Shown here: positions 1 through 64,000 of the stretch, one piece after another
Layout of the letters: the number at the start of each line of letters is the position of its first letter
Position numbering within the stretch: the first letter of the stretch is position 1
Origin: Siphonodentalium dalli
Taxonomy: Eukaryota; Mollusca; Scaphopoda; Gadilida; Siphonodentaliidae
Assembly (NCBI GenBank): GCA_032622095.1
Contig: CP136066.1
Span: 204,746,978 to 204,810,977 of the forward strand
DNA: 64,000 bases
Reading direction: 5' to 3'
Program-made: the position numbers and the translations under genes
Notes under the pieces: model-generated
What the model saw: the letters and a program-made list of their open reading frames with translations, nothing else
Told to the model about the DNA's origin: nothing
Databases searched by the model: none

Positions 1-69
1 CATTCTGCAAATGTCCGGCACCATATCTTGAGGCCTGCACCTAATAGTGCCACATTTCTGTGTGATATG

Positions 70-490
70 TGACCCGCCATATCAAATCTAGTCGTAAGTC
101 AGGATTTTTTTACCCTGGGCCAATGCATTCTCTTATATATGCGAGTCGACCATAGGTCGCCTCGCATATATAAGAGAATGCATTGGCCTAACAATTCTTT
201 ATCATTTTTTTTAAATAAATGTTTCTTACAATTTTTAGGACATAAAATAAAAAAACATCCATTACCCTGCAGGGAGCCCCACACATATATAGAAGCATAT
301 AGAAGAGTGTCGTCTGCTCATGTTTGTCTGGGGCTCTGTATGGGTGAAATTATAAAATTGTTAAAGAATACAAGAAAAAATTATTAAAATTGTAAAAAAT
401 TGTTAGGCCAATGCATTCTCTTATATATGCGAGGCGACCTATGGTCGACTCACATATATAAGAGAATGCATTGGCACAGGGTAAAAAATC
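70..490 (+). mobile_element. MITE F8, right arm degraded
   Basis: Left arm TGACCCGCCATATCAAATC as in 1139-1591 and both palindromes present. The right arm diverges after CACAGGGTAAAAAATC. Confidence 0.75.
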
Positions 491-581
491 TACGTTTCGG
501 AGGTGAAAAGCATCCCGCCCCCTCCTCCAATAAAGAGCTCTCACCAACTTCACCCATATCATAAGAGAATCTCCATTGAGT

Positions 582-701
582 TATGTTGGGATAAAATATT
601 TTATGAAATGAGCTTGATAAATTTGATTCACAATGAGTCACAGAAGAGTTGTGAATCAAATTTATCAAACGAGTTTCCTAAAATTTATATCCCAAACATA
701 A
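582..701. repeat. Inverted repeat, about 53-bp arms
   Basis: TTATGTTGGGATAAAATATT...TTGATTCACAA and its inverse around GAGTCACAGAAGAG. Unclassified foldback. Confidence 0.8.
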
Positions 702-1138
702 CGAGTTGAATATCTTTTATATCACATGAAAAAACTAGAGCTTTATGCCTTTTTAACAAATCAAGCTGAAAAATGCATGCAAAATGCATACCGGTACATG
801 CACGCGCAGCATTGGCTGAGACGCTTCACAACCATATACAACAGTATCGCGCGCTCTGACTGGTGACGGAAAATATAGTTCCCCAATTTGCCGCTTTGTT
901 TTTTTGCCTATATTTGTTAGTGCATTGAAGTTGGACAAGAATTTAACTTTAATGAACAAAGCAATCATTTTACAATGTCTGGTGTTGGTCTCATCCACGG
1001 CTTTTCAAAATAGTATTTTGTTGGCAATGCCAACTATCCTTTGAAGCACGCGCCTATTCATTATTATACGATATAATATATGAGATATAAGGAAATTTGT
1101 AACGGCTTTTTAATATAATAGAGGTTTCATGTGATATG

Positions 1139-1591
1139 TGACCCGCCATATCAAATCCAGTCGTAAGTCGGGATTTTTTTACCCTGTGCCAATGCATTCT
1201 CTTATATATGCGAGTCGACAATAGGTCGCCTCGCATATATAAGAGAATGCATTGGCCTAACAATTTTTTATCATTTTTTTAAAATAAATGTTTCTTACAA
1301 TTTTTAGGACATAAAATAAAAAACATCCATTACCCTGCAGGGAGCCCCACACATATATAGAAGCATATAGAAGAGTGTCGTCTGCTCATGTTTGTCTGGG
1401 GCTCTGTATGGGTGAAATTATAAAATTGTTAAAGAATACAAGAAAAAATTATTAAAATTGTAAAAAATTATTAGGCCAATGCATTCTCTTATATATGCGA
1501 GGCGACCTATGGTCGACTCGCATATATAAGAGAATGCATTGGCACAGGGTGAAAAATCCCGACTTACGACTGGATTTGATATGGCGGGTCA
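1139..1591 (+). mobile_element. MITE, family F8 (ends TGACCCGCCATATC), two palindromes
   Basis: Inverted arms of about 40 bp (TGACCCGCCATATCAAATCC ... inverse). Internally it has the same two palindromes and the same spacer type as F1 and F2. It ends 15 bp from exon D6. Target duplication is not clear. Confidence 0.82.
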
Positions 1592-1606
1592 AATATATGA
1601 ACTTAC

Positions 1607-1682
1607 ATAAAGCCTTATATGCCTGTTTCTCTGAGCCGGAGTATGTTTGTTCAATCGCTTCCTCAATGGTAGCTCCACTTAT
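1607..1682 (-). CDS. Annexin exon D6: repeat 3, end (module D)
   Basis: 76-nt exon: ISGATIEEAIEQTYSGSEK to AYKAL, phase 0 in and phase 1 out. Acceptor CCTTCAG, donor T|GTAAGT. A MITE ends 15 bp from the exon. The two remaining repeat 4 exons of this module are not present between here and base 1. Confidence 0.87.
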
Positions 1683-4600
1683 CTGAAGGAAATGACATGA
1701 TGAGCGTATGAAATAATTAGAACGTGTTAATGACAAAACTTCAAAATAAACAAATGGTAGATAATAATATGACAGACTGCTATTCTCATAAATATATAAT
1801 ACTAGCAGGTGACCCGACTTTGTCTGGGCTTTAACCTTGAATTGACAATTTTGAAGGTCATGGTCAGGTCGGTGTCACTATTTGACCCGTCCAAAACACT
1901 TCCCGGACAAAATTACCCGAAGGTATCAAATTTCGTCGAAATCCGTCCAGCAGTTTTCCCGGCCATAGCTAACAGACAAACAGACAGAAGTCCCAAAATA
2001 TATATTAGATCATTTGTGGGTAACCGTTTCAAGGTGAAGGTCACCTTGGGCTGAAAAACTGACCCGATGAAAATCTCCCCCATTCCCAGGAACCCCTAAG
2101 TACGAACACAGACAACACGCTCATGTCTGTACACAGACACAACACGCTCATGTCTGGACACATACACGCTCTTTATCAACGACACTGCGGATACGAACGC
2201 TCTTTAACTATCACATGATTAACCCATGAATTTCCATTGTGGTGGCGGGGGATTGGAGAATGAGTGCTCTGACGTTCTCAGAAGCGGTGCGATGACACTC
2301 CATCTGGTAGTCCCAAAATATATATTAGATATATAATCTTGTTATGTTTAAATTAACTATTCAAATTAGAATAAAGTTAAACCACATGGCAGTTTGCGCT
2401 CCAAAATACACCTAATAATATTCGCTTTTGAATTTTTCCTGGTATCGAAATAGGTCAATAAATACTATGCAATACCTTTCTACATTATATTATATTTTCC
2501 AGAAAGACACATTAAAGTCATAAAAAATACAACTTTGAACACGATGATCTGGTCCCAATAAAAAAAAGACATTTTGTATTAATTGGAATTCCAGAATCGG
2601 AAACGAAATGTCCAGAAAATGTATATTGCGTTATCTTAAACACAAAACTATTTTAAAACTTCATGCACGGCTTTCTCTTCATTTTAAGCATGAACATTAT
2701 GTAATAAATGTATCAGAGCGACGTCAGATCTAGATTTTCTTCTCATGGTGTACAGTTCCAATTTTTAAGTGACCGCTGACAAAAATTGCACGGGCACTTT
2801 AACGAAACGATCTCAAATTTACCAAAAAATGTAAGAAACAAAAGATTTATTTTCAGCGCTATATTTACAAAGTTTTCAAAAATCTTCTGCATAGATATGT
2901 TTGAGATACATCTTACCAAATTATGTATACATTATAGTGGGGTTCGAATGATCGAGCCATGTCTGTTTGCATTTTCCACAGATAAATGTCCCAAAATCAC
3001 AACAGACAGCATGTTTATCCCCTAATGCCTTGTAAAGTCAATTTACCATTTCTCAGACCCGCACGAATGGTCCAGAAACCCCGCGAATGTAACCTTTTTA
3101 TTCGCATTTTATATGTCGGAAATAATTATAAGAAACTTTTAACTTTAAAAAATGATAAAAAATTGTTAGGCCAATGCATTCTCTTATATACAGTTACATG
3201 CTTTACATTATTTTTTGGCGTGAGAAATGGAAAATTGACAGAAACTAAAGGTCTAACAGAAACCACATATATTTGTGCCCCGCTATCCTCTGTGGAACAT
3301 AATCAATAGAAACAATCTAGTAATTTTTTAACCCTTCCATAATTGGAGCTTCCTGAAATTTTGCCAAAAACCTGTGCCAATGCATTCTCTTATATATGCA
3401 AGTCTCCCATAGCAAGCCTCACATATATAAGAGTATACATTGTCCTGACAATATTTACCTTCACCTTGTAAGCCAGTGCATTCTCTTATATTATGCTAGG
3501 CTCCCTATGGGGAGACTCGCATATATAAGAGAATGCACTGGCACAGGATCTTTAATGCTGCACCAGCGCAGCTCCCATCATGAAAAGGTTAAACGTTAAA
3601 AATGATTTTACTTACTTCTTTATATTTCTCAAAGATCTGCTGCCTTTGTTTGGGATTTGACATCACAGATTCTCGGAATGATTTTACTTACCTCTTTATA
3701 TTTCTCAAAGATCTGCTGCCGTTGTTTGGGATTTGACATCACAGATTCTCGGAATGATTTGTCTTTCTTGTTTATCAAGTTCTTCTCATCCTGGATAATA
3801 TAATGAAAAAACTTTTCATAAAGGACTTTAATGTAGAAATAAAATGTAATTTAACAAGTGCACCACACAGATTATCACAAAAGCCAGGTTCTGTAACATT
3901 TTGGCTTTTGTTTACATAACAAAATGTACAAACTTGACAATGACATACAATATACATGATTTATGATTGGTATAAGAACAACTTTCTGTTTATGGCAGTT
4001 TTAATGGATGTGGCAATTTTAACAGCAATACCCAGCGCGAAGGTCATCCATGCCTTTAATATCACATGATATCTATCTTTAGTGCTCTGACAAACAATGT
4101 TATTAATGTATCCTTAATGATCAAGACACCAAACCTTAAATAATTGTTGGTGGTTTGTCAGTATATTTTCTTGGCTGTTTTCTCTATGAAACTCACCGTG
4201 TATATTTCTTGGCTGTTTTCTCTATGAAACTCACCTTGTATATTTTCTTGGCTGTTTTCTCGGCGTCTCCCTCGTCCACCTTATCAGACGGTTTCTTGCC
4301 ACTGAGAACTACCATCAGTATATCATTGAGTTCTCCTTTAGTTTTCTTCTTCACATCAGATGCCATGTCTTTCTTATAATCTGGGAAAACGAGATAAGTT
4401 CAATATAATGTATGGACAATGGATACAAAGGCATAAAATGTAATGCTGCATTGAAGCCTTGAAATAGTGTGCCTGTCATTTGCAGAATGAGGTCCCCAGA
4501 GGGTGAATTTAGTGATGCTATCCGCATAGCAGGCTAGCATCACCAAATTCACCCTCTGGGGATCTCATTCTGCAAATGACACACACTATTTCAAGGCTTG

Positions 4601-7600
4601 GCTGCATTGAAATTGACTTGAAATTTGTGTCATTTGTATTAGTATGAATTATTTGATGAAAATGTTTCTAAAATATTTAATAAACTTTTCACTAAAGTTG
4701 ACTCAACTAATTTCACCCTTCTATCAGAAGTGTTTGGAAACAACTGAAATTAATTGCCGACAATGATATAAAGCAGATTAATATAGACGAAGCTATCAGC
4801 ATTATATTTACCATTCTTGTATCTGTCTTTGATCGGCTCCAATTCCTGAAACAAATATTTGTGGCAATGAATATCTTCCGAAATCTCAGAATAACTTTGT
4901 TGATATATGTAATAGGGTATGTTTATCTTTCTATACAGTTACTTTTACAAATATAACCTCAAAAACTTTAAAATCTAGATGCGAAGCTGATTGAATTGTG
5001 ATAATTAAAAACAAGAGCATCCACAGGGTGTGGCAAAATACGTCTGTGGTAATTTTAACAAAGGGCCATACCTCTGGTGAAAATTGGCAAGCAGAACCCA
5101 AATTCGTGCTTCACCTGTATTTTCGGCTAGTAAATTGCCATTCCAAATTTCAATCCATTCAGTTCAGACTTACTAAAGTTATCAACCGAAAACGAAAATT
5201 GAGTAAAAAATTCCAACAAAAAAGGCCAAATCATCATAATATGCATGCTTCAAGTATTCAAATAGATTCAAATGAAATTTCAAACTCACATCTGGTTCTT
5301 TAGTACAGACAACATCTACGAGAACCTCGTCCTTGAACTTTCCTTTGACAACCTGATTAACGCAGTAAGCTTCGTATTCCACAGGCTCCAGCATTAATGA
5401 AATGGCGAGGTTACGGAAGTCTCCAGAAAGGTCAGACTCAAGGTCATCAATACAGTTCTGAAAGTAATTTGCAAAATATGAAGCCATATAGCTACAACAG
5501 TCAGAAAATATTTCCCTTCCATGACTGGAGCTTCCTGAAATTTTGCGACAACCCTGTGCCAATGCATTAACTTATATATGAGTCTCCCATGGGGAGCCTC
5601 ACATATAAAAGAGAATAAATTGGACTAACAATATTTATTTGACCTTGTAAGCCAGTGCATTATCTTATATATGCGAGGATCCCTATGGAAGACTCACATA
5701 TATAAGAGAATGCACTGCCACAGGATATTTAATGCTGCAAAAGCACAGCTCCTGTCATGAACCTCAGGTTTAAGTAAAAAGGGCCTGATGCAATGGCTTA
5801 GACAGGACATTTATTTTCAGACCTGGTATAACAGTGTCGGACATAAATTTCAATATTAAGATTAAAGCTGAAAGTAGAAATGACAAAAACAATATTTTTG
5901 GAATTCATTTTCATTACAAAATGATCAATTATCTCTTCAAAAGAGTTGAGAGTAAATTAATTTCAATACTTGTCTGTGATATTCATATGAGAACACTCAT
6001 TCAATTAGGGACATATGACAAACTGCGGGATGGGATGGAATGTGGAACAGAATGTAAATCTGCAAATTTGAAATTGAGTGGGACGGCCAATATATTGGTG
6101 TAAGGAAAGGCCGATGTTCGCCCCAGCCAAATATACTAACCCCTGGTACTGTATTTTTACAGCGACAAAGCTATGCCCACAACCAAATTTGGTATTAAAA
6201 TGAAGATTAGCATCTATTGCACAACAGATATGTATTCATTCAAAAGAAGCGCTGATTTTTTGTATATCTAGAGACCGATTAACCCACCCATGCGAAGGAA
6301 CCACGAAAAATGGAAAACTATTTAGAATTTAGAATTTAGTACTGAAAAAGAAACTAATCCAAAAGGGGGATAATCCAGTTGTTCTGAGTATAAAATGAAC
6401 AGAAAAAAGAATGAAAGAATACAATGATACAGCTGAAATTTTAGAAAATAAGAAGAAATGCTAACCTGTTTGTATTTGTCTTGGTATTAACCCTTTACCC
6501 TACAGAACGGCCCTGTGCCAATGCATTCTCTTATATATGCGAGTCAACCATAGGTCGCCTCGCATATATAAGAGAATGCATTGGCTTAACACATTAAAAA
6601 TTATAAAATTGTTAAAGAATGTAAGAAAAAATGGTAAAAAAAGATTTTTTTTTAGGCCAATGCATTCTCTTATATATGCATTGGCACAGGGCATAACTGT
6701 AACCATCACAATGTGGTCAATGAGCCGGTTCCAATGATATCCATATTTGTATGGTTTTATTGAGACAGACCCAAGATAATTTAGGCTGTTGCAGCTTTAT
6801 TTGTATTTATCTTGGTATTAAATAGAATGCAAACCTGTTTGTATTTATCTTGGTATTAATAGAATGCTAACCTGTTTGTATTTGTCTTGGTATTAAATAG
6901 AATGCTAACCTGTTTGTAGTTGTCTTGGTATTAAATAGAATGCTAACCTGTTTGTATTTATCTTGGTATTAAATAGAATGCTAACCTGTTTGTATTTGTC
7001 TTGGTATTAAATAGAATGCTAACCTGTTTGTATTTGTCTTGGTATTAAATAGAACGCTAACCTGTCTGTATTTGTCTTGGTATTAAATAGAATGCTAACC
7101 TGTTTGTATTTGTCTTGGTATTAAATATAATGCTAACCTGTTTGTATTTATCTTGGTATTAAATAGAATGCTAACCTGTTTGTATTTGTCTTGGTATTAA
7201 ATAGAATGCTAACCAGTTTGTATTTATCTTGGTATTAAATAGAATGCTAACCTGTTTGTATTTGTCTTGGTATTAAATAGAATGCTAACCTGTTTGTATT
7301 TGTCTTGCTATTAAATAGAATGCTAACCTGTTTGTATTTATCTTGGTATTAAATAGAATGCTAACCTGTTTGTATTTATCTTGGTATTAAATAGAATGCT
7401 AACCTGTTTGTATTTGTCTTGGTATTAAATAGAATGCTAACCTGTTTGTATTTGTCTCGGTATTATATAGAATGCTAACCTGTTTGTATTTGTCTCGGTA
7501 TTATATAGAATGCTAACCTGTTTGTATTTGTCTCGGTATTTTGTATTTGTCTTGGTATTAAATAGAATGCTAACATGTTTGTATTTGTCTTGGTATTAAA

Positions 7601-10600
7601 TAGAATGCTAACCTGTTTGTATTTATCTTGGTATTAAATAGAATGCTAACCTGTTTGTATTTGTCTTGGTATTAAATAGAATGCTAACCTGTTTGTATTT
7701 ATCTTGGTATTAAATAGAATGCTAACCTGTTTGTATTTGTCTTGGTATTAAATAGAATGCTAACCTGTTTGTATTTGTCTTGGTATTAAATAGAATGCTA
7801 ACCTGTTTGTATTTGTCTTGGTATTAAATAGAATGCTAACCTGTTTGTATTTGTCTTGGTATTAAATAGAATGCTAACCTGTTTGTATTTATCTTGGTAT
7901 TAAATAGAATGCTAACCTGTTTGTATTTGTCTTGGTATTAAATAGAATGCTAACCTGTTTGTATTTGTCTTGGTATTAAATAGAATGCTAACATGTTTGT
8001 ATTTGTCTTGGTATTAAATAGAATGCTAACCTGTTTGTATTTGTCTTGGTATTAAATAGAATGCTAACATGTTTGTATTTGTCTTGGTATTAAATAGAAT
8101 GCTAACCTGTTTGTATTTGTCTTGGTATTAAATAGAATGCTAACCTTTTTGTATTTGTCTTGCTATTAAATAGAATGCTAACCTGTTTGTATTTGTCTTG
8201 GTATTAAATAGAATGCTAACCTGTTTGTATTTGTCTTGGTATTAAATAGAATGCTAACCTGTTTGTATTTGTCTTGGTATTAAATAGAATGCTAACCTGT
8301 TTGTATTTGTCTTGGTATTAAATAGAATGCAAACCTGTTTGTATTTGTCTTGGTATTAAATAGAATGCTAACCTGTTTGTATTTGTCTTGGTATTAAATA
8401 GAATGCTAACCTGTCTGTATTTGTCTTGGTATTAAATAGAATGCTAACCTGTTTGTATTTGTCTTGGTATTAAATAGAATGCTAACCTGTTTGTATTTGT
8501 CTTGGTATTAAATAGAATGCTAACCTGTTTGTATTTGTCTTGGTATTAAATATAATGCTAACCTGTTTGTATTTGTCTCGGTATTAAATAGAATGCTAAC
8601 CTGTTTGTATTTGTCTTGGTATTAAATAGAATGCTAACCTGTTTGTATTTGTCTTGGTATTAAATAGAATGCTAACCTGTTTGTATTTATCTTGGTATTA
8701 AATAGAATGCTAACCTGTTTGTATTTGTCTTGGTATTAAATAGAATGCTAACCTGTTTTTGTATTTGTCTTGGTATTAAATAGAATACTAACCTGTTTGT
8801 ATTTGTCTTGGTATTTAATAGAATGCTAACCTGTTTGTATTTGTCTTGGTATTAAATAGAATGCTAACTTGTTTGTAATTGTCTTGGTATTAAATAGAAT
8901 GCTAACCTGTTTGTATTTGTCTTGGTATTAAATAGAATGCTAACCTGTTTGTATTTGTCTTGGTATTAAATAGAATGCTAACATGTTTGTATTTGTCTTG
9001 GTATTAAATAGAATGCTAACCTGTTTGTATTTGTCTTGGTATTAAATAGAATGCTAACCTGTTTGTATTTGTCTTGGTATTTCTCCCTGATGTTTTGTCT
9101 CTGAGAGTTATTGTTCCTGGATATGACATCTATAATAGTATCCTCATCAGTTCCCAGCCCCTTCATTGCTTTATACAGCTTATCCCAGTCCTCATTAGAA
9201 TCATCCGGCTTCTCATCCTTTTTCTCTTCTTCTTTCTTTTGTTCCTGCTTTTCTTCTTTCTGTTGCTCTTGAACAATAGATTTCTTTCTCTTTTTCTCTT
9301 CTTTTTCTTTTTTCTTCTTCTCTTCATCCTCTTTTTTCTTCGTTTCCTTCTCTTCCTTTTCTTTCTGTTTTCTCTCTTCTTCCTCCTTTTTCTGTCTCTC
9401 TTTCTCTTCCTCCTTTCTCTGCTTCTCTTTTTCTTTTTCCTTCTTGTCATCTTCCTTCTGTTGTTTCTCCTGTTGGACGGGAACGGGAACAATGACTTGT
9501 TGCTCTTTTTGCTGCTCTTTTGTTTGTCCTGTTTCTTTTTCTTTCTTTGGTGATTTTACTTTCTTTTTCACATCTTTCTCTTTGATCCTAGGAAAAATGA
9601 GAAATTATTGTAAGTAGTTAAAGATTCAAGAATCAATTTCATCAGGATATTAATCGCTAGGAAACAAGGCATCTGGAGAAACAGTTTAATTAATTTTATA
9701 CCATTGTCGATAAGCCAGAGATCATACCTTAACCCTTTCAGTGCCAAGTCCGATTTTTGTATTAACCCATGTACCCTGTGCCAATGCATTCTCTTATATA
9801 TGCGAGTCGACCATAGGTCGCCTCGCATATATAAGAGAATGCATTGGCCTAACAATTTTTAATATGGCCCCTGACACTGAAAGGGTTAATTCTGTATGTC
9901 TTCATGTTGTGAAATAGTGACGACTGTCATGCAATGCAAAATGAAAAACAGTGTTATAATAATTGATGAATTTCTAACATTATTCCACAAATCAATATTT
10001 CAGTACATTATGATTTGACAACAACAAAATTGTTTGAAAGTAAATAATTTAACACTGAAAGTATGAGCTGATATAAAAGTTAGGGTGAATGAAGAATTCT
10101 CAATACATGTTTAGCAAGCAACTTGTCGAATATATCTGCTAATAATAATTTGATCGACAGAGCTGTGGAAATGTCATTAACCCTTTACCCAACAAACCGG
10201 CCAAAATAGGGCAAATAAAGCTTCAACAGCCTAAAATATCTTCGGTCTGTCTCAATAGAACCATACAAATATGGATATCATTGGAACCGGCTCCTTGACC
10301 ACATTGTGATAGTTACAGTTATGCCCTGTGCCAATGCATTCTCTTATATATGCGAGTCGACCATAGGTCGCCTCGCATATATAAGAGAATGCATTGGCCC
10401 AAAAAAAATCTTTTTTTAACACTTTTTACCATTTTTTCTTACATTCTTTAACAATTTTATAATTTTTAATGTGTTAAGCCAATGCATTTTCTTATATATG
10501 CGAGGCGACCTATGGTCGACTCGCATATATAAGAGAATGCATTGGCACAGGGTCGTTCTGTTGGGTAAAGGGTTAACAAAACGGATTAAATCCTTACTTG

Positions 10601-13600
10601 TCTCCTATAACAGCTAGCAGTAGTTTCCTGTAATCTCCACTCGTTTCTGATTTTATTTCTTTTATCACGTTCTTCTCATGAAGCTCCTCAAACTTAGCAC
10701 CGACGGCTGGAAGATCCTTCTGGAAGATACAGAGAATATAGCATTCATTGAAAGCGATGAGTTTCTGAATGGGGAAGCTTTAATGAAATGAATTGTAAAT
10801 GAAACATATATATTCAGTTCTAATTAAAAATAGTCTCCCGAGTCAAAACATTTGACAATTTGAGTATAACTGTAGTTACACTGCGCTTAAAGGCATGGGT
10901 TGCATTCATTGCAGAATTATTCATATTTGTTCAAATAGCCATCAACAGAAGGAATATTAAAATATATATAGTTTTGCTCATATGCCAAACATAATCAGCA
11001 CATAAATAGTATATTGATCATCGAAGTACGATGGTGTACGTAAACAAGAACCTGCTCGTGTTACAGAAGTTTTGCTTCTGTTTGCATAACACAGCGCAAT
11101 TCTATTGGTTAATCACACACAAATGATATAAACGCTCTTTATTATTTCCATGTCAGGAAAACAGTAACAAATAACGCTCTTTATGTTTACCATATCCGGA
11201 TCTAAACAAAAGCCAGGTTCTGTAACGCTTTTTGCTATTTGTTTACATAACAAAGGAAAAACATTTGACAATAACATACTGTTTATGCCATATTTCTGAT
11301 TGGTATAAGATCAAAGTCTGTCTATATTTTACTATTCTTTCTGTTTATGGTGGTTTTTGATGAAGCTGAATATTTTAATAGCATACCCACCACCAATGCT
11401 GCCCGTATCTTTAACTTACAGCCTATAGCCACTGTTATGAAACTCAACAATCAACCGATGAGCATCGAACTCATGTACAGTAATGCCCTAAGTAATCGAC
11501 TCCATAACCACAGCAGAATTATGGGTAACTTTTCAGGATTTAGTCGGAAAAAGTTACCCATAATTCTGCTGTGGTTATGGAGTCGATTACTTAGGGCATT
11601 ACTGTAACTGTCAACACAATGCTACAAGTCAAACATACACTAAAACCTTTGAGCGACCAACCCCCATTTCACAAATTGGATAATGATAGTTTCACATTCA
11701 CTCTTGTAAACCCTTTCAGTGTCAAGTCCGATTTTTGTATCAACCCATATTTCCTTGATCATTTAATCAAATTTATTGATTATAATAATGTGATACATTG
11801 ATGGAAAGAGCTTTTAGATTGGTTGATACAAAAATCGGACTTGGCACTGAAAGGGTTAAAACTAGACCCAGGTTGCATTACAGTCAACACTCAGTCTAGA
11901 GACTCTGGTAAATTGATTTCAGAGATGAACTGGGAATCCCCAGCTCACGACAGCTCATTAATATTCATGTTTTAAATTATGCACTGTTTACTGTTTTGAT
12001 TGAGCGACAAAGCCCACATGGGTTAATAACAATGGCCATAACCTGTAGGCGTTTCTGTGGATAAATAAGCCTTGTAGAATATTCTCATTTTCTGGTTTCT
12101 GTGAATCAATGCCTATTGTATGCAATACATTATTAATTGTTATGTCAAGAATTTCTATTTCACCATGTTTTATTTGTACAGTCTCACTTTCTCTATCACT
12201 TCCACTTTCCATAATACTATATTATTGTGTGGGGCTTATAATTGTAAATAAGTGAAAAGGTGTGAATAATTATTGATTTTGCAGGAAGTTATTGATTGGT
12301 TGAGCAACACTTTCTTTAATGCACAAGTATTTTCATTGGCGCGATTCCTCCCATTTGAAATATGTTATTCCATGGGAGTCCCCAGACCGTAAGTTGATTG
12401 AAATGAAACATGGTCTAGTTTTAACAAGACTGTGTTGCAGTGTGCTATGTGAGAAAAATGTCAACCCACCCACTCATGAAAACTGATATAAAACTTACTT
12501 CTTCTCTAGACACGACGACCCGACTGAGCAGATCTTCATTGGTTCCCAAACCGCTGCATGAGTCGGCAAAATTATCAGCACAGTGAGCAGGAGGGTCTTC
12601 TTTGGACTTCACTGTTGCATGTTAAAATATCAGATACAGAAAAATTTAGGTTGCATGAATATAACAAGCTGGTTAATTATCTCACAGAAGGCATGCATGG
12701 TAGTCATCTGATATTAATGATGAAATATATGAAGTAAAGACGGTTAAAATGCATTCAGCATTGCAACACCTAATATTACAACATTGGGACCTTTATTGAA
12801 CTAAATTAAGCACCATCTATCGGTTATTTTAGAGATAGTTGCATCAGAAATCAAGCGTTAATTTATGACCATGGTCCTCTAAACATGACGTAAAGAGATC
12901 ATTTCTGAAAGAAATGAAGAACGTTCGAAAAAAAAAAGAAAAAAATAGTGCATGGATCCTAAGACCACTAGTCATTTTGGCATAGTTAACTCCATGCCAT
13001 GCAATATCTATATAACAGTCTACTTCTCCCTAATAAATTAATAGGGAGAAGTAACTTCTCCTAATTTGAAACCAAGGCTGTCAATAGTTTGAAGATGATA
13101 TAAACAATTAAATATTTCACCATTTCTGTCCTAAATGCTCATTGGCAAGTAGTTATCCCTGAGGAAATGTTCACTACTGAACATTTCCCACCAATGAATA
13201 TGAATCATTCTGCTCTTGTATCATCTGTTATTATGTCTGTCAAACTGAATGGGAGAATGTTGTCAAACTGAATGGGAGCTAGAATGTTCTTTCTGTCTGC
13301 CATCTGCTTTTATTACCTGAACAGGCCTCCAAATGAATAATAGACTGTTCCAATGTATACTTTTATAACTCAATGGGAGAATGCAATTTGTAAGAAAGGG
13401 TTAAATAATAACTCACATAGAGCCAGATATGCTTGTTTCTCTGATCCTGAGTAAGTCTCTGCAATGGCCTCCTCAATAGTAACCCCACTCAACTGAAAGA
13501 ATCATTATTAGAATGAAGAAGTGTCATTTACCGCCTCAAGAATGAATTTCTCGAAGGAAGTATGTATCGCCTCAGAAAAGAAAAAGGCAGAAAATAATTT

Positions 13601-16600
13601 GCAGAGCTCTTGATTATCTGTCAAGTCTGAATTGCTCAAATTATAATTTAAAAAAAGTTCAATGTCAAGGGTGTCATGTGCCCCAATGCTCAGTTTAGAG
13701 AGTGTGCCATGCTAAGTGTTTATATGCATGGAAAATTATTATTTCAAGAAGGTCAATCACTGAGGAAACTGAATGAATAAAATCCATTGTCTATACCTCA
13801 TATTGACTTTTCACTATTCCAAAAGATGTTCAATTACAACCGTTGGTACTTTAGATTGTGATGGAAGGGTGGAAAATCTTGCTATTTTATTCTTCTAAGT
13901 CCAACAATGTCAATAACTCTGACAAACAGACATGGAGTAAACCTGTCAGTATCCTTCCTTAAATCCTGGTCTATTAACATCCAAATAACACACATTTTGG
14001 TCTATTAACATCCAAATAACATTCAAGTCGGATCATTGCTACTGAAGTTACAATGCAGAATGTCTGTACAGAGTGAAAATTAAATATATTTCTAAGTACA
14101 ACAAGGGCTGGTAACAATTAATGAACTTAGCCCATGGTAAGTGGGTAACCTTTCCCCAAACTGGGCTATTACCATACCAAAGCACATCAAAATTTGATGA
14201 TTGGCACCAGAGTAGGGTTGAAACGATTAATCGACTAGTCGAAGACGACGCTGAAATGTCAGAACGTCGACTCTGAATTTTGCCGTCGACTAGTCGGAAC
14301 ATAGTGTATTAGTTCCATGTATAACATTTTCAAGATCGATTCCGACATAAACGGTGTTAACTGCGCGTAAGTTACAGTAAGTATAACGTTTGGTGGCACC
14401 CGGAATTGACAGTGTTACTAGTATAGACACACACGGTGACCCGACTATTACTTGAAAGAATGAAATTGACAACACAATGTCTCACTCGTCGTTTGAGGTC
14501 AAAGACATCACTGCGACATGATGGCAATGATTGACGCGGCTTTATCGCTTGTCGGAGACCGCTTTGATCTAGACACTGTGTATATTTAAATTGATCAATT
14601 GAAGGTCGCTTTAGGTGACGTCATTGTTGCTACCGTGTATAAATGATACTGACATTAAGAACTGGCTATCGTTTTCAACAACATAGCCTATTCTATAGGG
14701 CGTATTTAGTCGGAACATTAACATTTTATAGTGACACCGCTCGGCACCGGTTTATTGGTGATCACGTGACTAAACGAAATCTCGAACGCAGATATTAAAT
14801 TTAAAACCTGTATAAATGATCGAGTTTCTAATCATTATCCACCACATGTCTAATTATATAATTACATTCAGTGTGTTGGATAAATATCAAGATGTTTACA
14901 GTATTATTTCCCAAATAAATTGGTGTTTATGCAGGGAAATGCGCTACGCAATAGACCGCCATTGCATCAGTCATCAGTGTACGCCATGTATGATGAATTT
15001 TCCGTACCATGTTATGTTTGAAAGTTTTGATATCGGGTACCGACTAGTCGACGCAACGTGACTTATGGGTCTCGACTAGTCGACTCTGAAATTCACTAAT
15101 CGTTTCAACACTACACCAGAGTTACAACGCTAACTGTTCATATGGAGACAAAAGTAACAAATTTCCAAGTCAACAAGAGCTGCAATTCAGGTAAAAATTA
15201 TGTAACAAAACCTGTAATATGAACGGTATCCTTTCCCCCAACTGTGCTATCACCATGCCAAAAGGACAATGAAATCCGATAGTTAACACCCGATTTACAA
15301 GGTGAAACATACGGACGTATATTTTGCCCTGAATATCCCAATGACAAAACCTTAATTTTCATTTTGGTTTTATTACCAACATCAGATCGATATCAGCAGG
15401 ACCCACTAACAGTAGGTTTTTGGAGAGCCAGTTGAATGGTAAGTATGTTATCAAACATTATAAAACTCACGTCTTTGTGGTTGTTAAAGATTTTCTGCCG
15501 CTGATCTGGGTTAGACATCACAGCTTCTCGGAATGACTTGTCCTTCTTGTTTATTGGGGTTTTCTCATCCTGAAGAAATGATGATAAAACCGATTCACTC
15601 AATCAGAATTTTTGGTCTGAGAAAAGGAAACAAATTTGCATGACCTTATATAGTCTAGCAAGGCTGAATTCAACAACTATGTAACATATCCTTTTGGAGC
15701 TTTGTCAGTTTATTTATGAAACTGACCTTGTATATTTTCTCTATCAAACTCACCTTGTATATTTTCTTGACTGTTTTCTCTATGAAACTCACCTTGTATA
15801 TTTACTTGGCTGTTTTCTCTATGAAACTCACCTTGTATATTTTCTTGGCTATTTTCTCGGCCTCTCCATCATCCACCTTATCAGACGGTTTCTTGCCACT
15901 GAGAACTCCCATCAGTATATCATTCAATTCTCCTTTAGTTTTCTTCTTCACGTCAGACGCCATGTCTTTCTTGTAATCTTAAAACAAAAAGACCATCATA
16001 ATACAATCATTCAAAGAGAAACCAAGCATGCTATACATATAGGTTATCACCACCATGAGGGTTTCCGAGATCTGTATTCAGGTTGAGCTATATCCTCTGG
16101 GCTGTATATCAATGAGTCCTCCAGGATAACCATGCAGACCTTGAAATAGTTTGTGTCTGTCATTTGCAGAATGAGGTCCCCAGAGGATGAATTTAGTGAC
16201 GCCATCACGGCATAGCGGGCTAGCATCACCAAATTCACCATCTGCGGACCTCATTCTGTTGAAGTCTCAACTGCTATGGGAGACATACGAACAGATTGAA
16301 GTTCCCCAGTTGAAGTTGGTGATGTTCACCCATTAGTCACCTCGATAATACATTTTATCTTCTGCAAATTAGGCGATATAAACACTGAACAGAAGGGAAA
16401 AAGTAACTAAATACATTGTTAATTTGAGATGATAGATACTTCCCAGAAGATAAGGCCTAAGCAGAATGAGTTCCCCAGAGGGTAAATGACATGGGAATTA
16501 TGCCATATTGTGTATGAAAGGGCACACCACCTAGTTGACGTCGCATTGCGTCACTGCGAAGTATTAATTATTCAGTGTGTTAAATATAGGTCCGTTTATG

Positions 16601-19600
16601 CATAAGTGTTGAAATTATCAAAACATTGCTGTTTTTGTAGAATGCAATACATTTTCAAGTGTTTTTTCGTTCGTCATAGCCACTGGAAATATATCATTTG
16701 ATTTGAAATGATATATGTATATGTCTGATTATAAAGAGAATAGAAATAATTAATGCCAATTGCCCATCCACATATAAATCTGCTGGGATTGTTGTATACA
16801 TGGTTTAGATATCATTCCATAGCAACCATTTCAACTTTCATGTTTGACAGCTGAGTACAGAATGAGGCTCAGGCATGCTCTACATTCAACTGTGGGTCTG
16901 TCCATCAAAATATTCAATTTAAAAAATAACATGTTCTGTTGCAGAAACCTCAAGCCTAATAGTTTATAACGTACCTTCCTTGTATTTATCTTTAACAGGC
17001 TCCAACTCCTGTAACAGAAGATATATATGAGCTTAGGGGTTTGTTACATGAGCCAGAGTAACTCAGTCTGCCGAGTGGTGTGGGCGGTAACTAAAAACGT
17101 CACTCTCACGACGCGAACATTCTATTGGCTGATGTCATGTTAAGTCACAACGAATCATGTTACAATCCAATTTAACAGGGATGACTCTCTGTTATATGAG
17201 CCGAGTTGTCCCGGCTGAACGAGTTATCCCGGCAAGGCGGGATGGGTTATCCCAGCCTACCCAGTTTGAGCAGAACATGAAACATATATATTCAATATAT
17301 ATTCAACTAGACTGTGACCAATGGGCCTGAGGATAGATCCATGGAACAACTTTAACAGGTTTCTTAGTAGTCAGCGTAATTTAAAACATACCATCTAATA
17401 GTCTTAATTATATACAACTGTTAACAATGCAAGACAACTCACAATTAAATACTGTGTAGAAGTAACAATAGATTATAGGTCAGTGAGTGCTTGAATATTT
17501 TTGGCTATTCATACATAATATTATAGTCTTTTGATGCTTAAAGTTAGAAGTCACACTTGTCTGATGCCCATCAATGTTCTCGCTGGTCCAAAATAAATCT
17601 TGTAGCCAAAATTTTAGCCATTTCCAGATTTTTTAGCAAATAGAAAAATTTTAAGCCACTTTATACTCCAGGGTATAATCAGCATTTAATAACTCAGATT
17701 TTTAATTTATTTGTGATATTGTCCCTGTTACTATAAATGGTTCAATATCAGTAAAAACGATCATAGAATAAAGAAATAACATGTACAATATAGCACATTC
17801 ATTTATCATATCGCGCATGTAGTTTGCAACATACAGAAGCATATACAATGCAATTGATTGTAGATACCGCTGGGTTTTGCACAATCATCCTTGCTTGAAT
17901 AATTGTCGACAATAGATTGGGCACGTCCCTCAAATGATAGCCACCATGGTGTACACACATATTTACTTTTCATCGAGCTATGGTATTGATGGGTGAGAAT
18001 AATATGAAATGAAAACCCAAAGTTTACGCAACGACTTAATCACACACACCTTCAAACTGCAGTGAGATGACTGCCTTTTGTGCAACTGCTATTAGCTGCA
18101 TTCACTGGCACTCAATGGTAATTAGATCCATGACAAAGACGGTGTGACGCCAACGCCACTGTCTTTTACGCTGCCATTTTTTTCGCCATTTGACAAGTTA
18201 TTTTAGCAATTTCTATTTATTTTTCGCATTTGGCTAAAATGGCTTACGGCAGTGCGAATACTGATGTCCATTGATATTCAACTTACCTCTGGAGTTTTAG
18301 TACAGATGACATCCACGAGAACCTCGTCCTTGAACTTTCCTTTGACAACCTGATTAACGCAGTAAGCTTCGTATTCCACAGGCTCCAGCATTAACGAAAT
18401 GGCAAGGTTACGGTAGTCTCCAGAAAGGTCAGACTCAAGGTCATCTATACAGTTCTAAAACAGAATATTAATTATGTGATTGATGTTATGACACCACATC
18501 ACGGACCAAAGAGAATTAGTGGAATTTTTCAGATTGATTTTTCAGGTATCCAGCACGATTTTCAAAAGCTTACAGAAAATGCGTTTGTATATGATGTCAA
18601 AACTGAGGCCATATATTTTTTTTAAGCATTTAAACAATAATCAAGCACTGATTATCTGCTTCAGGTTCAATCATAAATAGAGGATCTCTATTGAGGAGCA
18701 ATTCTATACAAAATTTATAAAAAGAGTGCAGTAATTTAATTAAAAATAACATTGATTTCCTTATCACAACCAAAGAAAAGAAAATTAAGACACCTTCAAG
18801 AAAAAATATAGATCCATTTTAAATGTGTCTTTTCATGTTGATAAAATTGTTCAACCGCCCTTATCACCTATGCTTATCTCACAGTCAACACTAAATAACC
18901 CAACACAAATCGAATATCATAATTATATTCTAATTAACATAATAATAACATTGGTCGATATCATTGGGCTAAGCTCTTATGTCACTGCGCATGCTGATAA
19001 TACATGTGAGTTTTACTAAAAATATGAGTCCAGGTTTTGGGGCTAATTATGTGAAAAAACAAATTAATGCACAGTCAGACAATTTTTCAAAGCCAATAAT
19101 GATTATAGCATATTGATTGCATTACTGTACTCCATCTCACGTCTAATTGAACTGAGTTTAGACGGTGTAGTTATATTCCACCTGAGAATTTGATGTAGTG
19201 ATGATAATCAACCTTTATTAACAGAATTTAGAATTTTATCACATAATCACATTTTAGCAAGGAAAATATAGATTTCCTTATCACAACCAAAGAGAAAGTA
19301 AACCTCTGTTTTAAATATTTCTTTTCATGTTGTCAAAATTGTTCAACCACCCTATGATGTTTATCTCAGTCAACTCTAAATAGCCCAACACAACAACACA
19401 AATAGAATGCTAACCTGTTTGTATTTGTCTTGGTATTAACCCTTTACCCAACAAACCGGCCAAAACCGGCCAAAACCGGCCAAATAAAGCTTCAACAGCC
19501 TAAAATATCTTCGGTCTGTCTCAATAGAACCATACAAATATGGATATCATTGGAACCGGCTGCCTGTCCACATTGTGATGGTTACAGTTATACCCTGTGC

Positions 19601-22600
19601 CAATGCATTCTCTTATATATGCGAGTCGACCATAGGTCGCCTCGCATATATAAGAGAATGCATTGGCCTAAAAAAATCTTTTTTTTAACACTTTTTACCA
19701 TTTTTTATTACATTCTTTAACAATTTTATAATTTTTAATGTGTTAAGCCAATGCATTCTCTTATATATGCGAGGCGACCTATGGTCGACTCGCATATATA
19801 AGAGAATGCATTGGCACAGGGCCGTTCTGTTGGGTAAAGGGTTAAATAGAATGCTAACCTGTTTGTATTTGTCTTGGTATTAAATAGAATGCTAACCTGT
19901 TTGTATTTGTCTTGGTATTAAATAGAATGCTAACCTGTTTGTATTTGTCTTGGTATTAAATAGAATGCTAACCTGTTTGTATTTGTCTTGGTATTAAATA
20001 GAATGCTAACCTGTTTGTATTTGTCTTGGTATTAAATAGAATGCTAACCTGTTTGTATTTGTCTTGGTATTAAATAGAATGCTAACCTGTTTGTATTTGT
20101 CTTCGTATTAATAGAATGCTAACCTGTTTGTATTTGTCTTGGTATTAATAGAATGCTAACCTGTTTGTATTTGTCTTGGTATTAAATAGAATGCTAACCT
20201 GTTTGTATTTGTCTTGGTATTAAATAGAATGCTAACCTGTTTGTATTTGTCTTGGTATTAAATAGAATGCTAACCTGTTTGTATTTGTCTTGGTGTTAAA
20301 TAGAATGCTAACCTGTTTGTATTTGTCTTGGTATTAAATAGAATGCTAACCTGTTTGTATTTATCTTGGTATTAAATCGAACGCTAACCTGTTTGTATTT
20401 ATCTTGGTATTAAATCGAATGCTAACCTGTTTGTATTTGTCTTGTTATTAAATAGAATGCTAACCTGTTTGTATTTGTCTTGGTATTAAATAGAATGCTA
20501 ACCTGTTTGTATTTATCTTGGTATTAAATAGAATGCTAACCTGTTTGTATTTGTCTTGGTATTAAATAGAATGCTAACCTGTTTGTATTTGTCTTGGTAT
20601 TAAATAGAATGCTAACCTGTTTGTATTTGTCTTGGTATTAAATAGAATGCTAACCTGTTTGTATTTGTCTTGGTATTAAATAGAATGCTAACCTGTTTGT
20701 ATTTGTCTTGGTATTTCTCCCTGATGTTCTGTCTCTGAGAGTTATTGTTCCTGGATATGACATCTATAATAGTATCCTCATCAGTTCCCAGCCCCTTCAT
20801 TGCTTTATACAGCTTATCCCAGTCCTCATTAGAATCATCCGGCTTCTCATCCTTTTTCTTTTCTTCCTTCTTTTGTTCCTGCTTTTGTTTTTCCTTTTTC
20901 TTTTCCTCTACTTTTTTGTCTTCCTTCTTTTGCTCTGATTTTGGAGAATCTTTCGCCTTGTCTTTTTTCTTATCAGGTTTTTCTTTCGGAGATGGACTTC
21001 TCTGTTTTTCAGGTGATTTAGCCCTTTCTTTCTTCTCGGGAGACTTTTCCCGCTTCGCTGACTTTGCTCTTTCTCTCTCCTCTCTTTCTTTCTCTTTTCT
21101 TGGTGACCGGCTTTGGGGACGTTCCGGGGAAGCATTTCTGCGTTTAGCAGATTTCTGCTGGGCACTAGGAGAGGGAGTCCTCGACCGTTCGCCCTCCCTT
21201 GTCGAACCTCGATCAGCTAATATAGCCGCGGGATAAATTGATGGTCTTGGACCTGCTTTTTCTTCTTTTTTCTTCTTCTCATCTTTCTTTTTATCGTCTT
21301 TCTTCTTTGACTTATTGTCCCTATAAAATCAAGGATATAGTGTGTCTGACATTTGAGGAATGAGGTCCCCAGAGGGTGATTTGGTGATGATATCACCCTA
21401 AAACTGCATAATGTCTGAAAAGATGAATTGAGTGCTTATGTCTGCCAGATTATCGTGGTTGAATAATATTTATGTTGTTTTGGTCCTTCACACAATAAAA
21501 AAATAATTCTCGAAATGGCTGCCAAAAACTAAAATATGGAATGAAAAATATTTGAGTTTTAATTTCTTGCAGAGTCATTATTTCAGATGGTGGACTGAGC
21601 GCATACCCTAATTGGATATATTTCCTGTTAAACTCTCCATCGACCTGCCTCCAAAATCTGGGTTTTGTTTTATAAACCCACTTTTTTACATAATTGGAAC
21701 ATAACTCTCATGTTGTGAGTTTGAACATGTGTTGTTATTGTACTATAGCATACATTGGTTACAGAAGATAATGATTTTCCCCTTCAAAGTAATTGTTTTA
21801 AATTGAGATTTTTTTTAAATTCACAAATGGGGTGCCTCCTTATTAAACAGGATTATGTTGATTTTACTTTTTATCTAGTACAGCAACAAGTAGTTTCCTG
21901 TAGTCTCCACTCGTCTCGTCTTTGGTGTCTTTTAACAGTTTGGTCCCAAACAGCTCCTCATATGTGGAACTAATAGCTGGAAGATCCTTCTGAAATCAAA
22001 ATAACAATTGGTAACTCTTCAATATATATGCAGAACAACACCAGTGGGTTAATGTGTTTGTTGATATGGCATGAGGGCTAACCAATAATGCTAACAACAG
22101 TCAACTATAGTATCACATTGCGCAAAAGTATTATTTATCAACATTTTTTTCAACGAAATTTGGCCGCATTGTCAAATATCTAATACCCAAAGGCACTTGA
22201 TTTTAGAGTTAACCATGTTCATCCGCAATTTTTCCCGAGACCGTCGGCTTGACGAATATTTGTCAGGCCACCAAAAATTACATATCTCGGGAAATAACAA
22301 ATTTCAAAAATCAATATCTCATCACTCTGAGCATTGATGGATGGGTTCCTCGACTCGAATCAGATAATTTTTACCCCCGAAGCAAAAGAAATAGTAATTT
22401 GGGAGCGTTAATTCTGATTATGCATCTCTAAGCAATTCGAACAATGACCATTTTCGCGTGAGTTCCACAGGTCTCCAGAATAAAAATTGACCCCACCTCC
22501 AATAATACTTGAGTTCAGTGTTCGCTGTGTCTATAGGCTGGTCACCACCCCTGAGGGAATGACTTTCATGATGGTTTCATATGGAAGGATAGAATGAGAG

Positions 22601-25600
22601 GTGCAGCCTTGAGCTCTATCCTTACACAATGGCAAAAGTGTCGTATCAACAAACCCATTAACTCATGTGTCGATCTGCGTTTATTACACATCATCCATCC
22701 TAGAATTTGTGCATAAAAAAATACAGGCTTAATACAAGGGTTAGTTAGGCACATTTAGGACTTGTTTTGTCATGTGTGATGATGCTTTTATTTTATGGTT
22801 CCGGTTTCATGGTTGAGGCGAACGTCATGTACGTCATTTGATGTCGACAAGATGCATAACGGAATGTATGTTCCATATGAATTTGTACATATGGAACAGC
22901 AAAACACTGTAATTCTAGGAACAAGCATGTAAAAATACTCAAATAAAACAAGAATCGCATCAGAGATGTGGGATTGAGTTTCGAGAGCTATGACACAAAA
23001 ATCAGACTTGGCACTGAAGCTGACAGGGTCATTGTCACAAGGCTTCAGTCACATTCGTAGCCAACTTTTTAAATCGATCACAAATGTAGCCAGCTTTTCA
23101 CCGGCGATCACATTCATAGCCAGCTTTTCTAATTCCATGCTTTAATGGCGCGAAATATGACATCATATATATATATGTTATAAGATGTACCGTACTAATA
23201 ACAAATTAAAAGTCAAGTTGTTTTTCATCCACCAACTCAGAAAAATGAGATTAACCTATAATCTTCTTCATTGCATGAGGCTTGCATGAATATGAAAAGC
23301 TGGCTACAAATGTGATCACCATAGAAAAGCTGGCTACATTTGTGATCGATTTAAAAAGCTGGCTACGAATGTGATCGATGCCTTGTGACAATGACCCCAT
23401 CAGCGGCACTGAAAGGGTTAATAATAAGTCTCAAATTCCTAATATCAACAAATCAGCTGATATTTGTTCAAGTTATTGCACTATCGCTATAAAATATAAT
23501 GAAAAGGAACTAATAAAGGGCTGTAACTCTGCTCAAAGTAAACAGACCTGGATCTAGTCAAGACGATTCAAACAATAGAAAAACCCATTTCCTGCTAAAA
23601 TTAACATAAACATAATAACACTCTGCCAACTTTATCCCTAGATGAGTAAGTTATCCCTAAGGAAATGTTCAGATAATAAGTTCAACAGTGAACGGTCGGC
23701 GACCTAGATGACTTTGGTGAGCCAGAAGGAGACTTGTCTGGCTACTGACACAAGGGCTGCATGCTGTAATAAAATGAAAGTAAATCAAACCTCTTCTCTG
23801 GATATAACAACCCTGTTGAGTAGATCTTCATTAGTTCCGAGTCCAGTGAAAGTCTCGTGCAGTTTCTTCGCATAGGATGCTGGAGCATCGTCATCTTTTG
23901 AAACTGTGGGATAAATAATTACTGTCTTCAGACATTACTTTTATAATTTCATAGACTTAATCCCAACAAGCGCTATTTGATATAATTTAATCCCAAAATG
24001 ACCACAAATCGAATCAATTGTACCATAATTCATATTCTCATCCTCACATTTATGTGTGGATGAGAGGAATTCTCTGAAATAGAGAGGGAAGAAATCAGAG
24101 GGAGTGAATATGTTAACATAACATAGCAATTCAATTATCAATTGACCTCAATTAATTGACACCTCGGTATTGGGAAGACAATGACCTATTACCAGTATAT
24201 GTACTATGTTATTTTAACATTTTCACTCCTGAAGATATTTGTACGAACATATGCAAATTGGAATCAGTGTCTTACCTAAGCTGGTGTAAGAATCTCTCAT
24301 TTCATCTTCATATGACTGGTTCACAGGGTGATTTACCTAAGCTGGTGTAAGAATATCTCATTTCATCTTCATATGACTGGTTCACTGACCTACCTAAGCT
24401 GGTTTCAATCTCCATACAGTTGCGTCCCTTTGCTATGCTTCGCGCTCCGGAACTGGTTTGTGCTTCTCATTTCATCTTCACATGACTGGTTCACAGGGTG
24501 ATTTACCATAGCTGGTGTAAGAATATCTCATTTCATCTTCATATGACTGGTTCACAGGGTGACCTACCTAAGCTGGTTTCAATCTCCATACAGTTGTGTC
24601 CCTTTGCTATGCTTCGCGCTCCGGAACTGGTTTATGCTTCTCATTTCATCTTCATATGACTGGTTCACAGGGTGACTTACCTAAGCTGGTGTATGCATCT
24701 CTCATTTCATCTTCATATGATTGGTTCACAGGGTGACTTACCTAAGCTGGTGTAAGCATCTCTCATTTCATCTTCATATGACTGGTTCACAGCATCAGCG
24801 ATCGGAATTCCACTTAGCTGTAATAATAACAATAATGGTGCTTATATAGCGCTTATCTCCAGTACCATGAGCGGACCCTAAACACTTCATGTTACAGTGA
24901 AACCTCTCCAAACCAGACCCTCTACAATCCGAATCCCTCTCCATTCCGAACGAATTGTTCGGTCCCGAATTTACCCAAGTGCATTGTCACTAAACCTCTG
25001 TACTCCGAACATCGGACGGCTTTTCTGGTCGACAAGTGAACGAATACATTAATTTTCACCTCCGAAATCCGAACACGAAAAGCAATACCAACCGAACGAA
25101 CGCACGTGGGGTAAATTGACATAATTGATGCTGATCGAGCTCTTGCTGGTATATACCAGGGATTCTTTAAAAGTTTAGATGTCTGGTTAATTAAAACTGT
25201 TTTGGTGACTGCATGCATACAAACCATCGTGATTGAACCAATGATGCACAGCCGAATAACAATAAATAAGAAAACTGCATTTCCAATTATGTATAATACT
25301 TTATGTAAAATACCCGGCCCAGACACATTGTTTATCTCAATGTTTTGACAACATTCCCATTGTTCACTAATTGGCAGCTGAATTCAAACTCAAGTGATTT
25401 TATTTGATAATTAGCAACCACTATTCAAAGTGACATTAAACTCTATTCATCAATACTGTATTCACACTTCACTTAGCCAGTACAGCCTCAAAGGAATCGC
25501 GCTGAGTTTATCTTATCACCAGCAGTAACTATGCAGTGTTACATCATGTGGACATGTCACGCTCTGCTTGATTTCCGTATTGTATCTACAGTACCGATCA

Positions 25601-28600
25601 ACACAATGTGACGCTAATTCAAAAGTTGCGCAGTTGGTGTGAAATTTTTATCACACTTTGCCATGAGTTGGGCTGACACTAATGACCCAACTTTTAGGAT
25701 TAATGGAGATCTTTTGTGACATAATTATGGGCACAATGATTAATGCAAGATAGGAGTTAATCCAATTTTTCACTTGCAAGCACCAACAGACATTCCCATT
25801 ACGTTGTCAATGGACATCACTTAGGTAATTTTCCCGCCTCCAGTTTTCAATGTACACTATTAAGGGCTCATATTGGGAAGAGTTAATTAATTTGTAAAAA
25901 CATGCAGGTATAATTTAGGTGCATTTTATTATAGCCATGTGTTATCTATTGTTATTTATATTTTATTTGGTACTTTATTGAATAAAGTTAAATTAATTAA
26001 CAATGATTGGTTGTACTTCAAAAACTCATAGTATGAACGTCAATACATTCCGATCGTCATGCGATTTTCTATAAACCGAACACCTCTCTAAACCGAACAG
26101 AAGGGCCGGTCCGAACTCCAAAGGGTGTTCGGTTTGTAGAGGTTTTATTGTATTACCCCAGCTGTGAGTAAGCGGAGTCTTGCGTCTGCTGCTATTTTAC
26201 AGACGCTTCACTAGAGCGGGTAAAGCTTACTTAACAACCAGGTCCCTATTTCTCGTCTAGGTACAACGAAGCGAGCACAGTATAATGACCTTGGCGCAAG
26301 ATCACAGTGAGTGGCTCTACTGCACACATACACACCACTTAACCCTTTCAGTACCAGGGGCCAATCTCATCGGCCCTAATTTACGGTCTGTAAAATCGGC
26401 CCTAAAAAAAATAAATAATAAAATAAAATACATTTTTTAGATTTTTTTGGGTTGAATTTTTTTTGGGTATGCTTAAGCATGCTATAGCGAATTTAAAAAC
26501 AAACTGGATAAAACCTTAGGGGCATGTTATAACTCAAAACTATCACCAAGTATTCATAGTAATAATTTTGATGCCCATGAAAAACGTAAGATTCCCTGGC
26601 ACTAAACCTACAAAATAAGTCTGTTAAAGAATATAAGAAAAAATTATTAAAATTGTAAAAAATAATAACAAATGATGAAAAATTGTTAGGCCAATGCATT
26701 CTCTTATATATGCGAGGCGACCTATGGTCGACTCGCATATATAAGAGAATGCATTGGCACAGGGTATATGGACAATGATACAAAAATCGGACTGGCACTG
26801 AAAGGGTTAACAACCAGGTCCCTATTTCTAGTCTAGGTACAACGAAGCGAGCACAGTACAATGACCTTGGCGCAAGATCACAGTGAGTGGCTCTACTGCA
26901 CACATACACACCGCTTAATCTGACCAAGCCACTGTTGTGTAGATGATACTCCACTGATGGCTGCGGACTCATGCCGGGGCAGTGACACAATTACAGGTCC
27001 GACACTCTAACCACTACCGAAATCCTTTAATGGAAAAGAGCATACTAGTAGTTCCATAAGAAATGGTCGGGACCAGTGTTCACACTGTCGGTAGCCAAAT
27101 TAGCCAATGGCTAATATTTTTCGAATTTGGCTAATAAAAATTTCATTTGGCTAAAATTTTGGCTAAACTTTTTTTGAACCCAAATTGAAGACTGAAAGCA
27201 TGGAGCCAGAAAGCTAATTAATAAAAGCGCTCAATAGATCGACATTCAAGACGAAGTTAGGTGACGAAATTATTTCATTATTTTCGTACTTATGAAATAT
27301 CGTACAAAGGGAAACCCGATCGACAACTCTATCAACCAAGCGATCACAAAGTAATATGCAATCATCTTTAGTTTTCTCAAGACGGACATTCAAAGATGCA
27401 TTAAACCGACCGTGGTTGAATTATGACAATGTGAAGAAAGCAATGTTTTGTAAAGTGCATTGACGCCGGTATATAAGCAATTTGTTCGTAACATGTGCAG
27501 GCTGTTTTAATCTGGAGAAAGATTACGTCACTCTGCACGAAGCAACAAAAGGTCATTATTAATTTTTACATTTAATCCCCTAATCCCCCATTCAGCCCAT
27601 TGTCTGTCTGGTCACTCACGGCGCGCCTGCACAATGCATGTTTATGATGACATTGTAGTTATGATGGTCGAGGTTTATGAGCACCAAGTGTAAGACAATA
27701 GCTTAATCAGCCAAATGTGCATCACGACAGATATTTTGTGGCTATTTGTCGTCAATACCGATACAGTCAAAAATAATATGCATGCTTTTATGACAGATTG
27801 TAATTTGATAATGGCGTAACAATATTAAGTTACATGTATTAGTTTCCAGATGTCACTTAGATATTTTCGCAAGGCTAAATATTTAATGATTTAAAAATAG
27901 ATATTGATATAAAACAAAAAAATAATGACATTAAGAAGGACAATACCGGGTTACCCCCCCACCCCCCCCCCCCCCCCAAAATCACTCTTTCACATAAAGA
28001 TTAATAAATTTTTAATAAATGATACATATAAAAATACTTGTAGTTCATCAAAATTATTTAAATTATTGTGTATTTTACCTTTATCTGTTAGATTTTACGT
28101 TTTAGTCATCAATTGTGAACCGACCAGAAAACGATGATTTAATTTGGCCAAAGTTTTTTTTAATTTGGCCAAAAAACATTTGGCTAAAGTTTTTTTCATT
28201 TGGCTAATAAAATTTTCATTTGGCTAAACTTTTGGCTAAAGTTTTTTTCGGTCCAGCGCGAACACTGGTCGGGACGGACCCAAATACGAACTTGAGTGGA
28301 ACATTCTCATCAGTAAATTTCCCAATGACCAAAATGTTTTTCGTGGGACAAGACGTCAAATTTTATATATAAACAAATGCATTCAAAGTATTTGTGAAAT
28401 ACATCTTAGGCTTCCTCTTTAACAGCTCTAATTTTCTTCACATGGTTTACAGATGCAATTTTTCACGACTGGTTGTTAAAGACGTAGGTATATTTTGAGA
28501 TACCTCTTACCACATTCTGTGTACTTATTTTGGGGTTCGAGCGAACCATGTCAATTTAAGCATGTTTAACCCTTTCAGTGGCAGGTCCGATTTTTGTATC

Positions 28601-31600
28601 AACCCATATACCCTGTGCCAATGCATTCTCTTATATATGCGAGTCGACCATAGGTTGCCTCGCATATATAAGAGAATGCATTGGCGTAACAATTTTTCAT
28701 CATTTGTTATTATTTTTTACAATTTTAATAATTTTTTCTTATATTCTTTAACAGACTTATTTTGTAGGTTTAGTGCCAGGGAATCTTACGTTTTTCATGG
28801 GCATCAAAATTATTACCATGAATACTTGGTGATAGTTTTGAGTTATAACATGCCCCTAAGGTTTTAACCAGTTTTGTTTTTTTAATTCGCTATAGCATGC
28901 TTAAGCATACCCAAAAAAAATTCAACCCAAAATTTTTTACACTGAAAGGGTTAAGACATAGGTATATTTTGAGATACCTCTTACCAAATTATGTGTACTT
29001 ATTTTGGCATTCGAGCGAACCATGTCAATTTAAGCATGTTTGAACTAATTACTTCAGAATTCTAATAAATCCATATTACTATATTTATTTATTGTGGGTG
29101 CATTATATATCATATAGTTAATTACCTTTTCATATTTTTCAAACACCAGCTCTCTTTGTTTCGGATTGTCATTCAACAGGACATCCTTCAGAGTGGAGTC
29201 CCTCACGTTAATTGGGTGTTTCTTGTCCTGAAATATGAAGTTGTCTTTTGGTAAAACAATAAAAAATTTAGAACAAAACTTTGAATCTAGCAAAAATACA
29301 AAAATAACAGCAATTGGGCATCATATATTGGTTATTTCTCATGAAAGATTAGCTAATACTCAGCCTCTAGTTGGCATGTTATGATTTCTGATCTGGCGGT
29401 CTGCCTTTCAGCTGATCAGTTTTGCATCCAAAATGGGTATGCGGGGTAGCATCACTAAATTCACCCTCTGGGGACCTCATTCTGCAAACGACAGGCACAC
29501 TATTTCAAGGCTTCTGTGGTATTCTGGCCATAGGGTCTTTATCGACAGTGTGCCCAGGTGACTAACAGCTTCAGAAATATTTATTATTTTACAGCATGAC
29601 TTTAAATTGCGATGGTATAAAATACAGTAGCTTTCAGAGTGGTGGTCCCCACTATAGTTATTATTAGATGACAGATCTTGTCATGTTCAATGTCAATACA
29701 AAATTTCAAGAAATATTCTTGGTTTGCTTTAATATATAAGCTAATTACACAGTCTAAAGGCATATCATCCCTAATGACAAACTGTTAAGTTCATAACTCA
29801 TTTTGCGATTTTTATGTATGTTATTTTATATGATGCCTTTAAGCTTTGTAATCACCTTAGGAAACCGATATTATATCTTAATAAATTGTAAAAGTATAAC
29901 CATTAGTAGTTTAAAGTTGCAAGAGTCATGTTATCAATTACTTCACATTCATTCAACATTAACTAGGCTGCTAGCTGCATCTTTGTTTTATTATTTATTA
30001 TATTATTTCCGTCTTTCAAGTAGTTATAGTATCTGTTGTAACTTTTTATTCCTTTTTTTTTTTTTAAAGATACATGTAATGAAAAATTAATTTGTTTTTG
30101 TTAGGATCAACGCTTTGCGATAAAATTGGAACATACAAACAATTTATTGCTGGAATATGACAATTTATGACAGCATGTGGGAATTAGAGATGCTTAGTAG
30201 CTCTATGTTGTCCGCATAGGCGGCCTTTCATCATCTGTTGTTTGCGACCCATTTAGGATGCAAAAAAGATTAGCTGAAACCACCAGGTCAGAAATCATAA
30301 CGGGCCAACTAGCATATCTGACATTTCAGAATAAAGTCCCCAGATGGCTAGCATCACCAAACTCACCCTCTGGGGACCTCATTCTGCTTAGGCCTCATCT
30401 TCTGGAAAGTATCTATAGTCTCAAATTAACATTGTTTTTAGTAACTTTTTCCATACTGGGAAGTTTCTATATCCTCTTCTATGCAGAAGATAAAATGCAT
30501 AATCGAGGTGACTAATGGGTGAACATCACCAACATCAATCTGATCCTAGGTCTCCCATAGCAGTTGAGGCCTAAGCAGAATGAGGTACTTACAGGGTGAA
30601 TTTGGTGATGCTAGCCCACTATGCGGGATAGCATCACTAAATTCACCCTCTGTGGACCTCATTCTGCAAATGACAGACACACTATTTCCAGTCTTGCATA
30701 TATGGACATGCTATACATACCTTGAATATCTTCTCAGCATCTTTCTCAGCTTGATTCTCGTCTGTCTTTTCATCCTTATGTTCCTTAGGTTTGAGTTGGG
30801 CGACGAGCAGATCCTCAAGGTCACCTTTAGATGCTTTCTTCACATCTGCATCCATATCTTTTTTGTAATCTACAAAAAACAAGAAGTATATCATCTGTGT
30901 GTCAAATTTCAAGATGAGGTTAAAGATATGGGCGGCCTTCGCTGTGGGTATAGGTGTTAAAATAGTCACATCCACTAAAACCGCCATAAACAGAAAGAAT
31001 ATTATATAATAGACATAAGTTGTTCGTATACCAATCATAAATATCGCGTACATTGTATGTTATTGTCATGTTTGTATCCTTGGTTATGTAAACAAACATC
31101 AAAAATGTTATGGAACAGATTGTTTATAGACAAACACTTGCAACTACCGTATCGTCCAATGAAATTGTTCCGTTGCGCTGTGGAATGAGTAGATAAAATT
31201 ATTGGCCCAATCAACAATCGCATTCAAATCACACCAAATATTATTTTAATTGACCCATTCTACCTGCTGTCAGTTCAAAATCAAGCTAATCCACGTTTCT
31301 TCATGATTGGGAAATGGTCAGACAGAAAACGTGTACATAATATAATTGTTCTTGCAAAGAGATGAATATTTTTCAATCCAGTTAGTATTTTCTCCTAACC
31401 TATATATGGTAATACATACCAAATATGGAATATTACTATGAGTTGTATTGTGAGTTGTAAGTTGTAAACACACCAATTTAGGGTTTTATAACAGACGTAT
31501 AAAGCCCGAATTTCAATAAGGAAATGGCGCAATATCGTGACTCTGCTTATAAACAATCCACTGCGCTTTTTGTGAGAAACTAAACAACAGTCGATTTGTA

Positions 31601-34600
31601 TTTTCTCGGAAACAAAGCATGTTTTGTGAATTATATCGCATTGATATCACCTTTGTGCTATACTATTAGTATATTCTTGAGGAAATTATCATAATTTGAT
31701 AATGTTATTTCTATTAGTTATAACCTACAACGAAGGCCGCCCTTCCCTTCAACACCAGGAACTTTAAATTGCAGTAATGTCAACATTCAGCACACAAATT
31801 ATGATATCATTCAGCAGCGAATAGGTAAAAGATAAGGAAGGGCGTTGACGGTGGGTATATTGCTGCTAAAATAGTTACATTTGTTAAAACCTCCATAAAC
31901 AGAAAGAATATTAAAACAGATTTTGTTCTTATACCAATCATAATATCCCGTGAATAGCATGTTAATTTCTTGATTGTACGCTGTGTTATGTAAACAAAGG
32001 AGATATTCTGTTTACAAAAGCTTTGTACAAATGCTCAGAACCAGCTGATTTTCTACTTTTACTCTGTTGTTTATATAGGGTGCTGTGGAAGGCAGAGATA
32101 TCATTAATGGTGGCATGCACAGCAGTCTCAATCATATCACATCACACCATTCAATTGAGCTATACTACCTGTTGTCAGTTAAAAATCCAGCTACTGTACA
32201 TCACTTCATAAATGGGGAATGGTGATGATGATCAAGCAGAAACTACCTAACAAAATATTGTTTTTGCAAAGAGATTAAATAGAGAGTAATCAATTGGTTC
32301 CAATAATTACGTTAAATAATTCACGAGAGGCGAGAGACGTTGGTAAGAAATGAGTGCGCGTTAGCGCACGAGTTTCTTACCCAAACGTCTCTCGGCTCGA
32401 GTGAATTATTGAACGTAATTTTCGGAACTAATTGATTACTCTATTTATTACACTTCTGCATCAATTTGGTTCGCCAAATATGATTAAAACACACATAATT
32501 AATGCATGAATGTCCCGATGTGGAGAAAGATCAACCATCGAAAATTCAGTCTAGATCAGTAAGCGACGTAACGTCAATGACGTCACGGAAAATGACATAA
32601 TTCACTAGTGACATTACCATTTTTAATTAACAGCGTTTTCAAAGGAAATCGCGCACAGGAGTGTAATAAAATTTATTAATCCAGTTCATATTTTCTCCTA
32701 ACATTTATTGTAAATGGTAGTAAATTGCGTGTGCATATGTTCTAAATAAGGAGATGATGCAATATTATGTCCTTTCAATAGCATTATGGGGAAGAGATAC
32801 TGTAGCTTGTTTATCATTATATCACTATTTCCTTCTTGCTTCTTTATTATACATTTTTGTTGCTACCTTGCTACCTTTTGAGTTTATGATAAATCCTGCG
32901 AAGGAGGAATCGTGTTGCGCAGTTTCTCCTGTTTTTCTGACAGAACCAGCTTAATTAAGCGAATTGTCATTGTATTATTGTGCGAATTAACACATGGTGG
33001 TTGTTTACGTGATAATAGGTGAAGATTTCCGAAAATCTACACATATCTTTGTGACTCTCTGATGAGAAATAAACCAATGTGCTTTTCGTGAAAAATATCG
33101 AAAAAAATTCATTTCATTTTATCTCACACAAAGTGTGTTTTGTGGATAATATCACATTCATACTATCATTATATTATACTATTTTATCTTGAGGACATTT
33201 TTTATAATTTGGTAACTTTATTTCTAAATTATAACCAACAATTTATGCCTTTTGTGGCTTTAAGTTTTGTCAACCGTAAAGAGCCAAGAATATAACATTC
33301 TCTGGCTAGAGTCAAGAATTTGCAGCTTAACAAATTTCTTAACCCTTTACCCAACAGAACGGCCCTGTGCCAATGCATTCTCTTATATATGCGAGTCGAC
33401 CATAGGTCGCCTCACATATATAAGAGAATGCATTGGCTTAACACATTAAAAATTATAAAATTGTTAAAGAATGGTGTTGAAAATTACATATAGGATTAAA
33501 AAGCATTGTTTTTCACCCATCAATATCGCTTTATATATGGCTCATTTTAATCACTTTCTTGTTAACTCTTTCAGTGCCAGGGGACGATCTCATCGGCCCT
33601 AATTTACGGCCTGTAGAGTGCCAGGGCCGATCAAATCTGGCACTGAAAGAGTTAAAGAATATAAGAAAAAATTATTAAAATTGTAAAAAATTGTAAAAAA
33701 AATAATAACAAATGATGAAAATTTGTTAGGCCAATGCATTCTCTTATATATGTGAGGCGACCTATGGTCGACTCGCATATATAAGAGAATGCATTGGCAC
33801 AGGGCATAACTGTAACTATCATAATGTGGTCAAGGAGCCGGTTCCAATGATATCCATATTTGTATGGTTCTATTGAGACAGACCAAAGATATTTTAGGCT
33901 GTTGAAGCTTTATTTGGCCGGGTTTGGCCGGTTTGTTGGGTAAAGGGTTAACCGAAATGGGTCCCCTGAATTCCAGTTACCACTTTCTATACCAATGATT
34001 GGCCCATTCAGTAATAAAAGTATACATGGGAATGGTCTATTTTTCATTTGGAGGGGTCTTCAGGATAAATTAGCAGGCAACAGAATGATGAAAAGATAAT
34101 ACAAGTGTAGAAGGATTCATATTCTTTGGTGGGAAATGTTCAGATAATAAGTTCAACAAACAAATTTTTTGTTGAACTTAGTATCTGAACATTTTCTAAC
34201 TCGTCAATGATTACTTAGAGAGATATGAATCTTGCATACCAGTCAAAAAATTATGGACTACAAATCATAGATTGTAAGCTAGTAAATACTAGTTTTTACA
34301 CCTTTGCAGAAGCAATGTCCATAATGTTAACATATCAAGCGCCATGGGACTGTATTTTATCTTGTTGTTGGGGTAAGAAATAATCAAAATTTGAACAATA
34401 TGGTGCTATAAAATCTGTGTACTAACTTTAAAGTGTGGTTATGTATCCCTACTATCAATAAAGTACGAATCCTGGGTATGACTTGAAAATCACATGAATC
34501 TCGTTTACCAGAAAAAGGGTGACACTGTTTTAATTCGACGAAACTCTGCCGAAATGACAGTGACGAAGTTGTTGATAGTCCATCGAAATGACGCCGATAT

Positions 34601-37600
34601 GACTCCAAGTATAGGGATTCGTAGGCCAAAGAATTTTCTTGGTTTTAAATGTTATAACGCTAGACATTGATATCACTAATAAAATAGATTATCAACAAAA
34701 AAATATTCAAATGTTTTTATTTGAATAAATACATTCAAATGTGATCAGAAATATGAATTTACATGAATTCATCCTTTGAAAAGTGAAGATTAATTACATT
34801 TAACTACTTTAAAATCACTGCCCACCATTTTTCAAAGGAAGAAATAGTGAAAATGTTACTTTTTAGCTGCAATTTGGTAATCTCCCTGACAAGACCCAAA
34901 TCTCCCTGACTGAAGGGGCAGAATCTCACTGACAGATTTTTAGGCATTAAACAGGTCTGGTGTCACACACAATCAAGTACATGTATGCAGATGAAAGAAG
35001 ATGAAGCGATTCTAATACCTTTTTTATATTTATCCCGAATCTGACTGATTTCTCCTGGGGTCTTTCCACAGATAACATCGACCAGAACATCTTTGTTCTT
35101 GCCGCCTGCAGACTCGTTCACACAGCGGGCGTCGTATTCCACAGGCTCCAGCATCAGGCCGATAGCCAGGTTACGGAAGTCACCAGACAGGTCCGACTTT
35201 AGATCATCTATGCAATTCTGAAAATTGGAATTTTTCCTTTAATAACCCTTTCAAGGCGGGAGCCACGCTGGTGCAGCATTAACGATCCTGTGCCAGTGCC
35301 AGGGAGCCTCGCATATATAAGACAATGCACTGGCTTACTATGTCAAGGTAAATATTGTTAGGCCAATGTATTCTCTTATATATGCGAGGCTTCCTATGGA
35401 AGACTCGCAAAGAGAATGCATTGGTACAGGGTTTTCGCAAAATTTCAGGAAGCTCCAGTCATGAAATGGTAAAAAATTAGGCCAAACAGAATTAATGTTC
35501 TATTTCTCAGAACTGTCGCCTCATACAAATATGGTCCGCTTGGGCGCTTTTTATAGCCCATTCAGCCTCAAAAGAAGGTGTCTGCAATCTCTGAGCTAGA
35601 CAGATTTCATCTCGTATTTGATATTTATCATATTATTAAAGTTTTTCTTTTTGGTTCGTTTTAAATTGTATGTACGGTTGTACAACAGACTGTTACATTA
35701 AAATTGCATTAACACTTAAACATGAAAAGTAATTTTTCACACCAAAAATGTTTTTTGATAATTTGGGAATAAACTGAAAAACCTACCTATACTGGGAAAT
35801 TTTGCTCCAAAAATGTGGGAATAAAAACCAGTTTGCCAGATAATGTTGGGGGGGGGGGGGGAAAGTGTCCAAGAATCAGATAATCAACTTTGTGTGACTT
35901 TAATATTAAGGTACTCTTATCTGCTAGGATTATTATATTTCGACAACGCATCCTTAGTATTGGGAAACAGAATAAAGTTCCCAGAGGGTTAATTTGGTAA
36001 TGCTAGCCCACTGTGTGGGATAGTGACACTAAATTCACCCTCTGGGGACCTCATTCTGCAAATGACAGATACACTATTTGCATGCTTGGTCATGTCCACA
36101 TGGAATCCATCTACCAATTACACACAAGCCTTGAAATAGTGTGTCTGTCATTTGCAGAATGAGGTTCCCAGAGGGTGAATTTAGTGATGCTACCCCGCAT
36201 AGCGGGCTAGCATCACCAAATTCACCCTCTGGGAACCTCATTCTGCTGAGGTGTAAGCAGAATGAGGTCACCAGAGGGTGAATTTGGTGATGCTAGCCCA
36301 CTATGTGGGGTAGCATCACTAAATTCACCCTCTGGGGACCTCATTCTGCAAATGACAGGCACACTATTTCAAGGCCTGATTACACAAAACTACAGATCCC
36401 ACTTTTTGTTGGAGGGCTATATACAAACCATAGTCATGGGTTATGACTATACCATTTATAAATGACGTGACAGTCAAAGGCGTTTTTATGCATGCATTTC
36501 TATGATGGGTAATCAGTGAAAGTAGAGTTAAAACATTTTTTAAATTTAGGCTTGCAACTTCTACATATGAAGGTTTGTTCTTCTCTAGTTCTCAATATCA
36601 CTATTTTAACCCTTTCATGATGGGAGTTGCGCGGGTGCAGCATTAAAGATCCTGTGCCGTAGCATTCTTTTATATTTAAGAGAATGCACTGGCTTACAAG
36701 GTCAAGGTAACTATTGTTAGGCGAATGTATTTTCATATATATGAGAGGCTCCCTTTCACATAATATAAGAGAATGCATTGGCACAGATTTTGAGCAACAT
36801 ATCAGGAAGCTCCAGTCATGAAAGGGTTAAAGACCACCACCATATACAGTAATGCTCTAAGTAATCGACTCCTTAACCACAGCAGAATTATGGGAAACTT
36901 TTCAGGATTTAGTCGGAAATATGGCTTGTTGCCATTCATCGGATGGTTTTTAGGGCATTACTGTAGCAGCCAGAAATCAGTTGGGGTACGTTGCTGCTAT
37001 TATAGAAGGGATTATTTACACATACCTTCTTATACTTGTCTTGGTATTTCTCCCTGATGTTTTGTCTCTGAGAGTTACTGTTCCTGGATATGACATCTAT
37101 AATAGTATCCTCATCAGTTCCCAGCCCCTTCATTGCTTTATACAGCTTATCCCAGTCCTCATTAGAATCATCCGGCTTCTCATCCTTTTTCTCTTTCTTC
37201 TTTTCATCCCCCTTCTTCTCCTGTTTCTGACTTGGGGCAGTACTTCCCGCAGATTTCTGTTTCTGACTTGGGGCAGTACTTCCCGCAGATTTCTGTTGAT
37301 TATCCCCCTTATTCTGCTGTTTGTCCTTTTCTTTATCCTTCGGTCCAGCTGATTTTGATCTGTCATTACGCTGATTCTTATCTTTACTTTTATCACGAGC
37401 AGATTTTTCGCGACCCTCACTTTTTGACCGACCAGCGCTTTTACCTCTGTCATCATTCTTTTTATTATCATCCCTGCCTCTAGACTGGGACACTGTCGTT
37501 TGAGAACGGGGACCAAGCTTTGGCTTCTCATCCCGGTTTTCTTTAGACTTGTCCCCTTTTGGCTCATTTTTAGATTGTGACACTGTTGTTTTTGACCTGG

Positions 37601-40600
37601 GACCTAGCTTATTGTCATCTTTTGGTTTTGATTTTTCCTGCTTCGGTTCAACGACTTTCACCGATTTCTTTTCTTCCTGTTTAGGTTTAGTATCTTTCTT
37701 TTCATCTTCCGTCTGTTTCTTTTCTTCTTCTTTCTTTTTATCTTCCGCCTGGTTCTTTTCTTCTTCTTTCTTTTTATCTTCATCACTAAAACCATCATCG
37801 ATTATCCCTTACATGACGAGAGCCGCACTGGTGTAGCATTAAAGATCCTGTGCCAGTGCATTCTCTTATAAATGCGAGTTTCCCATAGGGAGCCTCGCAT
37901 ATATAAGAGAATTCACTGGCTTACAAGGTCAAGTGTAAATATTGTTAGGCAAATGTTTTCTCTTATATATGCATGTAAAGATCATGTGCCAGTGCATTCT
38001 CTTATATATGCGAGTCTCATATGGGAGCCTCGCATATATAAGATATTGCACTGGCTTACAAGGTGAAGGTAAATACTGTTAGGCCAATGTATTCTCTAAT
38101 ATATGCTAAGCTCCCTATGGGAGACTCGCATATATAAGAGAATGCATGGGCACAGGGTTTTTGCAAAATTTCAGGAAGCTCCAGTCATGGAAGGGTTAAA
38201 TATACATGTATCAAAAGACAACAAGGTAAACGCTTTTCGTATCCCACCCTGAATCCAAAAAAAAACAACAAAAAAAACATTTGCACTGTCTCAAAAATCA
38301 ATTTGCTTCTAAAAATAGGCACCTGGTGTGTTGTATAGTCCCAAGCATGTTCTAAGGGCCAGCTCGGCTCGGCATGTTTCGGAGGCAATAAATATAACAT
38401 TGCTACTGTGCTATATCTCCTATATATATAAACGCTTTTGCTTATGTCTTCTGTGAGTTTTATATTTATTATACAGTAATGCCCTAATTAATCGACGGAA
38501 ATATGGCTTGTTGCCATTCATTGGAAAGCTCTCGCCGAGAGCTTTCCGATGAATGGCAACAAGCCATATTTCCGACTAAATCCTGAAAAGTTACCCATAA
38601 TTCTGCTGTCGTTAGGGAGTCGATTAATTAGGGCATTACTGTACCTCCTGTTTCTACAGATGAACAGTGGGATGCATGAAGCTTGTGTATAACATATACA
38701 CATGTGTATCCAGGGGATATACAAAAGCAAAACTTGTTCGTTCTTATCTAACAACAAGACAGTAGAGACCTTTCGCAAAATCAAGAATACGATTACGGAT
38801 ATGGATAATATACTGCCAGTATCTGGCCAAAATTCAATCTTTACTCACAGGGGTTCTTATGTGAGACAAAATATACCCCACTCAGTTTAATTATATGCAG
38901 ATATAAAGGATGTTCCACCGCGGTCCTGCTTTGGGATGCTCTAACATTATCCGTGTGGTACATGTATATAACACACGGATAAGAACATGGGATCTGAAAG
39001 AGACATACATTATTTTTTCTATCAAATATATGTGTAACTGAATATAGTGGGGCATATGCCGTCTCACCTATTAGCCATCGCATGTAAATTGTGATGGTGT
39101 CTACATCACTAGGACAAAATATCCTATCCGTAATCATAATATTGATTTTGCAAAAGGTCTCTATTACTGGTATATCCTCATGTGGTGTTTTTGGGCAATC
39201 AGTCGTCCATGTCAGTTGATAACACAAATATCCCGTCATACTCTGTACAGTGAATGTTGACAGATTTTGGTTGACTAACATGTTTTGTCCCCACATCCGG
39301 TTGTAACTAGCAATCTGATTGGCTACAATGCCACGTTAAAATCACCATGTCCCCCGTCACCCTTGACAGCGGGGTATAAGAGAACATGCGCCAAACATCA
39401 GGGGTATATGAGCACGTGAAATATCGGGGGTATATGAATGACCCTTCAACTGGCAGTTTCCACCAATCGTGACGTTGCTCTCGCACGCCAAATTTGACGT
39501 CACCTGACGCCGGATCCTTAGGTCAGCTACTGAATTATTCTTATTGGTGTGAATTAATCGGATAACCTATGAAAAACACACTTAAATTAAGGAGACATGG
39601 TTATTGTCGTGGGGACAAAATCATTATCTTCGGCAAGATCGTGGGGTACATGGAGATTTAATACATGGATGTCTCTTTTTGAACCCCTCGGCTCCGCCTC
39701 AGGTTCAAAATCGACATCCAGGTATTAAATCTCCATGTACCCCCGATGTTGCTGAAGATAACTAATATTATTCCAGGCTGATGTCCATTTCCATTGGTTC
39801 TCACACTTGGTATATATTGGTAAAGTTCTGGTTATTACTTCAGGCAAAACAAATCTCTCAGATACAGGAAATTTGAGTACAGTCCCCCTTTAACCCTTTG
39901 GAGTAGTTCCCTCATTAAATATTCATATAATAAGTTCAACAAACGACCTTAGACTGTTTGTTGAACATATTATCTGAATATTTCTCACCAATGCATATAA
40001 ATCCTTCTGCACTTGTATAATCTGTTGTCTGCTTATATTCCCCATAAGATCCCTCCAGATGAATAATGGGACATTCCAACATTTACGTTTATTTAAGAAA
40101 TGGATGCTGAATTGCTTGCATTCCATAGAGTATGAATGCAAGTTGGTTGACATTTTTAAGGGAATATGAAAGCATTCCATACATAAAAATGTCATACCAA
40201 CTTGCATCCATACTCTATGGAATGCAACAAAATCAACATCTATTACTTATAAAATATACACCATATAACCAAGTCAACTGGCAGATTAGAAGAGCATTAA
40301 GTGCCCATTTCCAACGTTATTCTCGTAACTTGATGCAAGTTGCGTCTACATGAAAATGGATGCAAGTTGGGGTCATGCAGCGCATGATGTCATGTGATGT
40401 AATTTCAACCAACCAACGTCCTGCATTCATGTTCCACAATGCGATTGCATGTGTGAGTGTAAATATAACTGAAGGGTCATCTATCGGTTGAGGAGTAGAA
40501 CGACATATATGTCGTTTCAGGAAGTGTTATTTTATGTAGATATATAACTTCAATAAATCATCTGATTTATAAGTGATTTGTATAGGAGTTATTTCGATTA

Positions 40601-43600
40601 ATATAATGTCCCAAATGTATAAGTGCAATCGATTATGATAACACACGTTAACCCTTTACCCAACAAACTGGCCAAAACCGGCTAAATAAAGCTTCAACAG
40701 CCTAAAATATCTTCGGTCTGTCTCAATAGAACCATACATATATGGATATCATTGGAACCGTCTCCTTGACCACATTGTGATAGTTACAGTTAGCCCTGTG
40801 CCAATGCATTCTCTTATATATGCGAGTCGACCATAGGTCGCCTCGCATATATAAGAGAATGCATTGGCCTAAAAAAATCTTTTTTTAACACTTTTTACCA
40901 TTTTTTCTTACATTCTTTAACAATTTTATAATTTTTAATGTGTTAAGCCAATGCATTCTCTTATATATGCGAGGCAACCTATGGTCGACTCGCATATATA
41001 AGAGAATGCATTGGCACAGGGCCGTTCTGTTGGGTAAAGGGTTAACAAAAAATGCACATAATTAAAACTAATTATTGGACCCTTTTGACCCGAACTTGTT
41101 AATAATTATTGCTATGACGTTCACGTTAAATATACTCATGACGTCATGTATATAACATTACAGATACTCTCCAAAGGGTAACTGAATTTGTTTGCCTGTT
41201 GTATGAGTATAGTATCTCAATGAAGAATTGACACATACTGTAATTGCTTTCTGAAATGAATGGAAAAATCCTTTCAGTAATCAAATAGTACATAGTGGTC
41301 TGTAGATATCTGAGTGTCACATTTGTATCCTTGTATGAATAAGTTTTTGAACAGAAGAAAAGGTTCAGCTACATGTTGTGTTCTAACAAGGTGCATTAGG
41401 CTTAATTACGATCAATACAAATTTCACCATAGGAGCATGATATGTAGCCTGAAATGAGAATACTGGAAGTGAGACATACATATGTACATAATGCATAAAG
41501 GGACACAAGGCATTCATAGTAGGGCTGAATTGGTCACTATCACCATTTTTTGTTGATAAAGTTACACAAGTTCCCGAAATTGTGATATTAACCCTTGATG
41601 ACTGGAGTTTCCTAAAATTTTATGAAAACCCCTGTGTCAATGCATTCTCTAATATATGCGAGTATCCCATAGGGAGCCCCGCATATATAAGAGAATACAT
41701 TGGCCTAACAATATTTACATTTACCTTGTAATCCAACGCATTCTCGCATATATAATTGAATGCACTGGCACATGAGCTTTAATGCTGCACCAGCGCAGCT
41801 CCCATCATGAAAGGGTTAAAGTTACCCAGGTTAGCAAATCTCACAATATGAACACGATTTCAAAGTGACCAAGGGGAATACAGATCAGTTTTGGCAAGTG
41901 ACAGCCCTCATTACTATATATAGTAAATATAAATTAAGAAATTTTATTACAGGAGACGGTCATTTTTATCGCAAACAAATGAATATTTGGTTGCTATACA
42001 TGAAATATTATTAACCTGGGCAACATTATCACAATTTTGTAAACCTGGTTAACTTTACCACAATAGTCGGGAACCTGGTTAACTTTATCACAATAGTCGG
42101 GAACCTAGTTATTAAACGTTACCACAATTTCGGGAACCTGGTTAACTTTACCACAATTTCGGGAACCTGGTTAACTTTACCACAATTTCGGGAACCTGGT
42201 TAACTTTATCACACAAAAAAAGAATGGTGAGAGTGAGCAATTCAGCCATACTAGGTACAGTAGGTGTATGTTAAAAGTCAGGAATGTCTGTAAAACAACC
42301 ACAGAAGGATATTACACATAAAGCTGAAACTAGAGGCATCTCGCACTATCCTTCTGTCATTGCACTCGTGACATAAACTGACGGTCAGTTACAAACATGT
42401 AACATGAATAATTTTATATTTTATTATTTATTTCTGAGGCACATGCCAACAAAGCATTCCACCTTCGCATCGGCTAGCTCCAAATTTCAGTTGTCCGTGG
42501 CCATTATTTCCTGAACAGACGTCCTTAAAAAGTTAGTTGACAGGTTCTACAGTAATGCCCTAATTAATCGACTCCTTAACCACAGCATAATTATGGGTAA
42601 TTTTTCAGGATTTAGTCGGAAATATGGCTTGTTGCCATTCATCGGAAAGCTCTCGGTGAGAGCTATCCGGTGAATGGCAACAAGCCATATTTCCGACTAA
42701 ATCCTGAAAAGTTACCCATAATTCTGCTGTCATTAAAGGAGTTGATTATTTAGGGCATTACTGTATACACTAATTGGGAACCTCGATTATGCAATGTGTC
42801 GCCTGCCAATTTGGGAATATAGAGAAACTATAAACTAAAAAAGAAATAGAATGTAAGCGAAGAAGTTTCTATAGAAATTTTATAATAAAGAAACTTTCCA
42901 GAGAAGATGAGGCCTAAGCAGAATGAGGTCTCCAGAGGGTGAATTTGGTGACCCTCTGGGGACCTCATTCCACAAATGACAGGCACCATATTCTCAGGCC
43001 AGCTGAAGACGGTGAATAGTGAACTAAATTCATGGAACACTGAGACAAGCAAGAGGATTGATATTTGGAAGTATTAAAAGCATTAATTGGGTACAAATAG
43101 AAATAACTAAAATGATGATTTGGAAACTAATATAATAAGTAAAATATAAGATGAAAAAGAGAATAGCTATCACAATCACTATCAGCCCAAACTCACATTT
43201 TAACCTGACATCTCGATTGAAGACGGAGAATCCAAAATATTTCACAAGAGCATGCCATCGGGGCATGGCATAATACACCCGTTTCTGGAGTAGAGTGGGG
43301 CAAGGTTTAATTCATTTGTTTGAAACCTTTGACTTAAGACGAAATAATAAAAAAAATAAAACTTGAGTTATCTTGCGGAAATCGAATTTTTTTTAAAAAA
43401 TATTTATTTTCGGCTATTTTGAGACAAAAAAATCCTATAACTCTGGCAAAAATGGTCAGATCGGACTCAAATTCAAACTTGACCTGCAAAATCATGTAGA
43501 CACAACCCATATTTGAACTTGATCTGTATACCAAATTTGGTTCAGTTCACTCGATTCAATCTAAAGTTATCCTCTGGAAACCGCATATCAGGTAAAATCT

Positions 43601-46600
43601 AAGTCGAAAAAGTGGCATAACTCAGTAAAAATCATGCGGACGAAACCCATATTTGAACTTGATCTGTATTTTGGGGTGGTAAACTAATATACCAAATTTG
43701 GTTCAGTTCACTTGATTCAATCTAAAGTTATCATCCGGAAACCGCAAATCAGGTAAAATCTAAGTTGAAAAAGGGGCATAACTCAGTCAAAATCATGCGG
43801 ACGAATCCCATATTCGAACTTGATCTGTATTTTGGTGTGGTAAACTAGCATACCAAATTTGGTTCAGTTCACTCAATTCAATCTAAAGTTATCCGGAAAA
43901 CAAAAGCGGACGGATGACGGACGGACAGACAACCCATTTATATAATACGAGCATTTTTTTCAAATGGGCGTATAAAACTTTTTCAAAATCATTGCCACTC
44001 TAATTCGGTACCATATTTGTTTATTGTGATGAATAACATGTCTGACGATAAATGCGAATAATTAAATCATGATCGCACATGATCAGTAAGTCAACTAACA
44101 TTAAGTTGTCCTAAATAAGCGAGATCACTGATCGATGAGCTGCTACCATATTTGATCCATCCCCGTTCCGCGCATTCAGTGATACAGGTCAAAGTTCTGG
44201 AGAAGCATTCCATATATGGAATTCATGAATATTAACTCTTTCAACCCGGCAGCCCACTAAAGCAGGCACAACGTAATTTATGTTCATCCCGGCAGCCCGC
44301 TTTAGCGGGCAGAGCGCAATTGTCGGGAATAATACAATATTTCCAGAGATATGCAAATGATTTTATTGGTTTAAGCGACTTATATATCCTTTGGGTGATA
44401 TAAGGTATCAATATTAATGTATTGGTGCCCACGAATACCTATCATGTACACCATTAAGATAATTTTTTCCGGGCCTAAATATAGACAACACCTGTATGAT
44501 GTCACGATTACTATTTTGGGGTTTCCTAAAAATCGATGACACAATACTGCCGAAACGTGTGGTGTTTTAAGTCACATTTCGAATTTGGTTTATTGTTGAT
44601 CACAAACTAGTAACATTATTATTATTACGTTTATGAAATAAAGAAGATAATGTTGACCTTTCTAACGATGTTTTATTTGTGGTATCTGTGTAATGTCTCC
44701 TATTTTTGACGCAATGTTGTGGAAATTACCGTGCCGCACAACGGCGCGAATTTAATAATAATAGCTGCATGTGCATGTTATAAACATGACATCGGCATTC
44801 ATAATTATTTTGGAAATCCGATCAGGACATTGACAGTTGTTTTATTTGGAATGTTACTCATAATTCCTCAGCATACTGACAAGTAAAACAAAAATTGCTA
44901 AATGTGGGAGTATATGTCTGTTTCGGTCAAATAGCGTCTTTTTGGGCATACTAGCTAGGTTAGTACTGATCTGCTCTTGCCTTTGATAAAGCAATTATGT
45001 TCATACAGTTCAATGAACTGATTGGTAAAACATTTGAAACCATGCATGGTGTCATCACAACCACGTTTATACGCCACACTTGTAAATAATGACACATACG
45101 TGTATGTATTTGTGGAAGACATTAATATGCGAAGTTGATATCCCAGATACAGGTGATACATGCGACTATAGCGTATATTGGAGTTCAATGTCCCTTCTCG
45201 GTTCTCACCTGCACCCACACCTGATATATCATTTAGATGTGACGCCCTCAACTGGTACATGTATATAACACAAATGGAAGGTCTCTTGTTAGCGATCATA
45301 AAATATGCAGTTTGCCATACCCGACATCACTCTAAATGCATTGTTGCAGCAAAACATCAGGGACACATAATTTTACTTAGGCAAGCTGATAATCCAGGGT
45401 TCTGGGACATCTATATCTGTATATTCAGGGATGAAAGAGTTAAAAACTCCATATATGAAATGCTACTCCAGAACTTTGACCTGTAGCATTGAATGCGAGG
45501 GACGGAGCTGGATGGATCCAATATGGTAGCGACTCAGTGATCTCGCTTATAGTGTTAAGAGGGAGTGATTGTGTCATCATGTCAATGCCATTTAGAAAGG
45601 CATATCACCAGGTTATTAATTAACCTACAGACCTTTGTTCAAGGGTGTAGGAGGGGGCAGATTTAACCTTTTTATGTGCTCCTGAAGTACGGTTTTGAAA
45701 TACACCAACAATCTTTATTTCTCAACTTGATTACCATGTAGAATGTTAGCCTACGAAGCATTTACTTCTCTCAATATAAAGACAAGAGTGGTGCATCAAA
45801 GATGGCTCTGGTCAAGTTGTTTTGCCCATAATAGTGAATCTGTCTGACTGTGAACCGCTAAAACTGGACGAACTAAAGAAACATCCTCAAAATTAAGGGC
45901 CATAACTCATGTAAAAAGAAATCAGACAAACCTTGGTTTTGAACTCAATCAACATATTGTGGTGAAAGATCCATATACCCAATATAAATGAATTCGGTTT
46001 ACATTTGTTGAGAGTTATATATCGCACCGACAGCCATAAAATTGCTAAAAATAGACAAACTAAGGGTCGTACCTCAAGTATAAATAATCGGACAAATCTG
46101 GATTTTGAACTTGATCAAGATCAGTGTTCGCACTGTTGGTGGCCAATGGCAATTTTTTTTCGAAATTGGCCAATAAAAAACTTGTTTTTACCCCAAATGG
46201 AGACGGGAAGCTAATTCAAAAGCACTGAATAGACCGATATTCCCGACAAAGTTAGGCGACAAAAGTTCCATTTAAATAATATTTGATTTAAAACACTAAT
46301 CGTCAAAACGCTTAATCTGTGCACTGCATGGTTAAGTGATATTTTGTTGATTAAGCAGGCTGCAAGATAAAATACCTAAATGCATTGTCCCATAATTGGT
46401 TGAACAGGCTTGCAGTGCTTAACTCAATAGTTATGTAATGTGTCATAAACTGCCTCCCATCCAATAACAACCTGGCTTCACATCATAAAAGGTTTGAATA
46501 CAATAGATATTCATCACCTCTCGATAATAAGCAACATTTTTCTTTATCTCGGTGAAAATAGCATGACAACTAACAAGCCTTGAAATAGGGTGTCTGTCAT

Positions 46601-49600
46601 TTGCAGAATGAGGTCCCCAGAGGGTGAATTTAGTGATGCTACCCCCGCATAGCGGGCTAGCATCACCAAATTCACCCTCTGGGGACCTCATTCTGCTTAC
46701 AACTCAGCAGAATGAGGTTCCCAGAGGGTGAATTTGGTGATGCTAGCCTGCTATGTGGGGTAGCATCACTAAATTCACCCTCTGGGGACCTCATTCTGCA
46801 AATGACAGACATACTATTTCAAGGCATGACAACTAACACAGCTCATTATATTATTAGTTAGTGACCCATAATTATGTTTGTAAAATATTTTGTTTTTAAA
46901 AGTTGTTTTAATTATGATTTTATTCTGAGTAACAAATAAAAGTTACAAACAAATATTTTAGTCATCAATTCTCAATTGCTCAGTAAATGAGGATTTAATT
47001 TCAAAGTTTTTTTAATTTGGCCAAAAAAACATTTGGCCCAAGTTTTTTTTATTTGGCCAATAAAATTTTCATTTGGCCACAAGATATTTCGGTCCAGTGC
47101 GAACACTGATCGAGATATTGTTGTGAAAGATCCATATACCAAACATGAATGAAATTGGTTGACGTTTTTTCAAGTTATCGTGCTAACGGACCTAAATTTT
47201 CTTAAAATTGCTAAAAAATATATAGACCAACTAAGGGCCGTAACTCAGGTAACAATAATCGGACAAACCTGGTGTTTAAATTCAATTGAGATGTTGTTGT
47301 GAAAGATCCATATATCAATTATGAATTTAATCGGTTGTCATTTGTTAAATTTCCTAATATTTCTAAAAATAGACGAATTAGCGCTGTAACCCAGGTAAAA
47401 ATAATCAGACAAACCTGGTTTTAGAACTCTATTGAGATATTGTTGTCAGAGATACTTAATTACACCAAATATGATTGAAATTGTTTGATGATTGTTCAAG
47501 TTATTGAAAAAAAAAGAATCCATCAATAAACGACTATGTTATATAGGTTTGTTGCCGCCTGCCCATCTTCTGTGTAGCTATATGTTTTGAGATACCATAC
47601 ATACATAATTTTGGGTTTCCAATGAGCCATGTTCATCTTAATTGTTATGTATATGACACCACACTTGACAGGATGGGGAATGTGCCATAGATATTATTTA
47701 ACGGCCCTGGTGCAACACCAATTTAATTTGTTGGTTTACAAACAAAATTACACGATTACGAAATAATCGCATTTATTTTCGAGCGATCCGTCTCTACAGT
47801 AGTCAAATAAACTATTACTTTTGGGTATCACGGTATTGGAACACGAGGTGTAGATTTCCAGTTTTGCGCATGCGCACACAAATCTTTGAGACGCCATTTC
47901 AACAATTACAAGATCGCAAAAAATCTTGGCAATAGAAAAAGATTAATAACTCAAAATGTAGAAGATTTTATTTACACCCAACCCACCCACCCTTTAAGTC
48001 TATCTCCTTTGTCTATCACTGCTCACCCCCGGGGAGCATTTTGGAAATGGTTTCCTTTATATTTTATAATTGTTATGTCAATATATATTGATAATTTTAT
48101 GTTATGTCAATATATATTGATAATTTTATTTTTCTTAAGTGGATGATGCTGTTTTTTGCCCACCACCGTCATGACTATATATATTTTGGTTATGTTAATT
48201 TTGATATATATATATATATAAATTTTTGGTTGTTTATCAATAAACAGCTCTATTGAATCTGACCAACTAGTTTAGTCATTGAACATAGCAAACCCTTAGA
48301 GCAGCCCCTATTACTATCCCGGGTTATTCGGCCTTGGGTTGACAGTAGGATCTGTAGAACATAAATGTATTACTTTTGCTTATGGTATTCAGTTTGTGTT
48401 GGCTTCTCAACAAACTGTTATATCAGTCATAATATCATGGAAAATAATAATAATTGAGATATCGATGTATTGGTATTATTTTTATTTGCAAAATATGATT
48501 TAAAGTGAATTTATGAGATTGGCATTCATACGATCATGTGGAATAATTGCCAATCGTTATGTCAAGACCTGCCTGGGTTTAAAAAAAAGTTCTTCCTACA
48601 TCTAGAGATTTTTTAGCCTAATGTTCGTAAACCAACTGATAGAATTGCTGTGGCCTGATGGGTTTTGCATCCTCAAATTGTACCTAATAATTCACACTTT
48701 TGTCCCATGGGAACAAAATCAGTCCATAAATGGTGAAACACTTTCATATAGACTTAGTATAAGTCCCATTCAAACTTATTAGGGCACCCATGCCATTTCT
48801 CGGCCCCTTGACCGATGAAGGTAAAATAATGGATGTTGTCATACAGACTTTGTAAGTCTCATTTAGACTTATTGAGGCCATGAAAATTATTGCTTTAACC
48901 CATTCAGTGCCAAGTCCGATTTTTGTATCAACCGATATTTCCTTGATCATTTTTCAAATTTATTGATTATAATAATGTGATACATGGATGGAAAGAACTC
49001 TTAGAGCTCTTTCCATCAATGTATCATGTTATTATAATCAATAAATTTGAAAAATGATCAAGGTAATATGGGTTGATACAAAAATCGGACTTGGCACTGA
49101 AAGGGTTAATATGATATAAAACATAACATCTTTTTTCCTGCAGTAATTTTTCGCATAGAGATTAGGGTTATATTAAAAATTTCGGTTGAAAAATACCATG
49201 GAGGTACCTCCTTACAATTACGTACATATAATATGGAGATTCATATGAGCATTGACAATTTAATCATTTCATTTTCGCTATATCTTAAATTTTAGTCCAA
49301 TTATTGTGAAATTTTGCACCGAAATATTAGTTGAATCACTGGTATTTCCAGAAAATTTTGTAAAAATAATTATGAAATTTCATCAAAATATCAGTGAAAA
49401 TATAGGTTAAATTTCAGTGAAATTTAAAAAATATTTTACACAAATTTTTGCTGAAATTTATGTGAAATAAAGTGAAATGTCACTGTGTATTTTCTCTTGA
49501 GAAGGCAATTAGTGAACATCTAAACTTCAAGTTACCCTGAAGGTATGGTGACTTTTTAAGGTCTGCCTCATTTTCTTCAACCTTCTGGCACCCCTTTATA

Positions 49601-52600
49601 AAGCAAGCAAACTTCTGGCGCCCCTTTATAAAACAAGAAACCTTCTGGCACCCCTGTATAAAACAAACATATTACTGAAAAGAAATAGAGAGAGGCTGAA
49701 GTAAAGCTACAAATTAAAGCTATAACTAAGGTATAGGTGAACTATAAAGGTATCAGTGACTAGGGAGTATATTAAAGTGGTGGGATGGTGGCAGATTTCC
49801 ATGTGAGAATCAAACAACAGGGTAAGGTGCATGCATGGTAATAATTGGGTTCTCTGAGCAATTAATAAAGTATAAATTACATAAGAATTAAACGTATTCC
49901 ACCACAGAATGATACCAAAAAAGGCTAGTTTCAAAACAATAATTCCAAAAATAGAGACGAATTTTGTATCAAACAATGACTTTTCTACCATATATTGAAG
50001 TAACATATAAAACATTTTGCCAAACAACATCTAATGTTAAAGCTTATACAGAATTATATGAATTTGCAGCTAAAATCATATATAAAATTAATTTAACTCT
50101 TCCATGACCAAGCAGAGCTTCCTGAAAGTTTGAAAAAATGCTAATACATTCTCTTATATATGCGAGTCTCCCATATTGAGCCTCACATATATAAGAGAAT
50201 ATATTGGCCTAACAATATGTACCTTGTAAGCCAGTTCATTCTTTGATATATGCAAGGATACCTATGGGAAACTCGCATATATAAGAGAATGCACTGGCAC
50301 ATGATATTTAATGCTGCACCAGCACAGCTCCAGTCATGAAAGGGTTATTGAAACTATTTGTGAATTTTTTCAAACATGTATCGTGGCATCAAACATTGAA
50401 GCTATGGATTCTGTTGGCTGTTATTGTAATCTACGTGGTGTAAGACTTTTTTAGTGTCAGTCAGTTTCTCTAGTCACACATCTAGACAAAAATGGCTTGC
50501 AGTTAGAGCACTACGTGGCTATACTAAGTCACAAAAATAGATGCATTAACCCTTTACCCAACAGAATGGCCCTGTGCCAATGCATTCTCTTATATATGCG
50601 AGTCGACCATAGGTCGCCTCGCATATATAAGAGAATGCATTGGCTTAACACATTAAAAATTATAAAATTGTTAAAGAATGTAAGAAAAAATGGGAAAAAG
50701 TGTTAAAAAAAGATTTTTTTTAGGCCAATGCATTCTCTTATATATGCGAGGCGACCTATGGTCGACTCGCATATATAAGAGAATGCATTGGCACAGGGCA
50801 TAACTGTAACTATCACAATGTGGTCAAGGAGCCGGTTCCAATGATATCCATATTTGTATGGTTCTATTGAGAGAGACCGAAGATATTTTAGGCTGTTGAA
50901 GCTTTATTTGGCCGGTTTTGGCCGGTTTGTTGGGTAAAGGGTTATAGAGATTTATTCAGTGATCCAAATGTATTGGATTGTCAAATCACAGTAACTTTTC
51001 AGCAGAAATAAGTCAAGATAGTTCAATCAAGGAGAGAGATACATGTTCTCAGTCCAAAGACCAGTTTAGAGGGCGACCTGGGAGATATTATCTTCCTAAA
51101 ATGTGCAACTTCTCCCTATTTTTGTATTAGGGAGAAGTGACTTCTCTCTCATATACCAGCATGCATTTGGACCATCACCAAATTTGAGTATATTTATTCA
51201 TTATAACAGTTTTCTTACTTACTATAATTGTCTTATATTATTCCACTTCTCCCTACTAACCAAACAGGGAGAAGCTACTTCTCCCATTTGAAACCTATAT
51301 GCTGGTCCCTGTCTCAGTCTCAGTCATTCCATACTTAAGTGCTTCATATTCAGTTGAAATGTGTCCCTCGATATCCATACTTAAGTGCTTCATATTCAGT
51401 TGAAATGTGTCCCTCGATATCCATACTTAAGTGCTTCATATTCAGTTGAAATGTGTCCCTCGATATCCATACTTAAGTGCTTCATATTCAGTTGAAATGT
51501 GTCCCTCGATATAATCAACAATATGATCTCGCCAATTCTCTGTATGTGGTATCGTTCCTGTTATTCCTGTATACACAGCTGGGTATATTTCAAACTTTTA
51601 TTTTTTCACCCTCGACGATGGAAACAAATTCAGAAAAATATATAATTCGCGAAAAGTAGAAACACAAGAGAGAATGATGTGAACCATTTAACCCTTTTTA
51701 TACTAAATGGATTCTCCCATTCAGTTATAAAAGTACACATTGGAATGATCTATTATTCATCTGGAGGTGTTTTCAGGAAAAATAAGCAGGCGACTGATAA
51801 AAAAGTGCAGAAGGAGTCCTATTTATTGGAGGGAAATGTTCAGATAACAAGTTCAACAAACGACCAATCTGAACATTTCTATGGGAACTACTCTACGGTA
51901 ACTACTCGTCAATGAGTATTTAGTAAAGAAAGGGTTAACATATTTACATGTATGTGTTACATAATTTATCAGGTTGGAATTTCATCATTTTCGAAACTCA
52001 TTCAATGAATCAACCCTGACAAAGCATTAATTCTTGGGACTTTATTAATCCCAATTAAAAAATTCTTATATCATGACTTTGACATGGGACATATCGTGAC
52101 ATAGGCCGCATCTTCAAATGAAGAAAAAGGGTTTGTTAAATAAAAAAGGTATTTAGATTTAATAATTTATTTGTAAAATAAGAATAAAGGTTTTTTTTAA
52201 CAAAATGAGAACAATACTGTATGTTGGTTAGATATATAAACATAATAATGCTGTCCTGGCACATAAATAGCCATAGTATATGACATCACATGAGCGTAAA
52301 TGTACAATTCCACTTTTCAGGAAGCCAAAATAAGCAAGCACACTCTAATATTAACACCCAAACGATGATTATTTTTTTTTACACTTTAAGTGGTTGTCAT
52401 GAATTTGTGTTAAGATATTTGATACAGGAAGCTCTCCACAGGCATAGGTCCATAGATTGTGGCAATGAGAGGCATTATCCAGTACAAATAAATCATACTA
52501 TTGCTTCCCATACTACTTTCATGTTTTGTTAAAAATGATGTAAAAACATGGCACATGTGTATGTGTATGGCATACGTGTATGTACTCTTACACTATGATA

Positions 52601-55600
52601 GCGAGATGTATGAAACTTGTGTATTATACACGTGTGTATCCAGGAGAAATACACAAGCAAAACTAGTTCGTTCTTTGTAACGACAAGACATATACAGGTA
52701 TATACTCATGTTGCATTTTAGGCCAATCGGTCATCTGTATCAGTTTATAACGCCATCACACCATACCAAGACTATGGCCAGCCATATTGCTACACAGACA
52801 ATGGCACAATACACCAGCAATACTTGAGTATATGCCGTGGATACACGCTTGAGTATAATACACACGATTCGTACATCTCGCCGTGAGTCTCTGTAATAAT
52901 AGTGGTGAGAATAGTATGATGTATTTATAGCTCACACTATATATCTCATGATCTTCAGTTCATATAAAGCAAGCCAAATAACAAGGGAGTAAAATTTGTT
53001 ACAATACCTAATTTCTAATTACATATTTTCCGAGGCAGGCGGCATCAAGGAGTGAACAACAGATGGGTGTGAATATCTTTCATTCTTCTCCATTCATATT
53101 TGAAAATTAGATATAGCTCAGTTTCAATTTAATTTACTTATTTTGGCTTTTTGAGAATGAGGAAAATGGAATGAAAACATAATGTGTAACATTGATTACA
53201 AATATAGGCACTAAATGATTGAAAATGTATATTAAAGGGAGATTCTGCACAAATTTCCGTCAAATTTAAGTACTTGATTTACCTTGATGTCATGAATTGT
53301 GCCATACAAACATGCCCGATGCTAGTACATGTACTACTGAAAATGGACTTTTTGTGAAAATATCATATTTATACAGTTGTTTGTAACTTTAACCTTTCTA
53401 CACCAAATGGATTTTCCCATTCAGTTATAAAATTATACATTGGAATGGTCTGTTTTTAAGGATAAAATAGCAGACGACAGAGAGACTATTTCCACTCCTC
53501 CATGGTTTTATCTATAAGACTCATAATTTCAGTGTCCTCTCAATAAACGAGGCGACAAATCATACATAATGCTGGTAAATCCATTAAATGTTATGAATCG
53601 ATGCTTGAATTTGAAATAACTTTTTGAAACTGATGAAATAAAAATTAAAGGTTTTATAAATGTAGTCAATTATTGCAGAAGACAGCAACGAACTCTTAAC
53701 TTTAATACTGCAAAATACCCCTTTAAAACATACATTTTCATTGTAATTCCTAACATTTACAATGGTTTATATAATCTATAGGCATTTAATCAGCAGTGTT
53801 AACTAATACTTGGTATGTATCTTTGGAATTAAATTTGGAGCTATAGTTCAATATAAACATGAATAGAATTAATATAACTTTGACAAAAATGGGATGATTT
53901 CATTACAAACTTGAGCAAGGTAATCGGAAACGTCTAATCAGGAATTGGCAACCAGGAATTGCTATAAGGCCAAATTAAAATATGCATGTTTCCGGTAACC
54001 CCGCCACCCCAATCTCAAATACAGTGCCCAAAATGTTCTACATCTTATATATATATGCATTTCATTTAAATTGATACATTTTTGAAATTCATGGGGTTTA
54101 TTATTCCAATTAGCAAAATATTTTGGAAAATGAAAACCATTTAGTTAATTTTGTTTAGTTTAGTTTAGACCATTACCAGAAACATGTATTGTTTGTATTT
54201 TGGCCTAACTGTTATAATGTCTAAGCAGTGGAACTAATTAACAGACATAGTATATCCTCCATAGAGACTGAAATGGTTAGCATCTGAATTAGTGTGACCC
54301 ATATTACTGTTTAGCAAATCATTGCATGCTGCAGGTCTCTAAGGGCTTTTGGGGCCAATCAAATTTCATTCTGAGTTATATGCTATAGACATTCATTACA
54401 CCAGTTTATAGGACTAATTGTCTGCACTATTTCAGTGCATACCATTTGAGGCAAGCAATTGTTTCTTTCGCGTATGGGTTACGCAAAAATAAAATGAATG
54501 GGTTAACGAGACTAAGTTGGCTGACCATCATTAAAAGCTGACAAAGGTATCATAAACACTTAAAAAAATGAAGTTCCCTCCTCATATAATACCCTGTGTC
54601 CTTTATTATTCATCCGATTGTATTATTTTAAGGGTTTTCTATCCTTTTGAATGTCACTTGATTGAAAAAGTTAACATTCTCAAAAATCACACTTTCAACT
54701 TTGACGTTCAATATCGTCGCATGTTGATGGGTTAACTGAGTGATCAGTGTTTGTTAAGTGTCACTGGCCTTATTACTGTATCAGATTTTCTTGAACTTGA
54801 CCAGTTGTCACTCTGTGGGAATTTAGGGGCATGAATTTGAACCACCACCATATCTGTTCCACTGCATTCACTCGAAAGGATCCCTGCCCAAGCAAGGGTT
54901 AGTATACCACCATAGATTTATTGAAGCCAAACAATCGCATACATAAAGTATGTCACTCGAAGGATAGGTGTTTCAGCGAATGCTTTAATATAAAATATAA
55001 ATAGGATCGGCTGAATAACATAGGAGATATAGGGTATTATATGAGGGCAAACTGACTTTTTTGGAGTTGTTTTAATTGATGTGAGACATTTATAAATTAA
55101 AACAGGTGCCAATCATTCTCGACTCTATGCAAATAAACAGAATGTCTGCTTTAGTTACGACTGTTAAATTAACATATTTTTGGCAAGTATCCATGAGAAT
55201 TTGCTTTGACAAGCATGGCAATTCAAATAATAACCAAGTGAAATAAAACATTTCTGTGTCTAGTCTTAATTCTCTCCGGCAATGAAGATGGGATGATATA
55301 GCAACAATGATGAACATGAATTCAATTAAATTCAGATAAAAATTATTTGATACAGAGCATGAATTTCAGCATGTTTCAGTATCAAATCAAAGTAAAATAT
55401 ATGGAGGCGATTTCGAGGTGCTCTTAGTTTCCCAATGTTCATGTGTAATGTGCTATCTCTAGAGCTGCCACGATTCATCGCGATTCCGAAGCATAGTGTT
55501 TAAAGTCAAAATGCATCATATTGGGAGGGTGCGATGCAATGCAAAAACAATTAATGTATGCAGAGTTATCAATAGTTGGAGATCCAAACTTTTCCACTCA

Positions 55601-58600
55601 AGGTGAACACTGATGAGAATATACATACTAAAAATGATTAAGTGTTTCATCTAGTTTCGCAGCCTTCAGTTGCCAAAATTTTGTATTGTGATAGTAAAAT
55701 CATGATTCACATCGTGAAGTTCTGAATCGTTGCAGCCCTAGATATCTCTAGTAATTAATAAAAAAAAAAAAGAACAAGAGGTTTCAAAAAGGGGTGCTAT
55801 AAATATACCTCCATTTAAATTAAATTTGATTTTACAGATAAATAAAGAAGGATAACTCCAGAACAGAAAATGCAAATAGTAGCATTGAGTACTCTTTTGA
55901 AAGCACTCCTGATAAATTAACCCATGGCCAAGATATATTTAGGTTGAAAAAACGGACAGATGGGCAGACATAGCCAATCCAGTACACCCTCGATTTCTTT
56001 GAAATATGGTGTATAAAAAGGAACACACAAATCTAAGGCAATAAGAAATAAATACCTCCGAAGCAGTCTAATTATAACTAGACCAAGGTTTCCCAACAGT
56101 CAACTCTCAGTCTAGAGACACCGTCACACCGGTACTTAAATTCATTTCCGAGATGGACGGGGAATTCCCCGCTCGCGACAGCTCATTAATATTCATGTTT
56201 TAGCGAATGAATACCTACTTTTTTCAATACGTTTTTAATTGCAATTGTGAAAATTTGGATTTTGCCAAAATCAGCCATAGTTTTCTCACAGCCTCGCTTT
56301 CATTTATCATTTCCGCCTTCGGTAATACTTATTTTTTAGAAAAATATTGGGCGGGGTTTGTATGAATAATTATTACTGAGGGCAAAATGTGAATAATGAT
56401 AAGTTTTGCAGGCAGCTAGCTATTGATTGGTTGAGCAATGCACTCTTTGATGCACATTGGTTGCATTTCTCCCCTTTGAAATAATTTATTCCATGAGTGT
56501 CTCAAGACCGTAAGTTGAAAGTAAAGAAAATTATGTCTAGTTCTTATAAGACTGCCCCCCCAAGCAATGGTAATATAATTAATGAATCTTATTTATGGCT
56601 ATTACACTTTACTAACACTTGTTATTATTAGTACAATGTATGAATTTACATGCCGGTATACAGGGAGGGACTTTGGTCTCTGAATCCAATGATCTAGGTA
56701 TTTAAATTATTTTGGCATAAGTTATCAACCCAATAACAGAATCCAACACATTTAAAAAGCCTATCAGAGGAGATCTCCATAGTAATGACTGATCAATCCC
56801 ATTCCTAGGGGGCAGATCAATCGAACAGATACATACACATCAAAATATTTAACTGTATATACTTCATAATCTTTTCTGTGACTCTTTATATCTCTGCCAG
56901 CTCCGTAAGCATTCATCGTGTCATATGTCGATATCCATATTCATAGTTTTACTGATATTTTTATAAGCTGGGAGCGGCAAATATTCGCATGTATTTATCT
57001 ATCCCTCTGAAGAAGGAATCCCCATATACAGTAATGCCCTAAATAAACGACTCCTTAACCCACAGCAGAATTATGAGTAACTTTTCAGGATTTAGTCGGA
57101 AATATGGCTTGTTGCCATTCATTGGAAAGGTCTCAGTGAGAGCTTTCCGGTGAATGGCAACAAGCCATATTTCTGACTAAATCCTGAAAAGTTACCCATA
57201 ATTCTGCTGTGGTTAAGGAGTCGATTATTTAGGGCAATACTGTATTCATGACCCAAAATATCCATCAAATAAATGGGAGTGATGCTATCTAAAGGCCCAC
57301 TTAATGTCTGAGTCGCCGATTATTTCTATACAGAGTCTCCATTCAAGAACTTTAGTCTGATATCTGTTTTCAGCAAAAAGAAAATCAAGCTTGGAAATAA
57401 CCATCCGGTCATGGTCAATGCATGTTTGTAAGGCATCCGGTCATGGTCAATGAATGTTTGTAAGTGCCTGTCATTATGGTGGTGCTGATTTTCTACCATG
57501 AATTTTCGCTTTCAAAATGACAAAATAATTTACTCAAATAAACAATGCTCCACAAATTGAAATCTCGGCAAGTTTTGTATTGCTGTGTTAAATTTTTATT
57601 ACCAGGGCTCATTTTATATGAAAGCTGTAAATGGCACATTCATAAAAATATATACAGATATATACCGAGGTAGTAGTTAATTAGCGATAAAGTGGTATGA
57701 AGCAAATTAGAGATATTCTACATAATTTTGTGTGAAGTTTTAGCAAACAATTTTATATAATTAGATACCTTAATTGTCAGTTACATGTACACATAGCATA
57801 TATTTTGTGAAAAATTATTTGACAGGCACAAATTTTGTAATTTTGTCCAGCACCAAAATTTGAGTTAGTTCCAGGCTTGTTGAACATAAATAATAAAAAT
57901 AACAAACCATCTTTAAAGACATATTATGGACTTGTTCGAGTTTGTGAAACTGATCAGTTAGTATTCAGGAGCTATGCCAACTGGGGGAATGTAGCATTCT
58001 ACTAATATCGCCAAAATTCGAACTACGGTCAATTGTAAATATTTACTACTCAATTCGAGACGCAACTATTGGTGATAAACTAACAAAAATGATTTTGCCA
58101 CCAAGAGTAACTGCATTTATTTAATATATAAGAATGACGGCGTGTGTTGTCAATTTGGATATGATAATTGTAAAAATAACCACTTTGAGCAAGATATTCT
58201 CCATTTCTATTTGATCACCCTACCGGAGTGTTTCATATCACTTTAATATTTTGTGGCACAATTACCTAAGAAAACAGACTATTTAATGGTCTTACTATTA
58301 TCAGCAGTAGTTATCTGCACCAACTATATATTATTCCAATCAGACACAATAATAAATAAAAAATCTTAAATCTCATCAATATCACAGAATCCCAATTATC
58401 ACCATCATCATAGGAACAAGGAACATGCTAAACTATGAAAAAGTGAAAGACAAGGACGGAAAAGTCCATAAAACTAAAATAGATTGCACAAAACGTGGGT
58501 GTGCAGAAACAATTAAAATAAGGTAACATACATGCAAAACAAGCCCGAAGTTCAACATATAACACATGAACACATTTTCTCTGACAGTGTTGAAGCAGGT

Positions 58601-61600
58601 GGGGGTCGATTTTTTTTTTTTTTTTTATTATTTGTGAAATGTTTTACCCCAGACAGCTGCTCTGGATATAGGGTCCTGCGAATATTCGAGATTTGAATTG
58701 AAGTCTATATCGATCACGCGATTTGAGATCGACACCAAATAAGTTAATATCCTTGTATATCAGGCCCTCGCGCATGCACCGAAACACCACGAGTGCAACC
58801 TTTTTTTTATTCGCATATATCTGTTGGAAAAAATTATAATCGGTATGAAATAATTGCAGTATATTTTTCTACAAATTGCTCCGAACTGCATGCGATCGAA
58901 CATAACCACTTCCAGATTAAATTTCTGATTCATACACGTTGTTGTGATGAATTGTGTTGGCAAACTCAATAAAAATTGTGCCAGCGATACTCTATATGGT
59001 GATTTCTATAAAATAACTAACATGGAATTATCAACTTTTATGGGCATTTGTTTGAGGGGTAATAGTGGTTTGTAATAGTGGTCACAGGCAACTGAAATTA
59101 AACCCAGAGCTAGTCAATCTAGGAGTGGTATTCTTCGTTGGCGTGTCTCCCAGATAAAAACAAATTAAACAAAAAACTGTGTGATTTACAAAATGTTTTG
59201 GCCTGGGAAATGGGAAACTTATTTTACATGGACTTATCCATGTGAATATCTTTTCACTGCCTTCTCATGTAATCTTGCTCAAAATGTACTAATTGAGAAC
59301 TCAAAAACTACTGATTGAACAACTTATGATTGGATAAAAGGGGTTTGAAGCAGGAATAAGATAATTATGACGGGATAAAATATATTTTAGATCCTTATGT
59401 CACAATTTACTAAATTCTTTCACTTAAAAGGTCCAGGCTGTTATAATATATGAGAGGCATATTCATAAACAGATTAGCACTGAGAAATTTATGTCAAAAC
59501 TGGAACAAGAGCATCGCTAGAGCATGGCAAAATACACCCGTGGTAATTGCAATAAAGGGCATAACTCTGGTGAAAATTTGCGAGTGGAACCAAAATTTGA
59601 ACTTTTAGATATCGGAATTTGAATATGTGAAAAAGAGCCGATTCGCAGGACCCTACATCAAAGAGACTGATTTGGGAAGTAAAACGGTTTGTTGCATAGT
59701 ATAGTTGTTTGCGTAACAAAACTGATCCTAGATTGATGGATAGGTAGGAGATAGTGTATCTTCCATGCCTTTGAAGATGGATAGCGTTTTAAAACTACAA
59801 TAGAATACAATAGGCCGTATAGATATTTATTTAATAGAGGGACAAGAAAATATTTTGGGAGATCGTTGTTTATCGAAATGATCAATTAGGCTCTAACAGA
59901 GCATACAGTAATACCATAAATAATCGACTCCTTAACCACAGCAGAATTATGGGTAGTTTTTCAGGATTTAGTCGAAAATATGGCTTATCGAAAAGCTCTC
60001 AGTGAGAGCTTTCCGATGAATGGCAACAAGCCATATTTTAGACTAAATCCTGAAAAATTACCCATAATTCTGCTGCGGTTAAGGAGTCGATTATTTAGGG
60101 CATTAGTTTAGCTCTGACCACCTGTTACCTAAATTTTTTACATAAAAAATCATGGAAAAATGCCAAGTGATTATTTGGAGGATATTAAGAAGTTTGGCAA
60201 GCATTAGTATAGTCCTACAGTAGATTTAAGCATATATCATGGCAGCTAAGATACGTAGTCCTTATCATTATTAGAACCTTAAACCGTGCTTGAAAAAAAT
60301 GTGAAAAACCTCAAAATGTGTTTAAAATTTTCGTGTTAACCCTTCCATGACTGGAGCTTACTGAAATTTTGCGAAAACCCTGTGCAAATGCATTCTCTTA
60401 TATATGTGAGTCTGCAATAAGGAGCCTCGCATTTATAAGAGAATACATTTGCCTAACAATATTTGCCTTAACCTTATAAGCCAGTGCATTATCTTATATA
60501 TGCGAGGCTCCCTATGGGAGACTCACATATATAAGAGAATGCACTGGCACAGGATCTTTAATGATGCACCAGCGCAGCTCCAGTCAAGAAAGGGTTAGAT
60601 GTTAACTTCGATATCAGACTACTCTATATGCTCCATAAAGTTTTAAAATAATATAATTGCTTTTTTCAAACCAATTCATTTTTTTTCTGATTTAGCAAAA
60701 ACAATTCCAAAATGAAGACGAACAGAAGATAAATGTGCATCAGCAAGATGTACTGTCTGACGTTAAGCACTAATAAATACTTGTGTGACGTCTCTCAATT
60801 TGTCTCGAAACTCGGATGAAAACATTCCTGTAATCTGTATGTATATGAACATTCCGTTAAAGGTAACAAAGAAAGCGAGCGACATTTGATTGGCTAACAC
60901 ATTTTGAGGAAGTCACGGATGCATAACATGAGGATGAATCTGACAACATAATAATGCAGGCACTATGAATGTGTAGCCCTTACTTCTCAGCAGCTAACGT
61001 TAGCAGTATAATCTTATAATCTCCGCTCGTCTCGCTTTTGATCATCGCTCCCAGTGACTTCTTGTATTTCTTCTTAAATCTCTCCTTGATGAATACCAGA
61101 TCAATCTGTAAAAAGATTACAAAAAATTGTATTAAATATTTTAAATTTGAAATCCATTTAAAAAAAAAATCGGAATTATCATCAATTGTTTTAGTCAAGT
61201 TATATAATGCAAATTGTAATTCAAGTTGAATATTTGTTGCTAAAACATGCATTTTGTTCAGAATACAATTACGACCCTTGGAATGGACACCCTTATCTTA
61301 TATTGAATAAAAGCCAAATCCGTGAGTAAACCATTCAGCTTTATTTATTTGAATAACAGGTCACTGACCAAATTGTCCCCCGATGAAGGTGGCAGGTTTG
61401 AAGGATTTATGGGTTTCAGATCCCTATACTACAAACTTTAGTCAGGAGGAATTGATTACACCAATATGGTACAAAGTGCATCATTCACTAAATATGTTGC
61501 ACATCTTCAATGTGTCGAGAAAGGGTCAATAACTCTATAATAGAAAACAATAAACATTTCTATGTCGAAAAATGGCAATAACTCCAGACAACTCCACCAA

Positions 61601-62609
61601 AATGAGTCTGAACTCAAATTTGAAGGTGCACAGGCTCCCATGTTGGTTGATATATGTGCTAAGTTTAAAAAAAAATTATACCAGAAAATGACAGAATACA
61701 GATTCAGACAAAGTTCCAGACCGACAGACGGACGCACACACGAGGGTCATTAATCTAGTCCTCCGATGGAATATTGGGGGACAATGATACAATATTGGGA
61801 TAACAGAGATTACTACAACCGTGATAGTTACCTCTGATCTGGAGATGATGATACTCATAAGAAGGTTGTCGTTGGTACCCAGACCTTTAGCAGCATTATT
61901 TAGACTGTCAGCGTAATAATCTGATGCATCGCTGGATGACACTGGAATTGAAAAATGGAAATTGAATTTTTTTTCGTTTCTTTGAGTGATTTCCAGATAT
62001 TGAGAAGAAATATTTAAATAAGTAGCCTCCCTCCCTCATTTCAACATTGAGATCTAATTGCCAGATATTTTATTTTAATGGCCTTATGTTAAATACTTTT
62101 ATCTAGTTTGTAGGATGATTTTAACATGTCGGCCATACAATAACGTTGGTTTTGTTGGTCAATGAAAAACTAAATAGAAAGAATTTGGCACAACTGCACG
62201 TAGAAGCCTCAAACCTCAGTAAAGAACAGAACAAACTCAGGCCTGATAATATCACGATGGCAAAGCGGGCTCACTTTGGGATAAGCACAAATTTGGGAGA
62301 ACAACATGATCGGGTGATTCTCTTATATGAGCAAGTCTGTTCAGGCCTGATAATATGGTGCTGGACTTGTATAATGAGGTCTCCAGAGTGTGAATTTAGT
62401 GATGCTACCAGCACAGCAAGCTAGCATCACTAAATTTACCCTCTGGAGACCTCATTCTGCTTAGGCCTTACTTATTATCTAAACATTTCCAAAGGGAACA
62501 ACTCATGCTTCGATATACGTATAATATACTCACTAATTGCTTTGTAAGTCTTTGCTGTGTCACCCTTGAATGAACTGTCAATCAAGGCATTGAAGTCTTG
62601 CCCAGAGAG
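1607..62609 (-). CDS. Concatenated multi-annexin gene, 24 exons seen, both ends outside the window
   Basis: Annexins bind acidic phospholipid membranes in a calcium-dependent way; a usual member has four repeats of about 70 residues, and vertebrate annexin A6 has eight. Here 24 minus-strand exons encode at least twelve repeats in four modules. Exon lengths recur between modules: 76, 113 or 110, 122, 168+34, 146, and 99 or 102 nt. Phases match at every junction. GLGT calcium-loop motifs occur in repeats 1 and 4 with an acidic residue 42 positions later, as in type II annexin sites; repeats 2 and 3 have lost GxGT. Charged linkers of roughly 120-195 residues separate the modules. No signal peptide or start exon is visible, so the 5' end lies right of the window. 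Alternative: tandem separate genes, which the 547- and 1010-bp gaps between B, C and D make unlikely. Cellular role beyond membrane binding cannot be told. Confidence 0.85.
1805..2060 (+). repeat. Dispersed repeat with AATCCGTCCAGCAG...CAGACAAACAGACAG tail
   Basis: Contains CAAATTTCGTCGAAATCCG and AACAGACAAACAGACAG, a tail type common to invertebrate retroposons or non-autonomous elements. Class not determined. Confidence 0.55.
3332..3588 (+). mobile_element. TTAA MITE, family F3 (ends CCCTTCCATGA...GGAGC)
   Basis: TTAA at 3328 and 3589. Two diverged palindromes with CCCATAG centres and a GCTGCACCAGCGCAGC sub-end. Confidence 0.83.
3601..3752 (-). repeat. 76-bp direct duplication of exon D5 end plus donor
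   Basis: Two adjacent copies (3601-3676 and 3677-3752) that differ at a few bases. Each carries ...AAATATAAAGA(G/A)|GTAAGTAAAATC. Confidence 0.92.
3692..3790 (-). CDS. Annexin exon D5: repeat 3, middle, with duplicated 3' half (module D)
   Basis: 99-nt exon, phase 0 at both ends: DEKNLINKKDKSFRESVMSN to IFEKYKE. Acceptor ATCCAG, donor GAG|GTAAGT. A 76-bp direct duplication places a second copy of the exon's 3' part and a second GTAAGT at 3615. The proximal donor keeps the 99-nt length of exon C5; the distal one gives 175 nt and shifts the frame. Confidence 0.88.
3880..4050 (+). repeat. Dispersed repeat R7 ('gattggtataagaac...gttaaaa')
   Basis: Shares TTGGCTTTTGTTTACATAAC, GATTGGTATAAGA and CTGTTTATGG motifs with 11210-11400 and, inverted, with 30905-31110 and 31830-32010. 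Non-coding, class unknown. Confidence 0.65.
4158..4258 (-). repeat. 39-bp tandem repeat of exon D4 end plus donor, 3 copies
   Basis: Three copies of the same exon-end/donor unit as at 15719. The middle unit has lost one base, and the outermost copy has no GTGAGT. Confidence 0.87.
4235..4380 (-). CDS. Annexin exon D4: end of repeat 2 and start of repeat 3 (module D)
   Basis: 146-nt exon: DYKKDMASDVKKKTKGELND to AKKIYK, phase 1 in and phase 0 out. Acceptor TTCCCAG, donor AAG|GTGAGT. The exon end and donor are repeated twice more just downstream (to 4158), as in C4. Confidence 0.9.
4456..4598. mobile_element. Foldback MITE, family F4 (GAGGTCCCCAGAGGG arms)
   Basis: Perfect-arm palindrome: AGCCTTGAAATAGTGTG, TCATTTGCAGAATGAGGTC, then AGAGGGTGAATTT, a GATGCTA...TAGCATC centre, and the inverse. 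Located between exons D3 and D4. Confidence 0.85.
4812..4845 (-). CDS. Annexin exon D3: 34-nt micro-exon of repeat 2 (module D)
   Basis: 34-nt exon encoding ELEPIKDRYKN plus one base, phase 0 in and phase 1 out. Acceptor TTTCAG, donor G|GTAAAT. Counterpart of C3. Confidence 0.87.
4990..5185 (+). repeat. Dispersed 'acaagagcatc...aagggccatacctctgg' repeat
   Basis: Related copies at 59495-59645 and, as a fragment, 43230-43290 (inverted or partial). SINE-like distribution; no A/B box tested. Confidence 0.6.
5290..5457 (-). CDS. Annexin exon D2: end of repeat 1 and start of repeat 2 (module D)
   Basis: 168-nt exon, phase 0 at both ends: NCIDDLESDLSGDFRNLAIS to VVCTKEPD. Differs from C2 at only a few residues. 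Acceptor TTTCAG, donor GAT|GTGAGT. A CCCTT-ended MITE begins about 57 bp upstream of the acceptor. Confidence 0.92.
5514..5769 (+). mobile_element. MITE F3, right end degraded
   Basis: Starts CCCTTCCATGACTGGAGC and contains two diverged palindromes. The right end at about 5769 has lost the GGGTTAA terminus. Confidence 0.72.
6491..6802 (-). mobile_element. Truncated TTAA MITE F1 fused to the 38-bp array
   Basis: The left end CCCTTTACCC follows GGTATTAA of an array unit (6461-6490), in the opposite orientation to the 19440 copy. The right end stops at GCTTTATTTG, where it runs into the array (TATTTATCTTGG), with no terminal repeat. Only one internal palindrome is complete. Confidence 0.82.
6803..9074 (-). 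repeat. 38-bp minisatellite of exon-end plus splice donor, about 60 copies, at exon D1
   Basis: Directly adjacent imperfect copies of a 38-bp unit. On the minus strand each unit is 23 bases of the exon end (AATACCAAGACAAATACAAA then CAG) followed by GTTAGCATTCTATTT, the first 15 intron bases. The last copy is the real end of exon D1. About 60 units fill the span, most keeping CAG|GTTAGC. Variants include GTTTGC, GTTATC-like changes and single-base indels. The left end fuses into a truncated MITE at about 6803. Confidence 0.95.
9059..9587 (-). CDS. Annexin exon D1: Glu/Lys helical linker plus repeat 1, first half (module D)
   Basis: 529-nt exon, phase 2 in and phase 0 out. The linker of about 120 residues is a dense alternation of E, K, R and Q (for example EKEKEKQRKEEEKERQKK), the pattern of a stable single alpha-helix or KEKE domain. 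A short VIVPVPV break lies near its start. It is followed by KPDDSNEDWDKLYKAMKGLG and the rest of helix A-B. Acceptor TTTTTCCTAG, donor CAG|GTTAGC. The donor is the first unit of a 38-bp array of about 60 copies. Confidence 0.9.
9733..9885 (+). mobile_element. TTAA MITE, family F2 (ends CCCTTTCAGTG), with one palindrome
   Basis: TTAA at 9729 and 9886. Ends CCCTTTCAGTGCCA and CACTGAAAGGG. It carries one 67-bp palindrome. Confidence 0.85.
10181..10572 (+). mobile_element. TTAA MITE, family F1 (ends CCCTTTACCCAACA), full length
   Basis: Inverted ends CCCTTTACCCAACA/TGTTGGGTAAAGGG flanked by TTAA on both sides (10177-10180, 10573-10576). TTAA duplication with CCC ends is the piggyBac hallmark. 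Inside are two palindromes of about 67 bp and no ORF. It sits in the C-D inter-module intron, 22 bp from exon C8's donor. Confidence 0.88.
10598..10719 (-). CDS. Annexin exon C8: repeat 4, second half, with stop/donor overlap (module C)
   Basis: 122-nt exon: KDLPAVGAKFEELHEKNVI to KSETSGDYRKLLLAVIGD plus AA. The end reads GGA GAC AA|GTAAGG. Unspliced, it terminates at AAG TAA (10594-10596). Spliced to 9587, the frame continues AAG ATC AAA GAG into the next linker. The donor GTAAGG is close to consensus, so readthrough by splicing is plausible. Confidence 0.88.
11210..11400 (+). repeat. Dispersed repeat R7
   Basis: Copy of the 3880-4050 family, forward, in the C7-C8 intron. Confidence 0.65.
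11478..11604. mobile_element. TA-flanked palindromic MITE, family F5 (ends CAGTAATGCCCTA)
   Basis: Ends CAGTAATGCCCTAAGTAATCG and its inverse, TA at both sides, as in Tc1/mariner-type MITEs. It is a shortened copy lacking the central arms. Confidence 0.8.
11711..11855 (+). mobile_element. TTAA MITE F2 without the palindrome module
   Basis: Ends CCCTTTCAGTGTCAAGTCCG and its inverse, right TTAA at 11856. The centre is an AT-rich stretch instead of the 67-bp palindrome. Confidence 0.82.
11860..12421. mobile_element. DNA element with AACTAGACC ends
   Basis: Inverted ends AACTAGACC/GGTCTAGTT. A second copy at 56076-56542 shares CAGTCTAGAGAC, GCTCATTAATATTCATG and AGACCGTAAGTTG motifs. No ORF recognised. 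Confidence 0.65.
12499..12611 (-). CDS. Annexin exon C7: repeat 4, first half, GLGT calcium loop (module C)
   Basis: 113-nt exon, phase 1 in (T|TG) and phase 0 out. It carries ADSCSGLGTNEDLLSRVVV and ends SREE. Acceptor CAACAG, donor GAA|GTAAGT. The GxGT calcium loop is kept. The helix before it has two Cys (CADNFADSC) not present in modules A and B. Confidence 0.88.
12612..13416 (-). other. Intron C6-C7
   Basis: An ACTTCTCCCTA hairpin at about 13018-13065 and the F6 MITE; 12612-13000 shows nothing recognisable. Confidence 0.7.
13126..13400 (-). mobile_element. MITE F6 beside the donor of exon C6
   Basis: Right end GTAAGAAAGGG followed by TTAA at 13401. It ends about 17 bp into the intron after exon C6. 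Contains a short tandem duplication (GTCAAACTGAATGGGAG twice). Confidence 0.7.
13417..13492 (-). CDS. Annexin exon C6: repeat 3, end (module C)
   Basis: 76-nt exon, phase 0 in and phase 1 out: LSGVTIEEAIAETYSGSEK to AYLAL. Acceptor CTTTCAG, donor T|GTGAGT. A TTAA-flanked MITE starts about 17 bp into the following intron. Confidence 0.87.
13493..15470 (-). other. Intron C5-C6
   Basis: Carries the hAT-like element 14213-15113. The flanks (13493-14200, 15122-15470) show an imperfect 'ccaaactgggctattaccataccaa' motif on both sides (14153, 15236), probably an older repeat. Confidence 0.7.
14213..15113. mobile_element. hAT-like element, 8-bp target duplication CACCAGAG
   Basis: 901-bp element with ends TAGGGTTGAAACGATTA and TAATCGTTTCAACACTA-type inverse, CGACTAGTCGA sub-repeats, and a perfect 8-bp duplication CACCAGAG (14205-14212, 15114-15121). 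Eight-base duplications mark the hAT superfamily. It lies in the intron between exons C5 and C6. Confidence 0.85.
15471..15569 (-). CDS. Annexin exon C5: repeat 3, middle (module C)
   Basis: 99-nt exon, phase 0 at both ends: DEKTPINKKDKSFREAVMSN to NNHKD. Acceptor TTCTTCAG, donor GAC|GTGAGT. No GxGT motif. The end IFNNHKD has drifted from the IFEKYKE of module D. Confidence 0.87.
15719..15855 (-). repeat. 39-bp tandem repeat of exon C4 end plus donor, 4 copies
   Basis: Four copies of the AAGAAAATATACAAG|GTGAGTTTC junction at about 39-bp spacing. Three have GGTGAG and the outermost has GGTCAG. The second unit downstream of the exon carries an in-frame TAA (AAGTAAATATAC), so use of a distal donor would truncate the protein. 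Confidence 0.88.
15832..15977 (-). CDS. Annexin exon C4: end of repeat 2 and start of repeat 3 (module C)
   Basis: 146-nt exon, phase 1 in and phase 0 out: DYKKDMASDVKKKTKGELND through LSGKKPSDK to AKKIYK. Donor AAG|GTGAGT. The exon end and donor are repeated about four times downstream at 39-bp spacing to 15719. The copy used here is the one continuous with the exon body. Confidence 0.9.
15978..16974 (-). other. Intron C3-C4
   Basis: One F4 foldback at 16138-16260 and an arm fragment near 16470; the rest (16500-16970) shows nothing recognisable. Confidence 0.7.
16138..16260. mobile_element. Foldback MITE F4
   Basis: Left arm with TTGAAATAGTTTGTG and AGAATGAGGTCCCCAGAGG, right arm to CCTCATTCTG. 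A separate arm fragment is at about 16468-16492. Confidence 0.8.
16975..17008 (-). CDS. Annexin exon C3: 34-nt micro-exon of repeat 2 (module C)
   Basis: 34-nt exon, phase 0 in and phase 1 out, encoding ELEPVKDKYKE plus one base. Acceptor CTGTTACAG, donor G|GTACG. It corresponds to the end of the single exon B2, so module C has an extra intron. Support is the paralogue at 4812 with the same length and phase. Confidence 0.87.
17009..18286 (-). other. Intron C2-C3
   Basis: Contains the old hAT-like element 17572-18263. 17030-17560 shows only a GCCGAGTTGTCCCGGC-type short repeat at 17195-17260. Confidence 0.7.
17572..18263. mobile_element. Older hAT-like element, target duplication ATGCCCAT/ATGTCCAT
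   Basis: 692-bp diverged relative of 27074, ends CAATGTTCTC and GCGAATACTG, 8-bp duplication with one mismatch, 'tagccaaaattttagcc' sub-ends. Its right end is 24 bp from exon C2's donor side. Confidence 0.78.
18287..18454 (-). CDS. Annexin exon C2: end of repeat 1 and start of repeat 2 (module C)
   Basis: 168-nt exon, phase 0 at both ends, 56 codons. It starts NCIDDLESDLSGDYRNLA and ends VDVICTKTPE. Asp of SDLSGD sits 42 residues after the first Gly of GLGT, the expected calcium ligand of repeat 1. The repeat 2 loop is degenerate (VKGKFKDE). Nearly identical to exon D2. Confidence 0.92.
18455..20692 (-). other. Intron C1-C2
   Basis: Contains the 38-bp array and the F1 MITE within it. 18455-19400 is AT-rich; it includes two similar segments (18750-18900 and 19265-19390, 'gatttccttatcacaaccaaag' and 'cttttcatgttg'), a partly decayed direct duplication. 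Confidence 0.75.
19440..19841 (+). mobile_element. TTAA MITE F1 inserted in the 38-bp array
   Basis: Full F1 element flanked by TTAA at 19436-19439 and 19842-19845. Removing it with one TTAA restores a perfect array unit (GGTATTAAATAGAATG), a clean empty-site proof of the 4-bp target duplication. Confidence 0.93.
19842..20712 (-). repeat. 38-bp minisatellite of exon-end plus splice donor, about 23 copies, at exon C1
   Basis: The same 38-bp unit as at 6803-9074, ending in the real 3' end of exon C1. A further unit lies left of the MITE at about 19402-19439, showing that the element at 19440-19841 landed inside the array. The units are more uniform than in the larger array. Confidence 0.95.
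20693..21320 (-). CDS. Annexin exon C1: Ser-Pro/Lys-rich linker plus repeat 1, first half (module C)
   Basis: 628-nt exon, phase 2 in and phase 0 out. The linker of about 155 residues has SP and RS motifs (SPERPQSRSPRK, REKSPEKKERAKSPEK) and then a Lys/Glu/Gln stretch; it does not resemble the linkers of B and D. From KKDEKPDDSNEDWDKLYK to the donor it is almost identical at DNA level to the other two modules. Acceptor GATTTTATAG, donor CAG|GTTAGC. The donor is the first unit of a 38-bp tandem array running to 19842. Confidence 0.9.
21321..21867 (-). other. Inter-module intron B7-C1 (547 bp)
   Basis: Only an F4 arm fragment (21345-21395) and AT-rich sequence. Too short for a 3' end, promoter and first exon of a separate gene; strong support for module fusion by splicing. 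Confidence 0.75.
21868..21989 (-). CDS. Annexin exon B7: repeat 4, second half, with stop/donor overlap (module B)
   Basis: 122-nt exon beginning KDLPAISSTYEELFGTKLL and containing KDETSGDYRKLLVAVL, with the calcium-ligand Glu in DETSGDY. It ends GAT AAA AA|GTAAAA. Unspliced, the reading is AAG TAA stop (21864-21866). Spliced, AA plus the G of exon C1 makes AAG and the frame runs on into the next linker, only 547 bp away. Confidence 0.88.
21990..23790 (-). other. Intron B6-B7
   Basis: Contains the split F2 element at 22985-23420. Elsewhere nothing recognisable. Confidence 0.7.
22985..23420 (+). mobile_element. F2 terminal fragments split by a GGTCATTGTCACAAGG element
   Basis: An F2-like end (CAGACTTGGCACTGAA) at the left and GGCACTGAAAGGGTTAA at the right bracket an inner element at about 23027-23395. 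The inner element has inverted ends GGTCATTGTCACAAGG and repeated 'gaaaagctggctacaaatgtgatc' segments pointing inward from both sides. Confidence 0.65.
23791..23903 (-). CDS. Annexin exon B6: repeat 4, first half, GLGT calcium loop (module B)
   Basis: 113-nt exon, phase 1 in (G|TT) and phase 0 out. It contains KLHETFTGLGTNEDLLNRVV and ends SREE. The GxGT loop is intact. Acceptor CCCACAG, donor GAG|GTTTGA, which is weak at position +3. Confidence 0.88.
24270..24800 (-). repeat. Tandem array (about 60-bp unit) of exon B5 end plus donor, 7 copies
   Basis: Seven copies of the segment from TTCACAGGG to the AGCTTAG|GTAAGTCAC junction of exon B5. Two copies carry an extra shared block of about 60 bp (CTCCATACAGTTG...CTCCGGAACTGG), giving a higher-order unit repeated twice. 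Donor variants are GTAAATC, GTAGGTC and GTAAGTC. Confidence 0.9.
24742..24817 (-). CDS. Annexin exon B5: repeat 3, end, with tandemly copied donor region (module B)
   Basis: 76-nt exon, phase 0 in and phase 1 out, beginning LSGIPIADAVNQSYEDEM and ending AYTSL. Donor G|GTAAGTCAC. The last 50 or so bases and the donor are repeated downstream as a tandem array to about 24270, so several alternative donors exist. The copy chosen is adjacent to the intact acceptor (TACAG) and gives the conserved 76-nt length. Confidence 0.85.
24895..26150. mobile_element. 1.26-kb non-autonomous TA element (ends CAGTGAAACCTCT)
   Basis: Left end TA|CAGTGAAACCTCTCCAAACC, right end AGAGGTTTTATTG|TA. Sub-terminal CCGAAC-rich arms are inverse of each other. 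Ends and TA target fit Tc1/mariner, perhaps pogo-like. No transposase frame seen. Confidence 0.7.
26343..26806 (+). mobile_element. TTAA MITE F2 between two direct repeats of about 112 bp
   Basis: TTAA at 26339 and 26807. It holds one palindrome and a CCAGGGG...CGGCCC variant arm. The flanks 26230-26338 and 26807-26918 are near-identical direct repeats, each starting TTAACAACCAGG. Confidence 0.85.
27074..28267. mobile_element. hAT-like element, 8-bp target duplication GTCGGGAC
   Basis: 1194-bp element, ends CAGTGTTCAC and GCGAACACTG, perfect duplication GTCGGGAC on both sides. Sub-terminal 'atttggctaa' repeats, a poly-C run at about 27954-27977, no ORF of note. Confidence 0.88.
28570..28950 (+). 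mobile_element. TTAA MITE F2 between two direct repeats of about 90 bp
   Basis: TTAA at 28566 and 28951. It holds one palindrome. Flanks 28475-28565 and 28951-29041 are direct repeats (TTAAAGACGTAGG / TTAAGACATAGG to AAGCATGTTT). Confidence 0.85.
29126..29227 (-). CDS. Annexin exon B4: repeat 3, middle (module B)
   Basis: 102-nt exon, phase 0 at both ends, 34 codons. It starts DKKHPINVRDSTLKDVLL and ends ELVFEKYEK. The pattern NPKQRELVFEKYEK matches the annexin helix C segment. No GxGT loop, so repeat 3 probably lacks a type II calcium site. Donor AAG|GTAAT. Confidence 0.85.
29435..29512. mobile_element. Foldback MITE F4, half element
   Basis: Only the GGGGTAGCATCACTAAATTC to AAGGCTT half is present. 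Another partial copy with one arm is at 21345-21395. Confidence 0.75.
30315..30700. mobile_element. Two foldback MITEs F4 close together
   Basis: Copies at 30315-30390 (shortened) and 30562-30700 (full) in inverted context: AGGCCTCATCTTCTGGAAAGT and GAAGATAAAATGC sequences between them are roughly inverse. The second ends 20 bp from exon B3. Confidence 0.78.
30721..30869 (-). CDS. Annexin exon B3: end of repeat 2 and start of repeat 3 (module B)
   Basis: 149-nt exon, phase 1 in (G|AT) and phase 0 out. It reads DYKKDMDADVKKASKGDLED, then a Lys/Glu-rich inter-repeat segment, ending AEKDAEKIFK. The acceptor is TTTTTTGTAG and the donor AAG|GTATGT. One codon longer than C4 and D4 (146 nt). No tandem donor array at this copy. 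Confidence 0.88.
30905..31110 (-). repeat. Dispersed repeat R7, inverted
   Basis: Inverse copy starting GCCTTCGCTGTGGGTATAGG; another inverse copy is at 31830-32010. Confidence 0.65.
32281..32445. repeat. Inverted repeat around a GTGCGCGTTAGCGCAC centre
   Basis: Arms of about 75 bp (GAGTAATCAATTGGTTCC...GAGAGACGTTGGTAAGAAA and inverse). Unclassified foldback element in the intron between B2 and B3. Confidence 0.75.
33343..33947 (-). mobile_element. TTAA MITE F1 with nested insertions
   Basis: Both F1 ends with TTAA at 33339 and 33948. It is longer than usual because an extra segment and an F2 element (33566-33651, itself TTAA-flanked) lie inside. Confidence 0.82.
33566..33651 (+). mobile_element. 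Short TTAA MITE F2 nested in F1
   Basis: 86-bp element, ends CTCTTTCAGTGCCAG and its inverse, TTAA at both ends, no palindrome module. Confidence 0.8.
35019..35217 (-). CDS. Annexin exon B2: end of repeat 1 and start of repeat 2 (module B)
   Basis: 199-nt exon, phase 0 in and phase 1 out. It starts NCIDDLKSDLSGDFRNLA, completing repeat 1, then LMLEPVEYDARCV leads into repeat 2. The calcium loop of repeat 2 is degenerate (AGGKNKD in place of KGxGTDE). It equals exons C2+C3 or D2+D3 joined: the intron that splits TPE/ELEP in modules C and D is absent here, where the same site reads TPGEISQIRDKYKK. Confidence 0.9.
35246..35470 (-). mobile_element. MITE F3, inverted
   Basis: CCCTTTCAAGGCGGGAGC start, AGGAAGCTCCAGTCATGAAATGG end. 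Both palindromes are partly eroded. Confidence 0.72.
35962..36378. mobile_element. Three foldback MITEs F4 in tandem
   Basis: Copies at about 35962-36085, 36124-36246 and 36251-36378, in alternating orientation with the CTATG(T/C)GGG centre. Confidence 0.83.
36610..36826 (-). mobile_element. TTAA MITE F3, inverted
   Basis: TTAA at 36606 and 36827, ends CCCTTTCATGATGGG and CATGAAAGGG. Confidence 0.8.
36847..36963. mobile_element. MITE F5, one arm deleted
   Basis: Left arm complete to the CATCGGA centre, most of the right arm missing, closing with GGGCATTACTG|TA. Confidence 0.75.
37026..37785 (-). CDS. Annexin exon B1: Lys/Ser-rich linker plus repeat 1, first half (module B)
   Basis: 760-nt exon, phase 2 in and phase 0 out. 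The first roughly 195 residues form a hydrophilic low-complexity linker with internal duplications: KKKEEEKNQAED/KKKEEEKKQTED, two LGPRSxTTVSQS blocks, two tandem KSAGSTAPSQKQ blocks and several further KSAG motifs. Annexin repeat 1 follows from DWDKLYKAMKGLGTDED to KYQDKYKK. The donor AAG|GTATGT is strong and is not part of a tandem array, unlike its paralogues. The acceptor GGTTTTAG lies about 20 bp from a CCCTT-ended MITE, so its polypyrimidine tract is poor; the exact exon start is the weakest point. Confidence 0.85.
37806..38195 (-). mobile_element. MITE F3 beside the acceptor of exon B1
   Basis: Starts CCCTTACATGACGAGAGCC and ends CCAGTCATGGAAGGG|TTAA. Left flank is TTAT. It contains an extra partial copy in the middle (about 37968-38070). 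Its left end is 20 bp from exon B1. Confidence 0.77.
38474..38641. mobile_element. MITE F5
   Basis: TA-flanked, with partial left arm and full right arm around an AGCTCTCGCCGAGAGCT centre. Confidence 0.8.
39625..39770. repeat. Imperfect inverted repeat
   Basis: Arms 'atcttcggcaagatcgtggg...acatggagatttaatacatgg' and inverse around CCCCTCGGCTCCGCCTCAGG. Confidence 0.7.
40107..40228. repeat. Inverted repeat, about 43-bp arms
   Basis: TTGCATTCCATAGAGTATG...TGACATTTTTA and its inverse. A third partial copy of the motif lies at 40330-40370. Confidence 0.75.
40652..41041 (+). mobile_element. TTAA MITE F1, full length
   Basis: Same orientation and organisation as 10181, TTAA at both ends, two internal palindromes. 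Confidence 0.88.
41592..41815 (+). mobile_element. TTAA MITE F3
   Basis: TTAA at 41588 and 41816, ends CCCTTGATGACTGGAG and CATCATGAAAGGG. Confidence 0.8.
42012..42213 (+). repeat. 29-31-bp tandem repeat, 7 copies
   Basis: Unit AACCTGGTTAACTTTACCAC plus AATTTCGGG, with older diverged copies at the left and cleaner ones at the right. Confidence 0.9.
42550..42763. mobile_element. MITE F5, full palindrome
   Basis: About 214 bp, both arms near-perfect inverse copies, TA at 42548 and 42764. Confidence 0.85.
42903..43003. mobile_element. Foldback MITE F4 with deleted centre
   Basis: Arms meet at GAATTTGGTGACCCTCTGGG, the GATGCTAGC loop is gone. Confidence 0.78.
43430..43965 (+). repeat. Tandem units of 'cataactc...caaatttggttcagttcac' repeat with CGGACGGACAGAC tail
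   Basis: Roughly three units of 150-180 bp containing GGGGCATAACTCAG, TTTGAACTTGATCTGTA and CCAAATTTGGTTCAGTTCA, ending in GGACGGATGACGGACGGACAG. Known type of dispersed repeat in molluscs, from memory. Confidence 0.75.
44097..45560. mobile_element. Large foldback element with nested TTAA element
   Basis: About 140 bp at each end are imperfect inverse copies (AAGCGAGATCACTGATCG...CATATTTGATCC versus its inverse at 45440-45560). Just inside, TTAA|CTCTTTCAACCCGGCAGCC (44232) and GGGATGAAAGAG|TTAA (45440) look like piggyBac-type ends. No coding capacity recognised. Confidence 0.6.
46122..47108. mobile_element. hAT-like element, 8-bp target duplication ATCAAGAT/ATCGAGAT
   Basis: 987-bp element of the same family as 27074, ends CAGTGTTCGC and GCGAACACTG, duplication with one mismatch. 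It carries two GAGGTCCCCAGAGGG foldbacks (46575-46827) and sits inside a 'taactcaggtaa' tandem repeat tract. Confidence 0.85.
46575..46827. mobile_element. Two foldback MITEs F4 inside a hAT-like element
   Basis: Adjacent full palindromes 46575-46697 and 46703-46827, flanked by CATGACAACTAACA on both sides (46560 and 46826). This suggests the pair entered together or formed by duplication. Confidence 0.82.
48900..49105 (+). mobile_element. TTAA MITE F2 with AT-rich palindrome
   Basis: TTAA at 48896 and 49106. The two arms are nearly perfect inverse copies of each other over about 95 bp. The shared 67-bp palindrome is absent. Confidence 0.85.
49570..49670 (+). repeat. Tandem repeat of about 38 bp, 3 copies
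   Basis: Unit CCTTCTGGCACCCCTTTATA plus AAACAAG. Not related to the exon-derived 38-bp unit. Confidence 0.8.
50097..50344 (+). mobile_element. TTAA MITE F3
   Basis: Left TTAA at 50093, right TTAT. Two diverged palindromes. Confidence 0.78.
50550..50941 (-). mobile_element. TTAA MITE F1, full length, inverted
   Basis: Left flank TTAA, right flank TTAT (one change). Two palindromes inside. Confidence 0.87.
51100..51305. repeat. Element with ACTTCTCCCTA hairpins at both ends
   Basis: CAACTTCTCCCTATTTTTGT/AGGGAGAAGTGACTTCTC hairpin at the left and CCACTTCTCCCTACTAACC/AGGGAGAAGCTACTTCTCC at the right. A single hairpin of the same kind is at 13018-13065. Confidence 0.65.
51329..51512 (+). repeat. 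46-bp tandem repeat, 4 perfect copies
   Basis: Unit starts CCATACTTAAGTGCTTCATA. Copies are essentially identical, so the array is recent. No relation to a recognised exon. Confidence 0.95.
51693..51934 (+). mobile_element. TTAA MITE, family F6
   Basis: TTAA at 51689 and 51935, ends CCCTTTTTATACTAAATGG and ATTTAGTAAAGAAAGGG. Contains an inverted AAATGTTCAGATAA...TTCAACAAAC motif. Related, less intact copies are at about 13126-13400, 34000-34210, 39890-40090 and 53395-53480. Confidence 0.78.
55460..55740. mobile_element. hAT-like MITE (ends TAGAGCTGCCACGATTC)
   Basis: 281-bp element with ends TAGAGCTGCCACGATTC and GAATCGTTGCAGCCCTA and an 8-bp duplication GCTATCTC/GATATCTC with one mismatch. 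Confidence 0.8.
56076..56542. mobile_element. DNA element with AACTAGACC ends, second copy
   Basis: Same family as 11860-12421; central parts differ. Confidence 0.65.
57029..57242. mobile_element. MITE F5, full palindrome
   Basis: Same structure and length as 42550, TA at both ends. Confidence 0.85.
58610..58627 (+). repeat. Poly-T run
   Basis: 18 or so T in a row. Other mononucleotide runs are poly-C near 27954-27977 and poly-G near 35849-35860. Confidence 0.9.
59495..59645 (+). repeat. Dispersed 'acaagagcatc...aagggcataactctgg' repeat
   Basis: Second copy of the 4990-5185 family. Confidence 0.6.
59906..60107. mobile_element. MITE F5, right end eroded
   Basis: Starts TA|CAGTAATACCATAAATAATC. 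The right end GGGCATTAGTTTA has lost ACTG. Confidence 0.78.
60340..60594 (+). mobile_element. TTAA MITE F3
   Basis: Left TTAA at 60336, right TTAG. CCCTTCCATGACTGGAGC start, GTCAAGAAAGGG end. Confidence 0.78.
60984..61105 (-). CDS. Annexin exon A3: repeat 4, second half, with stop/donor overlap (module A)
   Basis: 122-nt exon beginning IDLVFIKERF, with KSETSGDYKIILLTL at its C-terminal end. The Glu of SETSGDY is the usual acidic calcium ligand of the repeat. It ends GAG AA|GTAAGG. Reading on gives AAG TAA, a stop at 60980-60982; splicing at GTAAGG instead joins AA to the next module's linker exon in phase. Same length and phase as exons 21868 and 10598. The next exon in the chain would be 23 kb away, so this could be a true terminal exon. 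Confidence 0.85.
61106..61831 (-). other. Intron A2-A3
   Basis: One dispersed repeat at 61540-61755, otherwise nothing recognisable. Confidence 0.7.
61540..61755 (+). repeat. Dispersed repeat with CCGACAGACGGACGCACAC tail
   Basis: Contains ATGGCAATAACTCCAGACAAC, AACTCAAATTTGAAGGTGCA and the PPT-less CAGACGGACGCACA end; same broad type as 43430-43965. Lies between exons A2 and A3. Confidence 0.6.
61832..61941 (-). CDS. Annexin exon A2: repeat 4, first half, GLGT calcium loop (module A)
   Basis: 110-nt exon, phase 1 in (A|TG) and phase 0 out. It carries AAKGLGTNDNLLMSIIISR, a clear annexin helix A-loop-helix B with the GxGT type II calcium motif. The acceptor is CCAG and the donor GAG|GTAAC. 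It is one codon shorter than its counterparts in modules B and C (113 nt). Confidence 0.88.
61942..62533 (-). other. Intron A1-A2
   Basis: One F4 foldback near exon A1; the rest shows nothing recognisable. Confidence 0.7.
62372..62466. mobile_element. Foldback MITE F4
   Basis: ATGAGGTCTCCAGAGTGTGAA and its inverse with a CCAGCACAGCAAGC centre, about 68 bp from exon A1. Confidence 0.8.
62534..62609 (-). CDS. Annexin exon A1: repeat 3, second half (module A)
   Basis: 76-nt internal exon, entering in phase 0 and leaving in phase 1. It begins LSGQDFNALIDSS and ends TYKAI. The acceptor is TTTCAG and the donor A|GTGAGT. It has the same length and phase as the exons at 24742, 13417 and 1607, which places it as the last part of annexin repeat 3. 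No earlier exon of this module was recognised between here and 64000. Confidence 0.75.
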
Positions 62610-62837
62610 CTGAAACAACAATGATTGAATGTGAAATTTGAGATAATAATATAATAATTGACTATATATAGTGCATAATCCAACTACATGTTCTCATATG
62701 GTTTTTCAAACAATCATCACAGCTAGCCACTATTACAAATATGAGAGACTTTCTGTATATTTCTATATAATTTAATCACAAGCTGTCAATTCACAAAATA
62801 CTATAAAACAATTGGTTGTCACACAATCACCCATTAA

Positions 62838-63229
62838 CCCTTTACCCAACAGAACGGCCCTGTGCCAATGCATTCTCTTATATATGCGAGTCGACCATAG
62901 GTCGCCTCGCATATATAAGAGAATGCATTGGCTTAACACATTAAAAATTATAAAATTGTTAAAGAATGTAAGAAAAAATGGTAAAAAGTGTTAAAAAAAG
63001 ATTTTTTTTAGGCCAATGCATTCTCTTATATATGCGAGGCGACCTATGGTCGACTCGCATATATAAGAGAATGCATTGGCACAGGGCATAACTGTAACTA
63101 TCACAATGTGGTCAAGGAGCCGGTTCCAATGATATCCATATTTGTATGGTTCTATTGAGACAGACCGAAGATATTTTAGGCTGTTGAAGCTTTATTTGGC
63201 CGGTTTTGGCCGGTTTGTTGGGTAAAGGG
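62838..63229 (-). mobile_element. TTAA MITE F1, full length, inverted
   Basis: TTAA at 62834-62837 and 63230-63233, two palindromes inside. Very similar to the copy at 50550. Confidence 0.88.
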
Positions 63230-63311
63230 TTAAGGTTATTTCTCGATCATCTGAATTTCTTGATTATTTACCGCTACAGCATCAACTAATTAACCCAGAA
63301 ATCAACAGCAG

Positions 63312-63450
63312 CATGACTGGAGCTTCCTAAAATTTTGCCAATGCATTCACTTATGTTTGTCTCCCATAGGAAGCTTCACATATATAAGAGAATGCACTGG
63401 CTAACAAGGTAAAATAGATATTGTTAGGCCAATGCATTCTCTTATATATG
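63312..63450 (+). mobile_element. MITE F3 fragment
   Basis: ATGACTGGAGCTTCCTAAAATTTTGCC and one eroded palindrome. Terminal sequences are lost. A second fragment lies at about 63870-63960. Confidence 0.6.
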
Positions 63451-63762
63451 TTTTTATTCCACACCCATTGACGTGAGTCACATGTATTCAACGGAATCCC
63501 AGCCATTGAATACATATTAGTGTATACCTCTAGTGGAATACAAGCCGGAACTATTCTTGTTGACGTTGTCGCCAAGAAAGATGACGTACATTACGTTGAT
63601 CATCCGCTTCCGGTGATCCCCCCATAATTACTGGTTATTTGTCAGACTTAAATCACAAAATATGTAGCTATAGTATAGTAGCAATGAAGGTGCTATTCAT
63701 GGATTGAACTTATCTGACTGAACGGTGTAGAATAAATACAGAACACAACTTGCATCATAATC

Positions 63763-63852
63763 TCGAATCTTTTATCAAACTCGTTGCGGGCGGCGCAATA
63801 TATCCTTGCGCCATCCGCAACTCATTCGATAAAAGAGTCTCGATTAAGATGC
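63763..63852. repeat. Inverted repeat with GC-rich centre
   Basis: ATCTCGAATCTTTTATC...GCGGGCGGCGCAA and inverse, ending GAGTCTCGATTAAGAT. Confidence 0.65.
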
Positions 63853-64000
63853 GCGTTGTGTTCTGTCTATGTCTCCCATAGGGAGCCTCATGTATATAAG
63901 AGAATACCCTGACCTTGTAAGCCAGTGAATTCTCTTATATGTGCGAGGCTCCCTGTAGAGTTATATCTTAAAAAAATTAAAACAGCTACAAGCCTGCAAA

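Follow-up and report, generated by a model that had tools for sequence, protein, structure and literature searches.

Tandem repeats across 5' splice sites of a multi-annexin gene in Siphonodentalium dalli resemble the mirage minisatellites of amphioxus

In one gene of the scaphopod Siphonodentalium dalli the ends of several exons are repeated in tandem together with the 5' splice site that follows them, which raises the question of how such arrays arise, why they span donors and how splicing can proceed across them. The stretch of DNA analyzed here, referred to as the window, is 64,000 nucleotides long (GenBank assembly GCA_032622095.1, contig CP136066.1, positions 204,746,978 to 204,810,977 of the forward strand). 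The first-pass annotation had described six exons of this gene with a tandemly repeated exon end and 5' splice site, and TRF recovered all six arrays (Table 1).

The host is a multi-annexin gene whose modules I, II and III comprise one annexin core each, with the Lys-rich e4 exons as linkers. A match to Pfam Annexin (PF00191, E 2.3e-51) was obtained with hand-joined pieces of module II, and the best-scoring proteins listed were those of gastropods (Nucella lapillus, 44% over 73% of the 303-residue query), multi-annexin proteins of Babylonia (42%), Elysia (39%) and Haliotis (39-40%) being among them. All introns between the 24 exons in the window are GT-AG and the intron phases match between modules. 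With the exon-proximal donor at every array, the 24 joined exons yield a single open frame of 1422 residues with 0 stops; as the exon boundaries were set by hand from paralogous exons, this frame is open partly by construction. Separate tandem annexin genes were considered and rejected, since an overlapping AA/GTAA donor joins e3 in frame to the next Lys-rich e4 and since Babylonia areolata P0122, a predicted protein of 1719 residues, holds several cores in one chain. That the cores of P0122 are connected via Lys-rich linkers supports the one-gene model. All three e3 donors (60984, 21868 and 10598) overlap an in-frame stop, each e3 ending AAG-TAA; splicing of e3 would let the protein continue and retention of its intron would lead to an immediate stop after the annexin core. 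Furthermore, e5 and e6 form one fused exon in module I (35019-35217) and are separated by an intron in modules II (16975-18454) and III (4812-5457), a difference that reflects gain or loss of an intron between modules.

Table 1. Host gene, donor-spanning arrays and the MITEs within them (positions in the window).
Feature	Position	Strand	Description
Multi-annexin host gene	1607..62609	minus	24 exons within the window; Pfam Annexin, gastropod relatives
III.e8 array	3601..3775	minus	76-bp unit = 61 exon + 15 intron bases; 2.3 copies (TRF); 2 donors
III.e7 array	4161..4261	minus	38/39-bp unit = 27 exon + 12 intron bases; 2.6 copies (TRF); 2 donors
III.e4 array	6450..9081	minus	38-bp unit = 23 exon + 15 intron bases; 60 donors detected
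TTAA-site MITE in III.e4 array	6490..6803		shortened; orientation opposite to II.e4 MITE
II.e7 array	15715..15861	minus	39-bp unit + shortened 27-bp distal copy; 4 donors
II.e4 array	19400..20715	minus	38-bp unit as in III.e4; 23 units + one past MITE; 24 donors
TTAA-site MITE in II.e4 array	19439..19844		orientation opposite to III.e4 MITE
I.e1b array	24273..24792	minus	61-bp unit = 49 exon + 12 intron bases; 174-bp higher-order unit; 7 donors

Every array spans the 3' end of an exon plus the GT of the 5' splice site on the minus strand, with 23-61 exon-derived bases per unit and an intron-derived part that consists of the first 12-15 bases of the intron. The donor pattern was counted 99 times in the six arrays, that is 6 authentic and 93 further donors. 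In detail, the III.e4 array holds 61 units in 6801-9081, the last being partial and one carrying a deletion, and one distal unit past the MITE; TRF reported it as 6800-9081 with period 38 and 60.5 copies, the II.e4 array as 19842-20715 with period 38 and 23.1 copies, and the II.e7 array in several rows with periods of 27 and 39. One unit of the I.e1b array contains a filler of ~60 bp that is absent from the exon and was copied along as the 174-bp higher-order repeat. An interpretation of the arrays as coding repeats was rejected, as three of the unit lengths (38, 61 and 76 bp) cannot be divided by three and the II.e7 array, with its 39-bp unit, runs into an in-frame stop at +27.

The MITEs within the two e4 arrays belong to a TTAA-site family of ~400 bp with internal palindromes, of which further copies are located at 10177-10581, 40648-41055, 50545-50945 and 62833-63233. 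Every e4 unit offers a TTAA, and the opposite orientations of the two elements indicate independent insertions at e4-unit TTAA sites. Both adjoin the distal-most e4 unit, which would be consistent with arrays that grew later on their exon side. Dating the arrays by these elements was dropped: the II.e4 MITE diverges by 4.7-6.2% from four full-length family copies, and such a divergence bounds the age from above only. Among the other tandem repeats in the window are one of four perfect 46-bp copies at 51328-51512, at no annotated splice site of the intron of 23 kb that separates I.e3 from I.e4, and one with a 36-bp unit, a multiple of three, at 37221-37297 within the Lys-rich coding exon I.e4. 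The arrays might also be false duplications introduced by the assembly, and the copy number of long arrays in assemblies is in general often unreliable. However, the units bear substitutions and indels of their own, two arrays are broken by MITEs in opposite orientation and four unit types occur at six places, which makes an artefact highly improbable.

A comparison of the paralogous modules revealed a patchwork of homogenised and diverged exons. Synonymous divergence between modules II and III is low in e4 (0.07 over the last 60 codons), e5 (0.17) and e7 (0.20) and high in e3 (0.73), e8 (1.21) and e1 (1.21), whereas e2 and e6 are saturated, e6 comprising 11 codons only. I.e4 has a dS of 0.23 to both II and III and is homogenised as well, yet without an array. 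In a one-strand blastn search with an E threshold of 1e-4, little similarity between modules was detected outside the exons beyond the arrays, exon edges and dispersed elements. Hence, e4, e5 and e7 were homogenised by recent gene conversion. Conversion within one gene that is limited to exons concerns three modules for e4 (9059-9235, 20693-20845 and 37026-37203) and two modules for e5 (5290-5457 and 18287-18454) and e7 (4235-4380 and 15832-15977). Because e4 and e7 are homogenised between II and III, their shared arrays are best counted once, so that the six arrays go back to four founders (one each for the e4 pair, the e7 pair, e8 and e1b), in accordance with the four unit types distinguished at first pass. 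The array-free exons I.e4, I.e7, I.e8, II.e8, II.e1 and III.e1 keep the same introns in the same phase, and the arrays must therefore have been added later, to existing introns.

These data bear on the idea, raised at first pass, of a mutational process tied to exon-intron borders. One candidate is an aborted event of gene conversion from one paralogous exon to another. DNA synthesis on the paralog would overrun the homology into the non-homologous intron and re-enter upstream, so that the exon end would be left duplicated in tandem. Four of the six arrays are indeed located in the recently homogenised exons e4 and e7, and detectable homology between modules stops near exon borders. On the other hand, e5 of modules II and III and I.e4 were homogenised without acquiring arrays, III.e8 and I.e1b carry arrays although they are diverged from the paralog tested (dS of 1.21 to II.e8, saturation for II.e1), and such a process should affect acceptors, too. 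We consider it quite unlikely.

The distribution of duplications over donors and acceptors was analyzed by local alignment of positions -30 to +10 of each donor to the next 800 bases, with 40 shuffles each and a mirror test for acceptors. Six of the 24 donors were duplicated, with scores of 61-75, as against none of the 24 acceptors, which reached scores of 12-20 in the mirror alignment over 800 bases with shuffles; within the window, the earlier statement that only donors and no acceptors are spanned is thus correct. The remaining 18 donors also scored 12-20, within the range of the shuffles, and relics of arrays are not visible there at that sensitivity. After merging, TRF arrays with a period of at least 20 and a score of at least 60 numbered 24 in the window. 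Six of them lie over a donor and none over an acceptor, 5 are confined to exons and the other 13 are located elsewhere. Founder units placed at random in the window hit a donor 0.49 times on average (P = 0.0014 for at least 4 matches), whole arrays 2.1 times (P = 0.007 for six), and zero acceptor matches occurred with P = 0.087, all of these being post hoc values for a gene that was singled out because it carries arrays. The enrichment of donors over random placement is real within the window (P ~0.001, post hoc). The ratio of donors to acceptors by founder is 4:0, for which a two-sided sign test gives 0.125, and 0.031 only if the six arrays were independent. Therefore, the former view that the bias argues against random slippage stands as far as donors exceed random placement and falls short in the comparison of donors with acceptors.

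A process restricted to donors is not needed for a 4:0 ratio, which is compatible with symmetry, and the mirages of amphioxus, as described in the accessible excerpts of two papers, occur at donors and acceptors (PMC3087553, PMC3902484). We regard it as unlikely that a lineage-wide process, perhaps abortive gene conversion at the exon borders of modules, repeatedly makes donor-only repeats throughout the genome and independently of cephalochordates.

At III.e8 the 8-bp sequence AAATCATT is present at both breakpoints, in the exon just before the unit and in the intron at the unit end, and the copies join there. By eye, about 3 bases are shared at the I.e1b breakpoints, and clear microhomology was not found at those of e4 and e7. 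A range from none clear to 8 bases is ordinary for small tandem duplications. It was also considered that direct repeats render donors prone to slippage. In a search of 60 exon against 60 intron bases, the longest shared words had a mean length of 5.2 at array-free donors (n=18, at most 7 bases) and of 5.8 at acceptors (n=24); shared words of 9 bases occur at two of the acceptors, neither of which has an array. This explanation was rejected in the absence of any excess over acceptors: as donor words are no longer than acceptor words, sequence-driven slippage fails to explain the donor preference. Since 9-base words occur at array-free acceptors, it is the position of AAATCATT at both breakpoints and not its length that favours slippage or microhomology at III.e8.

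None of the 93 further donors detected would preserve an open frame, as each is either frameshifting or preceded by an in-frame stop. The first in-frame stops past the authentic donors follow at +26, +27, +39, +60 and +78 nt. Ahead of a stop there are only the donors at +38 and +76 of both e4 arrays and the one at +38 of III.e7, all of which are frameshifting. From the reading frames, normal splicing would be predicted at the arrays. The e4 units differ from their consensus by 1.0-1.6% per site, the distal unit being divergent in module III and not in module II. Their substitutions amount to 34 in the 23 exon-derived columns, 14 of them a single recurring variant, and to 12 in the 15 intron-derived columns; exon-derived columns are hence no better conserved than intron-derived ones, which fits with inner units being intron.

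Selection might nevertheless retain multiple donors, either as splicing enhancers that offer many U1 sites or as alternative exon ends, a possibility already raised at first pass. The GT is unchanged in 82 of the 82 e4 units having both bases, as this would predict, but with 46 substitutions over 38 columns two given columns are missed by chance with a probability of about 0.08, and the G at -1 changed 5 times. Moreover, no further donor detected keeps the frame and the paralogous exons manage without arrays. Neither the substitutions in the e4 units nor the frames of the array donors give any sign of selection for extra donors, and we judge this explanation very unlikely.

Taken together, we assume with a probability of about 0.78 that the arrays are mirage-type minisatellites, i.e., ordinary tandem duplications across a donor that were tolerated through use of the first donor and then grew. 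Initially, a segment of 38-76 bp would have been duplicated by slippage or end joining, a process suggested by the visible breakpoints. The duplication could survive if the sequence past the first donor became intron, with which the frame test agrees. Unequal exchange may then have raised and homogenised the copy number, as the near-identical units suggest, and ectopic gene conversion, which is evident in the homogenised exons, may have spread the e4 and e7 arrays to two modules. From established knowledge of splicing, a duplicated acceptor would present an earlier AG to the scanning spliceosome, frequent use of which would add sequence to the mRNA, and probably disturb it more often, whereas a duplicated donor should be more forgiving, as the first donor and the unchanged exon would still be usable. 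If ordinary duplications passed through such a filter of survival, a donor excess would arise without any special process; the filter seems not to be absolute, given the acceptor mirages of amphioxus. What speaks against the mirage reading is that the donor enrichment (P ~0.001) exceeds what unfiltered random slippage gives, and that the filter which should account for it is a proposed one.

Gain of introns is reportedly possible through tandem duplication of AG/GT segments, as proposed by Rogers in 1989 (cited in PMC3087553), and the arrays might accordingly represent intron gain under way. They are alike in that a tandem duplication holds AG/GT, which is contained in the units, and the authors of the amphioxus globin work made the same proposal for mirages in the excerpted text. 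However, the annexin introns predate the arrays, since paralogous modules that lack an array have them in the same phase, so that this idea is largely refuted and its probability next to negligible.

Minisatellites spanning donors are already a known class from the amphioxus papers, and the statement of the first-pass annotation that such a class had not been described does not hold. According to these excerpts, mirages are tandem units over exon-intron boundaries in Adh3, the globins BflGb6 and BflGb9 and troponin C, with units of 10-72 bp in Adh3 and clusters of 2-7 copies (PMC3087553, PMC3902484); one of the two papers describes comparable repeats in PGBD5 of lancelets and also mentions troponin C (PMC3902484). 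Another parallel is provided by human segmental duplications, in which minisatellites occur at the borders of exons and introns (PMC2812944). As far as excerpted, these minisatellites likewise lie in recently duplicated, near-identical sequence, but some of them alter the exon/intron structure of transcripts, whereas the first annexin donor keeps the frame open.

Our analysis places minisatellites of the mirage type, reported in these sources from lancelets, in a mollusc-like gene with arrays of 60 and 24 donors. Such long rows offer a natural setting in which to test how the spliceosome chooses the first among near-identical donors, with the array-free paralogs as controls, and the observation would gain weight if a true donor bias existed genome-wide. 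The similarity to the mirages, as excerpted, includes a minisatellite-like unit that spans the boundary and the many units with splice signals. Mirages evolve in concert within a cluster except for its edges, and the annexin e4 units, of low divergence but with a divergent distal unit in module III only, might do likewise. Furthermore, with the boundaries set by hand, the first annexin copy is the authentic exon end, which leaves a normal donor available. In contrast, the mirages of these excerpts belong to cephalochordate hosts, which is no part of their structural definition, affect both boundaries and are given with 2-7 copies, whereas the annexin gene has gastropod relatives, is affected at donors only and reaches 60 donors in its largest array.
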